IMG/VR virus record: IMGVR_UViG_3300029952_000031
Location: 1-54,343 of that record
Origin: a virus
Direction: 5' to 3' (one strand)
DNA: 54,343 nt
How positions within the stretch are numbered: the first letter of the stretch is position 1; each line of letters begins with the position of its first letter. A program made the translations under genes and the position numbers. The notes below the pieces were generated by a model. It searched no databases. It saw nothing but the letters and a program-made list of their open reading frames with translations, and was not told the origin of the DNA. Positions 1-54,343 of the stretch are shown here, piece after piece.

Positions 1-104
1 TTTGGAGAACTAATAGTCATTCGTTGTTTCTGCTAGTCAGAAAACAAATGACAAGCGAAAACCAGCGCGAATCCGTTCCCCTAAGAAAACATAGAGGGAA
101 CAAA

Positions 105-124
105 TTGTGCTGTTTGCTGTGCTG
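105..124 (+). repeat. Arm-type repeat pair, left arm
   Basis: Two octamers, TTGTGCTG (105-112) and CTGTGCTG (117-124), start 12 bp apart. The 20-bp unit matches the unit at 341-360 at 17 of 20 positions in the same orientation. It is a candidate integrase arm-binding site. Confidence 0.65.
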
Positions 125-242
125 GTTTGTGTACCTTAAAGGAGTCTGACAGGACCCTAAATGCGCAGTATATCTTGTAGGTAGCGCATTGAAATGATTA
201 CTAAAATCGGATTTCTTAAATTTTGTTGGAAGAAGCCGGAAT

Positions 243-285
243 GGGTTTTCAAGACCGCTGCCTTAAACCACTCGGCCATCCTTCC
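243..285 (-). other. 5' half of a tRNA-Ser(UGA) gene: predicted att core
   Basis: Read on the minus strand from 285, the sequence is a tRNA-Ser 5' half: acceptor GGAAGGA, then T, a D arm with GGCCGAGTGGTTTAAGGC, then an anticodon loop CTTGAAA (253 down to 247) with anticodon TGA. Three bases of the 3' anticodon stem (ACC) still match. After about 243 the stem no longer pairs, and there is no variable arm, T arm or 3' acceptor. It is therefore a truncated copy, as expected for identity shared with a host tRNA gene used as attB. Phages more often carry the 3' half; here the 5' half is carried. Confidence 0.75.
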
Positions 286-340
286 TAACTCAATGACTTC
301 AGCTACTTAGTCCTATAACATACCTGCTGAAGCCGTATGA

Positions 341-360
341 TTGTGCTGGTTCTTGTGCTG
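341..360 (+). repeat. Arm-type repeat pair, right arm
   Basis: Two perfect TTGTGCTG octamers (341-348 and 353-360) start 12 bp apart, immediately beyond the integrase stop codon. The unit matches 105-124 on the other side of the tRNA core. It is a candidate integrase arm-binding site. Confidence 0.65.
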
Positions 361-363
361 CTC

Positions 364-1413
364 TCACTCCTTGACCCTTTCGGCTTCCTCCGGGGTCAGG
401 AACTCGAGATAGATCTCCGTTGTCTTGACGCTCGTATGACCGAGGGTTTTTGAGAGCCGATAGATGCTGGCTCTCTCTCCCCGTAGATACTCCACGGCGA
501 ATAGATGACGCAAATCGTGAAAACGGAAGCGTCGAAACGACTGTCCGGCCTTCTCTGCATCGAGAAGCTTTCTACGCCTAAAGTGTGTGTAGTCGGACGC
601 CGCTTCGGCAAACGCTTCTCCACTTTCAGCGGGAAAAATCGGATGGGTGGCTGAGAGCCTCTTGGCTTTCTGGCTCTTGAAGAGCTCCAGGGCTCGATCC
701 GAGAGGGTGAAGACCCTTCGCTTGTTGCCCTTGCCAGTGACTTCGAGTGTCCCAGCGGCTTCGTTGAAGTCTCGCCACTTGGCATTGACCAGCTCTCCTT
801 GACGACAGCCAGTGTACCAGGCTCCGCGAACCAGGGAGGCAAAATGGGAGGAGCAAGCCTCGATCATTTCCTCGACCTCATCGGGTTTGGGAAGCACGAT
901 CGGATCTCGGCGCTCTTTGATCGTTCGTCGCTTGCTGAGTGTGGGATTGCCCTCTCGCCAGCCCTCGCCCTCGGCGAATTCTAGGACACGGGAGATCGCC
1001 GTCAGGTCTCTGCGAATCGTGGCCGGCTTGACGCCAGCAGCTCTACGGGAAGCCATTATGGCGCTGATCGTCGAGCCGTCGATGGCCTCTATGTCTTTGC
1101 CTTGCAGGAAGGGTAAGCACTGCTTGAAGCTGACGCCATACCGTTTGGCCGTCTGGGGACTGAGGTCAGCTTTGGCGTGAGCCCACCATGAGGCTACCGC
1201 CTCATCCCATGTGTGTTGGTGGATGTTGAAGCGTGCGGCGTCCTGGAGCGCCTTGATCCGCTTGTCCCGTCTTTGCCGAGCATCTCGGAGATTGTTCGTT
1301 CTAAGACTTTCTCGGTACTCGACATTGTCGATATACGCTTTGAGCCACCAGACGCCATTTCGCTGGTAGAGGTTTTTCTCATCGCCCTTCGAAGAAGTCC
1401 CTGCTCGTGGCAT
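364..1413 (-). CDS. int: Tyrosine-family site-specific integrase
   Basis: A 349-residue tyrosine recombinase that would join attP to a host tRNA-Ser gene. Residues about 12-55 look like an arm-binding domain (GVWWLKAYIDN, then a basic helix). Residues 67-155 are a SAM-like core-binding domain. The catalytic domain keeps all active-site residues: Arg204 (TGCRQGEL), Lys228 in the beta-hairpin, His299 and Arg302 (HDLRH), His326 (LGHTSV) and Tyr335 as nucleophile. Length is normal for phage integrases. The 5' end overlaps the upstream HTH gene by 220 nt, which is in the -1 relation to it. The ATG at 1413 has only a weak GAG upstream. An integrase is unexpected in an N4-like phage. Confidence 0.95.
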   Translation of the reverse strand: MPRAGTSSKGDEKNLYQRNGVWWLKAYIDNVEYRESLRTNNLRDARQRRDKRIKALQDAARFNIHQHTWDEAVASWWAHAKADLSPQTAKRYGVSFKQCLPFLQGKDIEAIDGSTISAIMASRRAAGVKPATIRRDLTAISRVLEFAEGEGWREGNPTLSKRRTIKERRDPIVLPKPDEVEEMIEACSSHFASLVRGAWYTGCRQGELVNAKWRDFNEAAGTLEVTGKGNKRRVFTLSDRALELFKSQKAKRLSATHPIFPAESGEAFAEAASDYTHFRRRKLLDAEKAGQSFRRFRFHDLRHLFAVEYLRGERASIYRLSKTLGHTSVKTTEIYLEFLTPEEAERVKE

Positions 1414-1583
1414 AATTTCTCACGGTCGAGGATCCAGCGCTCGAACTTCGCTTTGTCGAATGTCCAGTGCCTTCCGAACTTGGCCGCTCCAGGGATGTCC
1501 CCCAGAGCAGCCATATTGTAGATAGCACGCCGGCTGACACACAGCCTTTCTGCGATCTCGTCAATCGGAACTCGCACGCTCAT
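1194..1583 (-). CDS. HTH DNA-binding protein, excisionase candidate
   Basis: Residues 1-55 form a MerR/excisionase-type winged helix-turn-helix: EIAERLCVSRRAIYNMAALGDIP, then KFGRHWTFDKAKFERWI. This is the pattern of small phage Xis-like proteins and of helix-turn-helix domains that read one short site. It sits directly upstream of int, as xis genes do. Only the first 60-70 residues look like a real domain. The rest (to 129 aa) is Ser/Thr/Arg-rich and lies over the integrase 5' end in another frame, so it may be a low-constraint tail. The ATG at 1583 follows an AAGG motif. DNA-binding is well supported; the excisionase role is inferred from position. Confidence 0.75.
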   Translation of the reverse strand: MSVRVPIDEIAERLCVSRRAIYNMAALGDIPGAAKFGRHWTFDKAKFERWILDREKLCHEQGLLRRAMRKTSTSEMASGGSKRISTMSSTEKVLERTISEMLGKDGTSGSRRSRTPHASTSTNTHGMRR

Positions 1584-1657
1584 CGACCTTGTTCCACAAT
1601 TTTATCCTCTAAAAGGAATCATGAAACAAGAAGCGAATCAGGTCAAATTAAAGGAAC

Positions 1658-2584
1658 CTAGAGGCACTCGTTCGGGAGTGTCTTCCTAAGTTGGATAACC
1701 CCAGGGCCAAGGTTTCCACCCAGGTGTTCATTCAGCCACTTACCGTGAAAACCTGAGCCGGGCTCGTCCATTTGGAACTGATGCTCGAACGGCGAAGCAT
1801 GAAGGATGTCGGCCGTCCGGAGCTTGTCGTAGATCGCCAAGGCCCTCTCCAAAGTCATGTCGAAGCCCTCGACGGTTTTGTACGAGGTCGACGCACATCG
1901 AGCGACAGAGAGCTTTCTTAGACCTTCTTGATAGGCTTCCTCGTCTGGATTGTAGAACCCGGCAAGGTCGGCACGATCCTCATCTGTGATAAATGGCAGA
2001 TGCCACTGACCGGGCTGAAGAGTTCGAACATCAGCGCCTTCGATCGCTTTTCGGATCTCGCGAGCGAGAATCTGGATATGCGGTTCGGCGTCCGGATGGT
2101 CCCTAAGAGCCAGGAAGTTCGACCATTGGGTGCTCGTGATCAGCACGGTGATGTGGCTGAAGGGCTCCAAAAGCCTGTTCACGATCTGCTTGTGGTAGCC
2201 GGCCGCATCGAAGGCTTCAGCCATATCGATGGCAAGCCACATAGCCCGTTCCCAGGCTTGTTCACGGGTGAGGCTGCGAGTACGACTGCGTTTAGGCTGT
2301 ATCTGGTCAGACACCCAAACCTGGGTGTTGATCTCTTCGCCCGCCTGCATTCCTTTCTGGTTCGCACCCCAATAAAGAGGCACGAAGGGATCATTGATCA
2401 CGTCCTGGATCAGACGTTTTACCGGAAGGGCACGGCTGGAGCCTGCGTTCCGAGAGAACACCTTGTGCGTCAGCACCTCGGCATGGATAGGCCGAGGGTA
2501 GCGACACAGGATCGTGTGGCCGACGATGTTGTGGTCGAGGGCGTGCCTCGAAGCGAGGATCGATTTGGCGCTGATGGTGGTCAT
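1658..2584 (-). CDS. thyX: Flavin-dependent thymidylate synthase, ThyX-like
   Basis: A 308-residue protein related to ThyX, which methylates dUMP to dTMP using FAD, NADPH and methylenetetrahydrofolate. Residues 40-53 (HKVFSRNAGSSRA) match the phage version of the ThyX signature (HRxxSxNxxSxR). The later segment RCASTSYKT, about two-thirds in, matches the conserved C-terminal substrate-binding stretch. It overlaps the MazG-like gene by ATGA, so the two are probably translationally coupled. With the nearby dCTP deaminase it would help make dTTP for phage replication. There is a short spacer of 74 bp before the integrase module. Confidence 0.9.
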   Translation of the reverse strand: MTTISAKSILASRHALDHNIVGHTILCRYPRPIHAEVLTHKVFSRNAGSSRALPVKRLIQDVINDPFVPLYWGANQKGMQAGEEINTQVWVSDQIQPKRSRTRSLTREQAWERAMWLAIDMAEAFDAAGYHKQIVNRLLEPFSHITVLITSTQWSNFLALRDHPDAEPHIQILAREIRKAIEGADVRTLQPGQWHLPFITDEDRADLAGFYNPDEEAYQEGLRKLSVARCASTSYKTVEGFDMTLERALAIYDKLRTADILHASPFEHQFQMDEPGSGFHGKWLNEHLGGNLGPGVIQLRKTLPNECL

Positions 2585-3147
2585 AGCAAGTCCGCTGCGG
2601 TGGTATCTTTGAAGGACTGAATGAACCTCCGGTGGCGATCTTCAGCCTTCATGGCTCGATCCCGAAGTTCATTGTTGTGCTTGTGGAGGTCGTCTCGCTG
2701 CCTTTCGAGGTGAGCGATTCGGCGATAAAGTTCGCCGATCTGGCTGATTTCTTTTTTCTGGAAGCGAAGCTGGGGCTTTGTTTTTTGCTTGGCTCGAATC
2801 TGCTCGACTTTCGTCCAGATCCGGCGAAGCTCAGCCAAGGCTGCCTTGACGATGCTGATCCTGTGCGCGTTGCAAAGTGCAGTCAGCGTGACCATGACGC
2901 CGCCGACTTCCTGGAATTTCTCGCCGACTGGTCGACCGAACACGTAATCAACAAGAGCATGGGCGTCGTAGCGAGTGCAGCCGCAGGCCTGGACAAGCTC
3001 AAGCGCCTCTTCAAGGAAGCGATGATTACGCTCGTCCGGGTCGTTCACGATGTTGAGATCTTTGCCGGTCTCGGGATCGGAGACGCCGTGAAAGCAAGCG
3101 TGCATCCACTCGCCGATCTCCAGCTCCCAGAGCTTGTCGAGCTGCAT
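2581..3147 (-). CDS. MazG-like nucleotide pyrophosphohydrolase
   Basis: Starting at the ATG at 3147 (MQLDKLWEL) gives 188 residues; the longer open frame upstream lies over the preceding gene. Residues 43-52 (RFLEEALELV) carry the EExxEL-type metal-binding helix of all-alpha NTP pyrophosphohydrolases (MazG/HisE fold). A second helix with EKFQEVGGVMVTL follows. The C-terminal third is a charged predicted coiled coil (RRIAHLERQRDDLHKHNNELRDR split across several heptads). The family hydrolyses (d)NTPs to monophosphates or alarmone-type nucleotides. Start and upstream stop overlap as TGATG, and the gene overlaps thyX by ATGA. Substrate cannot be told from the sequence. Confidence 0.78.
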   Translation of the reverse strand: MQLDKLWELEIGEWMHACFHGVSDPETGKDLNIVNDPDERNHRFLEEALELVQACGCTRYDAHALVDYVFGRPVGEKFQEVGGVMVTLTALCNAHRISIVKAALAELRRIWTKVEQIRAKQKTKPQLRFQKKEISQIGELYRRIAHLERQRDDLHKHNNELRDRAMKAEDRHRRFIQSFKDTTAADLL

Positions 3148-3347
3148 CAATGGATTTCCTCCCACTTGGTGATGCCGGTCATGGCGAAATAGCGGATCTC
3201 TTTCTTGTCGAGATCCTCGGCTTCGAGCAGCCACTTGGGATGCCACTCGTTGGACCCGATGAACCAATGCAGGGGCCGGATATGCCGGCGAGAAGTCTCG
3301 CCGCGGCAGTTCGTATAGGTGATGTAAACGTCTGAGAACATTTCCAT
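3147..3347 (-). CDS. Small WYL-like conserved protein
   Basis: A 66-residue protein. The ATG at 3347 is chosen over one 12 codons upstream because a strong GAGGAGG lies 6 nt before it. The body (YTNCRGETSRRHIRP, then WFIGSNEWHPKWLLEAEDLDKKEIRYFA) resembles the single WYL-type beta fold seen in small alphaproteobacterial and phage proteins. WYL domains often bind ligands or nucleic acid, but no function is known for this short form. It is the first gene after a minus-strand terminator and is coupled to the MazG-like gene by TGATG. Confidence 0.8.
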   Translation of the reverse strand: MEMFSDVYITYTNCRGETSRRHIRPLHWFIGSNEWHPKWLLEAEDLDKKEIRYFAMTGITKWEEIH

Positions 3348-3360
3348 TTGTGCCTCCTCT

Positions 3361-3394
3361 GCTGAAAAGAAAAAGGCAGCCAAACTGGCTGCCT
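3361..3394 (-). terminator. Rho-independent terminator (minus strand)
   Basis: A perfect 9-bp stem (3374-3382 with 3386-3394, AGGCAGCCA) closes a 3-nt loop. On the minus strand it is followed by TTTTTCTTTT. It would end transcripts from the 3431-3568 gene and upstream. The next start codon is at 3347. Confidence 0.85.
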
Positions 3395-3430
3395 CTAAGA
3401 AAAACTGTGGGAGTTTTGGGGAGCGTTAGC

Positions 3431-3568
3431 TCACCACTTCTTGCCGGCCGTGCCGCTGACGGCGCCGATCGCTCGCGAACCCTTGTTGGCCGGCTTCTGA
3501 CTGCCGCTCTTCGTCGCGCTCGGGGGAGTCTTGCCGCCGCCGCTCATCTTGCTGCCGCTCTTCGCCAT
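3431..3568 (-). CDS. Small basic Gly/Ser/Lys-rich protein
   Basis: A 45-residue ORF (MAKSGSKMSGGGKTPPS, ending GTAGKKW). An AGGA motif sits 8 nt before the ATG at 3568, and a strong terminator follows the stop. The composition is low-complexity and very basic, with Lys, Ser, Gly, Ala and Pro throughout. Similar tiny basic proteins occur in many phages without a known role; nucleic-acid binding is possible but not shown. Start signal and terminator argue that it is expressed. Confidence 0.65.
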   Translation of the reverse strand: MAKSGSKMSGGGKTPPSATKSGSQKPANKGSRAIGAVSGTAGKKW

Positions 3569-3664
3569 ATTCGTTGTCCTATTCGTTGTGAGATCTCAAC
3601 GAGGAAAAGCCTATGACACACTCAAGATGAATGGCAATAGGCTATGTACAACTTCAATGTAAGT

Positions 3665-4111
3665 TTAAGCAGAAATAGCGGCTACGGGTTCATCTGCTTG
3701 GTTCTGATACCGTCCATCGTAAGCAACCGGGTCGGTGACCAGGTGGAAGATGACTTGGGCGATGCCTGAACCAGCAGGGATAACCAGATCTCCGGGACCG
3801 TGGTAGACGAGCTCCAGGGTCAGAAAACCTTTCCAGCCCGGCTCGATCACTGTGTTGAAGACCGAGAGCCCACGACGAGCCCAGGTGGATTTATCGTGGA
3901 CTATGCCCATGAGAGTGTTGGGCATGTCGAACTTTTCGATTGCCGAGGCAATCGAGAATTTATGGCACGCATCCAAGACGATCTTCTGCTTGATGCGAAT
4001 GTCGTAGCCCGCTTCGCTGAAACCATAGCTGACTCCGTGAGCGTATTGCTTCGAAGTCAGCATGTCTTTGATCGGAGCGAGCTCCAACATAGTCTTACCG
4101 TTGACGGCCAT
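3665..4111 (-). CDS. dcd: dCTP deaminase
   Basis: A 148-residue member of the dCTP deaminase/dUTPase trimer family, which converts dCTP to dUTP (or dUMP). The ATG at 4111 has AGGGA upstream; the longer frame overlaps the VWA gene. Residues 28-40 (SYGFSEAGYDIRI) match the Dcd signature. Ser75 and Arg79 in DKSTWARRG, and FNTVIEPGWKGFLTLEL with Glu100 as the likely catalytic acid, match the active site. The C-terminal AGSGIAQVIF strand is also present. It starts 7 nt after the VWA stop. Together with ThyX it supplies the dUMP-to-dTMP route. Confidence 0.93.
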   Translation of the reverse strand: MAVNGKTMLELAPIKDMLTSKQYAHGVSYGFSEAGYDIRIKQKIVLDACHKFSIASAIEKFDMPNTLMGIVHDKSTWARRGLSVFNTVIEPGWKGFLTLELVYHGPGDLVIPAGSGIAQVIFHLVTDPVAYDGRYQNQADEPVAAISA

Positions 4112-4118
4112 GAGTTCC

Positions 4119-5345
4119 CTATCGAATGTGGATGACTTGTCCGAAGGGCACCTTAGCGCCTCGATTACTGATGACAACCCAAAGAATGGGGATTTCGAAG
4201 CCCAAAGGCTCCATCGGAGCACACTGCATATCTGAGAACACGATGGCCGCAGTGGGCCGGTGCTTCAAGATATACTCACGAACAGGCGTGAGATCTGTGC
4301 CGCCCCGACCTTTGATCATGACCTGATCGAAAGGATCCTCCTCGGTGTAGACCTGCTCACTTTGGATGATCGTGTCGAACTGAACGAGGGTCATTTTCTT
4401 GGGCTTGTAATGGTCCTTCACGTACTTAAATTCGCTGTTGAAACGCAGCGCATCCTTGTCCGAGATCGAACCAGACGTGTCCTCGAAATAGATCAGGTGA
4501 TCGAGAGCCCCTTCGTCCTCGTAGCGAGAGGGCAGATAGATGTCGGCAAACCTCCGGTTTGGCCTGCTCCAAGTGAAGCCGTTCTCTGCGAGCTCCTGCA
4601 TGAAGCGATGCAGGTACTGCTCCCAGGGCACGATTGGAGCCAGGAACTGTGTGAGCAGGGCTTCGATGTCACCTGGCATTTGCCCAGCTCCAGCGAGTTT
4701 GGCCTGCTGCTGAGCCATGATGGCGTTGTTCACGGCCTGGGCCATGTCCTCCTTCGACATGGGTCCGTTGGGGAACATATCGGTGCCGTCATCCGGGAAT
4801 TGGCTCTGGCCTTGTCCTTGAGGATCGGTCGTGGACGAGCCGGCTTGAGGATGGAACTGTCCCCAAGCGCCATGCTGAGGCGCTGTGCCGGCAGTGATGA
4901 GGGCATCGTAGATGTCCTCTTCCACCATGCCCCGATAGGTCTGGTCCTTCCAACACCATTTGAGCTCTTCGAATGAAAAGCCGTCGTCCTCGAGTTCGTT
5001 GTTGATCTTGATGTCGGTGGCGTAATTCCAGATCTTGGCGTTTCTCTCCCCCTGTCGGTGAAAGTGAAGCAGCGCAGGATGCTTGATTTCGTGAAAGAGC
5101 ACGGTGACTCTGGACTTCGGGGAAAGTTTGAGGAACCAATAAGGGTTCCACATGAGGTTCACGCCGTCTGTAGCGGCTGTCCGCATGTCTGGAGTCCAGA
5201 AGAAGTTCAGCGAGCACAGCAGCGGCCCATAGAAGGCCGCATACTTGTGGCTGAACAGCTGGCTCTTGGCTCGATCAAGCTCCCTTGTGAGGAAGTTCAC
5301 ATCGAGATCGCTGTAGTCAGTGACGACTTTGCCGGGATCATTCAT
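4119..5345 (-). CDS. Metallopeptidase-like and VWA domain protein (N4 gp25-type)
   Basis: A 408-residue protein with two recognisable parts. The N-terminal half has a metallopeptidase-like segment with HEIKH (residues 85-89), an HExxH zinc motif. Residues 160-225 are a Gln/Gly/Pro-rich linker. The C-terminal half is a VWA-like domain whose MIDAS motif DxSxS is intact (Asp289, Ser291, Ser293), followed by VFSDMQ near the end. It follows the MoxR-like ATPase gene with a 4-nt gap. MoxR ATPases act with VWA proteins as chaperone-like pairs. N4-like phages keep such a pair (gp24/gp25) as core genes of unknown role. Confidence 0.88.
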   Translation of the reverse strand: MNDPGKVVTDYSDLDVNFLTRELDRAKSQLFSHKYAAFYGPLLCSLNFFWTPDMRTAATDGVNLMWNPYWFLKLSPKSRVTVLFHEIKHPALLHFHRQGERNAKIWNYATDIKINNELEDDGFSFEELKWCWKDQTYRGMVEEDIYDALITAGTAPQHGAWGQFHPQAGSSTTDPQGQGQSQFPDDGTDMFPNGPMSKEDMAQAVNNAIMAQQQAKLAGAGQMPGDIEALLTQFLAPIVPWEQYLHRFMQELAENGFTWSRPNRRFADIYLPSRYEDEGALDHLIYFEDTSGSISDKDALRFNSEFKYVKDHYKPKKMTLVQFDTIIQSEQVYTEEDPFDQVMIKGRGGTDLTPVREYILKHRPTAAIVFSDMQCAPMEPLGFEIPILWVVISNRGAKVPFGQVIHIR

Positions 5346-5349
5346 GGTG

Positions 5350-6408
5350 TCAGTCGCTCAAATATCGCGTGAGTTGGATCATGGCCTTGGAGAAGGCCGG
5401 GTGTTGACGCAGTTCCGGGTGTCGAACCATCGTTGACCTGAAGAAGAGCACACGAAAGTCCATCGAGAACCGGTTGGCATAGTCCGACAGGCCGCCAAAG
5501 TTCTCCTCGGTGACCACTTCCATCATATGAGCGATGGTTGCCCAGCGAATGCCGTTCTCGGTGGGCATCCGGCAGGACTCAGGATCAGCGAGGATCTCTC
5601 GAACGTTGATAAGTTCCTTGTAGATCTTCGTGAAGTTCACGAATTCGACAGCGACTCCCGATGAGATCGTGCCGGCATACATTGCCGTCTTGGAGTCTTT
5701 GACTTCCTTGCCCGATATGAGCCTGTTCATGAACTCCCAGGTCCGAGGGCAGCAGAAGGTCTTGTCGTTGTGGTCAGGACGGAAGTCCATGAGCTTGGAG
5801 TTGTACTGGCTCAGGAACGCAATGATCCGAGGATCGTAGTTCTCCTTGAGAGCGACGTCTTCGAGCCACTCTCGGTAATTGACCTCCATCTCAAGCGTGA
5901 TCACTCGGGACTGCATGGCAGTGCCGGCGAGGTTCACGATGGCTCGGTCGGTGACGAGGTTGCCGGCCATGGACAGAACCACACGCTCATGGAGCTTGTG
6001 CTGGCCGATCATCTTGTCGAGCACGACCTTGTAGCTCGCAGCCTGGACTTGCTTCGGAGCAGCGTTGTGCTCGTCGAAGAAGATGCACCAGCCCTGCATG
6101 AGCCGGCCTTTGAGATCCCTGGGCATGGGTGTGCCTTCGAGCGGGAAGATCTCCCGGAACGGCGCATAACGGGCATAGCCGTCAGCCGTGTACTGGGGCA
6201 GCCCAGTGAAATCGGTGGACTCTGAGGTGGAAATTCGATGATCGATCATCATCAGATCCAGCTCATTGCAGACCTGGCGATGGATGGTGGACTTGCCCAT
6301 GCCTGGCGAAGAGATCACGTTGGGAACGAGGTCAGCTTCGAAGATGTCGATGATGTATTCTCGGACCTGCCGAGGTGTGCAACGGTAGATCTGGAGAGTT
6401 TCAGACAC
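5350..6408 (-). CDS. MoxR-like AAA+ ATPase (N4 gp24-type)
   Basis: A 352-residue AAA+ ATPase. Walker A is SPGMGKST (34-41), Walker B is CIFFDEHN with Asp111/Glu112, and a sensor-1-like Asn lies in SMAGN. The start is GTG at 6408 with AAGAAGAG upstream; a minus-strand terminator lies just before it. It would work with the VWA/metallopeptidase protein encoded immediately downstream, probably remodelling a protein complex in the infected cell. The partner's identity and substrate are not known. This pair is a conserved N4-like marker, separate from the RNAP operon here. Confidence 0.9.
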   Translation of the reverse strand: MSETLQIYRCTPRQVREYIIDIFEADLVPNVISSPGMGKSTIHRQVCNELDLMMIDHRISTSESTDFTGLPQYTADGYARYAPFREIFPLEGTPMPRDLKGRLMQGWCIFFDEHNAAPKQVQAASYKVVLDKMIGQHKLHERVVLSMAGNLVTDRAIVNLAGTAMQSRVITLEMEVNYREWLEDVALKENYDPRIIAFLSQYNSKLMDFRPDHNDKTFCCPRTWEFMNRLISGKEVKDSKTAMYAGTISSGVAVEFVNFTKIYKELINVREILADPESCRMPTENGIRWATIAHMMEVVTEENFGGLSDYANRFSMDFRVLFFRSTMVRHPELRQHPAFSKAMIQLTRYLSD

Positions 6409-6435
6409 TTGGCGCTCTTCTTCCTGGTTCAGAAA

Positions 6436-6469
6436 TGAAAAAAGCCCGCTGCTCTTTCGAGCAACGGGC
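6436..6469 (-). terminator. Rho-independent terminator (minus strand)
   Basis: Stem 6444-6454 pairs with 6459-6469 (11 bp, one C-A mismatch) around a TTTC loop. On the minus strand it is followed by six T. It lies 28 nt before the ATPase start, so it may end RNA entering from the long non-coding region. Confidence 0.8.
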
Positions 6470-7059
6470 CTGATCGGTCATATGAGTAGAGACCGCACTG
6501 ACTGTACTATCCAGTCCGTCACGGGGTTTAGCGTCACATCCGTCGGGGACATCTCTAGGTGATCGACAATCCTTCCGTAGATAGGTAGTCGATCAGCATC
6601 GAGATTCTTGAAAAGTAATGGGCCTGCCATCTTGTGCTGGCAGGCCCATCATTGGGCAGAGGGTTGCTTATGACGCTTTAACGAGTTTTCTCAGCAACAT
6701 CCCTTCAGGGGCGTTCATTCCCTGGTCCCAATTTTTACTGGCCGGTGTGGACACTTCGGGTTATCAGCCCTACCCGCCACTCCGTTTACGACAGTTTACA
6801 AGGCATCCAGATTGATGGTCTGACTTGACTTGCTATATGTCGTCCCCCGTCCCGCTGGGGTCTGCTCCTGCCAGTTTAAATTGATCTGTAGAGTTTACTT
6901 CCAGACTATCCACAGGCTGACTGCTGCACTTACGTGGGTAACACGGAGCCTTTTAGTTTCGCGTCCTGTTAGGGACGGCACATGCTCGGGTGCTGACTAA
7001 GGGTGAATCTGGCTCCCATCCGGTCCGCCAAATTCTCCAGTTGATCAGACTGTTTTCCC
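6470..7059. other. Long non-coding region between two minus-strand operons
   Basis: About 590 bp with no convincing ORF on either strand. It contains a perfect 11-bp hairpin at 6619-6648 (TGGGCCTGCCA stem), followed on the minus strand by ATTACTTTT, which could be a terminator. A word AGTTTA(C/A) recurs near 6793, 6876 and 6892. Short G/C-rich inverted repeats lie at about 6845-6860 and 6962-6976. It separates the large RNAP operon from the ATPase/VWA operon, so promoters for the latter should be here. I recognise no known RNA family. Confidence 0.5.
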
Positions 7060-7350
7060 CTAATTCTGTTGTGTTCGCAGATCCATTTTGATCCCGAGAG
7101 CCAGGCACAGAGCAGCCATCGGGAGATAGCTCCTCCAGTGCTCGCCCATCAGCTGGCCACGGATCTGACGCTTGTTCACCTGGAGCATACCAGCGAGTTG
7201 GTCCTCGGTGAGGCCCCGTTCGGCCATGGCCATCAGCAAGATGCCGCCTGTTCGCATGGCAAAGCGTTTGGCTTCGGCTTCGACCTGTTCAGGGGTGATC
7301 CCCGTGCTGCTGATCGTGGTGATTTCGAGCCGGTCTTCTTGGGTACTCAC
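7060..7350 (-). CDS. XRE-like helix-turn-helix regulator
   Basis: A 96-residue protein if started at GTG 7350, which has a perfect AAGGAG 8 nt upstream; the ATG eight codons earlier has no good ribosome site. The C-terminal half (AERGLTEDQLAGMLQVNKRQIRGQL, here split over two helices) is a helix-turn-helix of the XRE or antitoxin type, followed by MAALCLALGIKMDL. It is the last gene of the long operon and faces the 590-bp non-coding region. A regulator of early genes or of lysogeny is plausible by position, but the target is unknown. Confidence 0.72.
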   Translation of the reverse strand: MSTQEDRLEITTISSTGITPEQVEAEAKRFAMRTGGILLMAMAERGLTEDQLAGMLQVNKRQIRGQLMGEHWRSYLPMAALCLALGIKMDLRTQQN

Positions 7351-7409
7351 GAAAGGATCTCCTTGGGATTTCACCCTTCACCCAAGATACCCTTATTTCA
7401 AGAAAAAGA

Positions 7410-7610
7410 TCAGGTTTCCCGAACCAGTGGGGCAGGATAGATCACAGCCAGAGCCGAGAGACAGTAGTCCTCGTGCTCAGGGTCGATCATAATCGGCTCT
7501 GCGAGAGCTCGGTTCTTTTCGTCCTTGGTCAGCTTGCCGGCGTTGCCGTGGTGCTGAACGGAGATCTCAGGGCCTTTAAGCCCCTTTGACCAGACTACCC
7601 ACTTGGACAT
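7410..7610 (-). CDS. Hypothetical protein
   Basis: A 66-residue protein starting MSKWVVWSKGLKGPE; GAGG lies 9 nt before the ATG at 7610. It overlaps the preceding gene by 35 nt, so translation may be coupled. The middle is charged (KLTKDEKNRALAEP) and the end is hydrophobic. I recognise no family or motif. Confidence 0.65.
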   Translation of the reverse strand: MSKWVVWSKGLKGPEISVQHHGNAGKLTKDEKNRALAEPIMIDPEHEDYCLSALAVIYPAPLVRET

Positions 7611-7956
7611 TGAGAGATTCCTCGTAGTCGGCGACTGCCGCTTGTGGAGTTGCATAGGCGTTGTTGCCAAACAGGTAGACGACAGTCTGCGTGTTCGTGG
7701 GTTTGAGATGCTTCCAGACTCGAACGACACCGGTCGGCTTCCACTTGGAGAAGCCTTTGAAGGTGTAGAGCTGGTATTGCTGCTCGGACGACCCTTCGAA
7801 GTCGTCTCCGTACATCTGAATGCGCCACTCGTAGTGACGTTTGCCGCTGAGACGAACGAAGAAATCGTCCATCCAGCGACCTAGATCGGAGAACCGCGGA
7901 GGATGAACCTTCCACATGAAGAGCTTCCAGTGAAACCGATCGAGGAGAGCTCTCAC
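7576..7956 (-). CDS. Hypothetical protein, aromatic-rich
   Basis: A 126-residue protein starting at GTG 7956 with a GTGA overlap onto the upstream stop. It is rich in Trp, Tyr and Phe (FHWKLFMWKVHPP; YQLYTFKGFSKWKPTGVVRVWKHL), which suggests a compact beta or mixed fold. No catalytic motif or transmembrane segment is visible. Function unknown; it belongs to the RNAP operon. Confidence 0.7.
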   Translation of the reverse strand: MRALLDRFHWKLFMWKVHPPRFSDLGRWMDDFFVRLSGKRHYEWRIQMYGDDFEGSSEQQYQLYTFKGFSKWKPTGVVRVWKHLKPTNTQTVVYLFGNNAYATPQAAVADYEESLNVQVGSLVKGA

Positions 7957-8159
7957 TTCATTGGTTCCCGACCGGAGAAGTCATGGTTTTCGAGCTTCGC
8001 AGTCTGGATGGCGAGACGAGCTGTGCGGAGGGTCGAAAGACTCTGCCCAAACGTGCTTGGGTCAGTCCGTCGTTTCGGATCTGTGTGGGCTTCGAGCATC
8101 GCAACCGTGTCGATGAGCGAGTCATAGAGACGCTTTACTGTTGAGGGTGAGAGGTTCAT
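7953..8159 (-). CDS. Hypothetical small helical protein
   Basis: A 68-residue protein joined to both neighbours by 4-nt overlaps (ATGA at the start, GTGA at the end). It is predicted mostly alpha-helical (TVKRLYDSLIDTVAMLEAH; STLRTARLAIQTAKLE). There is no recognised family. Confidence 0.65.
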   Translation of the reverse strand: MNLSPSTVKRLYDSLIDTVAMLEAHTDPKRRTDPSTFGQSLSTLRTARLAIQTAKLENHDFSGREPMK

Positions 8160-8647
8160 TTCCAGATTGCTCGAACAGAGGTAGCCACGGCTCCGTAAGA
8201 GCCTGGGTGAAAGTTGTGCTTCGTGCAGCCGCCCTTGCAGGAGTAGCTGATGGGGAAAGCGCCAGCTTGCTGGGCCAGCCTGAAGACGCTGGCCCGAGCT
8301 GAGTTGATCGGAGCCGGCAGGATCACGACCTTGATCCGGGCTTTCACTGTCGCCAGGATCTTGCCCACACAGGGACCAGGAGCGTCATTGATGCCGGCGC
8401 TGATCACCACCCGGTCGAACTGAGTTCGAGGCATGTGAGCCAGGATCCAGCACGAACCCATGCTGGTCTTGGCGTAGGTCGAGACACGCAGAGCATGTCC
8501 CGTACCCACTGCAATCGAGTCGCCTATGGCTGCGTCCTGAGCCTTCGCCGGTGGCGTGAACCAGACAGTGAGACACACTCCGAGGAGTGCGACGATGGCC
8601 ATGGTCATGAACCAGGTAAGGTAGAGACGCATCGTGTGGGTGTTCAA
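8156..8647 (-). CDS. Secreted SGNH/GDSL-type hydrolase
   Basis: A 163-residue protein with an N-terminal signal peptide or anchor (hydrophobic 12-30, then a PPAKA-QD cleavage site near 36). The mature part has the SGNH blocks: IGDSIAVG with Ser44 as nucleophile, SAGINDAPG with Asn87, and NFHPGSYG with His147. The usual Asp of the DxxH block is His144 here, so the triad differs. The family removes acyl groups from lipids or polysaccharides. It starts at TTG 8647 overlapping the previous stop; an ATG five codons later is the alternative. An exported hydrolase made early could modify the cell surface, for example to block superinfection, but that is inference. Confidence 0.78.
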   Translation of the reverse strand: MNTHTMRLYLTWFMTMAIVALLGVCLTVWFTPPAKAQDAAIGDSIAVGTGHALRVSTYAKTSMGSCWILAHMPRTQFDRVVISAGINDAPGPCVGKILATVKARIKVVILPAPINSARASVFRLAQQAGAFPISYSCKGGCTKHNFHPGSYGAVATSVRAIWK

Positions 8648-8904
8648 ATCTCTGGCTCCATTGGTTGGTCCAGAATATCACCATCAATGTTGATGATAAC
8701 TGGCAGTCGTTGTGGGGTGTCGAATTCTTCCCCACAATTGTCGCAAGTATAATCTCCGAGAAAGTCGGAGATCACCCATGTACGTCGATAAGGATCGTAC
8801 CGTGTTGTTGCATCTCGACTGATGTCGGTGCAACTACACTTTGGGCAACATGGCCTTGTTCGCTTTTTCACTGGCGATGATCCGGAGAATGAACTGCTGT
8901 CCAT
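8644..8904 (-). CDS. Small zinc-ribbon protein
   Basis: An 86-residue protein with a treble or ribbon zinc site made of CPKC (residues 20-23) and CDNC (54-57). A short beta-rich stretch (RTWVISDFLGDYT) lies between them and an acidic tail follows. It overlaps the upstream gene by 71 nt, and no good ribosome site precedes the ATG at 8904. Translation coupled to the upstream gene is likely. A nucleic-acid or protein-binding role is typical of such ribbons but not shown. Confidence 0.7.
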   Translation of the reverse strand: MDSSSFSGSSPVKKRTRPCCPKCSCTDISRDATTRYDPYRRTWVISDFLGDYTCDNCGEEFDTPQRLPVIINIDGDILDQPMEPEI

Positions 8905-9073
8905 TGTCGAGGTGAAAGACGGGATTGTTGGCGTCGCTGACGTCGACGAAGTGGACCTTGCGAGCAGCCTGGTGCTCGACGTCTTTGATGAGGACGCTGA
9001 TCCACTGACCTTCGAGAAGATCTCGAATAGCCAGGCCGACGTCTCGGGTAGTGGCTCGAAAGCTCGTGCTCAC
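8834..9073 (-). CDS. Hypothetical protein
   Basis: A 79-residue protein starting at GTG 9073 in a GTGA overlap with the gene upstream. The sequence alternates beta-like segments (WISVLIKDVEHQAARKVHFV; PVFHLDNGQQFILRII). No motif is recognised. It is part of the continuous RNAP operon. Confidence 0.65.
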   Translation of the reverse strand: MSTSFRATTRDVGLAIRDLLEGQWISVLIKDVEHQAARKVHFVDVSDANNPVFHLDNGQQFILRIIASEKANKAMLPKV

Positions 9074-9651
9074 TTCGCCACACCCGTTTTGGGGATCTGG
9101 CTTTCCAGAGTGCTCAATCGAGCCATGAAGGACGACGAGAGCTTGGCGAACTGATCTGCGAATTCCAGCTTCAGAAGCTCGATGTCTTCCTTGAAGGCTG
9201 TGATCGCCGGATCTTCAGCGAGCTCGCCATACGCTTCCTTGCGGATCGCAGTGACGACCGAGACCGAGACATCCAGCTCTTTGGCGATCTTGGCGTCGGA
9301 CCAGCCAGAGTTGTAGACCCGCTTCTTCTCGTTGAAGTGATCATCGAGCGAAGCATAGATCTGTCGGGCAATCTTTGGATTGGGAGCGACTGAGGTTGAA
9401 GTCACTTTGCGTTCACCTTTCTGGCACTGGGCGCAGACTGGAGGGTATTTCAAAGAAATGTCCCAGCCTTCACGTTTGAAGGCCGGGACAAGATGTTCGG
9501 GAATGCAGTTGATCGGTCGACCGATAGTCTGAGACGCTCCACATTTACAGTGGATGTACCAGCCAGATCGACCTGAGTTTCTATAGGTGTAATACAGCCC
9601 GTAGGCTGCATTCATCTTGATGATGTCTTTAGGAGAGTGGGTGCCAGCCAT
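9070..9651 (-). CDS. DNA-binding protein with zinc site and HTH
   Basis: A 193-residue protein. The N-terminal part has a possible four-Cys zinc site (CKCG at 36-39 and CAQC at 73-76). Residues about 115-140 are a helix-turn-helix (SGWSDAKIAKELDVSVSVV). The C-terminal 45 residues form a probable coiled coil (EDIELLKLEFADQFAKLSS). This arrangement fits a sequence-specific DNA-binding oligomer. It lies just downstream of RNAP2; in N4 a separate protein helps the heterodimeric RNAP find middle promoters, so a transcription role is possible. GAGGTG precedes the ATG at 9651. Confidence 0.72.
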   Translation of the reverse strand: MAGTHSPKDIIKMNAAYGLYYTYRNSGRSGWYIHCKCGASQTIGRPINCIPEHLVPAFKREGWDISLKYPPVCAQCQKGERKVTSTSVAPNPKIARQIYASLDDHFNEKKRVYNSGWSDAKIAKELDVSVSVVTAIRKEAYGELAEDPAITAFKEDIELLKLEFADQFAKLSSSFMARLSTLESQIPKTGVAK

Positions 9652-9797
9652 TACTCACACCTCAGCTTTCCGCACTTCTTGCAGACGTAGCTGGGATAAT
9701 GACCGAACGGGATCTCTGCGTGAGAGCAAGTCGTTCGAACCCACCAGAGCGAGAGATCGTAATAGATCTCCCAGAGGCGCCTTCTAAGATAGCGCAT
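9651..9797 (-). CDS. Small zinc-binding protein
   Basis: A 48-residue ORF (MRYLRRRLWEIYYDLSLWW, ending KKCGKLRCE). GGAGAG lies 5 nt before the ATG at 9797. It overlaps the RNAP2 stop by 14 nt and its own stop overlaps the next start as TAATG. Cys24, His26, Cys39 and Cys42 could bind one zinc. The N-terminal helix is strongly basic and aromatic. The clean start and double overlap make it a likely real gene. Function unknown. Confidence 0.7.
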   Translation of the reverse strand: MRYLRRRLWEIYYDLSLWWVRTTCSHAEIPFGHYPSYVCKKCGKLRCE

Positions 9798-11007
9798 AGT
9801 TGCTCTCCAATATGTCCTGAGCCAGTGTGGGATCGAGCTTGCCCACCTGGACTTCGCGATTTACCAGTTGGCTCAACACGAAGCTCAAAAGATCGCTCTT
9901 TGCAATCAAATATAGCTGCATGTTGTACTGTTGCCGCAGATCGTCCCCGTAGTGAGGGAGACATCGGAAGCAATCGTGAATAGACATAACCTTGAAGGGA
10001 CGCTTCGGAAGGCTGTCGATCAGCTTGGAGATCTCGGCTCGGTCCACGAAAACGATGGTGTCGCTGTCGAGGTAGTCCAGGATTCTCGCCGAGAGATAGC
10101 CGCTCTTCTGGAAGAGCTTCCAGAGGATGCCCACCATGCGATGAGCCTCTTTGCTGAACTCTGGCGTGCCGAAGTGCGATTCCACTTCATCAGCCAGGAT
10201 CTCTTTGAGCAGCTCGATCCAGTTGGGATCGTAATCGCAGCGCCTGCTGATCTCCCGAACGATCATTCCGTCGATCGAGTGGATGGTGTTGGCGCCGAGA
10301 GATCTTCCCTCTTTGGTCGGAGCGTTGATCTTGCGGGTGATGTCGAACGGCTCGTTCAGGAAGTTCACGACTTCGCTGGCCTGAGCCATGACTTTGATGT
10401 GTACGTGGAAATTGTCGGGAAGCACCCAGTCATTGCTGAGGGCTTCGCCGTCCCAGATCTCGAGGAAGGTCTCGTTCAGTTCCCATGCAGCCGGCGCAAG
10501 CCGCTTCATGGTGTCGAGGAAAGTGACGAGCAGCTTGCCTTCGCCGAAGACTTCCTTGGGCACAGCGACAGACCCATAGAGAGCCGTCATAATCGCTCGC
10601 TTGGTGTCTTCGCGTTTGATCTTGGCGCTCTCACCGAGCTGCGAGATCATGTCCTCGTAGACGAGTGTGTAGGCGTCAGAGCGCTTGTCATTTCCCTGGT
10701 TCGGCTTCACCACATTGCACAGCTCAGCTGCGCTCCTGTCTCCGGTGAGAGCAGCCAGCAGCTGCAATCCAGAGCTGGTGGCATCGAGCGAGATCGCATA
10801 GCCGATGGGCTCTCCAGCCAGGACGCTCTCGTAGGCTTTGACGCCGGCGTAGAAGAGAGCAGGCTCTTCAGCCTGGTGGAGCATCTCGTGGAGATGGTCT
10901 TGGTGCTCTTCGAACCAGGCGAGACGCTCAGCCCAAGTGCGTTTGTCGAGCCCGAAGTTATTCGCAATGTCGATCTGTAGATATTGACGACCTGTGAACC
11001 TTTGCAT
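9784..11007 (-). CDS. T7-like RNA polymerase, catalytic subunit (N4 RNAP2/gp16-type)
   Basis: A 407-residue protein equal to the C-terminal, catalytic half of a single-subunit RNA polymerase; N4 gp16 is about the same size. Motif A is SLDATSSGLQ with Asp75. Motif B is KREDTKRAIMTALYG with Arg132, Lys136 and Tyr144 (the spacing found in T7 RNAP). Motif C is SIHDCF with His344/Asp345. It would act with the RNAP1-like subunit to transcribe middle genes. AAGGAG lies 6 nt before the ATG at 11007. RNAP1, the HNH-like gene and RNAP2 are in the same orientation, with a small plus-strand gene between. Confidence 0.95.
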   Translation of the reverse strand: MQRFTGRQYLQIDIANNFGLDKRTWAERLAWFEEHQDHLHEMLHQAEEPALFYAGVKAYESVLAGEPIGYAISLDATSSGLQLLAALTGDRSAAELCNVVKPNQGNDKRSDAYTLVYEDMISQLGESAKIKREDTKRAIMTALYGSVAVPKEVFGEGKLLVTFLDTMKRLAPAAWELNETFLEIWDGEALSNDWVLPDNFHVHIKVMAQASEVVNFLNEPFDITRKINAPTKEGRSLGANTIHSIDGMIVREISRRCDYDPNWIELLKEILADEVESHFGTPEFSKEAHRMVGILWKLFQKSGYLSARILDYLDSDTIVFVDRAEISKLIDSLPKRPFKVMSIHDCFRCLPHYGDDLRQQYNMQLYLIAKSDLLSFVLSQLVNREVQVGKLDPTLAQDILESNYALS

Positions 11008-11033
11008 GGTACGCTCCTTAAGGTTGTGAGGGG

Positions 11034-11234
11034 ATGATGATCAAAAGATTAGGCAGAGTTCTGTACGTCCTCGGCTGCGTCTCAGCAGGAGGATTTCTAA
11101 TAACTCTGTTTTTTGTGCTGACGTATAACGAGGACTACGGCATGAATGCGATAGTAATCGCTGGCTTTACCGGGGTCTCTTTTGTGTGTTGGTTTGCTGG
11201 ACGAAGCGCTCGTTACATTCTATCGAACGAGTGA
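11034..11234 (+). CDS. Small two-pass membrane protein, opposite strand
   Basis: A 66-residue protein on the plus strand inside the minus-strand RNAP operon, in a gap with no minus-strand gene. Two hydrophobic segments (VLYVLGCVSAGGFLITLFFVL; AIVIAGFTGVSFVCWFAG, each shortened here) flank a short acidic loop, with a positively charged start (MMIKRLGR). AAGG lies about 10 nt before the first ATG. The sequence has the look of a true membrane protein rather than a shadow ORF. Opposite orientation suggests its own promoter, as in morons or lysogenic conversion genes. Function unknown. Confidence 0.6.
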   Translation: MMIKRLGRVLYVLGCVSAGGFLITLFFVLTYNEDYGMNAIVIAGFTGVSFVCWFAGRSARYILSNE

Positions 11235-11238
11235 CTAC

Positions 11239-11493
11239 TTACGACTTGTTGTCGCCTCGGTTGGCGTGGATCGAACGGAGGTCCCAGTTGCTTGGGGCGT
11301 TCGAACCGTGATGCCGGAGCGGATCTCTGTGATCCACGTCCTTGCCTTTAAGGGAGCCCTTGATTGCGGTGTGCAAGTGGTGCGCCACATCATAGCGCGC
11401 TTTGTTACGCTCTTCACGCTGCTTGACCTCCTTCGCAGAGTCCTCGAACTTGGTCGCCTGCTTATAGTTGCGCTTTTTGCCGGGCTTCTTCAT
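11239..11493 (-). CDS. Small basic HNH-like protein
   Basis: An 84-residue basic protein. Its C-terminal half (KGKDVDHRDPLRHHGSN, then NWDLRS and NRGD) has the DH...N...N pattern of HNH endonuclease-like phage proteins, without the Cys pairs of full HNH enzymes. It overlaps the RNAP1 stop by ATGA and sits between the two RNAP subunit genes. It may be a minimal nuclease or a relic DNA-binding domain; activity cannot be decided from sequence. Confidence 0.72.
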   Translation of the reverse strand: MKKPGKKRNYKQATKFEDSAKEVKQREERNKARYDVAHHLHTAIKGSLKGKDVDHRDPLRHHGSNAPSNWDLRSIHANRGDNKS

Positions 11494-12353
11494 TCAATAA
11501 GCTCCTTATCTGCGAACTCTACCACGGCTTTGTTCCAGGGAGTTCCCTGGTAATTGACGTGATAACCTTGGCAGTACACTCGCCCACGCTTGTCATACTT
11601 GTGGGTGAGGTGGAAGTGATCGCTGTGCTGCATGAGCAAAGCCATTACGTGCTTCGCAGTGCGATCGTACTTATTGAATGCCTTCTTTCGACGCTCAAAG
11701 TCATCTCGAGTTTCACCCTCTTTAGGTTTGTCGAGATGCCGCCACTTGTTCTTCACCATGAGCGCCGTGTCAGCGTTCACTGTGAACCGGATCTCGTTCA
11801 TTCGGTTCAGGTGATCGAGACAGACATCATCTTCATGGTGGTTGTTGCGCAGGATCACGCTTCCTTGGTTCAGGAAATATCCAGTGTCCCTGTTCTTGGT
11901 GATCGGCTTGGGCTCGACGACCATGGGAAGAGGGTACTGGAAGCGATCGATGTCCTCTTGGACCTCGGGACTGATCTCGAACTTGACCACGAAGATCTTG
12001 AGGGTCGGCTCCCAGTCGACGAGATCTGCCAGCACAGCCTTGAGCAGCATATCAGCGACGACTTGGGCGTCATTGAAGTGGTGGTACAAGAGTCCCACCA
12101 GGGTCTGGATGTTGGCTCTCTTGTGAAGAGCCATCTGAACCAGCAGGTCCAAACCAAAGCTCACGGGGATCTCCGACGAGATCAGGAAATCCGTGAAATT
12201 GGCTTCCTCGCAGTTCTGAAACTCAGCCTTGATGCGAGGGATCGTCTGGTTCTTGGAATAGAGGCGCTCAAGCTCGATCTGATGAGCCACCAGCGTCTTC
12301 TGCGTGTCAGTCGGAGCAACCTCCAACTCTTCGCACTGCATCTCGGTGTCCAT
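11490..12353 (-). CDS. T7-like RNA polymerase, N-terminal subunit (N4 RNAP1/gp15-type)
   Basis: A 287-residue protein from the ATG at 12353 (MDTEMQC, AGAGAG upstream); the longer open frame runs over the previous gene. It matches N4 gp15 in size and position. Near the C-terminus is DKRGRVY (254-260), the DxxGR motif of single-subunit RNA polymerases that contacts the RNA-DNA hybrid, followed by the QGTPWNKAVVEFA segment. The catalytic motifs are supplied by the RNAP2-like subunit. Splitting between DxxGR and motif A is the hallmark of N4-like heterodimeric RNAP. It ends in an ATGA overlap with the HNH-like gene. Confidence 0.92.
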   Translation of the reverse strand: MDTEMQCEELEVAPTDTQKTLVAHQIELERLYSKNQTIPRIKAEFQNCEEANFTDFLISSEIPVSFGLDLLVQMALHKRANIQTLVGLLYHHFNDAQVVADMLLKAVLADLVDWEPTLKIFVVKFEISPEVQEDIDRFQYPLPMVVEPKPITKNRDTGYFLNQGSVILRNNHHEDDVCLDHLNRMNEIRFTVNADTALMVKNKWRHLDKPKEGETRDDFERRKKAFNKYDRTAKHVMALLMQHSDHFHLTHKYDKRGRVYCQGYHVNYQGTPWNKAVVEFADKELIE

Positions 12354-12364
12354 GGTTTCTCTCT

Positions 12365-12637
12365 CTAAAGTTTGAGGAAAGCGTTCAGGTCTCGGCCAGT
12401 CTGAGTCTGGCCAGGATTTTTGGGAGTCTGGTCCTTGGCCGGCACTCCGGCCCAGCCGGTGACCTTGTGGGAAGGTTCGCCGTCGCTGGAGCATCGATAG
12501 AATTCGAAGGTGCCTTTGGCCTCTTCCATCCAGCAGTAATAGAATCGGTTACCTTCGAAGGTCCGATAGAACATGACACGACAGAACCCATTGTCTTCGT
12601 GCAAGAATGTGAGTTTGTCAGGTTCTGCGGAGGCCAT
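12365..12637 (-). CDS. Hypothetical protein
   Basis: A 90-residue protein. The start at 12637 is preceded by GAACCAAGGAAAG, which includes a ribosome site and the recurrent GAACCAAGG word. The first 55 residues look like a small beta sheet (CRVMFYRTFEGNRFYYCWME), and the rest is polar and Pro/Gly-rich. I recognise no family. Confidence 0.68.
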   Translation of the reverse strand: MASAEPDKLTFLHEDNGFCRVMFYRTFEGNRFYYCWMEEAKGTFEFYRCSSDGEPSHKVTGWAGVPAKDQTPKNPGQTQTGRDLNAFLKL

Positions 12638-12651
12638 GTTCTTTCCTTGGT

Positions 12652-12897
12652 TCAGGGAGTGATGTCGGAGATCCAGCGCTTCAGAGCAGGGAGTGTGGTG
12701 ATCCCAGTGCCGACGATGCCCTTCTCGGGTTCGACGACAGTGGGTAGGGATCGCACCCCATATTTCTGAGCAGCTTCTGAGTTCTGCTCCAGGTCGAGGT
12801 ACTCGAAGAAGTGAGGGCTATCGCCGTCAGCTTCGATGGCTCTCCAGAGCGCCTTGCAGCTGGAGCACCAGGTGGCGCCGAAGATGAGAATTTTCAC
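12652..12897 (-). CDS. Thioredoxin/glutaredoxin-like protein
   Basis: An 81-residue thioredoxin-fold protein. GTG at 12897 is chosen because AAGGA precedes it and it overlaps the upstream stop as GTGA; the longer frame lies over another gene. Residues 2-14 carry KILIFGATWCSSC, with the CxxC redox site CSSC; the cis-Pro loop is VRSLPTVV. It is shorter than standard thioredoxin. It could reduce ribonucleotide reductase or act in redox balance; phage thioredoxin-like proteins often support dNTP synthesis. No ribonucleotide reductase is in this window. Confidence 0.88.
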   Translation of the reverse strand: MKILIFGATWCSSCKALWRAIEADGDSPHFFEYLDLEQNSEAAQKYGVRSLPTVVEPEKGIVGTGITTLPALKRWISDITP

Positions 12898-13166
12898 GAT
12901 TGGATGTCCTTCCAATATTTCGCGAGGGTCTCCTCGGTATAAGGCTTCCAATACTCGCAGGACTCTTTGTGAAGACGATCCTTTGCATAAACACAATCTG
13001 AACGAGTGTTCGTATCTATGACGCACCCATCAGGTTCAGTGCCTGGCTTCATCGAGAAGAGATCGCAGAAGCACCCATGCTTGACGCCTGTTGGACCTAT
13101 GACGATCCAGCCGGCCTCACGAAGCAGCTTGGCAGCTGCTTCTTCTTCAGTGGTCGGAAGTCTCAT
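12894..13166 (-). CDS. Cysteine-rich hypothetical protein
   Basis: A 90-residue protein with five Cys (HGCFCDLF, DGCVID, SDCVY, ESCEYW), enough for one metal or for disulfides. The N-terminal helix is Glu/Ala-rich (TTEEEAAAKLLREAGW). It overlaps both neighbours by 4 nt. No family is recognised. Confidence 0.66.
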   Translation of the reverse strand: MRLPTTEEEAAAKLLREAGWIVIGPTGVKHGCFCDLFSMKPGTEPDGCVIDTNTRSDCVYAKDRLHKESCEYWKPYTEETLAKYWKDIQS

Positions 13167-13450
13167 GGGAGCTCCAAGGTGATCGGGACGACTTGCATGT
13201 CGTTGATGTCACGACTGGGAACGGGACGGATTTGCCCATTCCAGGCGCCTTCATCGGACTGATAGCGACCTCGTACCCAGCAGCGCAGAGCTCCCTGAGC
13301 ATCTTTAGCTGTCCGAAAGACTCGAGGGAGATCGTTGGCTTCTGGCTTTCCTGGCTCATAAGCCGTGCTGCCACGTCCAGACTGGCAATAGCCCATGAGG
13401 AGATAGTTCCCCGTAGGCATATGTCGAATGGCAAACATCGAGATGATCAT
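13163..13450 (-). CDS. Conserved phage hypothetical protein
   Basis: A 95-residue protein beginning MIISMFAIRHMPTGNYL. Many phages of Proteobacteria encode proteins that start with this AIRHxPTGNYLP-type strand and later have a Trp-containing helix (ALRCWVRGRY). The fold and role are unknown. It has ATGA-type overlaps at both ends, within the RNAP operon. Confidence 0.72.
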   Translation of the reverse strand: MIISMFAIRHMPTGNYLLMGYCQSGRGSTAYEPGKPEANDLPRVFRTAKDAQGALRCWVRGRYQSDEGAWNGQIRPVPSRDINDMQVVPITLELP

Positions 13451-13722
13451 GACTTGATCACCTCTTGAACCAAGGAAGGGAGCACACTCACTTGGGTGTA
13501 GTAATCCGTCTTGGGGTAATTCACACGAAGAGTGGGACTTACTATCGCAACGATGACATTGTCATCGTAATCAACGATGGTGACTTCCCCATGCTGGGTG
13601 ATGAATATCAGAGCTTTCTGAATAGCCTGGGCTAGAGTGCCTTTGATCGAGCCGATCTTGGCGGTTCGAGAGGACCAAGCTGCGTTCTTGGCTGGTCTGG
13701 TGAAGCAGTAGCGCTTGATCAT
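13447..13722 (-). CDS. Hypothetical protein
   Basis: A 91-residue protein with a basic start (MIKRYCFTRPAKNAAW) and a central beta-rich part (GEVTIVDYDDNVIVAIV). It overlaps both neighbouring genes by 4 nt. No motif is recognised. Confidence 0.65.
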   Translation of the reverse strand: MIKRYCFTRPAKNAAWSSRTAKIGSIKGTLAQAIQKALIFITQHGEVTIVDYDDNVIVAIVSPTLRVNYPKTDYYTQVSVLPSLVQEVIKS

Positions 13723-13916
13723 AGCACTCTCTCAAGAGCACCATTGACCCACTTGTAGTTCACTCGCTCATTGACCTCGACAGCACGAGAGTCAGTGACT
13801 GTGGTCCAACGCCACATGAGAGCTTTGGCATTGTCCTCGGCTTCCTGCTTGGTCTCGAAGACCAGCGCATTGCGAGAGAACTTGCCGTCCACCTCGACTT
13901 CAGGCTTCCAAGCCAT
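13719..13916 (-). CDS. Conserved small phage protein
   Basis: A 65-residue protein. The ATG at 13916 overlaps the upstream stop as TGATG; the longer open frame is a shadow of the upstream gene. The sequence NALVFETKQEAEDNAKALMWRWTTVTDSRAVE matches, in pattern, small proteins common in alphaproteobacterial phages (helix with paired acidic residues, then a Trp-rich strand). I give only part of it as evidence: RNALVFETKQEAE and MWRWTTVTDSR. Function unknown. Confidence 0.72.
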   Translation of the reverse strand: MAWKPEVEVDGKFSRNALVFETKQEAEDNAKALMWRWTTVTDSRAVEVNERVNYKWVNGALERVL

Positions 13917-14299
13917 CAGACGCTCCCCCAGTAGACCCGACCGTCGCCGAGGATCTGAGCCCACATGCTGTCGAACTCGCAGTTCTTGGGCGCCTCCATG
14001 AACATCGGAGCGATCTCGGTGGCTTTGAAGCCGGCCAGGCCACAGCCGATCTGCGTCACCCTGAAGGTGAGTTTGCGGTGACCATGAGCGAAGGCGATGA
14101 AGCCCTGCACGTACTGATGCACCCGCTTGATTGGGAGCGTTTCGAGGTTCTCGTCCTTGGTGGGAATGGCGAAGCTTTCGCCCATGTGCCCATAGCTGAA
14201 GCCCCATCGGGCTCCATGCTTCTTGTAGGCTTCAGCAGCTGCGCCAGCTCCATGAACTCCCGCTTCATTGCTTCCGAATACGAACACGCTTTTCGGCAT
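13916..14299 (-). CDS. Macro-domain-like phage protein (A1S_2505-type)
   Basis: A 127-residue protein starting at 14299 (MPKSVFVFGSNEAG); AAGGA lies 9 nt upstream. The N-terminal FGSNEAGVHGAGAA and later IPTKDEN, VTQIGCGLAGF and IAPMF match the A1S_2505 family of phage non-structural proteins. These resemble macro domains that bind ADP-ribose or related nucleotides. No experimental function is known to me. It overlaps the zinc-protein gene upstream by 35 nt. An ADP-ribose-type ligand would be of interest given the Tad2-like gene at 20124, but this link is speculation. Confidence 0.82.
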   Translation of the reverse strand: MPKSVFVFGSNEAGVHGAGAAAEAYKKHGARWGFSYGHMGESFAIPTKDENLETLPIKRVHQYVQGFIAFAHGHRKLTFRVTQIGCGLAGFKATEIAPMFMEAPKNCEFDSMWAQILGDGRVYWGSV

Positions 14300-14477
14300 C
14301 TTGGTTGTTCCTTTTTTCAATGAATTCGAGGGTTTGTCGGGATCTCTCAGCCACAACGCAGAAGCTGTGTGCGGTGAAGAGCTTGGTGTAATCTTGGGGA
14401 GAGCCGCCATATCGAGCAGCTCTCTCGGAGGCCGAGGGAACGAGATGGATCTCAGTTCCACAGAGCTTGCATTTCAT
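14265..14477 (-). CDS. Small zinc-knuckle protein
   Basis: A 70-residue basic protein starting MKCKLCGTEIHLVPS. CxxC at the N-terminus with H11 and a later Cys (SFC) could bind zinc. The C-terminal half is a charged helix (RSRQTLEFIEKRNNQDAEKR). Its start overlaps the previous stop (ATGA) and its end overlaps the macro-like gene by 35 nt. Function unknown. Confidence 0.66.
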   Translation of the reverse strand: MKCKLCGTEIHLVPSASERAARYGGSPQDYTKLFTAHSFCVVAERSRQTLEFIEKRNNQDAEKRVRIRKQ

Positions 14478-14818
14478 AACGATTCTAACTTGTAGAATCC
14501 GGACCTGAAAGAGCTGACGCCGGCATACGTGTAGCGTTTCTGGCGCTGCTTTCGAGGAGGCAATACGAAGACCTTAGCTCTCCAGCCTTGGCCTTTGCCG
14601 TTGCCTTCGATGATCTTCATGATCCGGACACGTCGACCATCCTGGGCAACCCAGAGACTGTCGATCTCGGGTTGAGGATTGAAGTATTTGTCCTGCTCGA
14701 TGATCGCTGCATCGAGGTTCGAGGGATAAGCGCCATGCTCATCCAGGATCTTTACTGGGCCACTCATGGCCTCGTATTTGTCCCAGAAGTTGGGCTCTGT
14801 CTTACTGAGAGTGCTCAT
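14474..14818 (-). CDS. Hypothetical protein
   Basis: A 114-residue protein. Residues about 50-105 look like a small beta barrel (SLWVAQDGRRVRIMKI; WRAKVFVLPPRKQRQ), preceded by a polar helix. It is joined to neighbours by 4-nt overlaps. No recognised family. Confidence 0.66.
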   Translation of the reverse strand: MSTLSKTEPNFWDKYEAMSGPVKILDEHGAYPSNLDAAIIEQDKYFNPQPEIDSLWVAQDGRRVRIMKIIEGNGKGQGWRAKVFVLPPRKQRQKRYTYAGVSSFRSGFYKLESL

Positions 14819-15012
14819 GTTCCAGGCTCCTCCTTCATGAGTTCAGGAATGTCGACCTCACGGACGATCTCATAAACGTCAATATCGTTGAAGTTACACG
14901 CCTGTGCGAAATGCCTTTTGAGATGCACTTTGAGTTCGTCAATAGTCTCAACGTAAGTAATTGCCACCCCCTCGTAAGGGATATACTCGTGAATTTGATA
15001 GGTGGTGCTCAT
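14815..15012 (-). CDS. Hypothetical small protein, first gene of the RNAP operon
   Basis: A 65-residue acidic protein (MSTTYQIHEYIPYEG; VETIDELKVHLKRHF). Its ATG at 15012 overlaps the stop of a five-codon leader ORF that has the only good ribosome site. Translation may thus depend on coupling. It opens the chain of overlapping genes that runs down to RNAP2. No family recognised. Confidence 0.66.
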   Translation of the reverse strand: MSTTYQIHEYIPYEGVAITYVETIDELKVHLKRHFAQACNFNDIDVYEIVREVDIPELMKEEPGT

Positions 15013-15026
15013 TTGCCGAGTCCCAT
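15009..15026 (-). other. Possible five-codon leader ORF (MGLGK)
   Basis: On the minus strand AAAGGAG lies 7 nt before an ATG at 15026 that opens MGLGK and stops at TGA 15009-15011. This stop overlaps the ATG of the next gene (ATGA). The 15012 gene itself has no good ribosome site, so this mini-ORF may load ribosomes for it. Confidence 0.45.
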
Positions 15027-15330
15027 GCTAAAGCTCCTTTGGGATATATTGAATGAGAGTTGAGCAGTTTACCCTGTTGCTCAGCAGCTTTGCCATCATC
15101 TGTGGTGCTTTTAAGCGCCCTTGCCAGTGTCCGGACTCCGTTCATGGCTACGCTATGCGTGTCTGCCGTGGATAGGATGCTCTTCGACCTGGGCTAATGC
15201 TGATGTGGACTTGATTACCTAGCTAAAGGTTCTGTGATGGTGATCAGGAGCGTACACTGTCCGCAGACTTCCAGACCTGGAGAGATACTTAGATCTCTCG
15301 AAGGTGCTGCGATCATACAGTGTTCACTTA

Positions 15331-15390
15331 GCCGGGCTCACCCCGGCACGGCGGAACGCCAAGTCACATTCTTTCCTCTGGGTTCATGTG
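15331..15390. repeat. Diverged tandem element, copy A
   Basis: Hairpin GCCGGG-CTCAC-CCCGGC (15331-15347), then CCAAGTCA (15359-15366), then GGTTCATG (15381-15388). The same three parts recur in the same order and spacing in copy B. Confidence 0.55.
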
Positions 15391-15455
15391 CCTGTGCGTT
15401 AGCAGGCGGTCTGACGCTGTTCTCAAGATCGCTTTTTGTCGCTTCTCTGCGTTTA

Positions 15456-15515
15456 AGCTGGGCTCACCCCAGCTCGGTACACGCCCAAGTCATGGTTAGT
15501 TCCTTGGTTCATGGC
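15456..15515. repeat. Diverged tandem element, copy B
   Basis: Hairpin AGCTGGG-CTCAC-CCCAGCT (15456-15474), then CCAAGTCA (15485-15492), then GGTTCATG (15506-15513). The stem differs from copy A but stays paired and the loop CTCAC is identical, which suggests selection for structure. Confidence 0.55.
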
Positions 15516-15610
15516 GACTCGACAGGCTTTAGGTGCATCTCCGCTAAGATAGCTGAAAAGTTCAACTTAGCTTTTAGATAGTTGAGGGATGCCCTTTAAC
15601 CTATCGGAGA

Positions 15611-15649
15611 CAAAAAAGAACAGGAGAGATCCCGAAGGATCCCCCCTGT
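15611..15649 (-). terminator. Rho-independent terminator (minus strand)
   Basis: A 13-bp stem (15620-15632 with 15637-15649, two G-T pairs) has a TTCG tetraloop on the minus strand and is followed by TCTTTTTTG. It begins 7 nt after the stop of the 15656-16075 gene. Confidence 0.92.
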
Positions 15650-15655
15650 GTTGTG

Positions 15656-16075
15656 TCAGTCGACGAGCGCGAGCTTGCGACGGAACGGATTTTCGCTGGG
15701 AGCGACAGGCGTCACTTCGCCATTCGCACGCCGGATCTGGATCTGGAGCCCACCGGCTTCGCCGATGATCTTGTCTTCGCCCGGCGCCAAGCCCTTGCAG
15801 GCTTCCATGACCTGATCGAGCAGATCATTCCGAGCGCCCTGGAACGCAGCGAAGTTGACGTTCCTCGAGGTCGTGGTGAGTTTCTCCTGCGTGTCCAACG
15901 GGATACCCGTTGGCAGCGACACGAAGCGCTGTTCGGTGCCCTCGTCGGTCTCGTAGTCGACCACGTAGCCGATGTTCATCCAGAACTCAGCCTTGGGCCG
16001 ATCGTCGGTCTGCTGGGAAGGCGTCTTCACTCCAGCGAACTTCTCGCCGAAGGTCTTCGAAACGGTGATTGCCAT
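15656..16075 (-). CDS. Conserved phage hypothetical protein, single-gene unit
   Basis: A 139-residue protein starting at 16075 (MAITVSKTFGEKF); AAGGAG lies 9-10 nt upstream. It is a soluble, mixed beta protein (AEFWMNIGYVVDY; FVSLPTGIPLD; LQIQIRRAN). The FWxNIGY...VSLPxGIPLDT pattern recurs in phage proteins of unknown function that I cannot name further. It has its own strong terminator and a candidate GAA-triloop promoter hairpin 44 nt upstream, so it may be an abundant early protein. A single-stranded DNA-binding role is possible but unsupported. Confidence 0.75.
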   Translation of the reverse strand: MAITVSKTFGEKFAGVKTPSQQTDDRPKAEFWMNIGYVVDYETDEGTEQRFVSLPTGIPLDTQEKLTTTSRNVNFAAFQGARNDLLDQVMEACKGLAPGEDKIIGEAGGLQIQIRRANGEVTPVAPSENPFRRKLALVD

Positions 16076-16118
16076 TGCACTAAGCTCCTTATGAGCAAAC
16101 CGGGGAACATTCCCCACA

Positions 16119-16133
16119 CACGCCGAAGGCGTG
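16119..16133 (+). promoter_or_regulatory. GAA-triloop hairpin, candidate virion-RNAP early promoter
   Basis: CACGCC (16119-16124), loop GAA, GGCGTG (16128-16133): a perfect 6-bp stem with a 3-nt purine loop on the plus strand, which is the template strand for the minus-strand gene starting at 16075. N4 virion RNAP recognises 5-7 bp stem, 3-nt loop hairpins on the template strand, with the start about 11 nt beyond the loop. The flank ATTCCCCAC resembles the flank ATTCCACAC of the hairpin at 17439. Confidence 0.5.
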
Positions 16134-16194
16134 AGCCACAAAACGAAGCACAAGCGTTGACTCATGCTCCGCTTAATCCAAGAAACGGCTTACG

Positions 16195-16380
16195 CTAGTC
16201 TAAGCGCACATAGCGCTTGATCTTGGTCATACGCTCGTTGAGCACCCGATCAGCTTCATGCTTAGCTCGGATCTCTCGCTCGCCTGTGATCCAGTCGATG
16301 AAGAGTTCGACCAAAGTGGGCTTATGCTCCACTTCAGTTATGTTGAATTTGGTCACCAAGTGATCGATGTATTGGCCCAT
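16195..16380 (-). CDS. Hypothetical small protein
   Basis: A 61-residue protein starting MGQYIDHLVTKFNI at 16380; GGAG lies 8 nt upstream. It is predicted helical and charged (LVELFIDWITGEREIRAKHEADRV, shortened). A longer frame exists upstream but lacks a ribosome site. No family recognised. Confidence 0.62.
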   Translation of the reverse strand: MGQYIDHLVTKFNITEVEHKPTLVELFIDWITGEREIRAKHEADRVLNERMTKIKRYVRLD

Positions 16381-16385
16381 TGGGA

Positions 16386-16538
16386 TTACTCCATGAGTAG
16401 GTCGTGACAACGTGAAATGCTGTTGGTTTCCATGCACTTGGCCATAGACTTGCCTCCATCATCACAGATGCACAGGGTGATGGTGATGAGTGAGACGATG
16501 ATCATCAGGTAGCTGACGCCGCAGATGTATGGACGCAT
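16386..16538 (-). CDS. Small single-pass membrane protein
   Basis: A 50-residue protein from the ATG at 16538 (GGGAG upstream). Residues 6-26 (CGVSYLMIIVSLITITLCI) form one transmembrane helix; a short Cys-containing polar tail follows. Overlap with the next gene upstream is small. Early phages often carry such peptides to act on the host envelope; the role is unknown. Confidence 0.6.
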   Translation of the reverse strand: MRPYICGVSYLMIIVSLITITLCICDDGGKSMAKCMETNSISRCHDLLME

Positions 16539-16554
16539 TGGCGTCACTCCCAAG

Positions 16555-16719
16555 TTAAATCTGTGAATTAGACTCATGTTTAGAGTCGGACTTGTCCGGA
16601 AACAGGGATTTCCAGAATACTTTCATCACGATGAACTCGACGATGTTCACGATGATGTAGATGAGCAGCCAGTGAAGCCAGAGCTTAAGCCTGAGCAGCC
16701 CAGCTAGTGAGTCAAGCAT
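16555..16719 (-). CDS. Small membrane protein
   Basis: A 54-residue ORF starting MLDSLAGLLRLKLWLHW at 16719; GAGGT lies 7 nt upstream. Residues 8-36 are strongly hydrophobic (HWLLIYIIVNIVEFIVM), then a polar tail rich in Lys, Asp and Ser follows. Stop and downstream start overlap the neighbouring membrane peptide region by about 17 nt. The good start signal supports expression. Function unknown. Confidence 0.62.
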   Translation of the reverse strand: MLDSLAGLLRLKLWLHWLLIYIIVNIVEFIVMKVFWKSLFPDKSDSKHESNSQI

Positions 16720-16740
16720 GGCTTACCTCAAGTTATGTTG

Positions 16741-17020
16741 GGTTATCGGATGGATATAGGATCACGATGAATCGTGATAGTCATTCGGTGAGTGGACATG
16801 AGTTGAATCATGATAGTCAACTGGGATAGCGAGACAGATGCAAGGCTCAGTCTCTAGCCATCCCCATTCACTCACACCTAATGCAATCATGATAGTCACT
16901 CACACTCAGGTGAGCAGACACAGAGTGACCTATCGCTTGAGTCGAAGACCATGATCACTCCGTGATCATGACCTATCGCTCGAGATGAATGGACTCACCC
17001 ACCCTTGCGAGGTGAGTGAG
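16741..17020. repeat. Dense repeat and palindrome cluster (origin or operator candidate)
   Basis: Three direct copies of AATC(G/A)TGATAGTCA lie at 16770-16783, 16806-16819 and 16885-16898. Two copies of TGACCTATCGCT(T/C)GAG lie at 16926-16941 and 16969-16984. Palindromes are ATCACGAT-GA-ATCGTGAT (16761-16778), a 9-bp stem with TCC loop at 16950-16970, and ACTCACC/GGTGAGT at about 16992-17017. No gene covers this 280-bp stretch. Such clustering suits a replication origin, an operator array or early promoters; which one is not decided. Confidence 0.65.
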
Positions 17021-17037
17021 CCACTGTTGTCTTGGCC

Positions 17038-17385
17038 TCAAGCAGCCTTGAGTCTGGCAGCAGCCGAGTCCGGCTTGCGCAGGATCTTGCTGTACCGATC
17101 ATGAGCCTGCTCGTAGTGGAACCGATGACGCTCGGACTTGGCGATGAACGTCTCCACCTCCAGGTCAATGGCCGTCTGTTCCATTGCCTTCTCTTCGATG
17201 AGGCGATCAATGAAGGTTTCATTGTCCGCAATGATGCGAGACTGCTGGTTGAGGGCAGCTTGCTCCACGAAGGCATTGGCCATGCCGATCGAAGTGCTGA
17301 CTGCGTTGAGCGCACCAGTCACCGTGGTAGCAGCAGTGCTGACAGTGTCGAGCACAGTTCCGAACGTGAGGCGAGCAGTTGCCAT
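17038..17385 (-). CDS. Hypothetical helical protein
   Basis: A 115-residue protein starting MATARLTFGTVLDTV at 17385; GGAG lies 9 nt upstream. The N-terminal 35 residues are an Ala/Thr/Val-rich helix that might insert in membrane or pack in a bundle. The rest is a long amphipathic helix (EEKAMEQTAIDLEVETF; ERHRFHYEQAHDRYSKI). It looks like an oligomeric coiled coil. It has a candidate promoter hairpin 54 nt upstream. No family recognised. Confidence 0.7.
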   Translation of the reverse strand: MATARLTFGTVLDTVSTAATTVTGALNAVSTSIGMANAFVEQAALNQQSRIIADNETFIDRLIEEKAMEQTAIDLEVETFIAKSERHRFHYEQAHDRYSKILRKPDSAAARLKAA

Positions 17386-17438
17386 TGAGTTACACTCCAT
17401 CAGGGTAGGAACCAAAGACACCATGTCTTGATTCCACA

Positions 17439-17453
17439 CTCCGCGAAGCGGAG
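17439..17453 (+). promoter_or_regulatory. GAA-triloop hairpin, candidate virion-RNAP early promoter
   Basis: CTCCGC (17439-17444), loop GAA, GCGGAG (17448-17453): a 6-bp GC-rich stem on the plus strand, upstream of the minus-strand gene that starts at 17385. Form and flank match the hairpin at 16119-16133. This fits the template-strand hairpin promoters of N4 virion RNAP, but the exact N4 consensus was not compared. Confidence 0.5.
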
Positions 17454-17757
17454 AGATCCCTCAGTGTCTCTTGAGTGACACTCCGGGGGGGTAGTCCGGA
17501 TGGTGGAAGTGTACAACCAACACACTGCCTTCATCTATCTCCACGAAATATCAGCAATGCCCTCCTGCATATATTGCAGAGAGGCTCTCCTATTAGCAGC
17601 TATGTTTGAGGAAGATATTTGATTGGGCCTGCGGAGCCCCTTGGTTTCTCTGAATATGAGCCCTTTAGGGGTCATTTCAGACACACTCTCCCATTACCTC
17701 TCTCTCTAAATTTAAGAGTAGAAGCTGGAAACGCTCGGGTGCTGAAATCATCTGAAC
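17454..17757. other. Non-coding gap
   Basis: About 300 bp with no supported ORF. A short hairpin AGTGTC/GACACT lies near 17470-17490, and an A/T-rich stretch with several TAT words lies at 17530-17610. Promoters for the upstream side of the early region may be here. Nothing else is recognised. Confidence 0.4.
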
Positions 17758-18141
17758 CTACGAGAGAGCAAAAGCAAGGGGGAGAGCCTCTGAGAGAGCC
17801 TCCATAAAGAGGGAGTCTCCAAATAAGAGAGCCACCGAGCCTGAGAGGTTCTGAGGCTGGTCGTAGACTCGGTTGAAGCCATCGGCACGAATGAGAGCTT
17901 GGAGCCAGAGCAGGTTCGCAAAGACGTTGGGTTGGTTTTCCCTTCCTGGTTCCGCGCAGCGATAGGCTCGACAGGGGAGGATCTCTCCTTGTTCGAGGAT
18001 GCTGTCGAAGGTCTCGATGAGTTGGGGGGCTCCACCCACGGATGCTTCGATCATGAAAGGCGAAGGCGCCTTGCGTAAGAGCATCAGTCGTTGGGAGCGT
18101 CGGGAGGTAGCCGAGGGAATGACGCGGAGAATGCCCCGCAT
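17758..18141 (-). CDS. Hypothetical protein, rightmost early gene
   Basis: A 127-residue protein starting MRGILRVIPSATSRR at 18141; GAACCAGGAAGA, a strong ribosome site, lies 8 nt upstream. The N-terminus is basic and the rest mixed (LIETFDSILEQGEILP; NVFANLLWLQALIRAD). The last 25 residues are hydrophobic (LFGDSLFMEALSEALPL). No family recognised. It is the right end of the minus-strand genes, next to the divergent late region. Confidence 0.7.
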   Translation of the reverse strand: MRGILRVIPSATSRRSQRLMLLRKAPSPFMIEASVGGAPQLIETFDSILEQGEILPCRAYRCAEPGRENQPNVFANLLWLQALIRADGFNRVYDQPQNLSGSVALLFGDSLFMEALSEALPLAFALS

Positions 18142-18618
18142 GGTGGTCTTCCTGGTTCAAAAGCTTCGAAGTGAGGAAGGCACCGCATGGCTTTCCACCA
18201 TGCTGGGGGGACGGAGCTAGTCCATCAGCCTCTGCTGCAACGCTGCTTTGGCTTGTCCCCTGGCCGAGGTTCGCCGTGTCAGTGCCCAACGAAACAGACT
18301 TACAACATAAGTTAGCAATGAGTGCAAATGAAAAGAGACGAGAAGCGGCCAGGCCCCTCGTCTCTTCTAGATGGGCAGCTCAGGCTCTGAACCAAGAACA
18401 CCCTTGGCAGAGTGTTACCTGGCAGGAGGTCGAGACCGCTGCCTGCGGAAGTTATGTCCCCACTATCCGCTAGGGTCGCCATGTACTTCGCCACGCTCTA
18501 GGCGCCACGCAAAGTTATATTTGGATAAATCGGGCTTCACGTCAAGTCTCAAATCTCTTTGACCGGTTGCTATAGATGCCCTAAAGGGTAAATATCAAAG
18601 CAACGGGGAATGCTTTAC
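18142..18618. other. Divergent intergenic region between early and late genes
   Basis: About 475 bp separating minus-strand early genes from plus-strand late genes. It holds a strong hairpin at 18334-18365 and a -10-like TATAGAT at 18571-18577, 40 nt before the first late gene, without a clear -35. N4 late promoters use host sigma-70 RNAP and depend on the phage SSB, so a weak -35 is not surprising. No ORF is supported. Confidence 0.5.
18328..18365 (-). terminator. Rho-independent terminator (minus strand)
   Basis: A perfect 9-bp stem AGAGACGAG (18334-18342 with 18357-18365) has a 14-nt loop. On the minus strand TTTTCATTT follows. It would stop RNA entering the early region from the right. 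Confidence 0.7.
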
Positions 18619-18972
18619 ATGGATATTACTGAGGATGAGTTAGAAGAGCGGGCAGTTGCTAAGAGGGTTACTCTGAAGGACGTCGAGGACAGCATCCTCT
18701 TCTGTTATTTCTTCACGGCTGCGGATGGCGTTCGAGCCACGCAAAAGACCACTGCCCGGATGCAGGGCAAGGCCAAGAATCTGGAGCTGCTCACTTTCTG
18801 TGTGCTCGTCCTTCAGAACGGTTTCACGGTGACTGGCCAGAGCGCCTGCGCCGATCCCGCGAACTACCAGAAGGATATTGGCGATCGTCTCGCCAAGACT
18901 GATGCGGTCAACAAGATCTGGCCGCTGCTCGGCTTCGTGTTGAAGAACGAGCTCAATGAAGGGGAAGCGTGA
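18619..18972 (+). CDS. N4 gp49 / Sf6 gp66 family protein
   Basis: A 117-residue protein from the ATG at 18619, which has GGGGA 9 nt upstream; an ATG three codons earlier sits too close to it. The C-terminal part (LTFCVLVLQNGFTVTGQSAC, then NYQKDIGDRLA and NKIWPLLGF) matches the N4 gp49/Sf6 gp66 family found in many tailed phages. The role is unknown. It is the first plus-strand gene and overlaps the next start as TGATG. Confidence 0.85.
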   Translation: MDITEDELEERAVAKRVTLKDVEDSILFCYFFTAADGVRATQKTTARMQGKAKNLELLTFCVLVLQNGFTVTGQSACADPANYQKDIGDRLAKTDAVNKIWPLLGFVLKNELNEGEA

Positions 18973-19223
18973 TGGAATTCGCACTCTATATGTTGGTGAT
19001 CCTGCTGTTCTGCGTGATCGCAGTCGGCGCGTTCTTCCACAACACGATCGTCGCCGGACTCAAAGACGAGCTCTTGACTGCTGAGACCCGGCTGCGGGCA
19101 GCGTTCATGAGCCGCAGCAAAGTGGCCCAGAACACTCTTCAGGCGGATGTCGTCGCCACGGGCGCTGCTGTTTCCGGCGCCGTCACGGATGCTGCTTCGG
19201 GGATTGCGGAGAAGATCTCTTGA
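18972..19223 (+). CDS. Small membrane-anchored protein
   Basis: An 83-residue protein with one N-terminal transmembrane helix (LYMLVILLFCVIAVGAFF, residues 5-22), then a helical Ala-rich tail. The ATG at 18972 overlaps the previous stop (TGATG). The orientation would leave most of it on one side of the membrane. No family recognised; it could relate to lysis, but the lysis genes lie at 35062-36640. Confidence 0.7.
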   Translation: MEFALYMLVILLFCVIAVGAFFHNTIVAGLKDELLTAETRLRAAFMSRSKVAQNTLQADVVATGAAVSGAVTDAASGIAEKIS

Positions 19224-19540
19224 TCAAGCCCTCGGTCGGCCGAATCGTCTGGTACTACCCGGACCCGAAGAACACTCTCATTGCACCCACGGGCGGAGCG
19301 CCCATGGCTGCGATCATCGCCTACGTGCATAGCGACACGATGGTGAACCTCGCCTTCTTCGATGCGAACGGCGTCGCCTCGAATCAGACTTCGGTGAAGC
19401 TCTTGCAGGATGAAGACAAGCCCAATCCGGGCGAGATCTACTGCGAGTGGATGCCGTACCAGGTTGGACAGGCGAAGGCGGCAGCGGCTGCTTCTCCCCT
19501 GGTTGTTGACCCGCATTCCAACGCCTACATGCGGAGCTAA
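19220..19540 (+). CDS. Conserved phage protein
   Basis: A 106-residue protein starting at TTG 19220 in a TTGA overlap with the previous stop. The pattern SVGRIVWYYP, AAIIAYVHSD, VNLAFFD and CEWMPYQVGQAK is shared by a common family of small phage proteins of unknown function. It has no catalytic motif. Confidence 0.78.
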   Translation: MIKPSVGRIVWYYPDPKNTLIAPTGGAPMAAIIAYVHSDTMVNLAFFDANGVASNQTSVKLLQDEDKPNPGEIYCEWMPYQVGQAKAAAAASPLVVDPHSNAYMRS

Positions 19541-19545
19541 GTGCG

Positions 19546-20127
19546 ATGATGCGTCCGGTCGTCTTTGTTAATGGTCCTCCCAGCAGTGGGAAAGACACGC
19601 TCGCTGAATATGTCGTCCGGAAATTTCCGGGTTTCCGACAAGTCAAGTTCAGCGAGATACTCAAAGAGCGCACTCATGCTCTTTATGGACGACCGGACCT
19701 TCCTCACCATGCGTTCGAGACAGTCAAAGAGACTCCCTGCGATGTCTTCCTCGGGTTGAGTCCGAGGGAAGCCTACATCGAGGTAAGTGAGCGGTACATG
19801 AAGCCGACTCATGGGGATGAGGTCTTCGGTCGACTCCTTCTTGATCGGATGCAGAACACCTCAGGTCGGGCTTTTATCATCTCGGACTCTGGTTTCGCCT
19901 CGGAGGCCCAGCCTATCCTGCGATCGGTCGGTGCAAGCAAGTGCCAGCTGGTCAGACTTTATGCTGAGGGTCGTGGCTGCTCGTTCAAAGGCGACAGTCG
20001 CACGCACATCAAGTTGGAAGGCGTCCAGACGACGGACATCGCCAACAACTACTCGATCGACGAATTCTATGGCCGAGCCATGAGCCGGCTTTCTCACATC
20101 TTTCAGCAAATGGTGGGTGGCGAATGA
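19546..20127 (+). CDS. Deoxynucleoside monophosphate kinase-like P-loop protein
   Basis: A 193-residue P-loop kinase. Walker A is GPPSSGKDT (residues 10-18), followed by the helix LAEYVVRKF. Later the segments REAYIEVSE, FIISDSGF and NNYSIDEF match phage dNMP kinases, which phosphorylate dGMP, dTMP or hm-dCMP to diphosphates. It probably works with ThyX and Dcd in dNTP supply, although it is in the late-strand block. It overlaps the Tad2-like gene by ATGA. Confidence 0.82.
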   Translation: MMRPVVFVNGPPSSGKDTLAEYVVRKFPGFRQVKFSEILKERTHALYGRPDLPHHAFETVKETPCDVFLGLSPREAYIEVSERYMKPTHGDEVFGRLLLDRMQNTSGRAFIISDSGFASEAQPILRSVGASKCQLVRLYAEGRGCSFKGDSRTHIKLEGVQTTDIANNYSIDEFYGRAMSRLSHIFQQMVGGE

Positions 20128-20387
20128 ACAAGCATGTGAAGGAAACGCAGGGCGAACTGGCTCTGACTCTCGGTTTCGGCGAAGCGATCTCCTACCTGAA
20201 GCTCGGCAGCCGAGTCGCTCGCACCGGCTGGAATGGAAAGGGCATGTGGCTGGAACTCCAGGTTCCCGATGCTCACTCGAAGATGACGCTCCCCTACATC
20301 TTCATGAAGACGGCGGACCACAATCTCGTTCTCTGGCTCGCGTCGCAGACGGACATTCTGGCCGACGACTGGCTGGTGGTGCTCTGA
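20124..20387 (+). CDS. DUF2829 protein, Tad2-like anti-Thoeris candidate
   Basis: An 87-residue DUF2829 protein. GFGEAISYLKLG (17-28), VARTGWNGKGMWL (31-43), LPYIFMKTAD (56-65) and WLASQTDILADDW (71-83) match the family pattern along its length. DUF2829 includes Tad2, a phage protein that blocks the Thoeris defence by binding its cyclic ADP-ribose-type signal. Many members occur in phage structural neighbourhoods without tested function. The aromatic and Asp residues of the pocket region appear present. It overlaps genes on both sides by 4 nt or TGATG, so it is expressed with the packaging genes. Confidence 0.82.
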   Translation: MNKHVKETQGELALTLGFGEAISYLKLGSRVARTGWNGKGMWLELQVPDAHSKMTLPYIFMKTADHNLVLWLASQTDILADDWLVVL

Positions 20388-20584
20388 TGCAGACCACCGG
20401 CCCCCTCTTTCGAATCGAGAAGTCCACCTGCGGAAACTTCATCCGCGTGCATCTGGGAGGCAAGACTGAAGTGCTCTCGATGAGCACCTGGTCGAAGGCG
20501 ATCGGGCATTCTGGGGAGTTTCGCCACAACCCCGAACTGAAGCCGGTCGAGCCGACGACCCCCAACGAACCGGACTGTGCTTGA
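20387..20584 (+). CDS. Hypothetical small protein
   Basis: A 65-residue protein starting at 20387 (MQTTGPLFRIEKST) in a TGATG overlap with the Tad2-like gene. A short beta-hairpin (GNFIRVHLGGKTEVLSM) is followed by a Pro-rich tail. The longer open frame upstream is a shadow. No family recognised. Confidence 0.66.
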   Translation: MQTTGPLFRIEKSTCGNFIRVHLGGKTEVLSMSTWSKAIGHSGEFRHNPELKPVEPTTPNEPDCA

Positions 20585-21282
20585 TGCTCACGCGCGAGAT
20601 GATCGAAAAAGCGCTCCCCACTAATTTGAGGAGTGCCGCTACCCAGGCTTTCACGGACCAGGTGAACAACCTGTCGGCAGATCCCTTGGTGGCTGAGAGC
20701 ATCCGCGAGAATTTCATCTCGTATTCGAGGGTGCTCCAAGAGGGGAAATTTAAGACGGAAGACTACCTGCACGCGGTCGCCTACGTGAGCTTCAAGCACA
20801 TGGGCTACTCGAACCAGGATGCCTATTTCCGGACTTTCCCCCAGCGCCACGCCAATCTCTTGGCCAAGGGCACTTCGGGCAAAGACATTGCGGCTTACGT
20901 CTCAGCGTTCCACCGGGGCAAGCTCGTGAACCTTGTCATGGAGCAGAGCCTCGTTCCGATCTGGATCCTGAACCAGGACGTCTACCAGAAGGCGATCAAC
21001 ACCCAGGTCGAGATCATGGAGGACGACACCCTCCCGGCTGTGGCTCGAACGGCTGCTGCGAATTCGGTGCTCACCCATTTGGCGAAGCCAAAAGAGATGG
21101 CGAACACCATCAATTTCACGGTCGCTGAGAGTTCGGGAATGTCCGAGATGCGGCAGCTCCTCACCGATCTGGCCCGAAATCAGCGGGCAGCCATCGAAGG
21201 GGGAACTTCTCCTCGGGAGATCGCCAGTCAGAAGCTGATCGATGTCACCCCGAATCCTAGTCCCTCACTGGTTCCAAAATAA
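20584..21282 (+). CDS. Terminase small subunit-like protein
   Basis: A 232-residue protein starting at 20584 (TGATG overlap), directly upstream of the large terminase. It is mostly helical; the segment YLHAVAYVSFKHMGYSNQDAYFRTFP (given here in part: VSFKHMGYSNQDAYF) resembles the helix-turn-helix of small terminases. A helical middle (KAINTQVEIMEDD) could oligomerise. In N4-like phages the equivalent gene next to gp68 is gp69-type. It would recognise packaging sites. Assignment rests mainly on position and helix pattern. Confidence 0.7.
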   Translation: MLTREMIEKALPTNLRSAATQAFTDQVNNLSADPLVAESIRENFISYSRVLQEGKFKTEDYLHAVAYVSFKHMGYSNQDAYFRTFPQRHANLLAKGTSGKDIAAYVSAFHRGKLVNLVMEQSLVPIWILNQDVYQKAINTQVEIMEDDTLPAVARTAAANSVLTHLAKPKEMANTINFTVAESSGMSEMRQLLTDLARNQRAAIEGGTSPREIASQKLIDVTPNPSPSLVPK

Positions 21283-22871
21283 TGGAACTCCTCAAGCAAG
21301 AACTCGATATTTGGCTCGATGGCGTCAATTATCAGGCTCTGAATTCGTCGGACTATGTGCCGTCTGAGTTCGCCCTCACCTTCATGAATTTCATCAAGCT
21401 CGTGAACGGCGCCGAAGGCGAAAGCCACAAGACTCCCCCTGTTCATTTGAAGATGCTCGACAAGCTCGTCGAGCCCAGCCCCTATGTGGCGAACCTCTGT
21501 TTCCGTGGAGCAGCGAAAACGACGCTGTTCATGGAGTATTTCGTTCTCTTCCTGGCTTTCTATGGTTACCTGCCGAACTTCGGGAAGATCGAGGGGATGA
21601 TCTACGTCTCCGACTCGATGGAGAACGGCGTCAAGAGCGCTCGAAAGAACATCGAGTTTCGCTACGAATCCAGCCCTTTCCTGCAATACTGGATCCCTGA
21701 AGCCCACTTCACGGACAACTACCTCGAGTTTCGAGCCAAAGAGGGCAATCGACTCGGCGTAAAGATGTTCGGCGCCAAGACAGGCCTCCGCGGAACGAAG
21801 ATTTTCGGGAAGCGGCCTCCTCTTGCCGTGCTCGATGACCTTGTGAGTGACGACGACTCCAAGTCCAGGGTCCAGATGGAGGCCATCAAGGACACTGTCT
21901 ATAAGGGAGTGAACCACGCTCTTGATCCGACCCGCCGCAAAGTCATCTTCAACGGCACTCCCTTCACCAAAGACGACATTCTCATTGAAGCCGTCGAGTC
22001 TGGCGCATGGGATGTGAATGTCTGGCCGGTCTGTGAACGTTTTCCCTGCACTGAGGAGGAGTTCTCCGGGGCTTGGGAGGACCGTTTCACGTTCCAGTAC
22101 GTCAAAGATCAATATGACATGGCGGTCAAGACGGGGAAGCTCGCTGGATTCTACCAGGAACTGATGCTGAGGATCACCTCAGACGAAGAGAGGCTCGTTC
22201 AAGACGACGAGATCAAGTGGTACAACCGATCGAAGCTCCTTGAGATGAAGGGGAACTTCAACTTCTACATCACCACGGACTTCTCGACCTCGAAAAAACA
22301 GACTGCGGACTTCTCTGTCATCGCTGTGTGGGCCTACAACTCCAACGGACAATGGTTCTGGGTGGATGGAGTCTGTGCTCGGCAGACAATCGACATCACC
22401 TTCAATGACCTGTTCCGGCTTGTGAGCGAATATCACCCGCAACAGGTGGGCATCGAGGTCACTGGCCAGCAGCAGGCCTACATTAAGCTCCTCCAACAAG
22501 AGATGATGAACCGGAACATCTGGTTTTCGTTCGCTTCGAGTGAAAAATCAGGTGAAGCAGGCATTCGACCGGTCGTGGATAAGCTCTCCAGGTTCAATAT
22601 GGTCGTTCCTTGGTTCAAATCATCTCGCATGTGGTGGCCCGAGGAGATGAAACTCACCGTGATCATGGGTCATTTCTTGCAGCAGATTAAATTGGCGACT
22701 AAGAATGGCCTGAAGGGCAAAGATGATTGCCTAGATACGATCTCGATGCTTGGGTATCTGACGCCGTGGAAACCATCCGAAGGAACTGCTTCTTCAAGTT
22801 CTTCTGAGGGACCTTACGACGAAGACACACCGGAAGCGGACACCAATCGCTTATCCTCTTACGTTGTGTGA
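21282..22871 (+). CDS. terL: Terminase large subunit (N4 gp68-type)
   Basis: A 529-residue packaging motor. The ATPase part has FRGAAKTTL (74-82) as Walker A and LAVLDDLVSDD (181-191) as Walker B. The nuclease part has YITTDFSTSKKQTADFS with Asp331 as the first metal ligand, then GIEVTGQQQ and DDCLDTIS. The RGAAKT variant of Walker A is typical of N4-like and related podoviral terminases. The ATG at 21282 overlaps the small subunit stop as TAATG. It cuts and pumps DNA into the prohead through the portal at 36651. Confidence 0.95.
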   Translation: MELLKQELDIWLDGVNYQALNSSDYVPSEFALTFMNFIKLVNGAEGESHKTPPVHLKMLDKLVEPSPYVANLCFRGAAKTTLFMEYFVLFLAFYGYLPNFGKIEGMIYVSDSMENGVKSARKNIEFRYESSPFLQYWIPEAHFTDNYLEFRAKEGNRLGVKMFGAKTGLRGTKIFGKRPPLAVLDDLVSDDDSKSRVQMEAIKDTVYKGVNHALDPTRRKVIFNGTPFTKDDILIEAVESGAWDVNVWPVCERFPCTEEEFSGAWEDRFTFQYVKDQYDMAVKTGKLAGFYQELMLRITSDEERLVQDDEIKWYNRSKLLEMKGNFNFYITTDFSTSKKQTADFSVIAVWAYNSNGQWFWVDGVCARQTIDITFNDLFRLVSEYHPQQVGIEVTGQQQAYIKLLQQEMMNRNIWFSFASSEKSGEAGIRPVVDKLSRFNMVVPWFKSSRMWWPEEMKLTVIMGHFLQQIKLATKNGLKGKDDCLDTISMLGYLTPWKPSEGTASSSSSEGPYDEDTPEADTNRLSSYVV

Positions 22872-22877
22872 GGCATC

Positions 22878-23591
22878 GTGACGCTTGCTGAACTCTTTGA
22901 AATGCTCTCGTATGACGAGTTGCAGAACCTTTCGATCTCGGCCGAGGGAAATGGCGGGATCATTGCGTCTGCTCAGCCCAGGATCGTCAATTACCTCAAC
23001 GAAGCGCTGCTGAAGCTCTATTCCAGGTTCGTTTTGAAGGAAAACGACATTCTCGTGCAAATGTTCGACTCGGTGACGTTTTATCACCTGATTCCACCGT
23101 TTGCCGTGACTTTCGTCCCTGGAGTTGGGCAAGACAATGAGCGTGTCCGATACATCCTGGACCTGCCGGATGAGCCTTTTACGGGCGGAATTATCAAGAT
23201 TTTGTCGGTTTTCAACAGTGAAGACGCTCTTGAGCTGCCTTTGAATGATGAAAGCGAGCGTTTCTCGGTTTTCACGCCCCAAGCACACGTTTTGCAGGTT
23301 CCAAATCCCATCCATGGTCGCGTTCTCAATGTTCGCTACCAGCAACGCCATGATAAAATTCAAGGCGAATTGGATGAAAACATTTGGATTCCCGATGTAT
23401 TGCTTGGGGCGCTGACTTCGTACATCGCCTACAAGGTCTTTAGCCATATAAATACTGTGCCCAGCACGGCTAAGTCCCAAGAGTTCATGGCGACTTACGA
23501 GGCGTTTTGTACTGAGGTCGTCGATCGGGATCTCGTGAATTCGAGCATCTCCCAGTCAAACCTTCGATTTGGAAGAGGAGGATGGCGATAA
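22878..23591 (+). CDS. Virion structural protein (N4 gp67-type)
   Basis: A 237-residue protein starting at GTG 22878, 6 nt after the terminase stop. N4-like phages encode a 30-kDa head or head-tail structural protein (gp67) in this exact place. Sequence features fit: helical N-terminus (IVNYLNEALLKLYSRF), central beta strands (FYHLIPPFAVTF) and C-terminal helices (LLGALTSYIAYKVFSHI). It is probably a head-tail connector. It ends in TAATG overlap with the next gene. Confidence 0.8.
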   Translation: MTLAELFEMLSYDELQNLSISAEGNGGIIASAQPRIVNYLNEALLKLYSRFVLKENDILVQMFDSVTFYHLIPPFAVTFVPGVGQDNERVRYILDLPDEPFTGGIIKILSVFNSEDALELPLNDESERFSVFTPQAHVLQVPNPIHGRVLNVRYQQRHDKIQGELDENIWIPDVLLGALTSYIAYKVFSHINTVPSTAKSQEFMATYEAFCTEVVDRDLVNSSISQSNLRFGRGGWR

Positions 23592-23821
23592 TGGGATGCC
23601 GATGCACGCTGGACTACTACGGCTCGAACTTTGCCCCGCTTGTGGACAAGCAGATCGGCACTGCGTTCTGGACCGTGAAGTGTGTCCACGACAATCTTGA
23701 GAACATCGCCTACGTCGTCACCAATATGGAAGCGATCATCACGCTGGCGACCCAGGTGACGACGCTCCAGACGCAGGTTGCAGCGCTTCAGGCACAGGTT
23801 GCCGCTCTGACGCCTCACTAA
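23591..23821 (+). CDS. Small coiled-coil virion protein
   Basis: A 76-residue protein. The ATG at 23591 overlaps the previous stop (TAATG) and has GAGGAGG 9 nt upstream; an ATG three codons earlier is too close to that site. The C-terminal half is a heptad repeat (ATQVTTLQTQVAALQAQVAAL), a trimeric or dimeric coiled coil. It begins the appendage gene block and may be a connector for the fibres. Confidence 0.68.
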   Translation: MGCRCTLDYYGSNFAPLVDKQIGTAFWTVKCVHDNLENIAYVVTNMEAIITLATQVTTLQTQVAALQAQVAALTPH

Positions 23822-23824
23822 GTC

Positions 23825-24178
23825 GTGGGAATCCTCGCCTTCGTTCCGTTTGCGACGTTCCTTCAGCTCAATCCGCTGAAGAACCACTCCAGTCGCGTGA
23901 TCATCCCGAACTTGATTTTCGGGTTGAGCGTCGCTGATGCGTTTTTGCAGACGATAAGCGGGACGAGCCTGGATATTTCAGTGTCCGATGGGACGCTTGA
24001 GACCATTTCGAGTGCAACACTCGAGCTGAGCGGCACCACGCTGACTTTCACCTCGCTTGCAGTCGGTAGCACCTTCGACATGACCTTCACGGTGACCAAT
24101 TCCGGCACCGTGGATCTCATCCTTTCTTCACTTACAGCCACTGGTGACTTCTCGGTCACTTACATCGCGAGGGACTGA
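23825..24178 (+). CDS. Beta-sandwich virion-associated protein
   Basis: A 117-residue protein from GTG 23825. Residues 50-115 form an Ig-like/ASH-type beta sandwich (LAVGSTFDMTFTVTNSGTVD). The pattern with a G-S...TVTNSGT core is frequent in extracellular enzymes and phage appendages. An Ig-like domain also lies in the GH5 protein downstream, suggesting a shared appendage. No enzymatic site. Confidence 0.68.
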   Translation: MGILAFVPFATFLQLNPLKNHSSRVIIPNLIFGLSVADAFLQTISGTSLDISVSDGTLETISSATLELSGTTLTFTSLAVGSTFDMTFTVTNSGTVDLILSSLTATGDFSVTYIARD

Positions 24179-24181
24179 ACG

Positions 24182-24598
24182 ATGGCTAATGCAGTTTACC
24201 CGAGTTTTCGAACCAAGCTCCTCTCGCCGGGCATCAACCTTGCGACGGTGACCATCAAGGCGATCGGCGTCACGGTGACGTCGGGTTCGACGAACTATAC
24301 TTACAATGCTGCTCATGCGAACCTGTCGGACATCGCTTCGGGCTCCATCTTCGTTCCGGCTGTCGCTCTCAGTTCGCTGGCGGTCGCTTCCCAGGCGCTC
24401 ACTGCGGCTTCTGTCGTGTTCCCCTCGGTGGCCATTTCTGGTTCCCTCAAGGTCGATGCGATCATCCTCTACATCGACACGGGCACGCCCAGCACCTCGA
24501 CGCTGATCGGTTACATCGACACGGCGACGGGTCTTCCGGCCACTCCCACCGGGCAGAACATCACGCTCAACTGGTCCGGCGCCGTTCTGACGGATTGA
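24182..24598 (+). CDS. Phage structural protein
   Basis: A 138-residue protein starting MANAVYPSFRTKLL. It resembles common phage structural proteins that begin MANAVYP, carry the YTYNAAHANLSDI stretch and end with a jelly-roll-like strand set (ILYIDTGTPSTSTLIGYID). It lies between the ASH-like protein and the GH5 enzyme. It is probably an adaptor or fibre component. Confidence 0.76.
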   Translation: MANAVYPSFRTKLLSPGINLATVTIKAIGVTVTSGSTNYTYNAAHANLSDIASGSIFVPAVALSSLAVASQALTAASVVFPSVAISGSLKVDAIILYIDTGTPSTSTLIGYIDTATGLPATPTGQNITLNWSGAVLTD

Positions 24599-24608
24599 GG
24601 CTGAGTCA

Positions 24609-26912
24609 ATGACCGCACCCTCTGTCGTCAGTGAGGCTTATTTTCCCTGGACGGGCGCTTATCCGCTCGCTTCATCGAATTCCTATGACTCGACTGGCAC
24701 AGATGGCCTGATCGTTTTCTTCTTCTCGGCTACGGGTACTTCGTTCGTCCCGGTCGCCACTTATGGTGGCGTGACTGGCACGCTTATTGGCCAAAATACG
24801 GTTCCGGCTCAGACTTCGGCCGGGACGCTCTGGGCTTGGTCGTTCCGCGGATATACGCCAGGTGCGGGCACCCTCCTGATCTCGTCGTCGACGAACTATG
24901 CTGACTCGGGTTGTTGCTATGTCGTCGGGCTCACCGGCACGCAAAGCTCGATGCTGGGCAATTCCAGCATTGTGGTCTCCGGAACTCCCTCGGGAAGCGC
25001 CTCGATCACGGCCGCTGGAGCCAACAGCACCTTCATTGGACTGGCGGCGAGCTGTCAGGCTCCTGGCGTCACTGGTTCGGGCTCGCCCGCTCCCACGCTG
25101 CTCGAATCCAACACCACAGCCACAAACAACCTGGGCAATGTCTACTCGCAGGCGAGTGTAAGTTCTGGCGCAACGGTTTCGATCTCGTCGAGCGCCGCTT
25201 ACAACTACACAGCGGCTGCTGTTGTCGAGGTTTTGGGCGCTTCGAGCGGTCCAAGCATCACTTCTGGCCCCCTTTCGCTCTCGACGAGCTTGGGTGCGGC
25301 AACTGTGCGTGTGCCCCCTGTTGTCACGGCTGCCCCCCTCTCGCTGAGTGTTTCCCTTGGTTCGGAAACTCTCGTCGTCACGCCCATTCCTCCGAGCATT
25401 TTGGCTGGGCCTCTCGCTCTGACGATCAGCGAAGGTGGCATCGTCGTCACTTTCCCGAATTCGATCACGGCTCCGCCGCTGGTTTTGTCTTTGGGGCTGG
25501 GCGCTGCAAGCGTCGGCTCCCCGGTCTCGATCACGGCTGGTCCCTTGCCGCTGACGATCGCTCTGGGCAGCGAAACTGTCGGGATTGCAGCCACTCTGAC
25601 GACGCCGATCACCATTCCGGCAGGTGGCAGCGTCACGGTCACGGTTCGCTTCACGCCTACGGTTGCAGGATCTCGCACCGGGGCTCTGTCGATCGTCTCG
25701 AATGCGGCTTCCAGCCCGAATACTGTGGCCCTCACAGGCACAGCTGTGGCGAGTGGATCGGCTCCCCTGTCCAGGCTTTCGATCTCCGGAAACCAGTTCG
25801 TCGACTCCAGCGGCAACAAAGTGCGCCTGAAGAGCGTCAATTGGTTCGGTGGCGAGAGCACGAATTACATTCCTCATGGGAACTGGATCCGTCGCTACAC
25901 CGACATGCTCTCCCAGATGAAGACGATGGGCTTCAACTGCATTCGCTTGGCGTTCTCAGGAGACACTTGCTCTCCCGGTCGGACTCCTCCGGGCACGGCT
26001 TTCGACGCCACGCTGAACCCCGAATTTGTCGGGCAAACCTCGCTTCAGATCTACGATCTGATCATCGCTTGGTGTCAAGCGAACTCGATGTACGTCGTGC
26101 TCGATCATCACCGTTGCTCGGCAGGCGCTGGAACTGACACAGGCATCGTTGCTCCCTATTCCACGACGCAATGGCAGGCAGACTGGGTGCTCTTGGCCAC
26201 TCGATACGCTGCGAACACCTGCGTTGTCGGCGCCGACGTGCATAACGAGCCCTACGTCTACACCTGGCTCGAATGGAAAGCCCTTGTCGAGCCTCTGGGC
26301 AACGCAATCCTCGCTGCTGCTCCTGCCTGGCTCATCTTCGTGGAGGGCGTTGGCGCCTTCACGGGCACGTCCAATGGTGTCACCTACGACAACGACAATA
26401 CCTGGTGGGGTGGCCAGCTCATGGATGTCGCCAACAATCCGATCACGCTCTCAGTGCCGCACAAAGTCGTCTATTCGCCCCATGAGTATGGTCAGAGCGT
26501 CGGTTCGCAGGCTTGGTTGTCGACCGATAGCTCGCCTGTCACTGGTTACCCGGCCGGGATCTACACTGAGATCCACAAGCACTGGGGCTACATCTACGAG
26601 CAGGGCATTGCCCCGATCTGGGTGGGCGAAATGGGCGGCAAATTCGGGCTTGACGGCTCTGGAGGCGCAACTCAGCCGAATGGCGATGTTGAGACGGTCT
26701 GGATGAGCACCGTGATCAAGGTTCTCAACGGTGACTTCGCCGGAACGGGAACCAGTCAGGACACAGCGGGCAACAAGGGCATGTCGGCTTGCTATTGGGC
26801 CTATCCGCCCATCTCCGGTGACACTGGTGGTCTCGTTCAAGACGACTGGACCACGCCTCAGGCACCGAAACTCGCCGTTTTGGCGCCCTTTCTCACGTTC
26901 ACGGGGACCTAA
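24609..26912 (+). CDS. Virion-associated GH5 endoglucanase-like protein with Ig-like and repeat region
   Basis: A 767-residue protein. Residues 1-215 are a beta-rich attachment domain. Residues 217-330 hold five tandem repeats of about 23 residues (AGPLPLTIALGSETV and variants), followed by an Ig-like stretch (IPAGGSVTVTVRFTP). Residues 390-765 are a glycoside hydrolase family 5 domain. It has DVHNEPY with Glu547 as acid/base, IWVGEMGG with Glu674 as nucleophile, LDHH and SPHEYG. GH5 enzymes of this type cut beta-1,4-glucans such as cellulose. It lies in the appendage block (N4 gp64-67 region), so it is probably on the virion. GAGG lies 8 nt before the ATG. Confidence 0.88.
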   Translation: MTAPSVVSEAYFPWTGAYPLASSNSYDSTGTDGLIVFFFSATGTSFVPVATYGGVTGTLIGQNTVPAQTSAGTLWAWSFRGYTPGAGTLLISSSTNYADSGCCYVVGLTGTQSSMLGNSSIVVSGTPSGSASITAAGANSTFIGLAASCQAPGVTGSGSPAPTLLESNTTATNNLGNVYSQASVSSGATVSISSSAAYNYTAAAVVEVLGASSGPSITSGPLSLSTSLGAATVRVPPVVTAAPLSLSVSLGSETLVVTPIPPSILAGPLALTISEGGIVVTFPNSITAPPLVLSLGLGAASVGSPVSITAGPLPLTIALGSETVGIAATLTTPITIPAGGSVTVTVRFTPTVAGSRTGALSIVSNAASSPNTVALTGTAVASGSAPLSRLSISGNQFVDSSGNKVRLKSVNWFGGESTNYIPHGNWIRRYTDMLSQMKTMGFNCIRLAFSGDTCSPGRTPPGTAFDATLNPEFVGQTSLQIYDLIIAWCQANSMYVVLDHHRCSAGAGTDTGIVAPYSTTQWQADWVLLATRYAANTCVVGADVHNEPYVYTWLEWKALVEPLGNAILAAAPAWLIFVEGVGAFTGTSNGVTYDNDNTWWGGQLMDVANNPITLSVPHKVVYSPHEYGQSVGSQAWLSTDSSPVTGYPAGIYTEIHKHWGYIYEQGIAPIWVGEMGGKFGLDGSGGATQPNGDVETVWMSTVIKVLNGDFAGTGTSQDTAGNKGMSACYWAYPPISGDTGGLVQDDWTTPQAPKLAVLAPFLTFTGT

Positions 26913-27256
26913 TGGCACAAGAGGCCGTTTTCGTTGTCACTCTCTCGCCGGCTTCGTCGTCTCCACAGACGGTGAACTTCACTACTCGCGACGGAACAGC
27001 CTCCGCGGCGAACGGTGACTACACAGCTGTGAGCGGAACTCTGACTTTCGCACCCGGAGTGACCACTCAGCAGGTCATTGTCCCGGTTCGTCTTCCTCTT
27101 CCGACCGGACATGCTTCGGAATTGTTCTACGTCGACGTGAGTTGGCCGACTGGATCGGGAAATACGACTACTCGTGGCACCGGGATCGGCACACTTCCAG
27201 GGGCTGGGCTCACTGTCTTGCCGGTCGTCTCCATCAACAATGTTTCGGTGTCCTGA
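26912..27256 (+). CDS. Calx-beta domain protein, upstream part of a split GH48 gene
   Basis: A 114-residue protein with one Calx-beta domain (FVVTLSPASSSPQ; TTRDGTASAANGDYTA; GTLTFAPGVTTQ). It ends VVSINNVSVS, the first strand of a second Calx-beta domain that continues after the TGA in the next ORF. The stop (27254-27256) and the next ATG (27260) are in the same frame, one codon apart. Calx-beta domains are modular spacers and calcium-binding folds in secreted enzymes. Its start overlaps the GH5 stop as TAATG with GGGGA 5 nt upstream. Confidence 0.78.
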   Translation: MAQEAVFVVTLSPASSSPQTVNFTTRDGTASAANGDYTAVSGTLTFAPGVTTQQVIVPVRLPLPTGHASELFYVDVSWPTGSGNTTTRGTGIGTLPGAGLTVLPVVSINNVSVS

Positions 27257-27259
27257 CCT

Positions 27260-29722
27260 ATGACCATTTCCACGACTCGTAAGATCTCGTTCCTCGTCAC
27301 GCTCAATGAGGCCAGCGCTCAGACTGCGACGGTCGATTACACGACTGTCTCTGGCACTGCGATTGCCGGCACTGACTTCGGAGCTGTCTCGGGGACGCTG
27401 ACTTTCGCACCTGGCGTCACTTCGCAGGGGATCGACGTCTATCTGGGCACGGCTTCCACAGGTGGCCTGGTGTTCCAAGTGGCGCTCTCGAACCCGGTGA
27501 ATTGCACCCTTGGTTCGGGCGGAGGCCAAGGCACGATCGGGATCTCGGTCGTTCCTCCCTATTTGTCGCGTTTCAACTATATGTACGCGGCCATCAAAAA
27601 CACTGCGAATGGGTATTTTGGTCCCCCGACAGGGCCGAAAGCCTTCCAGATGCCTTATCATTGCCCGGAAAAGCTCATCGCCGAGGCTCCCGACTATGGC
27701 CACGAGAGCGTCTCCGAGACGATCTCTTTCTGGGTCGGACTTGAGACTTGGCAGGGTGTGCTGAACAGCGACTGGACTGGCTACACGGCTTGCTGGAATT
27801 CGATCACCTCGAACTACATCCCGAGTGCTACGAACCAGCCGATCAGCGCCTATTTGCCTGCGGCGCCGGCGACGTATCAGCCCGAAGAGGATTTGCCGAG
27901 TCTCTATCCGGTGACCAGCGTTGTAAGTGCCCCGGTCGGCACTGATGGGCTCTATGCCGAACTTCTGGCTACCTACGGCACCCCCACGATCTTCCTCATG
28001 CACTGGCTGATCGATGTCGATGGAGCCTTTGGCTTCTACAATGGCGACACATCGACGCTCGGCACCTACATCAACAACTTCCAGCGTGGAATGATGGAGA
28101 GCACGTTCCTCACCATTACCTTCCCCTGCTGGGACGATTGGCACTTTGGCGGCCCCTACGGCTATTTGCCCCTCTATGGGACGGGAACCGAGCTCTATCC
28201 GAGCGCTCCCTTCGCTTACGGCAAGCAGTGGCGCTACACCTGTGCGCCTGATGCCGAGGGCCGGGCTCTCCAGTGGGCGTTCCGAGCCACGGACATGACT
28301 GCGAGTGCTCCTCCCGCAGCTGTGACCGCTGTTGAGACAACTGCTCGGAAGATGGGCGACTATCTCCGCTACGCCACGATGGACAAGTATTTCCGGCAGA
28401 TCGGCAACAATCAGGTCGGTTCGACGGTCAGCGCTCCCAAAACGGCCTGTCACTACCTCATCTCTTGGTACATGAGCTGGGGCGGCGAGATCCCTGCAAC
28501 GGGTGTTCCGGCATCCTGGTCCTTCCGTATTGGTTCCAGCGAATGCCATTTCGGTTATCAGGCGCCCAATGCGGCCTACCAGATGGCCACGGGTGGCGGA
28601 GGTCACACGCCTTTGTCGCCGACAGCTGCTGGAGACTGGCTGCTCTCGCTCACTCGTCAGCTGGAGATGATCCGTTGGCTTCAGACTGAACAGGGCTTTA
28701 TCGCCGGTGGTGTCTCGAATTCGGTCGATGGCCGCTATTTGACGCCTCTGACGGGGCTTTCTGCCCCCAATGAGGTCAATTATCCCCGAGACGGTCGTGA
28801 AGTGGCGACTTTCTATGGGATGACTTACACTTACAGCCCGGTCTGGCATAACCCGCCCTCGAACAACTGGTTCGGCTACCAGGTGTGGGGTATCGGTCGT
28901 GTCGCTGAGCTCTTCCACACGACTGCGGGCAAGACGAGCACCCTTGCTCTCTCGATCCAGACCAATCTTCAAGTTATCCTGGATCGCTGGGTCAATTGCG
29001 TGCTCGCAAATTGCACGGTCGCCTCGGATGGCAGCTCGTTCTCGCTTCCGAGCAACCTCTCGTGGGTGAGCAGCACCCAAGTTGTCGGCGAGACGACCAC
29101 TGTCGCCAATCTCGAAGGCGACTTCGAGTACCTGCCTAGCCTGAATTGGCCCGGTACGTCCCCGAATTATGCGACTTTCTGGAGCGCTGGATCGGTCCCG
29201 AACCCGAATTTGCAGTTCACGATCACCTCGACGGGTGAGGATCTTGGTGTTGCTGGTTCGCTGGCGTCTACACTTCTTCTGTACGCCCAAGCGAAACGCA
29301 ATCTGGGTCTCTTCACGACGCCGATCCCCGGCACACCCAATGGCAAGACGCCAAACGATTGTTATCTGCTGGCCAAAGCGCTCTTGGACTGCATCTGGAC
29401 CAATTACAAAGCCTCTATGGGCGTCGAGGTCTCGGAGCCCCGAGCTGACTACGTGCAGTACGGCAATCCGATCTACATCCCATCGATCTTCACGGGCACG
29501 ACGGGCACTGGAGATCCGATCAACGCCGAGTCCACCTTCGTCTCGGTGCGTTCGTTCATGGAAAGCGATCCTGGCTACGCACAGATCGCTGCCTACCATG
29601 CCAATCCGACGACTGCCCCGGTTCCGGTGTTCACTTATCATCGGTTCTGGGCTCAGACGGAATACGCCATGGGTTGCGCCGTCATGCACAAGTATTTCTC
29701 TGACTTAGCCGAGGCTGCATAG
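27260..29722 (+). CDS. GH48 cellobiohydrolase-like protein with Calx-beta N-terminus
   Basis: An 820-residue protein. Residues 1-95 are a Calx-beta domain lacking its first strand (GTLTFAPGVTSQ present). Residues 105-815 match family 48 glycoside hydrolases along their length: EAPDYGHESVSE, then WSIT-like WNSITSNYIP, PATYQPE, HWLIDVDGAFGF, FQRGMMESTF, CWDDWHFGG, APDAEGRA, KMGDYLRYATMDKYFR, CHYLISWYMSWGG and GRVAELF. Glu142 and Glu153 keep the 11-residue spacing of the catalytic pair (Glu44/Glu55 in clostridial CelF). GH48 enzymes release cellobiose from cellulose chain ends. No signal peptide is seen, as expected for a virion protein. The ATG has no ribosome site upstream. Confidence 0.93.
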   Translation: MTISTTRKISFLVTLNEASAQTATVDYTTVSGTAIAGTDFGAVSGTLTFAPGVTSQGIDVYLGTASTGGLVFQVALSNPVNCTLGSGGGQGTIGISVVPPYLSRFNYMYAAIKNTANGYFGPPTGPKAFQMPYHCPEKLIAEAPDYGHESVSETISFWVGLETWQGVLNSDWTGYTACWNSITSNYIPSATNQPISAYLPAAPATYQPEEDLPSLYPVTSVVSAPVGTDGLYAELLATYGTPTIFLMHWLIDVDGAFGFYNGDTSTLGTYINNFQRGMMESTFLTITFPCWDDWHFGGPYGYLPLYGTGTELYPSAPFAYGKQWRYTCAPDAEGRALQWAFRATDMTASAPPAAVTAVETTARKMGDYLRYATMDKYFRQIGNNQVGSTVSAPKTACHYLISWYMSWGGEIPATGVPASWSFRIGSSECHFGYQAPNAAYQMATGGGGHTPLSPTAAGDWLLSLTRQLEMIRWLQTEQGFIAGGVSNSVDGRYLTPLTGLSAPNEVNYPRDGREVATFYGMTYTYSPVWHNPPSNNWFGYQVWGIGRVAELFHTTAGKTSTLALSIQTNLQVILDRWVNCVLANCTVASDGSSFSLPSNLSWVSSTQVVGETTTVANLEGDFEYLPSLNWPGTSPNYATFWSAGSVPNPNLQFTITSTGEDLGVAGSLASTLLLYAQAKRNLGLFTTPIPGTPNGKTPNDCYLLAKALLDCIWTNYKASMGVEVSEPRADYVQYGNPIYIPSIFTGTTGTGDPINAESTFVSVRSFMESDPGYAQIAAYHANPTTAPVPVFTYHRFWAQTEYAMGCAVMHKYFSDLAEAA

Positions 29723-29730
29723 AACTATAT

Positions 29731-29757
29731 AGGAGGAAAGCCTTGTGTTTTCCTCCT
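29731..29757 (+). terminator. Hairpin after GH48, weak terminator or processing site
   Basis: AGGAGGAAA (29731-29739) pairs with TTTCCTCCT (29749-29757), followed by ACTTACGTTTGCTTT. The T-run is broken. A related AGGAGGAAGC hairpin lies at 33649. A TTGACG at 29787 and TATAAA at 29807 lie downstream but only 14 bp apart. Confidence 0.55.
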
Positions 29758-29828
29758 ACTTACGTTTGCTTTACTTAAATCACTACTTGACGTGAAAGAA
29801 ATCAGCTATAAACCCCGATTAACGGGGG

Positions 29829-30194
29829 TTGGCCGACTTGACCAAAATTGAATTGAAGGCCGGCAGCACGTTCAGTTATGCGGGCACAGTATCCAATCTG
29901 GACGCCTCAACTGCGTGGAGTGCTCTCTCGACGCTGCGAAATAAGACTACGAAGGCTGAGATTACGCCTGGAATCATTGTCACCTTGGCGAAAGCCTCGG
30001 ATTTCTCTTCGACCCAGAATTGGGTGATCACGCTGTTTGCGCCTTCGGTCTCAACGACTGGATGGCTTGCTCAGCTGCTCAGCGCCAAGGGTGAAGCCGA
30101 GTTTGACATCAAGTTCTTCAATACGGCGGCTCCTGATCCCGTCATCAAGTCGGATACGGTCGATCTGAAGATCTGTCCGGCAGTCAGTCAGTGA
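29829..30194 (+). CDS. Virion-associated beta-rich protein
   Basis: A 121-residue protein starting at TTG 29829 (or TTG 29838, which is better placed after GGGGG). It is a single beta-rich domain (GSTFSYAGTVSNLDAST; NWVITLFAPSV; EAEFDIKFFN), similar in kind to phage BppU-like baseplate or appendage proteins. It is the first gene after a hairpin, and it ends in a GTGA overlap with the next gene. Confidence 0.68.
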   Translation: MADLTKIELKAGSTFSYAGTVSNLDASTAWSALSTLRNKTTKAEITPGIIVTLAKASDFSSTQNWVITLFAPSVSTTGWLAQLLSAKGEAEFDIKFFNTAAPDPVIKSDTVDLKICPAVSQ

Positions 30195-30688
30195 CGCTCT
30201 CGCTTCAGCCAACATCTACAGCAATTGGGGTCACTCTTGCTGTGCAAGATGTGGTTCCTCCTGTAGTATTGCTCAAGTTGGTGTCGTCTCCGAGCATTGC
30301 TCTCACCGAGCAAGATGCTTCTACACCCTTTGCATTGACTCTTGGGACAGGTGATACGCCCCCCAGTGTCAGTCTGTCTCCACAGGACACGAAGACTCCT
30401 GTCCCCATAACCTTCGCTTCTGATGCGTCTACGGTCTCACTAGCAGTTCAAGCTCTAATGAGAGGCCCCCAGGGTGCCTCCGGTGGATTATCGAACGTAG
30501 ATGAGTTCGTCGCGACAGTAGGTGGTACCCAGACTAGGACCTATGAGACGGCTCCGTCGGCTTCAACGATGGTGTTTATCAACGGTCTACGACAGTCAGG
30601 TTCATCGTTCTCGATAACGAATACCTCAATCACGTTGCCAAGTACCCTGAATATCGAAATCGGTGACCTGATTCAGGTCGAGTATTAA
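30191..30688 (+). CDS. Fibre-associated protein with repeats and collagen-like motif
   Basis: A 165-residue protein starting at GTG 30191. Residues 1-85 contain about four diverged repeats of TxxxIGVTLAVQD/PFALTLGTGD/PVPITFASD type. A short GPQG collagen-like motif (RGPQGASGG) follows, then a beta-rich C-terminal domain (TRTYETAPS; FINGLRQSGS; IEIGDLIQVEY) typical of fibre tips. It is probably a component of the tail appendage. Confidence 0.7.
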   Translation: MTLSLQPTSTAIGVTLAVQDVVPPVVLLKLVSSPSIALTEQDASTPFALTLGTGDTPPSVSLSPQDTKTPVPITFASDASTVSLAVQALMRGPQGASGGLSNVDEFVATVGGTQTRTYETAPSASTMVFINGLRQSGSSFSITNTSITLPSTLNIEIGDLIQVEY

Positions 30689-30702
30689 AGGATCAATCTC
30701 AA

Positions 30703-31974
30703 ATGGCTCAGACCCAGATCAATGGCGCTACTCAGATCAAGGCGGGGTCAGTCCCGCTGACTGCCCTCGTTTCTGGATATTCGATCCCGACTGCCAATTT
30801 GGCCCAGGGCGGGCTTTTCATCCAGAGCGGCGGCTCTGTGGCCATGACTGCGGCCCTCAATATGGGCTCGAACCAGATCAACTCCGTCGCGAACCCCGTT
30901 GTGGCGACCGATGCTGCGAACAAGGCCTATGTCGATGGCTTGGTGAACGGCTTCACGCTGCATGGCGCCAAAGTCGTCTCTGTCGCCAACCAGGGCACGC
31001 TTTCGGGTCTTCTGACGATCGATGGTCACGTCCTCGTCGCTGGCGATGTGGTTCTCCTCACGGCTCAGACCACGGCTGCGCAGAACGGTCCTTGGGTGGC
31101 TGCGTCTACCGGTTGGACTCGTCCGACCTGGTGGGCTTCGGCTGCGGCGCTTCCCGAGGGCAACTACTTCCTGCTCGATCCCGATGGCACGACCTACAAG
31201 AACACGAAATGGTTCGTGACCACGGCTGGCACGATCACCGTCGATACGACCGCAATTGCCTTTACCCAGGATCAGTCGGGTTCGTCCTATGTCGCCGGCA
31301 CCGGTCTTGGCCTCGCTGGTTCGACCTTCTCGGTCACTTACGGCACGACTTCTGGCACGGCGGCTCAGGGTAACGACACCCGCATCACCGGCGCTCTCCA
31401 GACCTCTGCCCTCGGCGCCAGTGTTCAGACGGCTCTTGGCGTGGCTGTGGGCTCCGCTGGTTCGGTTGTACTCAACGGCGGCGCTCTCGGCACTCCTTCC
31501 AGCGCCACGCTTACCAATGCTTCGGGCTTGCCTATCTCGACGGGTGTCTCGGGTCTCGGTGCAGGCGTTGCCACGGCTCTCGCAGTCGCTATCGGCACGG
31601 GCGCTGGTCTCGCCCAGCTTTCGGGCGGCTTCCTCACGGCGGGTGATTTCCCGGCTCTGACGGGTGACGTGACCACGGTTGCCGGCGCTCTTGCCACGAC
31701 GGTCAATCACACGGCGGGCTCTGGTTTCGCGAAATACACCGACTTTGTGAATGCCGAGACGCCTTCGGGCACTGTGAATGGCTCCAATGCGACGTTCACC
31801 CTCGCCAATACGCCCACCACTGGGTTCGGCAGCGTTAACACGCTCTCGCTCTACCTCAATGGCGTGCTGCTCGAAGCTGGTTCGGGCAACGATTACACGC
31901 TCTCGGGCAGCACGATCACGGCTCTTTTGATCCCGCAAACCGGCGACAAGTTGCGCGCTTACTACATGAAGTGA
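30703..31974 (+). CDS. Tail fibre protein
   Basis: A 423-residue protein starting MAQTQINGATQIKAG. The N-terminal 80 residues resemble phage fibre attachment regions (MGSNQINSVANPV, DAANKAYVDGLVNG). The middle has ASGLPISTGVSGLGAGVATAL-type repeats (ISTGVSGLGAGVATALA) found in many tail fibres. The C-terminus is a beta domain (FTLANTPTTGF; LYLNGVLLEAGSG). Its first eleven residues are shared with the fibre protein at 32273, suggesting both dock to the same partner. Confidence 0.8.
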   Translation: MAQTQINGATQIKAGSVPLTALVSGYSIPTANLAQGGLFIQSGGSVAMTAALNMGSNQINSVANPVVATDAANKAYVDGLVNGFTLHGAKVVSVANQGTLSGLLTIDGHVLVAGDVVLLTAQTTAAQNGPWVAASTGWTRPTWWASAAALPEGNYFLLDPDGTTYKNTKWFVTTAGTITVDTTAIAFTQDQSGSSYVAGTGLGLAGSTFSVTYGTTSGTAAQGNDTRITGALQTSALGASVQTALGVAVGSAGSVVLNGGALGTPSSATLTNASGLPISTGVSGLGAGVATALAVAIGTGAGLAQLSGGFLTAGDFPALTGDVTTVAGALATTVNHTAGSGFAKYTDFVNAETPSGTVNGSNATFTLANTPTTGFGSVNTLSLYLNGVLLEAGSGNDYTLSGSTITALLIPQTGDKLRAYYMK

Positions 31975-31986
31975 GGTTGAGTTCGA

Positions 31987-32301
31987 ATGGCACAGATTGA
32001 TACCCGACATGAGGCGCTGCTCCGCTTGGTGCAGCGTCTCCAGAAGGAATACGGCGAGACTTCGATAGCGAATTTCGCTCTCGATGAGCAGCTCAACCAG
32101 GCCGAGGCTCATATTCAGCATCTTCATGCGCTGGACGAAGAGAAGAACTCGACGATTACTGCCCTGTTCGCTCGCATCAAGCAGGCCGACGAAGACAACG
32201 AATCCCTGCGCAAGCAGCTCGATCCCAAGCGGGGTGATCGCTTCGCTGGCCCTCGCAAGAAAGCAGCTGTTCGTGGCGCAGACCAAGATCAATCCGTCTG
32301 A
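31987..32301 (+). CDS. Coiled-coil protein
   Basis: A 104-residue, almost entirely helical protein with heptad repeats (EALLRLVQRLQKEYG; EQLNQAEAHIQHLHALDEE) and a basic tail. It overlaps the next fibre gene by 29 nt. It could be a trimerisation or assembly factor for the fibres. No family recognised. Confidence 0.68.
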   Translation: MAQIDTRHEALLRLVQRLQKEYGETSIANFALDEQLNQAEAHIQHLHALDEEKNSTITALFARIKQADEDNESLRKQLDPKRGDRFAGPRKKAAVRGADQDQSV

Positions 32302-33241
32302 TCAGATCCCGAGCGGATCTCTCACTCGGGCGATGCTGAATACGACTAACGCCGGGTCTGCGGTCATCGCTAAGGTGATCGCAGGCTGGGGTGTTGGGCT
32401 GACTTCGACGGGAGCCGATAGTGGCACAGGCGATGTCACTCTCGGTCTGACCGGAGATGGCCTGGGTTCTCGGAACCATCTCCGAAATCCGACTTTCGTC
32501 ATCAATCAGCGGGCTGTTTCCGGCACAGTTACACTTGCCGCAGGTGTCTATGGCCATGATGGCGTAAAAGCAGGCGCTTCAGGCTGCACTTATACGTTTT
32601 CGGCCTCTGGCCTCGACACGACGCTGACGATTACGGCAGGTTCGCTGATTCTGCCCATCGAGTCGGTGTTTATCGAAGGTGGGTCTTACACACTCTCGCA
32701 AGCGGGCACGGCTCATGCCCGTGTCTGGCAGGGCACTGGCACTACCGGCACAGGCTCCTATGTCGCTGCGCCTTTCACGGTCACAGGGCTCACCGTCAAC
32801 ACTCAAACGAACGTCGAGTTCACGACTGGAACTGTTCTACAACCGCAGTTCGAGGCTGGCTCTACGGCTACGAACTTCGAGCGTCGGATCATCACCGATG
32901 AATGGTCGCTCGCGCTGCGATACTATCTGTCGACCTATGCCGCAGGCGTGAAGCCCGGCACGGCTGGCGCTTCGCCCGCTTTTGCGGTCTTTGCTCAGAC
33001 TGCAATCAGCTATCTTGTTGTGTTCTCGGGGTTCTTTCCAATGCCGATGCACGCAAATCCGACCATTGTTATCTATTCGCCCAACAGCGGAGCTTCCGGG
33101 AATGTCTATGCAAACAATGCCGGCTCCGACCAGGCTGCTTATGTCTCTGGTTCCTCACGTTTTGGTCTCACGGTAAGTTTAAACGGTTCCAGCCTCACGG
33201 GTGGTTTCCAGATAAACTTCACCGCCAGTTCGGATATCTAA
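32273..33241 (+). CDS. Fibre or carbohydrate-binding appendage protein
   Basis: A 322-residue protein if started at GTG 32273; the open frame extends upstream but without a fibre-like sequence. The start (MAQTKINPSDQIPSG) mirrors the start of the fibre at 30703, which supports this GTG. Residues 70-210 look like a jelly-roll carbohydrate-binding domain (NHLRNPTFVINQRAV, and the ending QPQFEAGSTATNFERR). The C-terminus is another beta domain. It is likely receptor-binding. The ribosome site is weak; coupling to the overlapping coiled-coil gene is possible. Confidence 0.76.
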   Translation: MAQTKINPSDQIPSGSLTRAMLNTTNAGSAVIAKVIAGWGVGLTSTGADSGTGDVTLGLTGDGLGSRNHLRNPTFVINQRAVSGTVTLAAGVYGHDGVKAGASGCTYTFSASGLDTTLTITAGSLILPIESVFIEGGSYTLSQAGTAHARVWQGTGTTGTGSYVAAPFTVTGLTVNTQTNVEFTTGTVLQPQFEAGSTATNFERRIITDEWSLALRYYLSTYAAGVKPGTAGASPAFAVFAQTAISYLVVFSGFFPMPMHANPTIVIYSPNSGASGNVYANNAGSDQAAYVSGSSRFGLTVSLNGSSLTGGFQINFTASSDI

Positions 33242-33242
33242 A

Positions 33243-33635
33243 GTGTCTTATACCCTAATGGCCAACTCAACGTCTGTTCGACGCGACTCCGACAATGCAA
33301 TGATCCCCAATGATCCGGCCAATATCGACTGGGTGGCATATCAGACCTGGCTGGGGGCGGGAAATACACCCTCGCTAGCACCTTCAGCACCTGAACAAGT
33401 TCCGTCTTGTCAGCTTTGGCAATTGCAAGCTGTGTTGACTGCGGCGCAATGGGTTCTAGTGCAGAATGCGGTCGCAACGCTGAACAATCCTGCCGTCAGC
33501 GCCTTCTTTGCCCATGGTACGAACGTCATCCCGGCCAATTCGACAACGCTCGGGTCACTGGCGACAGCAATCGGCATCGATCCCTCGACACTGCCTACCT
33601 TGATCGCAGAAGCTGCTGCTATTGCTATCCCTTAA
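33243..33635 (+). CDS. Tail fibre assembly-like protein
   Basis: A 130-residue protein starting at GTG 33243, one nucleotide after the previous stop. The segment IPNDPANIDWVAYQTWLGAGNTP (shown in part: DWVAYQTWLGAGNTP) is typical of fibre assembly/chaperone-like phage proteins that follow a fibre gene. The rest is Ala/Leu-rich helix. It is probably a fibre chaperone. Confidence 0.74.
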   Translation: MSYTLMANSTSVRRDSDNAMIPNDPANIDWVAYQTWLGAGNTPSLAPSAPEQVPSCQLWQLQAVLTAAQWVLVQNAVATLNNPAVSAFFAHGTNVIPANSTTLGSLATAIGIDPSTLPTLIAEAAAIAIP

Positions 33636-33648
33636 AGTAAACTCTAAG

Positions 33649-33677
33649 TAGGAGGAAGCAACAATAGCTTCCTCCTA
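33649..33677 (+). terminator. Hairpin after fibre genes, terminator or processing site
   Basis: A perfect 11-bp stem TAGGAGGAAGC (33649-33659 with 33667-33677) has a 7-nt loop. It resembles the hairpin at 29731. No long T-run follows; instead TATAAT boxes begin 7 nt later. Confidence 0.6.
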
Positions 33678-33683
33678 GTTGTA

Positions 33684-33698
33684 TATAATGTCTATAAT
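33684..33698 (+). promoter_or_regulatory. Candidate late promoter (-10 boxes)
   Basis: Two perfect TATAAT boxes lie at 33684-33689 and 33693-33698, directly after a hairpin and 64 nt before the 33762 gene. No good -35 is seen. N4 late promoters rely on host sigma-70 RNAP with phage SSB, so a weak -35 would fit. The assignment is inference. Confidence 0.45.
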
Positions 33699-33761
33699 AG
33701 ACTACTGCATGTACACTGAGCCAGGTATAAGCCAATTGGCGCTCAGAGAAGGTACTGCACG

Positions 33762-35060
33762 ATGTCTGAAGACACTTGGACCCTCGGAGTCCTTTCCCCT
33801 CCGGCAAGCGATTTGGTCGTTGTTCCGAGCGATATTTCGCTCATTGAAGCGATTGCGGGGGTCGACTCGGCAGGCATCACTGTCGTCAACGTAAATCAGC
33901 TGCTTGGAGCACCCATTGGCCCGGCCAATGCTGTTCCGATGTATGACGCCTATTTGTCGCCTGTGACGACGGCTTGGACGAGCGCCACGGCCCTGAATAC
34001 GGCCTTTGTGGTCAATACTTCGGGCTACGACACGGTGATCTTCACGGCTGTCGGCGGTGCGACCGTTACAGGCGGCGCCATCACTTTTGAGGTTTATGAC
34101 GGCGCGAACTGGCTGCCCCTGAAGGCGGCTCGAACCGACTCGTATCTTACGGACTCGGTGTTCACCCTCTCGGCGAACTTCTCGAAAGCCTGGCAGCTCT
34201 CGGTTGCTGGCTTCCCTCAGGCCCGAGCCCGTCTGTCTACGGCTCTCACCGGAGCTGGAAGTCTTGGGTTGACGATGGCTGTTTCGTCGGCTCCGGACAC
34301 TTCGCTTGTGACCGTGGGTTTCGACCCGTCTTCTCCTTTGCCGGCTGGCACGAATGCTCTCGGCACTGTGATCGCTGAGTTGAGCGCTCCTCAAGCTACC
34401 GCGGATCAAGCTTCGGCTGCGATCACGGCGACCACCACGAGCGCGGCAGTCACGCCCACCTTCGGCGCCGAATATGAAGTCAACCAGGTCGTCACCGCTG
34501 TGACCGGCACTTCTCCGACGATGGATGTTGTTGTCGAAGAGTCCGAAGACGGCACGAACTGGTTTGACGTCTACCACTTCTCCCGAATCACGGCGGCTGG
34601 CGCTTATCGTTCGCCGAAGCTGATCATGAAGGGGACTCGACTTCGTGTTGTCGAGACGATCGGCGGCACCACGCCCTCGTTTACCCGGTCCAGGAACCGT
34701 CTTCAGGGCTCCTCGGGGATGGCTCAGTTCACTCGACGTATCTTCGATCGAGCGATCTCGCTCACCACGCTCTCGGCGACGACCACCACCACTTCCGGCA
34801 ATGCCCTGAATGTTCAGGACTGCCGCAATCTCTCGCTGACCATCAACATTGGCGCTGCGACGACTGCTCCGGCTTTGCAGCTCCAGGCTTCAGAGGATGG
34901 TGGCGCTTCCTGGTTCCTCATTGGTTCGCCTTTGCTCGCAGTCGCCTCGTCCACCGTCTCCATGACGCTCACCAACGTGAATTACGAGCTGGTCCGAGCC
35001 ATCGTCACCACGGCTGGAGCTACCGTCACTCCCGGTTACGTCGCCATCAAGGGCTTCTGA
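33762..35060 (+). CDS. Virion structural protein, beta-rich
   Basis: A 432-residue protein starting MSEDTWTLGVLSPP. It has repeated beta-sandwich segments (AITFEVYDGANWLPL; MDVVVEESEDGTNWFDV; QASEDGGASWFLIG), three copies of a VxxSEDGxxWF-like strand. This looks like stacked Ig-like or jelly-roll domains in a tail sheath or appendage. It lies where N4 encodes gp64/gp65 tail proteins. The link to a specific N4 gene is not certain. Confidence 0.72.
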   Translation: MSEDTWTLGVLSPPASDLVVVPSDISLIEAIAGVDSAGITVVNVNQLLGAPIGPANAVPMYDAYLSPVTTAWTSATALNTAFVVNTSGYDTVIFTAVGGATVTGGAITFEVYDGANWLPLKAARTDSYLTDSVFTLSANFSKAWQLSVAGFPQARARLSTALTGAGSLGLTMAVSSAPDTSLVTVGFDPSSPLPAGTNALGTVIAELSAPQATADQASAAITATTTSAAVTPTFGAEYEVNQVVTAVTGTSPTMDVVVEESEDGTNWFDVYHFSRITAAGAYRSPKLIMKGTRLRVVETIGGTTPSFTRSRNRLQGSSGMAQFTRRIFDRAISLTTLSATTTTTSGNALNVQDCRNLSLTINIGAATTAPALQLQASEDGGASWFLIGSPLLAVASSTVSMTLTNVNYELVRAIVTTAGATVTPGYVAIKGF

Positions 35061-35061
35061 A

Positions 35062-35763
35062 ATGGCTGATCTCGCCACGATTCTGCCGGTCACCCTCGCT
35101 TTTGAGGGTGGCTGGGCCGACAACCCGAAAGATCCGGGTGGAGCGACGATGAAGGGGATCACCTTCGCGACGTTCAAGCAGTTCTTCCCCGGAAGGACGG
35201 TCACCCAGCTTCGCGACATCTCGGATGCAGACGTTCAGCACATCTACGATGTCGGGTACTTCACGCCCATTTCAGGCTCTACGCTCACGCAAGGCGTGAG
35301 CATGGTGGCGTTTGACTACGGCGTCAATTCGGGCGTCAGTCGAGCCAAGAATGTCCTTGCCAGCACGAGCGCTCTCTCGGGAGTTCCTCGGGTCACGGCG
35401 ATTTCGAACGCTCGCCTCTCGTTTCTGCACGCTCTCAGCACCTGGAAGTATTTCGGCACTGACTGGGGTCGAAGGGTCGGTGAAGCTGAAGCCCAAGGCA
35501 TCAAGTGGGAGACGATCTCTCCTGCGGCTGCTTCGGTCACGATGAAGGCGTCTGCCACCACGGTTCGCAAGACTGCAACTGCCCATACGACTGTTGCGGT
35601 GGCTTCCACGGCCACGGTGCCCACGAGTTTCGCTGTTCCCACTCAGATTTCAACGACCACCGAGCTGATCATCTTCGGTGTCGTCATCGCTGTGGCGGCT
35701 GTCTTCGGGATCCTCGCTTTCCACAATTCCCAACGTGCCTCTGCTCTGGAGAAGGCTTCATGA
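35062..35763 (+). CDS. GH108 N-acetylmuramidase endolysin with C-terminal membrane helix
   Basis: A 233-residue lysin. EGGWAD (15-20) has the catalytic Glu15 and DPGGATMKGIT (24-34) completes the glycoside hydrolase 108 signature, as in the N4 endolysin gp61. It cleaves peptidoglycan glycan chains. Residues about 205-225 form a transmembrane helix at the C-terminus (LIIFGVVIAVAAVFGIL), whereas N4 gp61 is a signal-anchor-release type with an N-terminal helix. It overlaps the holin by ATGA. Confidence 0.88.
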   Translation: MADLATILPVTLAFEGGWADNPKDPGGATMKGITFATFKQFFPGRTVTQLRDISDADVQHIYDVGYFTPISGSTLTQGVSMVAFDYGVNSGVSRAKNVLASTSALSGVPRVTAISNARLSFLHALSTWKYFGTDWGRRVGEAEAQGIKWETISPAAASVTMKASATTVRKTATAHTTVAVASTATVPTSFAVPTQISTTTELIIFGVVIAVAAVFGILAFHNSQRASALEKAS

Positions 35764-36323
35764 ACGTCGCTCTCGATGACCTGAAGCCCATCGTCGATCT
35801 GCTGCTCACCAATGGTGTGCCGCTGCTGGCGAATATGCTCCTCCCCGGTGTTGGCGGCACGGTCGCAGCTGCTGTGATGCCCTCCTTGGTTCAAGCCTTT
35901 GGCCTGACCCCGGAAGCTTCAGTGTCTGATTTGGCGACAGCCATCCAGGCTGACCCGAATGCCGCCGCCAAACTGGCTGTGCTTCAGGAACGGCACGCTT
36001 CGCAGTTGGATTTCTCCAAGTCTGCGGTCGACGCCAACGAGGAAGCGATCAAGCTGGAGCCCTCGTTCTGGGGCCGGCTTTTCGTCGGTGGATGGCGGCC
36101 TGCTATGGGCTGGGTCGGCGTCTGGGCGGTCATCTATCAGATCGTCGCCTCGGCAACGAAGCTTCCCCTGATGCCGATCGAGATGTTCGGCACGGTGTTG
36201 GGTCTCTGGACTGGCTTGGCCGGTATCAGGGCGGTCGAGGCTGTCAAGGGTGTGGCTCGTAGCTCTCTCAGCGTGGTTCACGAGAATGCAATTGCCGCTG
36301 CTTTCGCCAAAAAGGTGAAATGA
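35760..36323 (+). CDS. Holin-like membrane protein
   Basis: A 187-residue protein starting at 35760 (ATGA overlap with the endolysin). Residues about 105-165 have the FWGRLFVGGWRPAMGWVGVWAV pattern (shown in part: LFVGGWRPAMGW) of three-transmembrane phage holins, followed by FGTVLGLWTGLAG. The N-terminal part is a helical soluble region. It would form lesions that let the muramidase act. It overlaps the next gene by ATGA. Confidence 0.82.
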   Translation: MNVALDDLKPIVDLLLTNGVPLLANMLLPGVGGTVAAAVMPSLVQAFGLTPEASVSDLATAIQADPNAAAKLAVLQERHASQLDFSKSAVDANEEAIKLEPSFWGRLFVGGWRPAMGWVGVWAVIYQIVASATKLPLMPIEMFGTVLGLWTGLAGIRAVEAVKGVARSSLSVVHENAIAAAFAKKVK

Positions 36324-36640
36324 AGATGGCGGTTGAGGCTGCGGGAGCAGACATCCCCAATTGGATCGTTGCTCTCGGAGTTGGCCTGGGATCAGCGATC
36401 ATCAGTGGCTTCTCAGGCTTCCTTGTTGGCCTCGTCAATCGTGGTCCAGCCATGCAGTTGGCCATCAATGCAGCTTTCGAGCCGCTTCTGGAGGGCTACA
36501 AGGCGAGGGTTTCTGAACTCATCGCCGAGATACACACCCTCCGATATGAGGTGAAAGAGCTCCAAGAGGCGCTGACCACAGCCAAGCAGGAACTCCACCT
36601 GGCTCGAACCAACGATACCCCGACTGGATTCGGCGTCTAA
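36320..36640 (+). CDS. Membrane-anchored coiled-coil protein, spanin-like candidate
   Basis: A 106-residue protein with one transmembrane helix ([22 protein letters not shown], residues 16-36) and a long C-terminal coiled coil ([24 protein letters not shown], shortened). It follows the lysin and holin genes with overlaps, the usual place for an inner-membrane spanin (Rz-like). No outer-membrane partner is seen. It could also be a second holin or holin inhibitor. Confidence 0.68.
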
Positions 36641-36650
36641 GGGACTCAAA

Positions 36651-38912
36651 ATGGATACCGGTGATGCAAACCAGGATACCCAGTTCCAGCTTGCTGAGGA
36701 CGTGGACACCAAGCTCACGAAATGGATAAACGAGCCGACTGTCGAGATCCTGAAGCGTGATCTGGAGTCGACTCGTAGTGCTCACGACGAGCACGTTGCC
36801 AAAGTCGACACTTGGACGGGTCTCTTGCATGGTCGGCATCATGGGGAGAAGCGTAATGGCCCCTATGAAGGCGAGAGTGAAGGTCGCCGAGAGAAAGCCC
36901 CCAAGGGGCGCTCCAAAGTCCAGCCGAAGCTCATTCGACGTCAAGCCGAGTGGCGCTATGCTGCGCTGAGTGAGCCTTTCCTTGGTTCGAACAAGCTCTT
37001 CAAGGTGGATCCTTGCACCTATGAAGACGCTGCTGCGGCCACTCAGAACGAACTCGTGCTGAATTGGCAGTTCCGAACCAAACTCAATCGCGTCAAGTTC
37101 GTTGATGACTACGTTCGATCGACGGTCGATGAGGGTACGTGCATCGTTCGAGTGGGCTGGAGGCGGCAGACTGTCCATATAAAGAAGACTGTGCCGGTCT
37201 GGGATCACTATGAAATCGACAATGAGCAAGATGCTCAGACCCTGAAGCAGGCTCTTGACCTCAAGCAGGAGAATCCGAGGGCCTACGAAGATCAGGTCCA
37301 TCCGGCTGTGAAAGCCGCTGTCGATCTTCACGAGGAGACCGGGACAGCCACCAAGGCCGTGCAGAATGGGACTGAGGAAGTCCCCCACGAAAAAGTCCTT
37401 CAGAACTTTCCGACTGTCGAAGTCCTCGATCCGCGGAACGTTTTCATCGATCCCTCGTGCAATGGAGACATCTCCAAGGCGCTCTTCTGCGTGATCACGT
37501 TCGAGACCTCGAAGTCTGAGCTTCTCAAAGAACCCAAGAAATACAAGAACCTCGACAAGGTGAACTGGTCGTCCAACGCCCCGGTCAGCGAGCCCAATCA
37601 CAGGACCCAGACCCCCAGTGAGTCGATGATGCTCGACACGATGCGCCGCAAGGTCGTCGCCTATGAGTATTGGGGCCTCTACGACATGAACAAAGACGGC
37701 GTTCTTGTGCCGTTTGTCGCTACCTGGATCGGATCCACTCTGGTCCGGATGGAGCCCAATCCCTATCCGGATGAGGGTCTCCCGATCGTTTTGGTCCCCT
37801 ATATGCCGGTGAAGCGTCACCTCTACGGTGAACCTGATGCGGCCCTGCTCGAGGACAATCAGGCGATCCTGGGTGCTGTGATGCGAGGCATGATCGACTT
37901 GCTCGGTCGCTCCGCCAATGGCCAGCAGGGCATTGCCAAGGGAATGCTCGATCCTCTGAACCGTCGTCGCTACGAGAACGGGCAGGACTACGAGTTCAAC
38001 CCGAATATGTCGCCGGCGAACGGCATTATCGAGCACAAGTACCCGGAATTGCCGCAGTCGGCTCTGTCCATGACGGCCATGGTGAACCAGGAAGCGGAAG
38101 CCCTCACAGGTGTGAAGAGCTTCTCCGGTGGCATCTCTGGTTCGGCCTACGGCTCTGTCGCCGCCAATGCCAAGTCTGCACTCGATGCAGCTGCTCTCCG
38201 TGAGATGGCGATTCTTCGTCGTTTGGCGAAGGGCATGGTCGACATTGGCACCAAGATCATTGGCATGAATGCCGTGTTCTTGTCCGACAAAGAGACGGTC
38301 ATGGTCACGAACGAGAAGTTCGTCGAGATCAGCCGTGAAGACCTCAAGGGCAACTTCGATCTCGATGTGGACATTTCCACGGCTGAAGTCGACGACGCCA
38401 AAGGCCAGGATCTGAGCTTCATGCTCCAGACTTGTGGCCCTGCGGCTGGCCCTGAGATCACGATGATGATCCTGGCCGAGATCGCCGAACTGAAGCGTAT
38501 GCCCGTCTTGGCTCAAAAGCTCCGCAACTTCAAACCGAGCCCTCCGCCTCCGCCTTCCCCGGAACAGCAGCAGATCACGCAACTCCAATTGCAGGCTGCC
38601 CAGCTCGCGGTTCAGAAACTTCAGGCCGAGATCGAACTGATCCAGTCCAAGGCAGGCATGGAAGACGCTCGCAAGGACAAGACCAATCTCGATTACGTCG
38701 AGCAAGAAACGGGCACGGCCCATGCTCGCGATATGGAGCTTCAGCAGGCTAATGCCCTAAGTCAGCAGCAGTTGGCTTCCACAAATGCAGAAGGTCAGCG
38801 GCATTTGGCGGTGACGAAGGCGCTCACTACTCCAACAAAGGAAGGAGAGAGCAAGCCTGATATTCATGCCGCCGTAGGTTATAATCATCTCGCGAAGACT
38901 ACTACGCTGTAA
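36651..38912 (+). CDS. Portal protein (N4 gp59-type)
   Basis: A 753-residue protein in the place and size of N4 gp59 (the 94-kDa portal). Segments [49 protein letters not shown] and [25 protein letters not shown] (each quoted in short here) match podoviral portals with a long helical C-terminal barrel region ([19 protein letters not shown]). It forms the DNA channel and binds terminase. The gene is followed by an inverted repeat at 38921-38960. Confidence 0.9.
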
Positions 38913-38920
38913 GTTATGCT

Positions 38921-38960
38921 TTGACTTGGTTCGAAAATGTTTTAACAGTGCCCAAGTCAA
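38921..38960 (+). terminator. Inverted repeat after portal gene
   Basis: TTGACTTGG (38921-38929) pairs with CCAAGTCAA (38952-38960), a perfect 9-bp stem with a 22-nt loop that contains TTCGAAAATGTTTT. No T-run follows. It could be a weak terminator, an RNA processing site or a regulatory structure before the gene at 39000. Confidence 0.5.
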
Positions 38961-38999
38961 GTCGAACTAAGTCAACTTTCCCTCAAGGACCACTCAGAT

Positions 39000-39353
39000 A
39001 TGTCTGAAGTCGCTCAACTCGAGAACCAGCTCGAATTCAACAAGCACTTGCTCGAACAGAAGACCCGTGCGGAGCGTCTTGCTCGCAACATGGACTTCCG
39101 GAAGATCATCCTCGAAGGTTTCTGCCGTGACGATGCTGCTCGTTACGTTCAGGAGAGCGCTGATCCGTCCCTGAGTGCTGAGAATCGTGCCGATGCGCTC
39201 AATATGGCCCAGGCTTCTGGCCATCTGAAGCGCTACCTGAGCTTGCAGATCCAGATGGGCGGCATGGCCGATCGGAATATCGCCGACATCGAAGAGGCTC
39301 TCGTCGAGGCTCGTGCCTCCGAGGTCGAAGGCTCGGAAGGCGTCGAAGTCTGA
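39000..39353 (+). CDS. Conserved N4-like structural-region protein (gp58-like by position)
   Basis: A 117-residue helical protein (VAQLENQLEFNKHLLEQ; RAERLARNMDFRKIILEGF; LNMAQASGHLKRYLSL) between portal and scaffold, where N4 has gp58. The C-terminus is acidic (EVEGSEGVEV). It may assist capsid assembly. It overlaps the scaffold start as TGATG. The N4 equivalence is by gene order. Confidence 0.76.
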   Translation: MSEVAQLENQLEFNKHLLEQKTRAERLARNMDFRKIILEGFCRDDAARYVQESADPSLSAENRADALNMAQASGHLKRYLSLQIQMGGMADRNIADIEEALVEARASEVEGSEGVEV

Positions 39354-40567
39354 TGTCCGCTTCCGACCTTCTCAATATGTCCGATGAGGACTTTCTGAAA
39401 AACCCTCCCAAGTCGGAGGTTGTTGACCCTGTTGAGAAGGTCGATGCCGCAGTGGTTGCGCCACTGACGGAGGCGGCTGAACCGGTTGTCACCACCCAAG
39501 CTGAGCCGGTTCAGCCGCCTAAAGGCAAAGACGACAAGGTCATTGTCCCTCCCGCGAAGGACAAGCCGACCGGGGTCGTCGAACCTGTTTCCGAAACCGT
39601 CGTTGAGACCAAACCCAAGCCGAAAGTCGTCAAGGCGAAGACCGCCGATGACGACGAGTCCGGCGAAGATGGAACCAACGGGGGTGAGGACGAAGGCGAG
39701 ACGGTCGACGGCAAAGAAGAAGCCGCTGGCGGTCCCGACTACGAGGCGCTCTACAAGCAGGTCATGCTGCCTTTCAAGGCGAATGGCCGCACCATCGAGC
39801 TCAAGACGCCGGATGAGGCGATCCAGCTCATGCAGATGGGCGCCAACTACACGAAGAAGATGCAGGAGCTGGTTCCGCACCGCAAAGTGCTGGCCATGCT
39901 CCAGAACAATGGGCTGATGGACGAGGGCAAGCTTACTTATCTGATTGATTTGGATAAGAAAAACCCCGAAGCGATCAAGAAGCTCATCAAGGAAGCCGGC
40001 CTCGACCCCCAGGAGATCGATACCTCCGTCGAGCCGGCCTATCGTGAAGGCAATCACCGAGTCAGTGATGATGAAGTCGCTTTCCACTCGGCTCTGGAGG
40101 ACATGAAGTCCACTCCGGATCGTGTGGGAACTCTCAAGGTCATCAACGATAATTGGGATCAGGCCAGTAAGGACGCTCTCTGGAAGTCGCCCGACATTAT
40201 GTCGATCATCCACGGCCAGCGCGAGACCGGTGTCTACGACCGAATCGCTGCTGAGGTGCATCGTCGCCAGACTCTCGGATCCATTCCGACAAGTGTTCCT
40301 TTTCTCCAAGCCTACAAGGTTGTGGGAGATCAGATGACGGCGGCGGACGCCTTCAAGGATCTGATTTCCAAGCCTGTTCCCCCGGCCAAAACCCCAGTTG
40401 TGGTGGCCACTCGTGTCGCGGCTCCCAAGCCTGCGTTGACGAATGGCGCCCGAGCTGCGGCTGCGTCCACCACCCGACAGGCCCCTGCTGCTTCTGCGAA
40501 GGTCGCCTCGAACCCGCTCGCTATGAGCGACGAGGACTTTCTGAAGCAAATGGCTGGCCGTGTCTGA
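39353..40567 (+). CDS. Scaffold-like protein (N4 gp57-type position) with duplicated end motif
   Basis: A 404-residue, acidic, partly disordered protein upstream of the major capsid gene, a typical scaffold. The motif MSDEDFLK occurs at residues 9-16 and again at 391-398 near the C-terminus. Residues 20-130 are Pro/Lys/Glu-rich; the middle is helical (LVPHRKVLAMLQNNG; EAIKKLIKEAGLD). The repeated motif could be a capsid-binding tag at both ends. It is inferred to guide prohead assembly. Confidence 0.78.
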   Translation: MSASDLLNMSDEDFLKNPPKSEVVDPVEKVDAAVVAPLTEAAEPVVTTQAEPVQPPKGKDDKVIVPPAKDKPTGVVEPVSETVVETKPKPKVVKAKTADDDESGEDGTNGGEDEGETVDGKEEAAGGPDYEALYKQVMLPFKANGRTIELKTPDEAIQLMQMGANYTKKMQELVPHRKVLAMLQNNGLMDEGKLTYLIDLDKKNPEAIKKLIKEAGLDPQEIDTSVEPAYREGNHRVSDDEVAFHSALEDMKSTPDRVGTLKVINDNWDQASKDALWKSPDIMSIIHGQRETGVYDRIAAEVHRRQTLGSIPTSVPFLQAYKVVGDQMTAADAFKDLISKPVPPAKTPVVVATRVAAPKPALTNGARAAAASTTRQAPAASAKVASNPLAMSDEDFLKQMAGRV

Positions 40568-40588
40568 CCTTTGAAAGCGCTCTAAGTC

Positions 40589-41791
40589 ATGTTGAACTAT
40601 ATCCCCAGCCTCGCGGATGGCGGCGTCATCGACTCCGGCAACACGCCCAATCAGTTGCAGCCCTGGTTCTACCTCAAGAAGGCGATCATCACCGCCCGAA
40701 AGGACCAGTATTTCATGCCGTTGGCCAACACGGTCAACATGCCGAAGCACTTCGGCAAGACCATCAAGGTCTACAACTACGTTCCCCTGCTCGACGACCG
40801 CAACGTCAACAACCAGGGCCTCGACGCGAACGGCTCTACCATCGCCAACGGCAATCTCTATGGCTCTTCGCGAGACGTCGGCACGATCAACACGAAGCTC
40901 CCGGCGCTGACCGAAGATGGCGGCCGAGTGAACCGAGTCGGCTTCACCCGTCTGTCGGTCCAGGGCTCCCTGTTCAAGTTCGGTTTCTTCACCGAGTTCA
41001 CCCAGGAATCGCTCGACTTCGACACCGACGAAGAGCTGATGGACCACCTGGCGACCGAACTGATGAACGGCGCCGTCCAGTTGACGGAAGCGGTGCTTCA
41101 GCGTGACTTGCTCGCTTCGGCGGGCGTGATCCTCTTCGCTGGTTCGGCTGTGTCGCAGGCGACGGTTTCGGGCGAAGGCGCTACGCCTTCGATCGTCTCC
41201 TACAAGAACCTGATGCGCCTCGACCTGGTGCTGACGAACAACCGCACTCCGAAGCAGACCACGGTCATCACCGGTTCCCGGATGATCGACACGAAGACGA
41301 TCCCTGCGGCTCGTGTGATGTTCGTCGGCGGCGATGTCGTGCCCCTGCTCAAGGGCATGACGGATCTGTTCGGCAACAGCGCCTTCATCTCGGTCCAGCA
41401 TTACGCTGACGCCGGCACGATCCTGAATGGCGAGATCGGCTCGATCGACAACTTCCGCATCGTGCAGGTGCCGGAAATGCTCCACTACGCCGGCGCCGGC
41501 GCTGCTGTCGGGACGAACCCCGGCTACCAGAGCACCTCGGTGTCGGGCACTTACCACTACGACGTCTTCCCGATGCTCGTGTTGGGCGACGACAGCTGGA
41601 CGACCATCGGTTTCCAGACGGACGGCAAGACGGTGAAGTTCGCCGTTCAGACGAAGATGCCGGGCAGGGACAACCTGACCAAGCTCGATCCCTACGGCGA
41701 GACCGGGTTCAGCTCGATCAAGTGGTACTACGGCATCCTGATCAAGCGGCCCGAGCGCATGGGCATCATCTACACCGTCGCTCCGATCTAA
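40589..41791 (+). CDS. Major capsid protein (N4 gp56-type)
   Basis: A 400-residue protein, almost the length of N4 gp56. It has the HK97-like fold pattern of N4-like capsids: [41 protein letters not shown]-like [13 protein letters not shown], and [18 protein letters not shown] (quoted in short). A strong rho-independent terminator follows the stop, as is usual for a highly expressed capsid gene. The ribosome site before the ATG at 40589 is weak, so coupling to the scaffold gene may matter. Confidence 0.92.
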
Positions 41792-41809
41792 TCGACGGCC
41801 ACACAACAG

Positions 41810-41838
41810 AGGGAGAGCTTCGGCTCTCCCTTTCTTTC
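41810..41838 (+). terminator. Rho-independent terminator after the capsid gene
   Basis: AGGGAGAGC (41810-41818) pairs with GCTCTCCCT (41823-41831) around a TTCG tetraloop, then TTCTTTCC follows. This is a classic intrinsic terminator. Confidence 0.92.
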
Positions 41839-41854
41839 CTGAACACAATCCTCA

Positions 41855-42553
41855 GTGAGTACCGAGAATCCCATGAATGACGAGAACCAGGGCAACGATA
41901 CCTCCGGCGAACCGAAGGTGAGCGAGACTCCCGAAGGTATGGGCAGCGATGAGCTGACTGTGCTGAAGCAACGTGCGAAGCTCATGGGGCTGGTTTTCTC
42001 GAACAACATCGGCATTCAGGCGCTTCGCCAGAAGATCGAAGCCAAGATGGCCGGCGAAATTGTGACTGCCGACGCTGAAGCGGACAATGCGCCTGCTCAG
42101 GCGAATCCTCTCACCGGCGAAGATCCGGTCAAGGACGTGAACCCGGTCACCGGCAAGCCGCTGACGACTCGGGAGATCCTCATGCGGGACCAAATGAAGC
42201 TGGTGCGGCTTCGCATCACCAACATGGACCCGAAGAAGAAAGAGCTTCCCGGCGAGATCCTCACGGTCGGTAACGAATTCCTCGGCACGGTCTCGAAGTA
42301 CATTCCCTTCGGCGAAGTGACCGACAACGGCTACCATGTGCCGTTCATCCTCTACACGATGATGAAGGATCGGAAGTTCCTGAACATTCGCACCACGAAG
42401 ACTGCGAACGGTCAGTCGAAGGTCTCCCAAAATTGGGCGAGCGAGTTCGCTCTGGAGATCCTTCCTCCCCTCACGCGGTCCGAACTCGACAAGCTCGCCA
42501 CGGCCCAGGCTGCTGCCGGCGTCTTCGCTGGGGCCAACGAAGAGTCGCTCTGA
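41855..42553 (+). CDS. Virion protein (N4 gp55-type)
   Basis: A 232-residue protein starting at GTG 41855; ATG 41873 is an alternative and neither has a strong ribosome site. The N-terminal 25 residues are acidic and disordered. The rest has helical and beta parts (ALRQKIEAKMAG; GEILTVGNEFLGTVSKYIPF; YHVPFILYTMMKDRKFL) and lies where N4 has gp55, between capsid and gp54. Likely a minor virion or decoration protein. Confidence 0.8.
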   Translation: MSTENPMNDENQGNDTSGEPKVSETPEGMGSDELTVLKQRAKLMGLVFSNNIGIQALRQKIEAKMAGEIVTADAEADNAPAQANPLTGEDPVKDVNPVTGKPLTTREILMRDQMKLVRLRITNMDPKKKELPGEILTVGNEFLGTVSKYIPFGEVTDNGYHVPFILYTMMKDRKFLNIRTTKTANGQSKVSQNWASEFALEILPPLTRSELDKLATAQAAAGVFAGANEESL

Positions 42554-42576
42554 CCTTCTGAGTTCGAGTGTTTATT

Positions 42577-42617
42577 GGCCCACTTGGTTCCAAAAAGAGC
42601 CAGTGGGCCTTTCTTTT
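42577..42617 (+). terminator. Rho-independent terminator
   Basis: GGCCCACT (42577-42584) pairs with AGTGGGCC (42602-42609), extended by GG/CC with one bulge, and is followed by TTTCTTTT. The loop contains TGGTTCC. Confidence 0.85.
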
Positions 42618-42631
42618 AAGGGCCGCAGCAC

Positions 42632-43342
42632 ATGACGAACACGACCGACACCGTAGACCTCGCCACGATCAATCCGGTCGACATCACGTCTTCGCTTTTC
42701 CAGCTTCCGGAGCTGGGAACGGATACGATGTATGCTGCCGTTCAGCCCATGAACATCTCGCGGGTGACTACGGGTTCCGTGGGCGGAACTGGCGCTTTCG
42801 ACCAGCTGATGGCTGGAATGAAAGCCCAGCTCAAGCACGAGTACGAGAACAACCGGATCACCGGTGCTGAATACACGAAGGCTTTCACGGACCTCACGGC
42901 TGCTGCGATGCAAACCGCGGTGCAGTTCGTGCTTGGCGCTGACGCCAGCTTCTGGAGCTCGCAGACGGCTCAAATCCAGGCGATCACAGGGCGTATCGCC
43001 ATGGAAACTGCTCGCTTTACCTACCAGAACATCTTGCCGGCTCAGTTCGCTCTTGTCGCCGAACAGGGTGATGCGCAACGGGCTCAGACTTCGGACACTC
43101 GCTTGGATGGCGTTCCCATTGCTGGCGTCATGGGCGCTCAGGAAGCTCTCTACAAGCAGCAGATCATCTCCTACCAGCGAGATGCCGAGGTGAAGGCTGC
43201 GAAGATCTTCACGGATGCCTGGATCACCCAGAAAACGATCGATGACGGCCTTCTCCCGCCCAACGGCTTCACGAATGACTCCGTGAACCTGGTGCTCACC
43301 TCGATCATGTCCAACAACGGCTTTGGCGCCCCCGTTGCCTAA
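42632..43342 (+). CDS. Virion protein (N4 gp54-type)
   Basis: A 236-residue protein in the place of N4 gp54. It is mostly helical: FDQLMAGMKAQLKHEYENN, YTKAFTDLTAAAMQTAVQFVLG, ALYKQQIISYQRDAEVKAAKIF and KTIDDGLLPPNGFT (shortened in part). Conserved across N4-like phages as a structural protein, perhaps part of the head-tail connector or injection machinery. It lies between a terminator and the gp53-like gene. Confidence 0.82.
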   Translation: MTNTTDTVDLATINPVDITSSLFQLPELGTDTMYAAVQPMNISRVTTGSVGGTGAFDQLMAGMKAQLKHEYENNRITGAEYTKAFTDLTAAAMQTAVQFVLGADASFWSSQTAQIQAITGRIAMETARFTYQNILPAQFALVAEQGDAQRAQTSDTRLDGVPIAGVMGAQEALYKQQIISYQRDAEVKAAKIFTDAWITQKTIDDGLLPPNGFTNDSVNLVLTSIMSNNGFGAPVA

Positions 43343-43356
43343 GGGGCTTTGAACCA

Positions 43357-45729
43357 ATGAGCTTCTGGAGCGACTTTTTTAGTCCGACGAAGACGATCAG
43401 CGTGTCGTCTACCGTCTATAATCTGGCTGGTGACGTCAATAAGAGGCCGAATTTCCTCGATACGACGACGCTGGGGGCTGTGCTTTCCGATAGCGATCAG
43501 TCGATCACCGAGCAGCTCCAGAACGCTTACATCAATGGTCCTGGCATCCAGCTTCGAGGCTTTTCGAGGTGGGCTCGGGACTTTGGCTACGATGACTTGG
43601 TGGGCATTTCAACCACGCCTCTGAGCCTCACTTCGGCTCTTGACCCGACAGTTCTGAAGCCTTTGCTTCCGCCTCCTCCGGCTGGCCAAAGTCTGGTCAT
43701 CCAAGCAAGCTCGATCGGGCAGTTTGATTTCACCTTCTGGGTCAACGAGTTCATGGTCGAGAATTATCCGACCCTCCTGAACACGGCCTACACCTGCGAT
43801 CTCAACGGAAGCACCGGCGTCGTCACGATCACTTTCGCAGACACGACGACGACCACATTCACGCTTCCCCCTTTCGACGCCACTGCCCAGTATCTCTATG
43901 TCGCCTACAACTATGGGATCCCTGGCACCCCTGGTTCTCCAGAGATCCCTGCGACTGTCGGGCCTCCTCCGACTCCGGATATTCCGGCAGTGCCTTATGT
44001 CCCAGACACTTGGACCCAGGTGCTGTTTCTCGCTTACAAGCAGGGCTCGGGAAATCCTGCGTTCGATGCGCTCTTCACGGCGACCTCGGACACTGGTCTC
44101 TTTTTTCCCTATATCCCCATCATGGTGGACAAGAACTTCATCTCGGCTTCCTACATGCCGGATGTCTACACGCAGGCGAAGAAGGCGGTTACGAAGTCGC
44201 TCAACGCCAAATATGACGACATCGTCACCAAGATCAAAGCAAACGCCAATGTCGGCGACATCGATTACGCTTACATTGTGTTCGGCGTCTCGCTGAACGT
44301 GGCTGAGAACGCCTGTCGAAACTACATCTACCAGTTCTTTCTCGACATTATGCAAGGGCTCAATCTCTCGAACAGCGAGTTCCAGGACTGGCAAGCAGCT
44401 TATGCTGTGGCTGCTGCGTCGATGGCAACCTGGGCAGAGTGGCAAGTCGCTCAGAGCGACAGCACCAACCCGCTTTATGGGACTGCAAGTCCCACTGTGG
44501 TGCCATACCCTGCTGCTCCGAGCTACTCTGTGCAGGTGGCGAGCACGAACGATGCCATCTTGAACTACAACATGACGATCTCGTGGGCCGGTCTCAATGA
44601 GACAACGGGCTCGGGACAGCTCATGAACGAGCTGGGAGTTCCGGCAAAGGCTGGTGAGTTCTGGTTCGAGAACACTTCGAACACCTTTGTCAGCGCTCCA
44701 GCCTGGGTGAATGCTGCCATTGGTTCGCTTCCCACCACGCAGGAGCAGACCCACACTCGCTTGTACTGGCAAGTCGACTCGAACAGCTGGCGTGCGCTCG
44801 ATATTTACAACCTGACCCACACCAATGCCATCTATGGCGGCAAGACGGTGGTCACGACAGCCATTGCTGCACTCTCAGATAGCTCTGAGAGCCCCTTCAT
44901 TATCCCTTTGAACGAAGAGATCTATGCCTCGATGTCGCTCATTACGAGCACACAGATGGCAACGGCTTGCTGTTTCTTGGTCTTCAACAGTTACACCGTT
45001 GTGACTGCGCCTTGGTACACAGCTGGCTGGTTCAAAGTGCTTTTGATCGTCGTGGTGATCGCCCTCTCGGTGGCTACGGGAGGTCTGGGCATTGGCGCTG
45101 GAGGTTTGCTCGGCACGAACCTCTCTGTGGGTATGTCCCTTGGGCTCTCAGGCACCGCGGCTGCGATCGTCGGAGCCGTTGCGAATGCTCTGGCAGCCAT
45201 CGTGCTCGTGCAGCTGATCCAAGTAGGGTCCACAGACCTTTTTGGACCTCAGCTCGGCGCAATCATTGGAGCTATCGCCGGGATCGTCGCCCTGCAAGTG
45301 GGAACGGCCCTTGCCATGGGCACGACTCCCTCTGCCCTTCTGGGTCAGATGCTTCAGCCCACCAATTTGCTGAAGCTCACCGAGTCTGCGGGCAATGGCT
45401 TCGCTCAAGTTCTGCAAGGCGATGCTCAAAAGATACAAGCCTCGACACAAACGATGGAAGCCCAGTATAATGCGGCTGACGCACAGGTCGAGGCCCAATA
45501 TACCGCTATGTTTGGGGCGGGTGGTGGAGCTGACCTGGCAATCAATCCCCTATCGCTGACCGACGTCAACTTGCCAAACGTGCCCAACTCGACAATCGTC
45601 GCTGAGGCGCCTTCGAACTTCTTAAACAGAACTTTGATGACCGGAAGTGATGTCTGTAACCTCTCAATGAGTTACATCAGCAACTTCTGCGATGCGAACC
45701 TTAGCACCACTCTCCCGAATATGACCTGA
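43357..45729 (+). CDS. Large virion protein (N4 gp53-type position)
   Basis: A 790-residue protein. The N-terminal 560 residues have mixed structure (LRGFSRWARDFGYDDL; FDFTFWVNEFMVENYPTL; PGTPGSPEIPATVGPPPTP linker). Residues about 550-660 are strongly hydrophobic and Gly-rich (VLLIVVVIALSVATGGLGIGAGGL), at least two membrane-spanning stretches. A soluble N-part with late hydrophobic segments suits an ejected internal protein. The place matches N4 gp53. A specific role is not known. Confidence 0.78.
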   Translation: MSFWSDFFSPTKTISVSSTVYNLAGDVNKRPNFLDTTTLGAVLSDSDQSITEQLQNAYINGPGIQLRGFSRWARDFGYDDLVGISTTPLSLTSALDPTVLKPLLPPPPAGQSLVIQASSIGQFDFTFWVNEFMVENYPTLLNTAYTCDLNGSTGVVTITFADTTTTTFTLPPFDATAQYLYVAYNYGIPGTPGSPEIPATVGPPPTPDIPAVPYVPDTWTQVLFLAYKQGSGNPAFDALFTATSDTGLFFPYIPIMVDKNFISASYMPDVYTQAKKAVTKSLNAKYDDIVTKIKANANVGDIDYAYIVFGVSLNVAENACRNYIYQFFLDIMQGLNLSNSEFQDWQAAYAVAAASMATWAEWQVAQSDSTNPLYGTASPTVVPYPAAPSYSVQVASTNDAILNYNMTISWAGLNETTGSGQLMNELGVPAKAGEFWFENTSNTFVSAPAWVNAAIGSLPTTQEQTHTRLYWQVDSNSWRALDIYNLTHTNAIYGGKTVVTTAIAALSDSSESPFIIPLNEEIYASMSLITSTQMATACCFLVFNSYTVVTAPWYTAGWFKVLLIVVVIALSVATGGLGIGAGGLLGTNLSVGMSLGLSGTAAAIVGAVANALAAIVLVQLIQVGSTDLFGPQLGAIIGAIAGIVALQVGTALAMGTTPSALLGQMLQPTNLLKLTESAGNGFAQVLQGDAQKIQASTQTMEAQYNAADAQVEAQYTAMFGAGGGADLAINPLSLTDVNLPNVPNSTIVAEAPSNFLNRTLMTGSDVCNLSMSYISNFCDANLSTTLPNMT

Positions 45730-45740
45730 AAGAGCCCCTG

Positions 45741-46214
45741 ATGGCCGATGCGACTTACAATGTGACGGGTGCTCAGCTGGCCGGTTTGGGGATCTCTCCT
45801 GATCAGCTTGCCACACTCACTGCGTCTCCTACGGCGACAGCGACTGCTGCGGCTCCCACGGGTCTTGCTGGAATTGGAGGCTCTGCTTCGGGTCTCGGTT
45901 CTAATCTTGGAGTGGGCGGTGCAAGCGGCGCCGGTTTCAATACGGGTCTGGGTCTGAACGTCGGCACGGGACAGCTCGCCCTCGGCGGCCTTTCGACGCT
46001 CGGCAATCTCTGGACTGCGTGGAATGCCACGCAGCTCGCCCAGAAGAGCTTTGATTTCAACAAGCAGCTCGCCAGCGACAACTATTCGAACCAGGCAGGC
46101 GCCTACAATACGAACCTGAACAACATCGCGAGCTCTCGGGCGAAGATGGAGAATCAGAGTCCGGGCCAAGAGCAGGCTTACGTGAACGCGAACCAGCTCA
46201 AGACGACCGTCTGA
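45741..46214 (+). CDS. Internal virion protein (N4 gp52-type)
   Basis: A 157-residue protein starting MADATYNVTGAQLAG. It has a Gly/Ala-rich first half and a helical second half (WNATQLAQKSFDFNKQLASDNY, then NLNNIASSRAKM). The QKSFDFNKQLA type helix is found in podoviral internal virion proteins such as N4 gp52. It would be packaged with vRNAP and help ejection. Confidence 0.8.
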   Translation: MADATYNVTGAQLAGLGISPDQLATLTASPTATATAAAPTGLAGIGGSASGLGSNLGVGGASGAGFNTGLGLNVGTGQLALGGLSTLGNLWTAWNATQLAQKSFDFNKQLASDNYSNQAGAYNTNLNNIASSRAKMENQSPGQEQAYVNANQLKTTV

Positions 46215-46227
46215 GAGGACCATCTCC

Positions 46228-48048
46228 ATGCCCACCCTGACCTGGCGTGATGTCGCCGCACCGGATTTCAACACTTCTCTCGGGGCTACGGCTCTTGCTG
46301 GGAGGTCGCTAAACAATGCTTTTGGCGGTCTGAGCGACAGTCTGGGCAAGTTCCACGACTGGCAACAGCAGCAAGCTGCGAGCGCTCTCGCCAACAACGA
46401 AGTTCAGTACCCGGATGCTCAGTCTCAGGCTGCTGCTGCTGCCGGTGGAGCTTTGTTCAATGGCGTCGACCGGTCCAATCTGACTCCCGATGCGCTCAAA
46501 GGCGTCGACAGTCGGGCTACGACGCTCCTCAACAATGCCATGACGCAGGCTCAGTTGCCCTATGCCGGGGATCTAGCCAAGGCGAACGTGAACTCGATCA
46601 ATGCTGGCACCGGTCAGACGAACCTGAACACCAAGATTACGGGCAACAACTACGACGATCTGAACTCGGCTGCGAAAGTTACGGCCCAGATCACGCCCCA
46701 AGCGACGAACTTCGACGAAGCCAGCGCTCTCTTGGAAGCCCAGCGAGGTTCGCTCACCCCTGGAGCCTATTCCCGAGCCATGGAGGCTCTTCAGTCGAAG
46801 TATGCTCCGGGTGCGGCTGGTAATCCCAATGGAGCAGCTGGTGCGATTGCAGGCGCTGCCGGTGGCACCTCTGGTTCAGGAAACCTGATCTCCGACAATG
46901 CAGGCTTCATTGCGTCTATTCCGCCTGGGCCTTACGACCAGACTCGCAACTATGTGAACAAAATCGTCCCGAATCTTCCCGATCTGTCCGGCATGGACAA
47001 TGACGCGAAGGCTGCGGCGATCATGAGCGCTTTGAAGAACCAGGAGTCCTCTGGGCAGCAAATCGATCCGAAGACTGGTCAGACGATCACCTCGTCGAAG
47101 GGGGCAAAAGGTATCGCCCAGGTGATGCCTGCGACGTTTGCAGAGTTGAAGGCTGCCCATCCTGACATCAAGGGGGACATCAACGACCAAGCGTCAAATG
47201 AGCTTGCAGGTCAGTATTACCTCAAAGACCAGCTGGATCACTACAACGGCAACGTCCCCCAGGCGCTTGCTGCCTACAATGCTGGCCCTCATGCCGTTGA
47301 TAAGTGGTTGGCGAACTCCCCCAATGCGATGCTCGAAGCCGAGCGTAATGCACAGATGCAAGCGACGGCTCTCACCAGCAAAGCAGGCCAGTTCGTCGGG
47401 CAGAATACGGCTCCAGGCATTGCCGGCCAGTACACTGAGCTCCAAAAAGACAATACGCCGATGGCGGATGTCGTGGCAGGCCTTAAGGGTCAGAAAGACG
47501 GGCAGTTTTCGACCATCGATCCGGATTTGATCCGGAATCCTCTGAACAAGATCTTGGACTACGCCGCCCAAGCCAAAGTACCCATGAACCCTGCGACTGC
47601 GGCGGCGCTACTCAACCGCTATGGAAGCTATGCCGAAGGCGGTTGGCTCCATGGAAACCCCGGCCGAAACAGCATCAACCTGAACGATGCCGGTGTGAAA
47701 GCCGAGATCGCCAATATGGCTGATCCGGATGGCTTGGCCACGAAGTCTGTCCAGAACAACGCTGCAACGGCGCTCTCTCAGAGTGTTCAGGCTGCACAGG
47801 CCCAACAGCAAGCTGCTTTTGCGGCGGTGCAACAGGGTCAGCAGCGAGCGGCTCTTCATCCGGACTATGCGGGGCTCCCGGCTCTCCAGACGAAGTACAA
47901 CCGTGCAAAAGAGCTGCTCTCTATAGCTGTAGGCAACCTCCAGAAGCAGAAATTGGTGCCGACCTATCCTGGTCGTCCTGGTTCGAGCAACGCTGCCTCG
48001 GCGATCTCTGGAGCGGTGGCTCCCGCTTCGAACGGCTTCAACAACTAA
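46228..48048 (+). CDS. Internal virion protein with lytic transglycosylase domain (N4 gp51-type position)
   Basis: A 606-residue protein. Residues about 265-370 are an SLT-type transglycosylase: NQESSGQQ with Glu273 as the catalytic acid, GAKGIAQVMPATF, and ALAAYNAGP. Such domains in internal virion proteins open the peptidoglycan during DNA ejection. The C-terminus is Gln/Ala-rich (AQAQQQAAFAAVQQGQQRAAL). It is placed between the gp52-like protein and vRNAP, where N4 has gp51. A hairpin (48078-48106) follows. Confidence 0.87.
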   Translation: MPTLTWRDVAAPDFNTSLGATALAGRSLNNAFGGLSDSLGKFHDWQQQQAASALANNEVQYPDAQSQAAAAAGGALFNGVDRSNLTPDALKGVDSRATTLLNNAMTQAQLPYAGDLAKANVNSINAGTGQTNLNTKITGNNYDDLNSAAKVTAQITPQATNFDEASALLEAQRGSLTPGAYSRAMEALQSKYAPGAAGNPNGAAGAIAGAAGGTSGSGNLISDNAGFIASIPPGPYDQTRNYVNKIVPNLPDLSGMDNDAKAAAIMSALKNQESSGQQIDPKTGQTITSSKGAKGIAQVMPATFAELKAAHPDIKGDINDQASNELAGQYYLKDQLDHYNGNVPQALAAYNAGPHAVDKWLANSPNAMLEAERNAQMQATALTSKAGQFVGQNTAPGIAGQYTELQKDNTPMADVVAGLKGQKDGQFSTIDPDLIRNPLNKILDYAAQAKVPMNPATAAALLNRYGSYAEGGWLHGNPGRNSINLNDAGVKAEIANMADPDGLATKSVQNNAATALSQSVQAAQAQQQAAFAAVQQGQQRAALHPDYAGLPALQTKYNRAKELLSIAVGNLQKQKLVPTYPGRPGSSNAASAISGAVAPASNGFNN

Positions 48049-48077
48049 GTTATATCTAAATTGTAGTGAGTATATCT

Positions 48078-48106
48078 AGGAGGGCCTCGTGCAAACGGGG
48101 CCTTCT
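48078..48106 (+). terminator. Hairpin after the transglycosylase gene
   Basis: AGGAGGGCCTCG pairs with CGGGGCCTTCT (one bulged G, two G-T pairs, loop TGCAAA), then TATTCG follows. It is likely an attenuator or weak terminator. TATAGG at 48124-48129 may be a -10 element for vRNAP. Confidence 0.6.
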
Positions 48107-48165
48107 ATTCGTTGAAGTCAGCCTATAGGGTCTTCGCAATTGTACCCTCCGGGTTGGACTTACTC

Positions 48166-51100
48166 ATGGCGAACGTGTCGGATCTGCTCAGCTCTGCACT
48201 CGGGACGAATCCGTCCCCGGTGCCGGCTTTCTCAGGGTCCGCTCCTGCACCTGTCCCGACACCCGTTCCCACTCCTCTGGTGAAGCAGGCGGCTGTCGCT
48301 CAGGCTGCTCCTGAGAAGCAAGCCGAGGTTGCTGCGGCTTCTGACTCCAAGAAAGTCGATATGGGGGGTCTGCCGGATAAGCAGACGTTCCTGAATGCAG
48401 CGATTGCTCGCCGCACGGGATCGGGACTCAGTTCTGCGAACCCGGTCGAGAAGGATCTTGCGACCCTCGGACCCGACCAGATCATCCAGAAATATGGCCC
48501 TGAAGTCGGTCAGGGAATGCTCATTGGCTTGAACCAAGCAGGTGATGCTTACGATGGTCGAGCGACCAGCACTCCCGGTTCAATGCTCAAGGATGCTGCT
48601 CTCGGTCTCGGTCAGGGCGCTATCGCCATCGGTGGCTTGGCCACTGTGCCCCTTGCAGCAGCGGATCTCGGCTTCAATGCGGCTGGTGTGAACACTCACA
48701 TGGGCGTCTCCACCGCTCAGATGCTGAAGAATGCCAGCGATTATGTGGGTGGGTTCAAGTCGATCGGGCTTCAGAACCAGACGAGTGCGAATGAAGATCG
48801 CACAGCTCTCGATATGCGAGATAATGCTGCGGCTCAGGACACCCAGGACCAGGGTATCGCCCAGCAATACGTCGCTGACAAAGCCAATGGCGACAGTGAC
48901 TTCGTTGCAGGGGCGAAGATCCGGGCTCGAACCCTCGCTGGGATGGCTGAGAACTTCGGATCTGACGCCTACGATGCCGTGAAGAACACGGTCCAGAACC
49001 CTGCCCTCTTGGCGGACAACACCGCTCAGTTCGTTGGTTCGCTCATTGGGGCTGGCCCTACGGGCAAGACTTTCGGGGCTTTGAGCAAAGCAATCGTTCC
49101 CGAAGCGACTCGGCTCTCGATCGGTTCAGAGGCTGCGATTGCTCGTGAATTGGGTTTGCCTTCGGTTTCTCGAGCCGCTGACGCTATCGGCAAAGCTCTT
49201 CCCAACGAGATGCTCACCAGCATGGGCGCCGTGGAAGGCTCCAGCACCTATCAGAACACCTCGACCGACATCGCGAATACGGATCCCGCCGAGTTGGCGA
49301 AGACTTCGCCCATGTTCCGTGAGCTCGTTGCCGGTGGCATGAGTCCCGAAGATGCTCGCTACCAGGTGGCGAACAGGGCTGGTCTTCTTGCAGCGGCTGT
49401 GGCTGCCCCTCTTTCGATGGGTGTAGCCAAGGCCACCTCGATTGCTGACTTCGAGAAGCATCCTTTCTCGCTCAAGAGCTTTGCTCACGCTGGAGCCGAT
49501 CTCCTCAAAGAAACCGTGCATGAAGGTGGTCTCGGAGCGACGGACACGCTCTCGGAGAACATCGGCAAGCAACAGACAGCGAACCCCAACCAGGATCTCG
49601 GTGAGGGTGTTGCCCAGCAGACGGGTCTTGCGGCCTTGGGTGGCTTCGGTTCTGCGGCGATCACTCAGGCTCCTTCGCTCACTGGCACGCCTCTCAAGAT
49701 GGCCGGCAAAGCTGCCCTTTCCGGAGCTGGCACAGTAGGGAACGCTGCTCTTGGCCTCGTTGGTTCAGCGGCAGCGAAAGCTGCTGCGCCCGTCAAGGCT
49801 GCGACTGAGGCGGCTTCGCCTGTCTCGGATGCCCAAGTGGCTCACCAAGGGGCTGCCGTCCAAGCGACGATGAGCGATCCTATGGCAGCCGTGGCTTTGC
49901 ATGACGCAGTGCAGAAAAGCCCCGACTTCGCCCCTATTGCCGACAAGATCACCCAGTTGGGTCAGTTCGATCCCGAAGAGATCGCGAATTCGACCCTCCC
50001 TGAACCAGTGAAGAAGCAGCTGGCGGGTTCGGCCAATCGAGTCGACATGCTCCAGAAGCTTGCGAACATCGTCAACGACAAGGGTGTCACCACCCAAGAG
50101 GGGCTTTCGGCTGCTTCGTACCTCCATGATCAGATCGGGAAGTACCAAGCCCTCACCGAGAGCGATCCGGCAGGGTTCGAGGCTCTCCCGGATGACCACG
50201 TAGCGGGTCAGATCAACGAGCAATTCAATCAGCTGGCCGACAACATCCGGAGCAATCCGACTGTCTCCAAGGCGCTGACGCAAGTGTCTCAGCTCACCCA
50301 GGACCAAGTCGAGAAGCTCATCCAGCCGGTGACCCAAGAGAGCCTTCACACTCCTGAAGGCCAACAGAACATCGCCAATGCTGCGACGATCGCTTCTGAG
50401 GCCCCGGACAAGGGGAACCTTGAAGCGAACAAAGCGATCTTGGCGCATGTCGAGAACGGCGAAGTCAAACTGGAGCCGGATCAGCTCAAGGCTCTCCAGA
50501 GCTCTGTGGCGATCATGCAGGCTTCCCGAGAGGGAACTCTCGCCCAGCAGGCTGCCGGGCATGAGAGCCCCATGGGTTCCGTGACCCAAGACATTCTCAC
50601 CCGGTCTGGAGCCAAGGCAAACCAGGCTCGGTCTGCCACGTCTTATGCGCTGCGCATTTTCCAGTCGGTTCGATCGGGAGACATCGAGACTGCGAAGGCG
50701 CACCTCGCTGATTTCGGCGACTTCGTGCAGCACATGCAGAACAAAGCAGCGGCTTTGAACCAGCACTACGAGAACGGCGGCGGCGCCAAAGTCTCGAACC
50801 TCGCCATCAATCCGGAGTCTCGGGCCTGGTATCAGACCAAGGGCAACTTCGCCCAGAGCGTCAATCCCACCAATGCCAAGAGCGTCGAATACGCTCAACG
50901 GGTTTCGCTCGAAGCCAAGCAGGTTTCGGACATCTACAACGGTCTCTCGAAGGCTTTCCCCGAACTCGAAGGCGGCCAGAGCCAGAGCACCCCCTTGACC
51001 AAGAACCTTCAAGGGAAGGTCCAAGACGTGCTTGCTGAGCACAAAGCTGGCACCCGTGTTCAGCCTTCCCTGGTTCCAAACGCAGATCGTGCTCCCAAGC

Positions 51101-54100
51101 CCGTTCCGGCGATCACCAGGAACGAAAAGAGTGTGTCCAAAACCGAAGCGACACCGGTTTTGCTCCCCGAGCAAAACCAGGGAGCGGAGGAGGAGAAAAC
51201 CAAGCCCCAATCCGAAGCCGACGCGACACCCGCGAAGACTTCACAGACTGAGAAATCGACGGAGGCGCAGCCGGAGGAGCTTTCGAAGGATGTGAAGACA
51301 AGCGAGGGAGCGGAGGAAGCTCCTAAGACGATCCAGGAAGCCTACCCCAACTTGCACCAAGCAGGGGATGGGCCGGTCAAGAACTGGTTTGAGCACGCCT
51401 ATAAAGCCACCAAGGAGATCTCCAGCAGGATCTTCGGGGATCACTCGCCTGTCGAGACCGTCAAGAATGCTCTTCGATCCAATGACGCTCGTGTGGCGTT
51501 TGTGGGTGAGGACAAAATTCGGGGCACGCTCACCAAGCCCATGATCCGGACAGTCCAAGCCTATCTGGATTTTGCACCTCAGCTGATCGACACGCTGAAC
51601 GAGCGTTTCAACGCAAAGCTGGGCGAAAAGGGTCTCGCTGAGCGTCTGGTGAAGGGGGAACCCCTTAATCGCTGGACCGAGCTCAAGGCTTCGAACTTGG
51701 TCGAGCAGCAGGAAGATGGCTCATTCAAGTACAATCCGGCGATCGCCGGCCAGGCTGTCTTGGCAGGCCTCCAGTGGCTGCTGGTGTCGAACAATTATCG
51801 ATCCGACATGGATGCAGACCTGGTGAGTGCGCTCACTGGGATCCCCAGTGATCAGGCCGAGCGCCATGTAGGAATGCTCGATGTCGGGCTCTCGCCGGTG
51901 GAAGCCGTGCGTTCGCTCGCCAGCAAGATCGTAGATTTCTGGGGGGTCCAGAAAAACCCCAACGTCGACAAGGCCTACACTGACGGTATCGCTCAAGCGA
52001 TGGCAACTGAGGTGCTCAGGGCTCTCGAAGAGACTGTGATCGACAAGTCCCAGCCCAAGGGCGAGCAGGGGCTTCTTCAGCGGCTGCGTTTCGTGATCGA
52101 TGGGGATAGCGTCTCTCCCTTGGCCTATGGCGAAGAGACCAAGAAGCGCACTCTCCAGAGGCTCGTTTCGAACCTGGATCGAGGCAACGCCTCGAAAGAT
52201 ACCCAAGATCCGCTCTTTCAGAACCCGAATTTGATCGAACAGACTGTGCTCACCGAGCCCAAAGAGCGGGACTATTACGCCGACGACAAGATCCCGGTGG
52301 CAAAGACCCAGATGCGAAATCTTGTGGTGCCTCTGACAAGCACCCAGCGTTCCATGATCAAGGTCGCTCAGGGGGTCGAGCACTTCCTGAACATGGAACT
52401 GTTCCAGCTTTACAATGCGCTAGGGGAGAAGGGGCTTCTATCGCTCTTCGGGGCTGGCGACACTGATCGGCCTCTGAATGCTCAGCACAAGCTCACTCTT
52501 GAGGGTCAGAACCAGACGATACGCTCGGCTTGGCGCACTCTTTCGGGACGTGTGGCTGACATGAACACGTTTGGTCAGGAGCTGGGGAAGATCCCCATGC
52601 GTTATGCCTTCAACGTGTCGAGTGTGGGACGTCTTCAGATGCTGGGGGCTGATAATCCCCAGGCTTCGAAGCTGGTCCGAGAGATCGTGCTTCCGACTTG
52701 GAGCACGCTCGATCTGACTGATCCCGACCAGGAGACGCTATTCAAGACCGCCATCGCCCAGGCTCTTGGGGTCAAGATCCACGCTAACAGCACGGAAACG
52801 AACCTCGCCAAGGTCGAAGCTCAACTGAACGGCGCATTTGCCGGTACGTTGCAGCTGCTTACTGAGCATCTCAACGATGAACGGCTCCCTGACGGCGCTA
52901 TAGAGCGCATCCAGAGCGAGTTCCAGGCTGCGGGGGAGGACCTTACCCCTAACGCTCTTCATGCTCTTCAGGAATGGGCTCGATCCCAGACTGTGGGCGA
53001 CAAGGGTCGCACTGCGTTTCGTACCGGGATTTATCTCGAGGCTGACGGAGTGACGAACGGGATCGTCAACGCTATCCATATGCTCACCACCACAGGTTTC
53101 ACGGGAGACCAGATCGGAAATCTGGCCAAAGGGGGAATGTTCTTCAACGGTCCCACCACGATGAACGAGCATCGGGCGGGGGACAGCGTAGATCTCTATT
53201 CGGTGGCTGCGAACAAGCTCCAGAGCAGTGCAAACTCGCTTTACAGGAATGCCCCTGAAGCCGTCAAAACTCAGGCCGATCACCTCTACAAGCTGATGAA
53301 CCTGCTCTTGCCGAAGGTCGACTTCGACCTTAGCACAGGCACGCTCTCTGTGGATCGTGGCGTCACCAAGAACCCGATGACGATCACCGTCTATGGGTCT
53401 GGAGCCAATGGCATCGCTGCAAAGATCACGGACATGCTCGCTGAACAGGTCTACGAGCGTCTCTCTCGTGTGGCTGGAGCGGACAAAGAAGTCTCTTTTG
53501 CTGAGGCAATGTTTGGAGACTCCACCGGTGAAGGCCATGATGACCGGCTCGATGCCTTTGACAAGGCCCTCAACGGAATTCTGACCACCAAAGTGGGAGG
53601 AGATCCTTCCGGAGGCAAAGCTCTCTCAGAGATCAACCCCGAGAAGTTCGTCTTTGACAAGAAGCAGATGGCTTCGATCCAAGAGCATGTGCTCAGTCTC
53701 TTCGTCGATCCGATGCGAGATGGGATCACCGAGACTCTAGGCCAGTCCTTCATGGACTCGACCAAGCTTGTGCAACGGTCCACGCAGGCTCAGTCGATCG
53801 TGCTTGAGCATCTGTTCACCCAGAAGGTGAAAGAGGCTGTCGCTCAGCGGGCTGAGAATGACCCGACCTGGCGTAAGGGAGACTTTCTGTCGGAGAATGC
53901 CCTCAAAGGCATTTTGCAAGACCTGCTCAAGACCATGCCCCTGATCGACACAGGAGAGCAGCGCTTCTTCCCGGTCAAGAACAACACGAGTGAGTTCGAC
54001 CAGATCCTCGCCAAGAGCCTTGATGGCAAGCTGGGCACTCCGGCTGAAGTGAATGGCCCTTCGGACTCGGGAGTGAAGGGCGGAGCCATGCTTAATATCG

Positions 54101-54343
54101 GCATGGGTGACGGAGCCATGATCCAGCACATGCTGAACAATGGCGCTCGTGGTCTCCCTGTGTTCGACGGCTTCAATTTCGCTCTCGATCATGTCCTCGA
54201 AGGGAGCCAGAAAGCGAACGAGGCTGCTTCTGAGTCCTGGAAGGGGAACCCTCTCCGGGCTGTGCTGGAGAGCTTCGAGCCCTTCTTGAAGTCGATCAGT
54301 TCAGAGATGCTCGACAAAAACGAAAAGATGAAAGACGCCCTCA
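48166..54343 (+). CDS. Virion-encapsulated RNA polymerase, partial (N4 gp50-type)
   Basis: The first 2059 residues of a giant protein still open at the window edge; N4 vRNAP is about 3500 residues. It carries all four motifs of this polymerase branch: SSVGR (Arg1489; TxxGR type), EADGVTNG with Asp1627 (motif A), DRGVTKNPMTITVYG with Lys1735 and Tyr1743 (motif B) and VFDGFNF with Asp2001 (motif C). The gaps between them are close to those of N4 (Arg424, Asp559, Lys670, Tyr678 and Asp951 in mini-vRNAP numbering). The N-terminal 900 residues are helical and Ala/Gln-rich; residues 980-1060 are a Glu/Lys/Pro-rich linker. It is ejected with the DNA and transcribes early genes from hairpin promoters. 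Confidence 0.95.
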   Translation, partial: MANVSDLLSSALGTNPSPVPAFSGSAPAPVPTPVPTPLVKQAAVAQAAPEKQAEVAAASDSKKVDMGGLPDKQTFLNAAIARRTGSGLSSANPVEKDLATLGPDQIIQKYGPEVGQGMLIGLNQAGDAYDGRATSTPGSMLKDAALGLGQGAIAIGGLATVPLAAADLGFNAAGVNTHMGVSTAQMLKNASDYVGGFKSIGLQNQTSANEDRTALDMRDNAAAQDTQDQGIAQQYVADKANGDSDFVAGAKIRARTLAGMAENFGSDAYDAVKNTVQNPALLADNTAQFVGSLIGAGPTGKTFGALSKAIVPEATRLSIGSEAAIARELGLPSVSRAADAIGKALPNEMLTSMGAVEGSSTYQNTSTDIANTDPAELAKTSPMFRELVAGGMSPEDARYQVANRAGLLAAAVAAPLSMGVAKATSIADFEKHPFSLKSFAHAGADLLKETVHEGGLGATDTLSENIGKQQTANPNQDLGEGVAQQTGLAALGGFGSAAITQAPSLTGTPLKMAGKAALSGAGTVGNAALGLVGSAAAKAAAPVKAATEAASPVSDAQVAHQGAAVQATMSDPMAAVALHDAVQKSPDFAPIADKITQLGQFDPEEIANSTLPEPVKKQLAGSANRVDMLQKLANIVNDKGVTTQEGLSAASYLHDQIGKYQALTESDPAGFEALPDDHVAGQINEQFNQLADNIRSNPTVSKALTQVSQLTQDQVEKLIQPVTQESLHTPEGQQNIANAATIASEAPDKGNLEANKAILAHVENGEVKLEPDQLKALQSSVAIMQASREGTLAQQAAGHESPMGSVTQDILTRSGAKANQARSATSYALRIFQSVRSGDIETAKAHLADFGDFVQHMQNKAAALNQHYENGGGAKVSNLAINPESRAWYQTKGNFAQSVNPTNAKSVEYAQRVSLEAKQVSDIYNGLSKAFPELEGGQSQSTPLTKNLQGKVQDVLAEHKAGTRVQPSLVPNADRAPKPVPAITRNEKSVSKTEATPVLLPEQNQGAEEEKTKPQSEADATPAKTSQTEKSTEAQPEELSKDVKTSEGAEEAPKTIQEAYPNLHQAGDGPVKNWFEHAYKATKEISSRIFGDHSPVETVKNALRSNDARVAFVGEDKIRGTLTKPMIRTVQAYLDFAPQLIDTLNERFNAKLGEKGLAERLVKGEPLNRWTELKASNLVEQQEDGSFKYNPAIAGQAVLAGLQWLLVSNNYRSDMDADLVSALTGIPSDQAERHVGMLDVGLSPVEAVRSLASKIVDFWGVQKNPNVDKAYTDGIAQAMATEVLRALEETVIDKSQPKGEQGLLQRLRFVIDGDSVSPLAYGEETKKRTLQRLVSNLDRGNASKDTQDPLFQNPNLIEQTVLTEPKERDYYADDKIPVAKTQMRNLVVPLTSTQRSMIKVAQGVEHFLNMELFQLYNALGEKGLLSLFGAGDTDRPLNAQHKLTLEGQNQTIRSAWRTLSGRVADMNTFGQELGKIPMRYAFNVSSVGRLQMLGADNPQASKLVREIVLPTWSTLDLTDPDQETLFKTAIAQALGVKIHANSTETNLAKVEAQLNGAFAGTLQLLTEHLNDERLPDGAIERIQSEFQAAGEDLTPNALHALQEWARSQTVGDKGRTAFRTGIYLEADGVTNGIVNAIHMLTTTGFTGDQIGNLAKGGMFFNGPTTMNEHRAGDSVDLYSVAANKLQSSANSLYRNAPEAVKTQADHLYKLMNLLLPKVDFDLSTGTLSVDRGVTKNPMTITVYGSGANGIAAKITDMLAEQVYERLSRVAGADKEVSFAEAMFGDSTGEGHDDRLDAFDKALNGILTTKVGGDPSGGKALSEINPEKFVFDKKQMASIQEHVLSLFVDPMRDGITETLGQSFMDSTKLVQRSTQAQSIVLEHLFTQKVKEAVAQRAENDPTWRKGDFLSENALKGILQDLLKTMPLIDTGEQRFFPVKNNTSEFDQILAKSLDGKLGTPAEVNGPSDSGVKGGAMLNIGMGDGAMIQHMLNNGARGLPVFDGFNFALDHVLEGSQKANEAASESWKGNPLRAVLESFEPFLKSISSEMLDKNEKMKDAL

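Follow-up and report, generated by a model that had tools for sequence, protein, structure and literature searches.

The closest described system is that of Erwinia phage vB_EamP-S6 (S6; Schitoviridae, Waedenswilvirus), for which cellulose is described as the first receptor (PMC9544554) and which is again listed as cellulose-dependent elsewhere (PMC13101476). The S6 locus is ordered TerL, gp097, gp096, the GH5 gene gp095, the GH48 gene gp094, lysis genes, and portal. In the review of Romling 2022 (PMC9544554), gp094 is drawn as a Calx-beta domain followed by GH48, with E155 and D331 as predicted catalytic residues; gp095 is reported to degrade carboxymethylcellulose, a soluble cellulose, and to be the only member of the pair individually verified; and the N-terminal domains are suggested to fix the enzymes to the particle. 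Cellulase activity of S6 virions has been reported, citing Knecht 2022 (PMC13220884). A GH5 gene also adjoins a GH48 gene with a Calx-beta N-terminus in Erwinia phage Hena1 (gp203/gp204; Vequintavirinae), a myovirus in which the GH5 bears a baseplate-protein annotation. Altogether, 17 GenBank phage records encode a GH48, all of them from Erwinia phages, aligning over 99% of the query at 49-52% identity. The statement in the initial annotation that no phage GH48 is known was thus wrong: a virus-borne pair of GH5 and Calx-beta-GH48 is already published for S6, and the locus described here adds a diverged case.

The window, that is, the whole stretch of DNA that was analysed, is a 54,343-bp IMG/VR virus contig with an incomplete 3' end, where an ORF starting at 48112 runs off the sequence. 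Profile and sequence matches identified a terminase large subunit of the N4/Schitoviridae type (21282..22871, + strand) and a portal protein of the SU10/N4 type (phrog_1216; 36651..38912, +), which are up to 76.5% and up to 61% identical, respectively, to those of phages among which are named Schitoviridae. Terminase, portal, and major head protein were all recognised as N4-type (phrog_38, 1216, 2120, and 1357), as were further structural proteins, and the gene order is TerL, a virion protein, GH5, and GH48, followed by the fibre-like proteins, endolysin with holin, and the portal, so that the GH5-GH48 pair lies between terminase and portal in the polymorphic region of Schitoviridae. Judged by these gene sequences, the window is a diverged, uncultivated Schitoviridae (N4-like) phage, and the earlier placement of the GH48 gene next to the structural genes of a tailed phage was borne out by domain matches and the N4-type neighbours. 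N4-like phages encode a giant virion RNA polymerase, and the ORF running off the contig (48112-54342, at least 2,077 aa) is situated where that gene is expected.

The GH48 gene (27260..29722, +) is an open frame of 820 aa that was assigned by profile, alignment, and model as encoding a predicted Calx-beta-GH48 processive cellulase, with Calx-beta at approximately residues 8-95 and GH48 at approximately residues 100-815. The initial annotation had proposed the GH48 assignment, and had named Glu142 and Glu153 as the catalytic pair; the assignment and the residues held. In the Pfam search, PF02011 matched with an E-value of 5.9e-188 and 626.7 bits (cut-off 25), and the match was full-length, the profile being covered in two stretches (1-463 and 443-619); a Calx-beta Pfam match was located at residues 11-62. 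Apart from weak Calx-beta matches, the nearest solved structures were all GH48 enzymes. Alignment placed E142, E153, and D331 of the window protein opposite E44, E55, and D230 of Cel48F, in which the identity of E44 and E55 is fixed by the PDB mutants E44Q (1g9j) and E55Q (1f9d), and the equivalents of these three residues were invariant in all 32 sequences of a GH48 alignment that included cellular members. An AlphaFold model built on this alignment (pLDDT 87.0, pTM 0.85) superseded an earlier one built on eight phage sequences (pLDDT 54.5). Compared using Foldseek, the model was an (alpha/alpha)6 barrel matching Cel48F (1g9j) with a TM-score of 0.92, normalised to the target, and its N-terminus resembled the Calx-beta domains of Na/Ca exchangers. 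The predicted fold and the catalytic residues are as in Cel48F (1f9o), CelS (1l1y), and C. bescii CelA (4l0g). Membership of the window protein in GH48 is thus confirmed by profile, catalytic residues, and predicted fold. A structure search of BFVD returned Calx-beta partners only and no GH48 match, and that database appears to contain no good model of a phage GH48.

Three features of the locus had been overlooked in the initial annotation: the GH5 gene, the N-terminal Calx-beta domain of the GH48 protein, and a standalone Calx-beta ORF. The GH5 endoglucanase (24609..26912, +; domain match at residues 399-701) has a weak Ig-like/ASH match between its unassigned N-terminal region and the GH5 domain, and its catalytic glutamates, E547 and E674, are invariant among the phage GH5 sequences. 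The standalone Calx-beta protein (26912..27256, +; 114 aa, Pfam match) is encoded between GH5 and GH48. Immediately ahead of the cassette are a 117-aa ORF (23825..24178, +) with a weak Ig-like/anchor match and weak similarity in contigs L013 and L007, and a phrog_644 protein identified by PHROG match (24182..24598, +), a homologue of which (50%) immediately precedes GH5 and GH48 in L007. As in S6, GH5 is followed by Calx-beta-GH48 between terminase and portal, and the two GH48 proteins are 54% identical; unlike S6, the window carries the standalone Calx-beta ORF between the two enzymes, and the N-terminus of its GH5 differs from that of gp095. Hena1 shares the standalone Calx-beta protein (gp202, 117 aa), which is placed after GH48 rather than before it.

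The gene probably encodes a GH48 cellulase that is carried on the virion of this uncultivated Schitoviridae phage and works together with the adjoining GH5, as in S6. The earlier suggestion that the enzyme is used to cross a cellulose matrix is in keeping with what has been published for S6. We infer activity, virion location, docking through Calx-beta, and a cellulose-making host for the window phage. Under this model, GH5 and GH48 on the particle would bind cellulose that the host has exported around itself, GH5 would make internal cuts in the cellulose chains, and GH48 would travel along the ends so made, freeing cellobiose, which would allow the particle to pass through the cellulose layer to a second receptor. 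Cellular GH48 enzymes carry a signal peptide, CBM, or dockerin; Calx-beta would stand in for these and, together with the standalone Calx-beta protein, would most likely anchor the enzyme to the particle.

Release of a free cellulase, made late and set loose at lysis to loosen the host biofilm so that progeny can spread, was considered unlikely. Fibre-like and then lysis genes do follow GH48 in the same direction, and the S6 review describes particle location as still to be demonstrated (PMC9544554); against this, cellulase activity has been reported for S6 virions (PMC13220884), in both Hena1 and contig L006 the pair lies next to genes for baseplate, tail fibre, or tail sheath, and the N-terminal part of the L006 GH5 protein weakly matches a tail fibre. 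We regard it as very improbable that the gene is instead an auxiliary metabolic gene supplying an infected cellulose-degrading host with sugar from environmental (plant) cellulose. Cellulolytic bacteria have GH48 as their key cellulase, and GH5 and GH48 are also adjacent in a cellular Acidobacteriaceae genome (L038), but the window GH48 lies in a structural gene block and has no apparent signal peptide, the ORF beginning at the Calx-beta domain, nor a CBM or adjoining transporter; Calx-beta occupies the place where the cellular L038 protein has CBM2, and the Erwinia precedent involves cellulose made by the host (PMC9544554). The L038 locus (3987-10010) encodes adjacent GH5-CBM2 and CBM2-Ig-GH48 proteins, the GH48 protein being close to the phage one in identity but having CBM2 and Ig domains and, unlike that of the window, no Calx-beta; it is possibly a cellular parallel to, or the source of, the phage pair.

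Further GH48 contigs were present in the viral collection, and in every phage case inspected GH5 was located just upstream of GH48, either directly or with intervening proteins; these were Calx-beta proteins, except for a 199-aa protein of L006 that matched no family. The pair was found in L006, a contig that is P2-like and encodes a tail sheath and Tail_P2_I; in L007, whose capsid is 59% identical to that of Rhizobium phage RHph_TM; in L009 (IMGVR_UViG_2929245759_000004) and L012, which are Bcep22/DC1-like podophage contigs; and in L013, a low-GC Schitoviridae contig. In these five contigs and in Hena1 it lies among tail or structural genes, and at least five phage backgrounds carry it: N4-like, Vequintavirinae, P2-like, Bcep22-like, and Rhizobium RHph_TM-like. 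In L013 GH5 is fused to GH18 in one protein (5192-7984) beside GH48, giving a three-enzyme set, and in L006 a tail protein with CBM4_9 is encoded near the GH5 protein and GH48 (560-1804 and 5524-7263). Among GenBank phage records, 477 matched the window portal whereas only 17 encoded GH48, some of these being Hena1-like myoviruses, and GH48 is thus an accessory gene.

In the GH48 tree, with the window included, a branch supported at 100/100 divided nine phage sequences from 21 cellular ones; the cellular sample was mostly from Actinobacteria, as were the best matches. Cellular GH48 proteins are about 35-46% identical and stand apart from the phage clade, whose members have Calx-beta. Among the 80 loci listed from the genome collection, GH48 proteins were cellular only (up to 41% identity), although prophage copies may lie beyond that list; among 199 Acidobacteriota genomes GH48 was present in one, the other 25 matching genomes having only the Calx-beta part; and among the plasmid matches listed, GH48 proteins were of the cellular kind and at most 39% identical. 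GH48 is a mostly cellular family, and a host fragment misjoined to a phage contig, or a recently acquired host gene, was therefore weighed, but this explanation was assigned a negligible probability and is ruled out by the distinct phage GH48 clade and the synteny with S6. A second IMG/VR contig (3300028909_000051) is also identical to the window over 22.8 kb across the region, although it possibly comes from the same sample and is hence not independent.

Within the phage clade, the window GH48 was grouped with that of L009 (support 100/99), and the GH5 tree also joined these two (92/90). L009 is the closest to the window by both GH48 (64%) and GH5 (63%); in GH48, the window lies nearer to this Bcep22-like phage than to S6. 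L009 likewise has a small Calx-beta ORF (112 aa) immediately ahead of GH48, but its phage backbone is unrelated, and an extra 618-aa protein, Calx-beta plus collagen-like, separates its GH5 from the small ORF. Constraining the four Schitoviridae GH48 sequences to one clade, in an AU test run after the first tree had been seen, was rejected (p-AU about 1e-89). Because the window and L009 group together despite unrelated backbones, and because the AU test rejects a common clade for the Schitoviridae sequences, the GH5-GH48 pair appears to be transferred jointly between phages.

A Calx-beta-like module is present at the start of all phage GH48 proteins examined, and large proteins near the pair in L009 and L012 also begin with Calx-beta. 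From this recurrence, and from the standalone Calx-beta proteins that adjoin the pair in L009, Hena1, and the window and suggest a common docking part, we infer that Calx-beta is the part of the phage enzymes that docks to the particle or acts as a spacer. In Serratia phage Parlo (L119, 4341-9203), a GH5-containing tail protein is followed by a gene annotated as sialidase/CalX-like, and the Calx-beta partner may accordingly bear other enzymes. We lean slightly towards the wider reading that GH5 and Calx-beta-GH48 form a mobile, phage-specific cellulose-entry cassette that is swapped among unrelated tailed phages of the five backgrounds named above, is docked via the Calx-beta common to the standalone protein, and by its presence predicts phages with host cellulose as first receptor. 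The new part is the spread of the cassette rather than the existence of a phage GH48: the S6 strategy of using cellulose as a receptor would be found also in a diverged N4-like phage known only from uncultivated material, and the two cellulases would be seen to travel together among very different phages. If the pair marks cellulose-dependent infection, it would provide a sequence marker for such phages together with a set of particle-bound cellulases.

Scans for promoters and terminators gave site numbers no higher than in shuffled sequence. A 12-pair hairpin (TAGGAGGAAAGCC...TTTTCCTCCTA) is located at 29730-29758, directly 3' of the GH48 stop codon.
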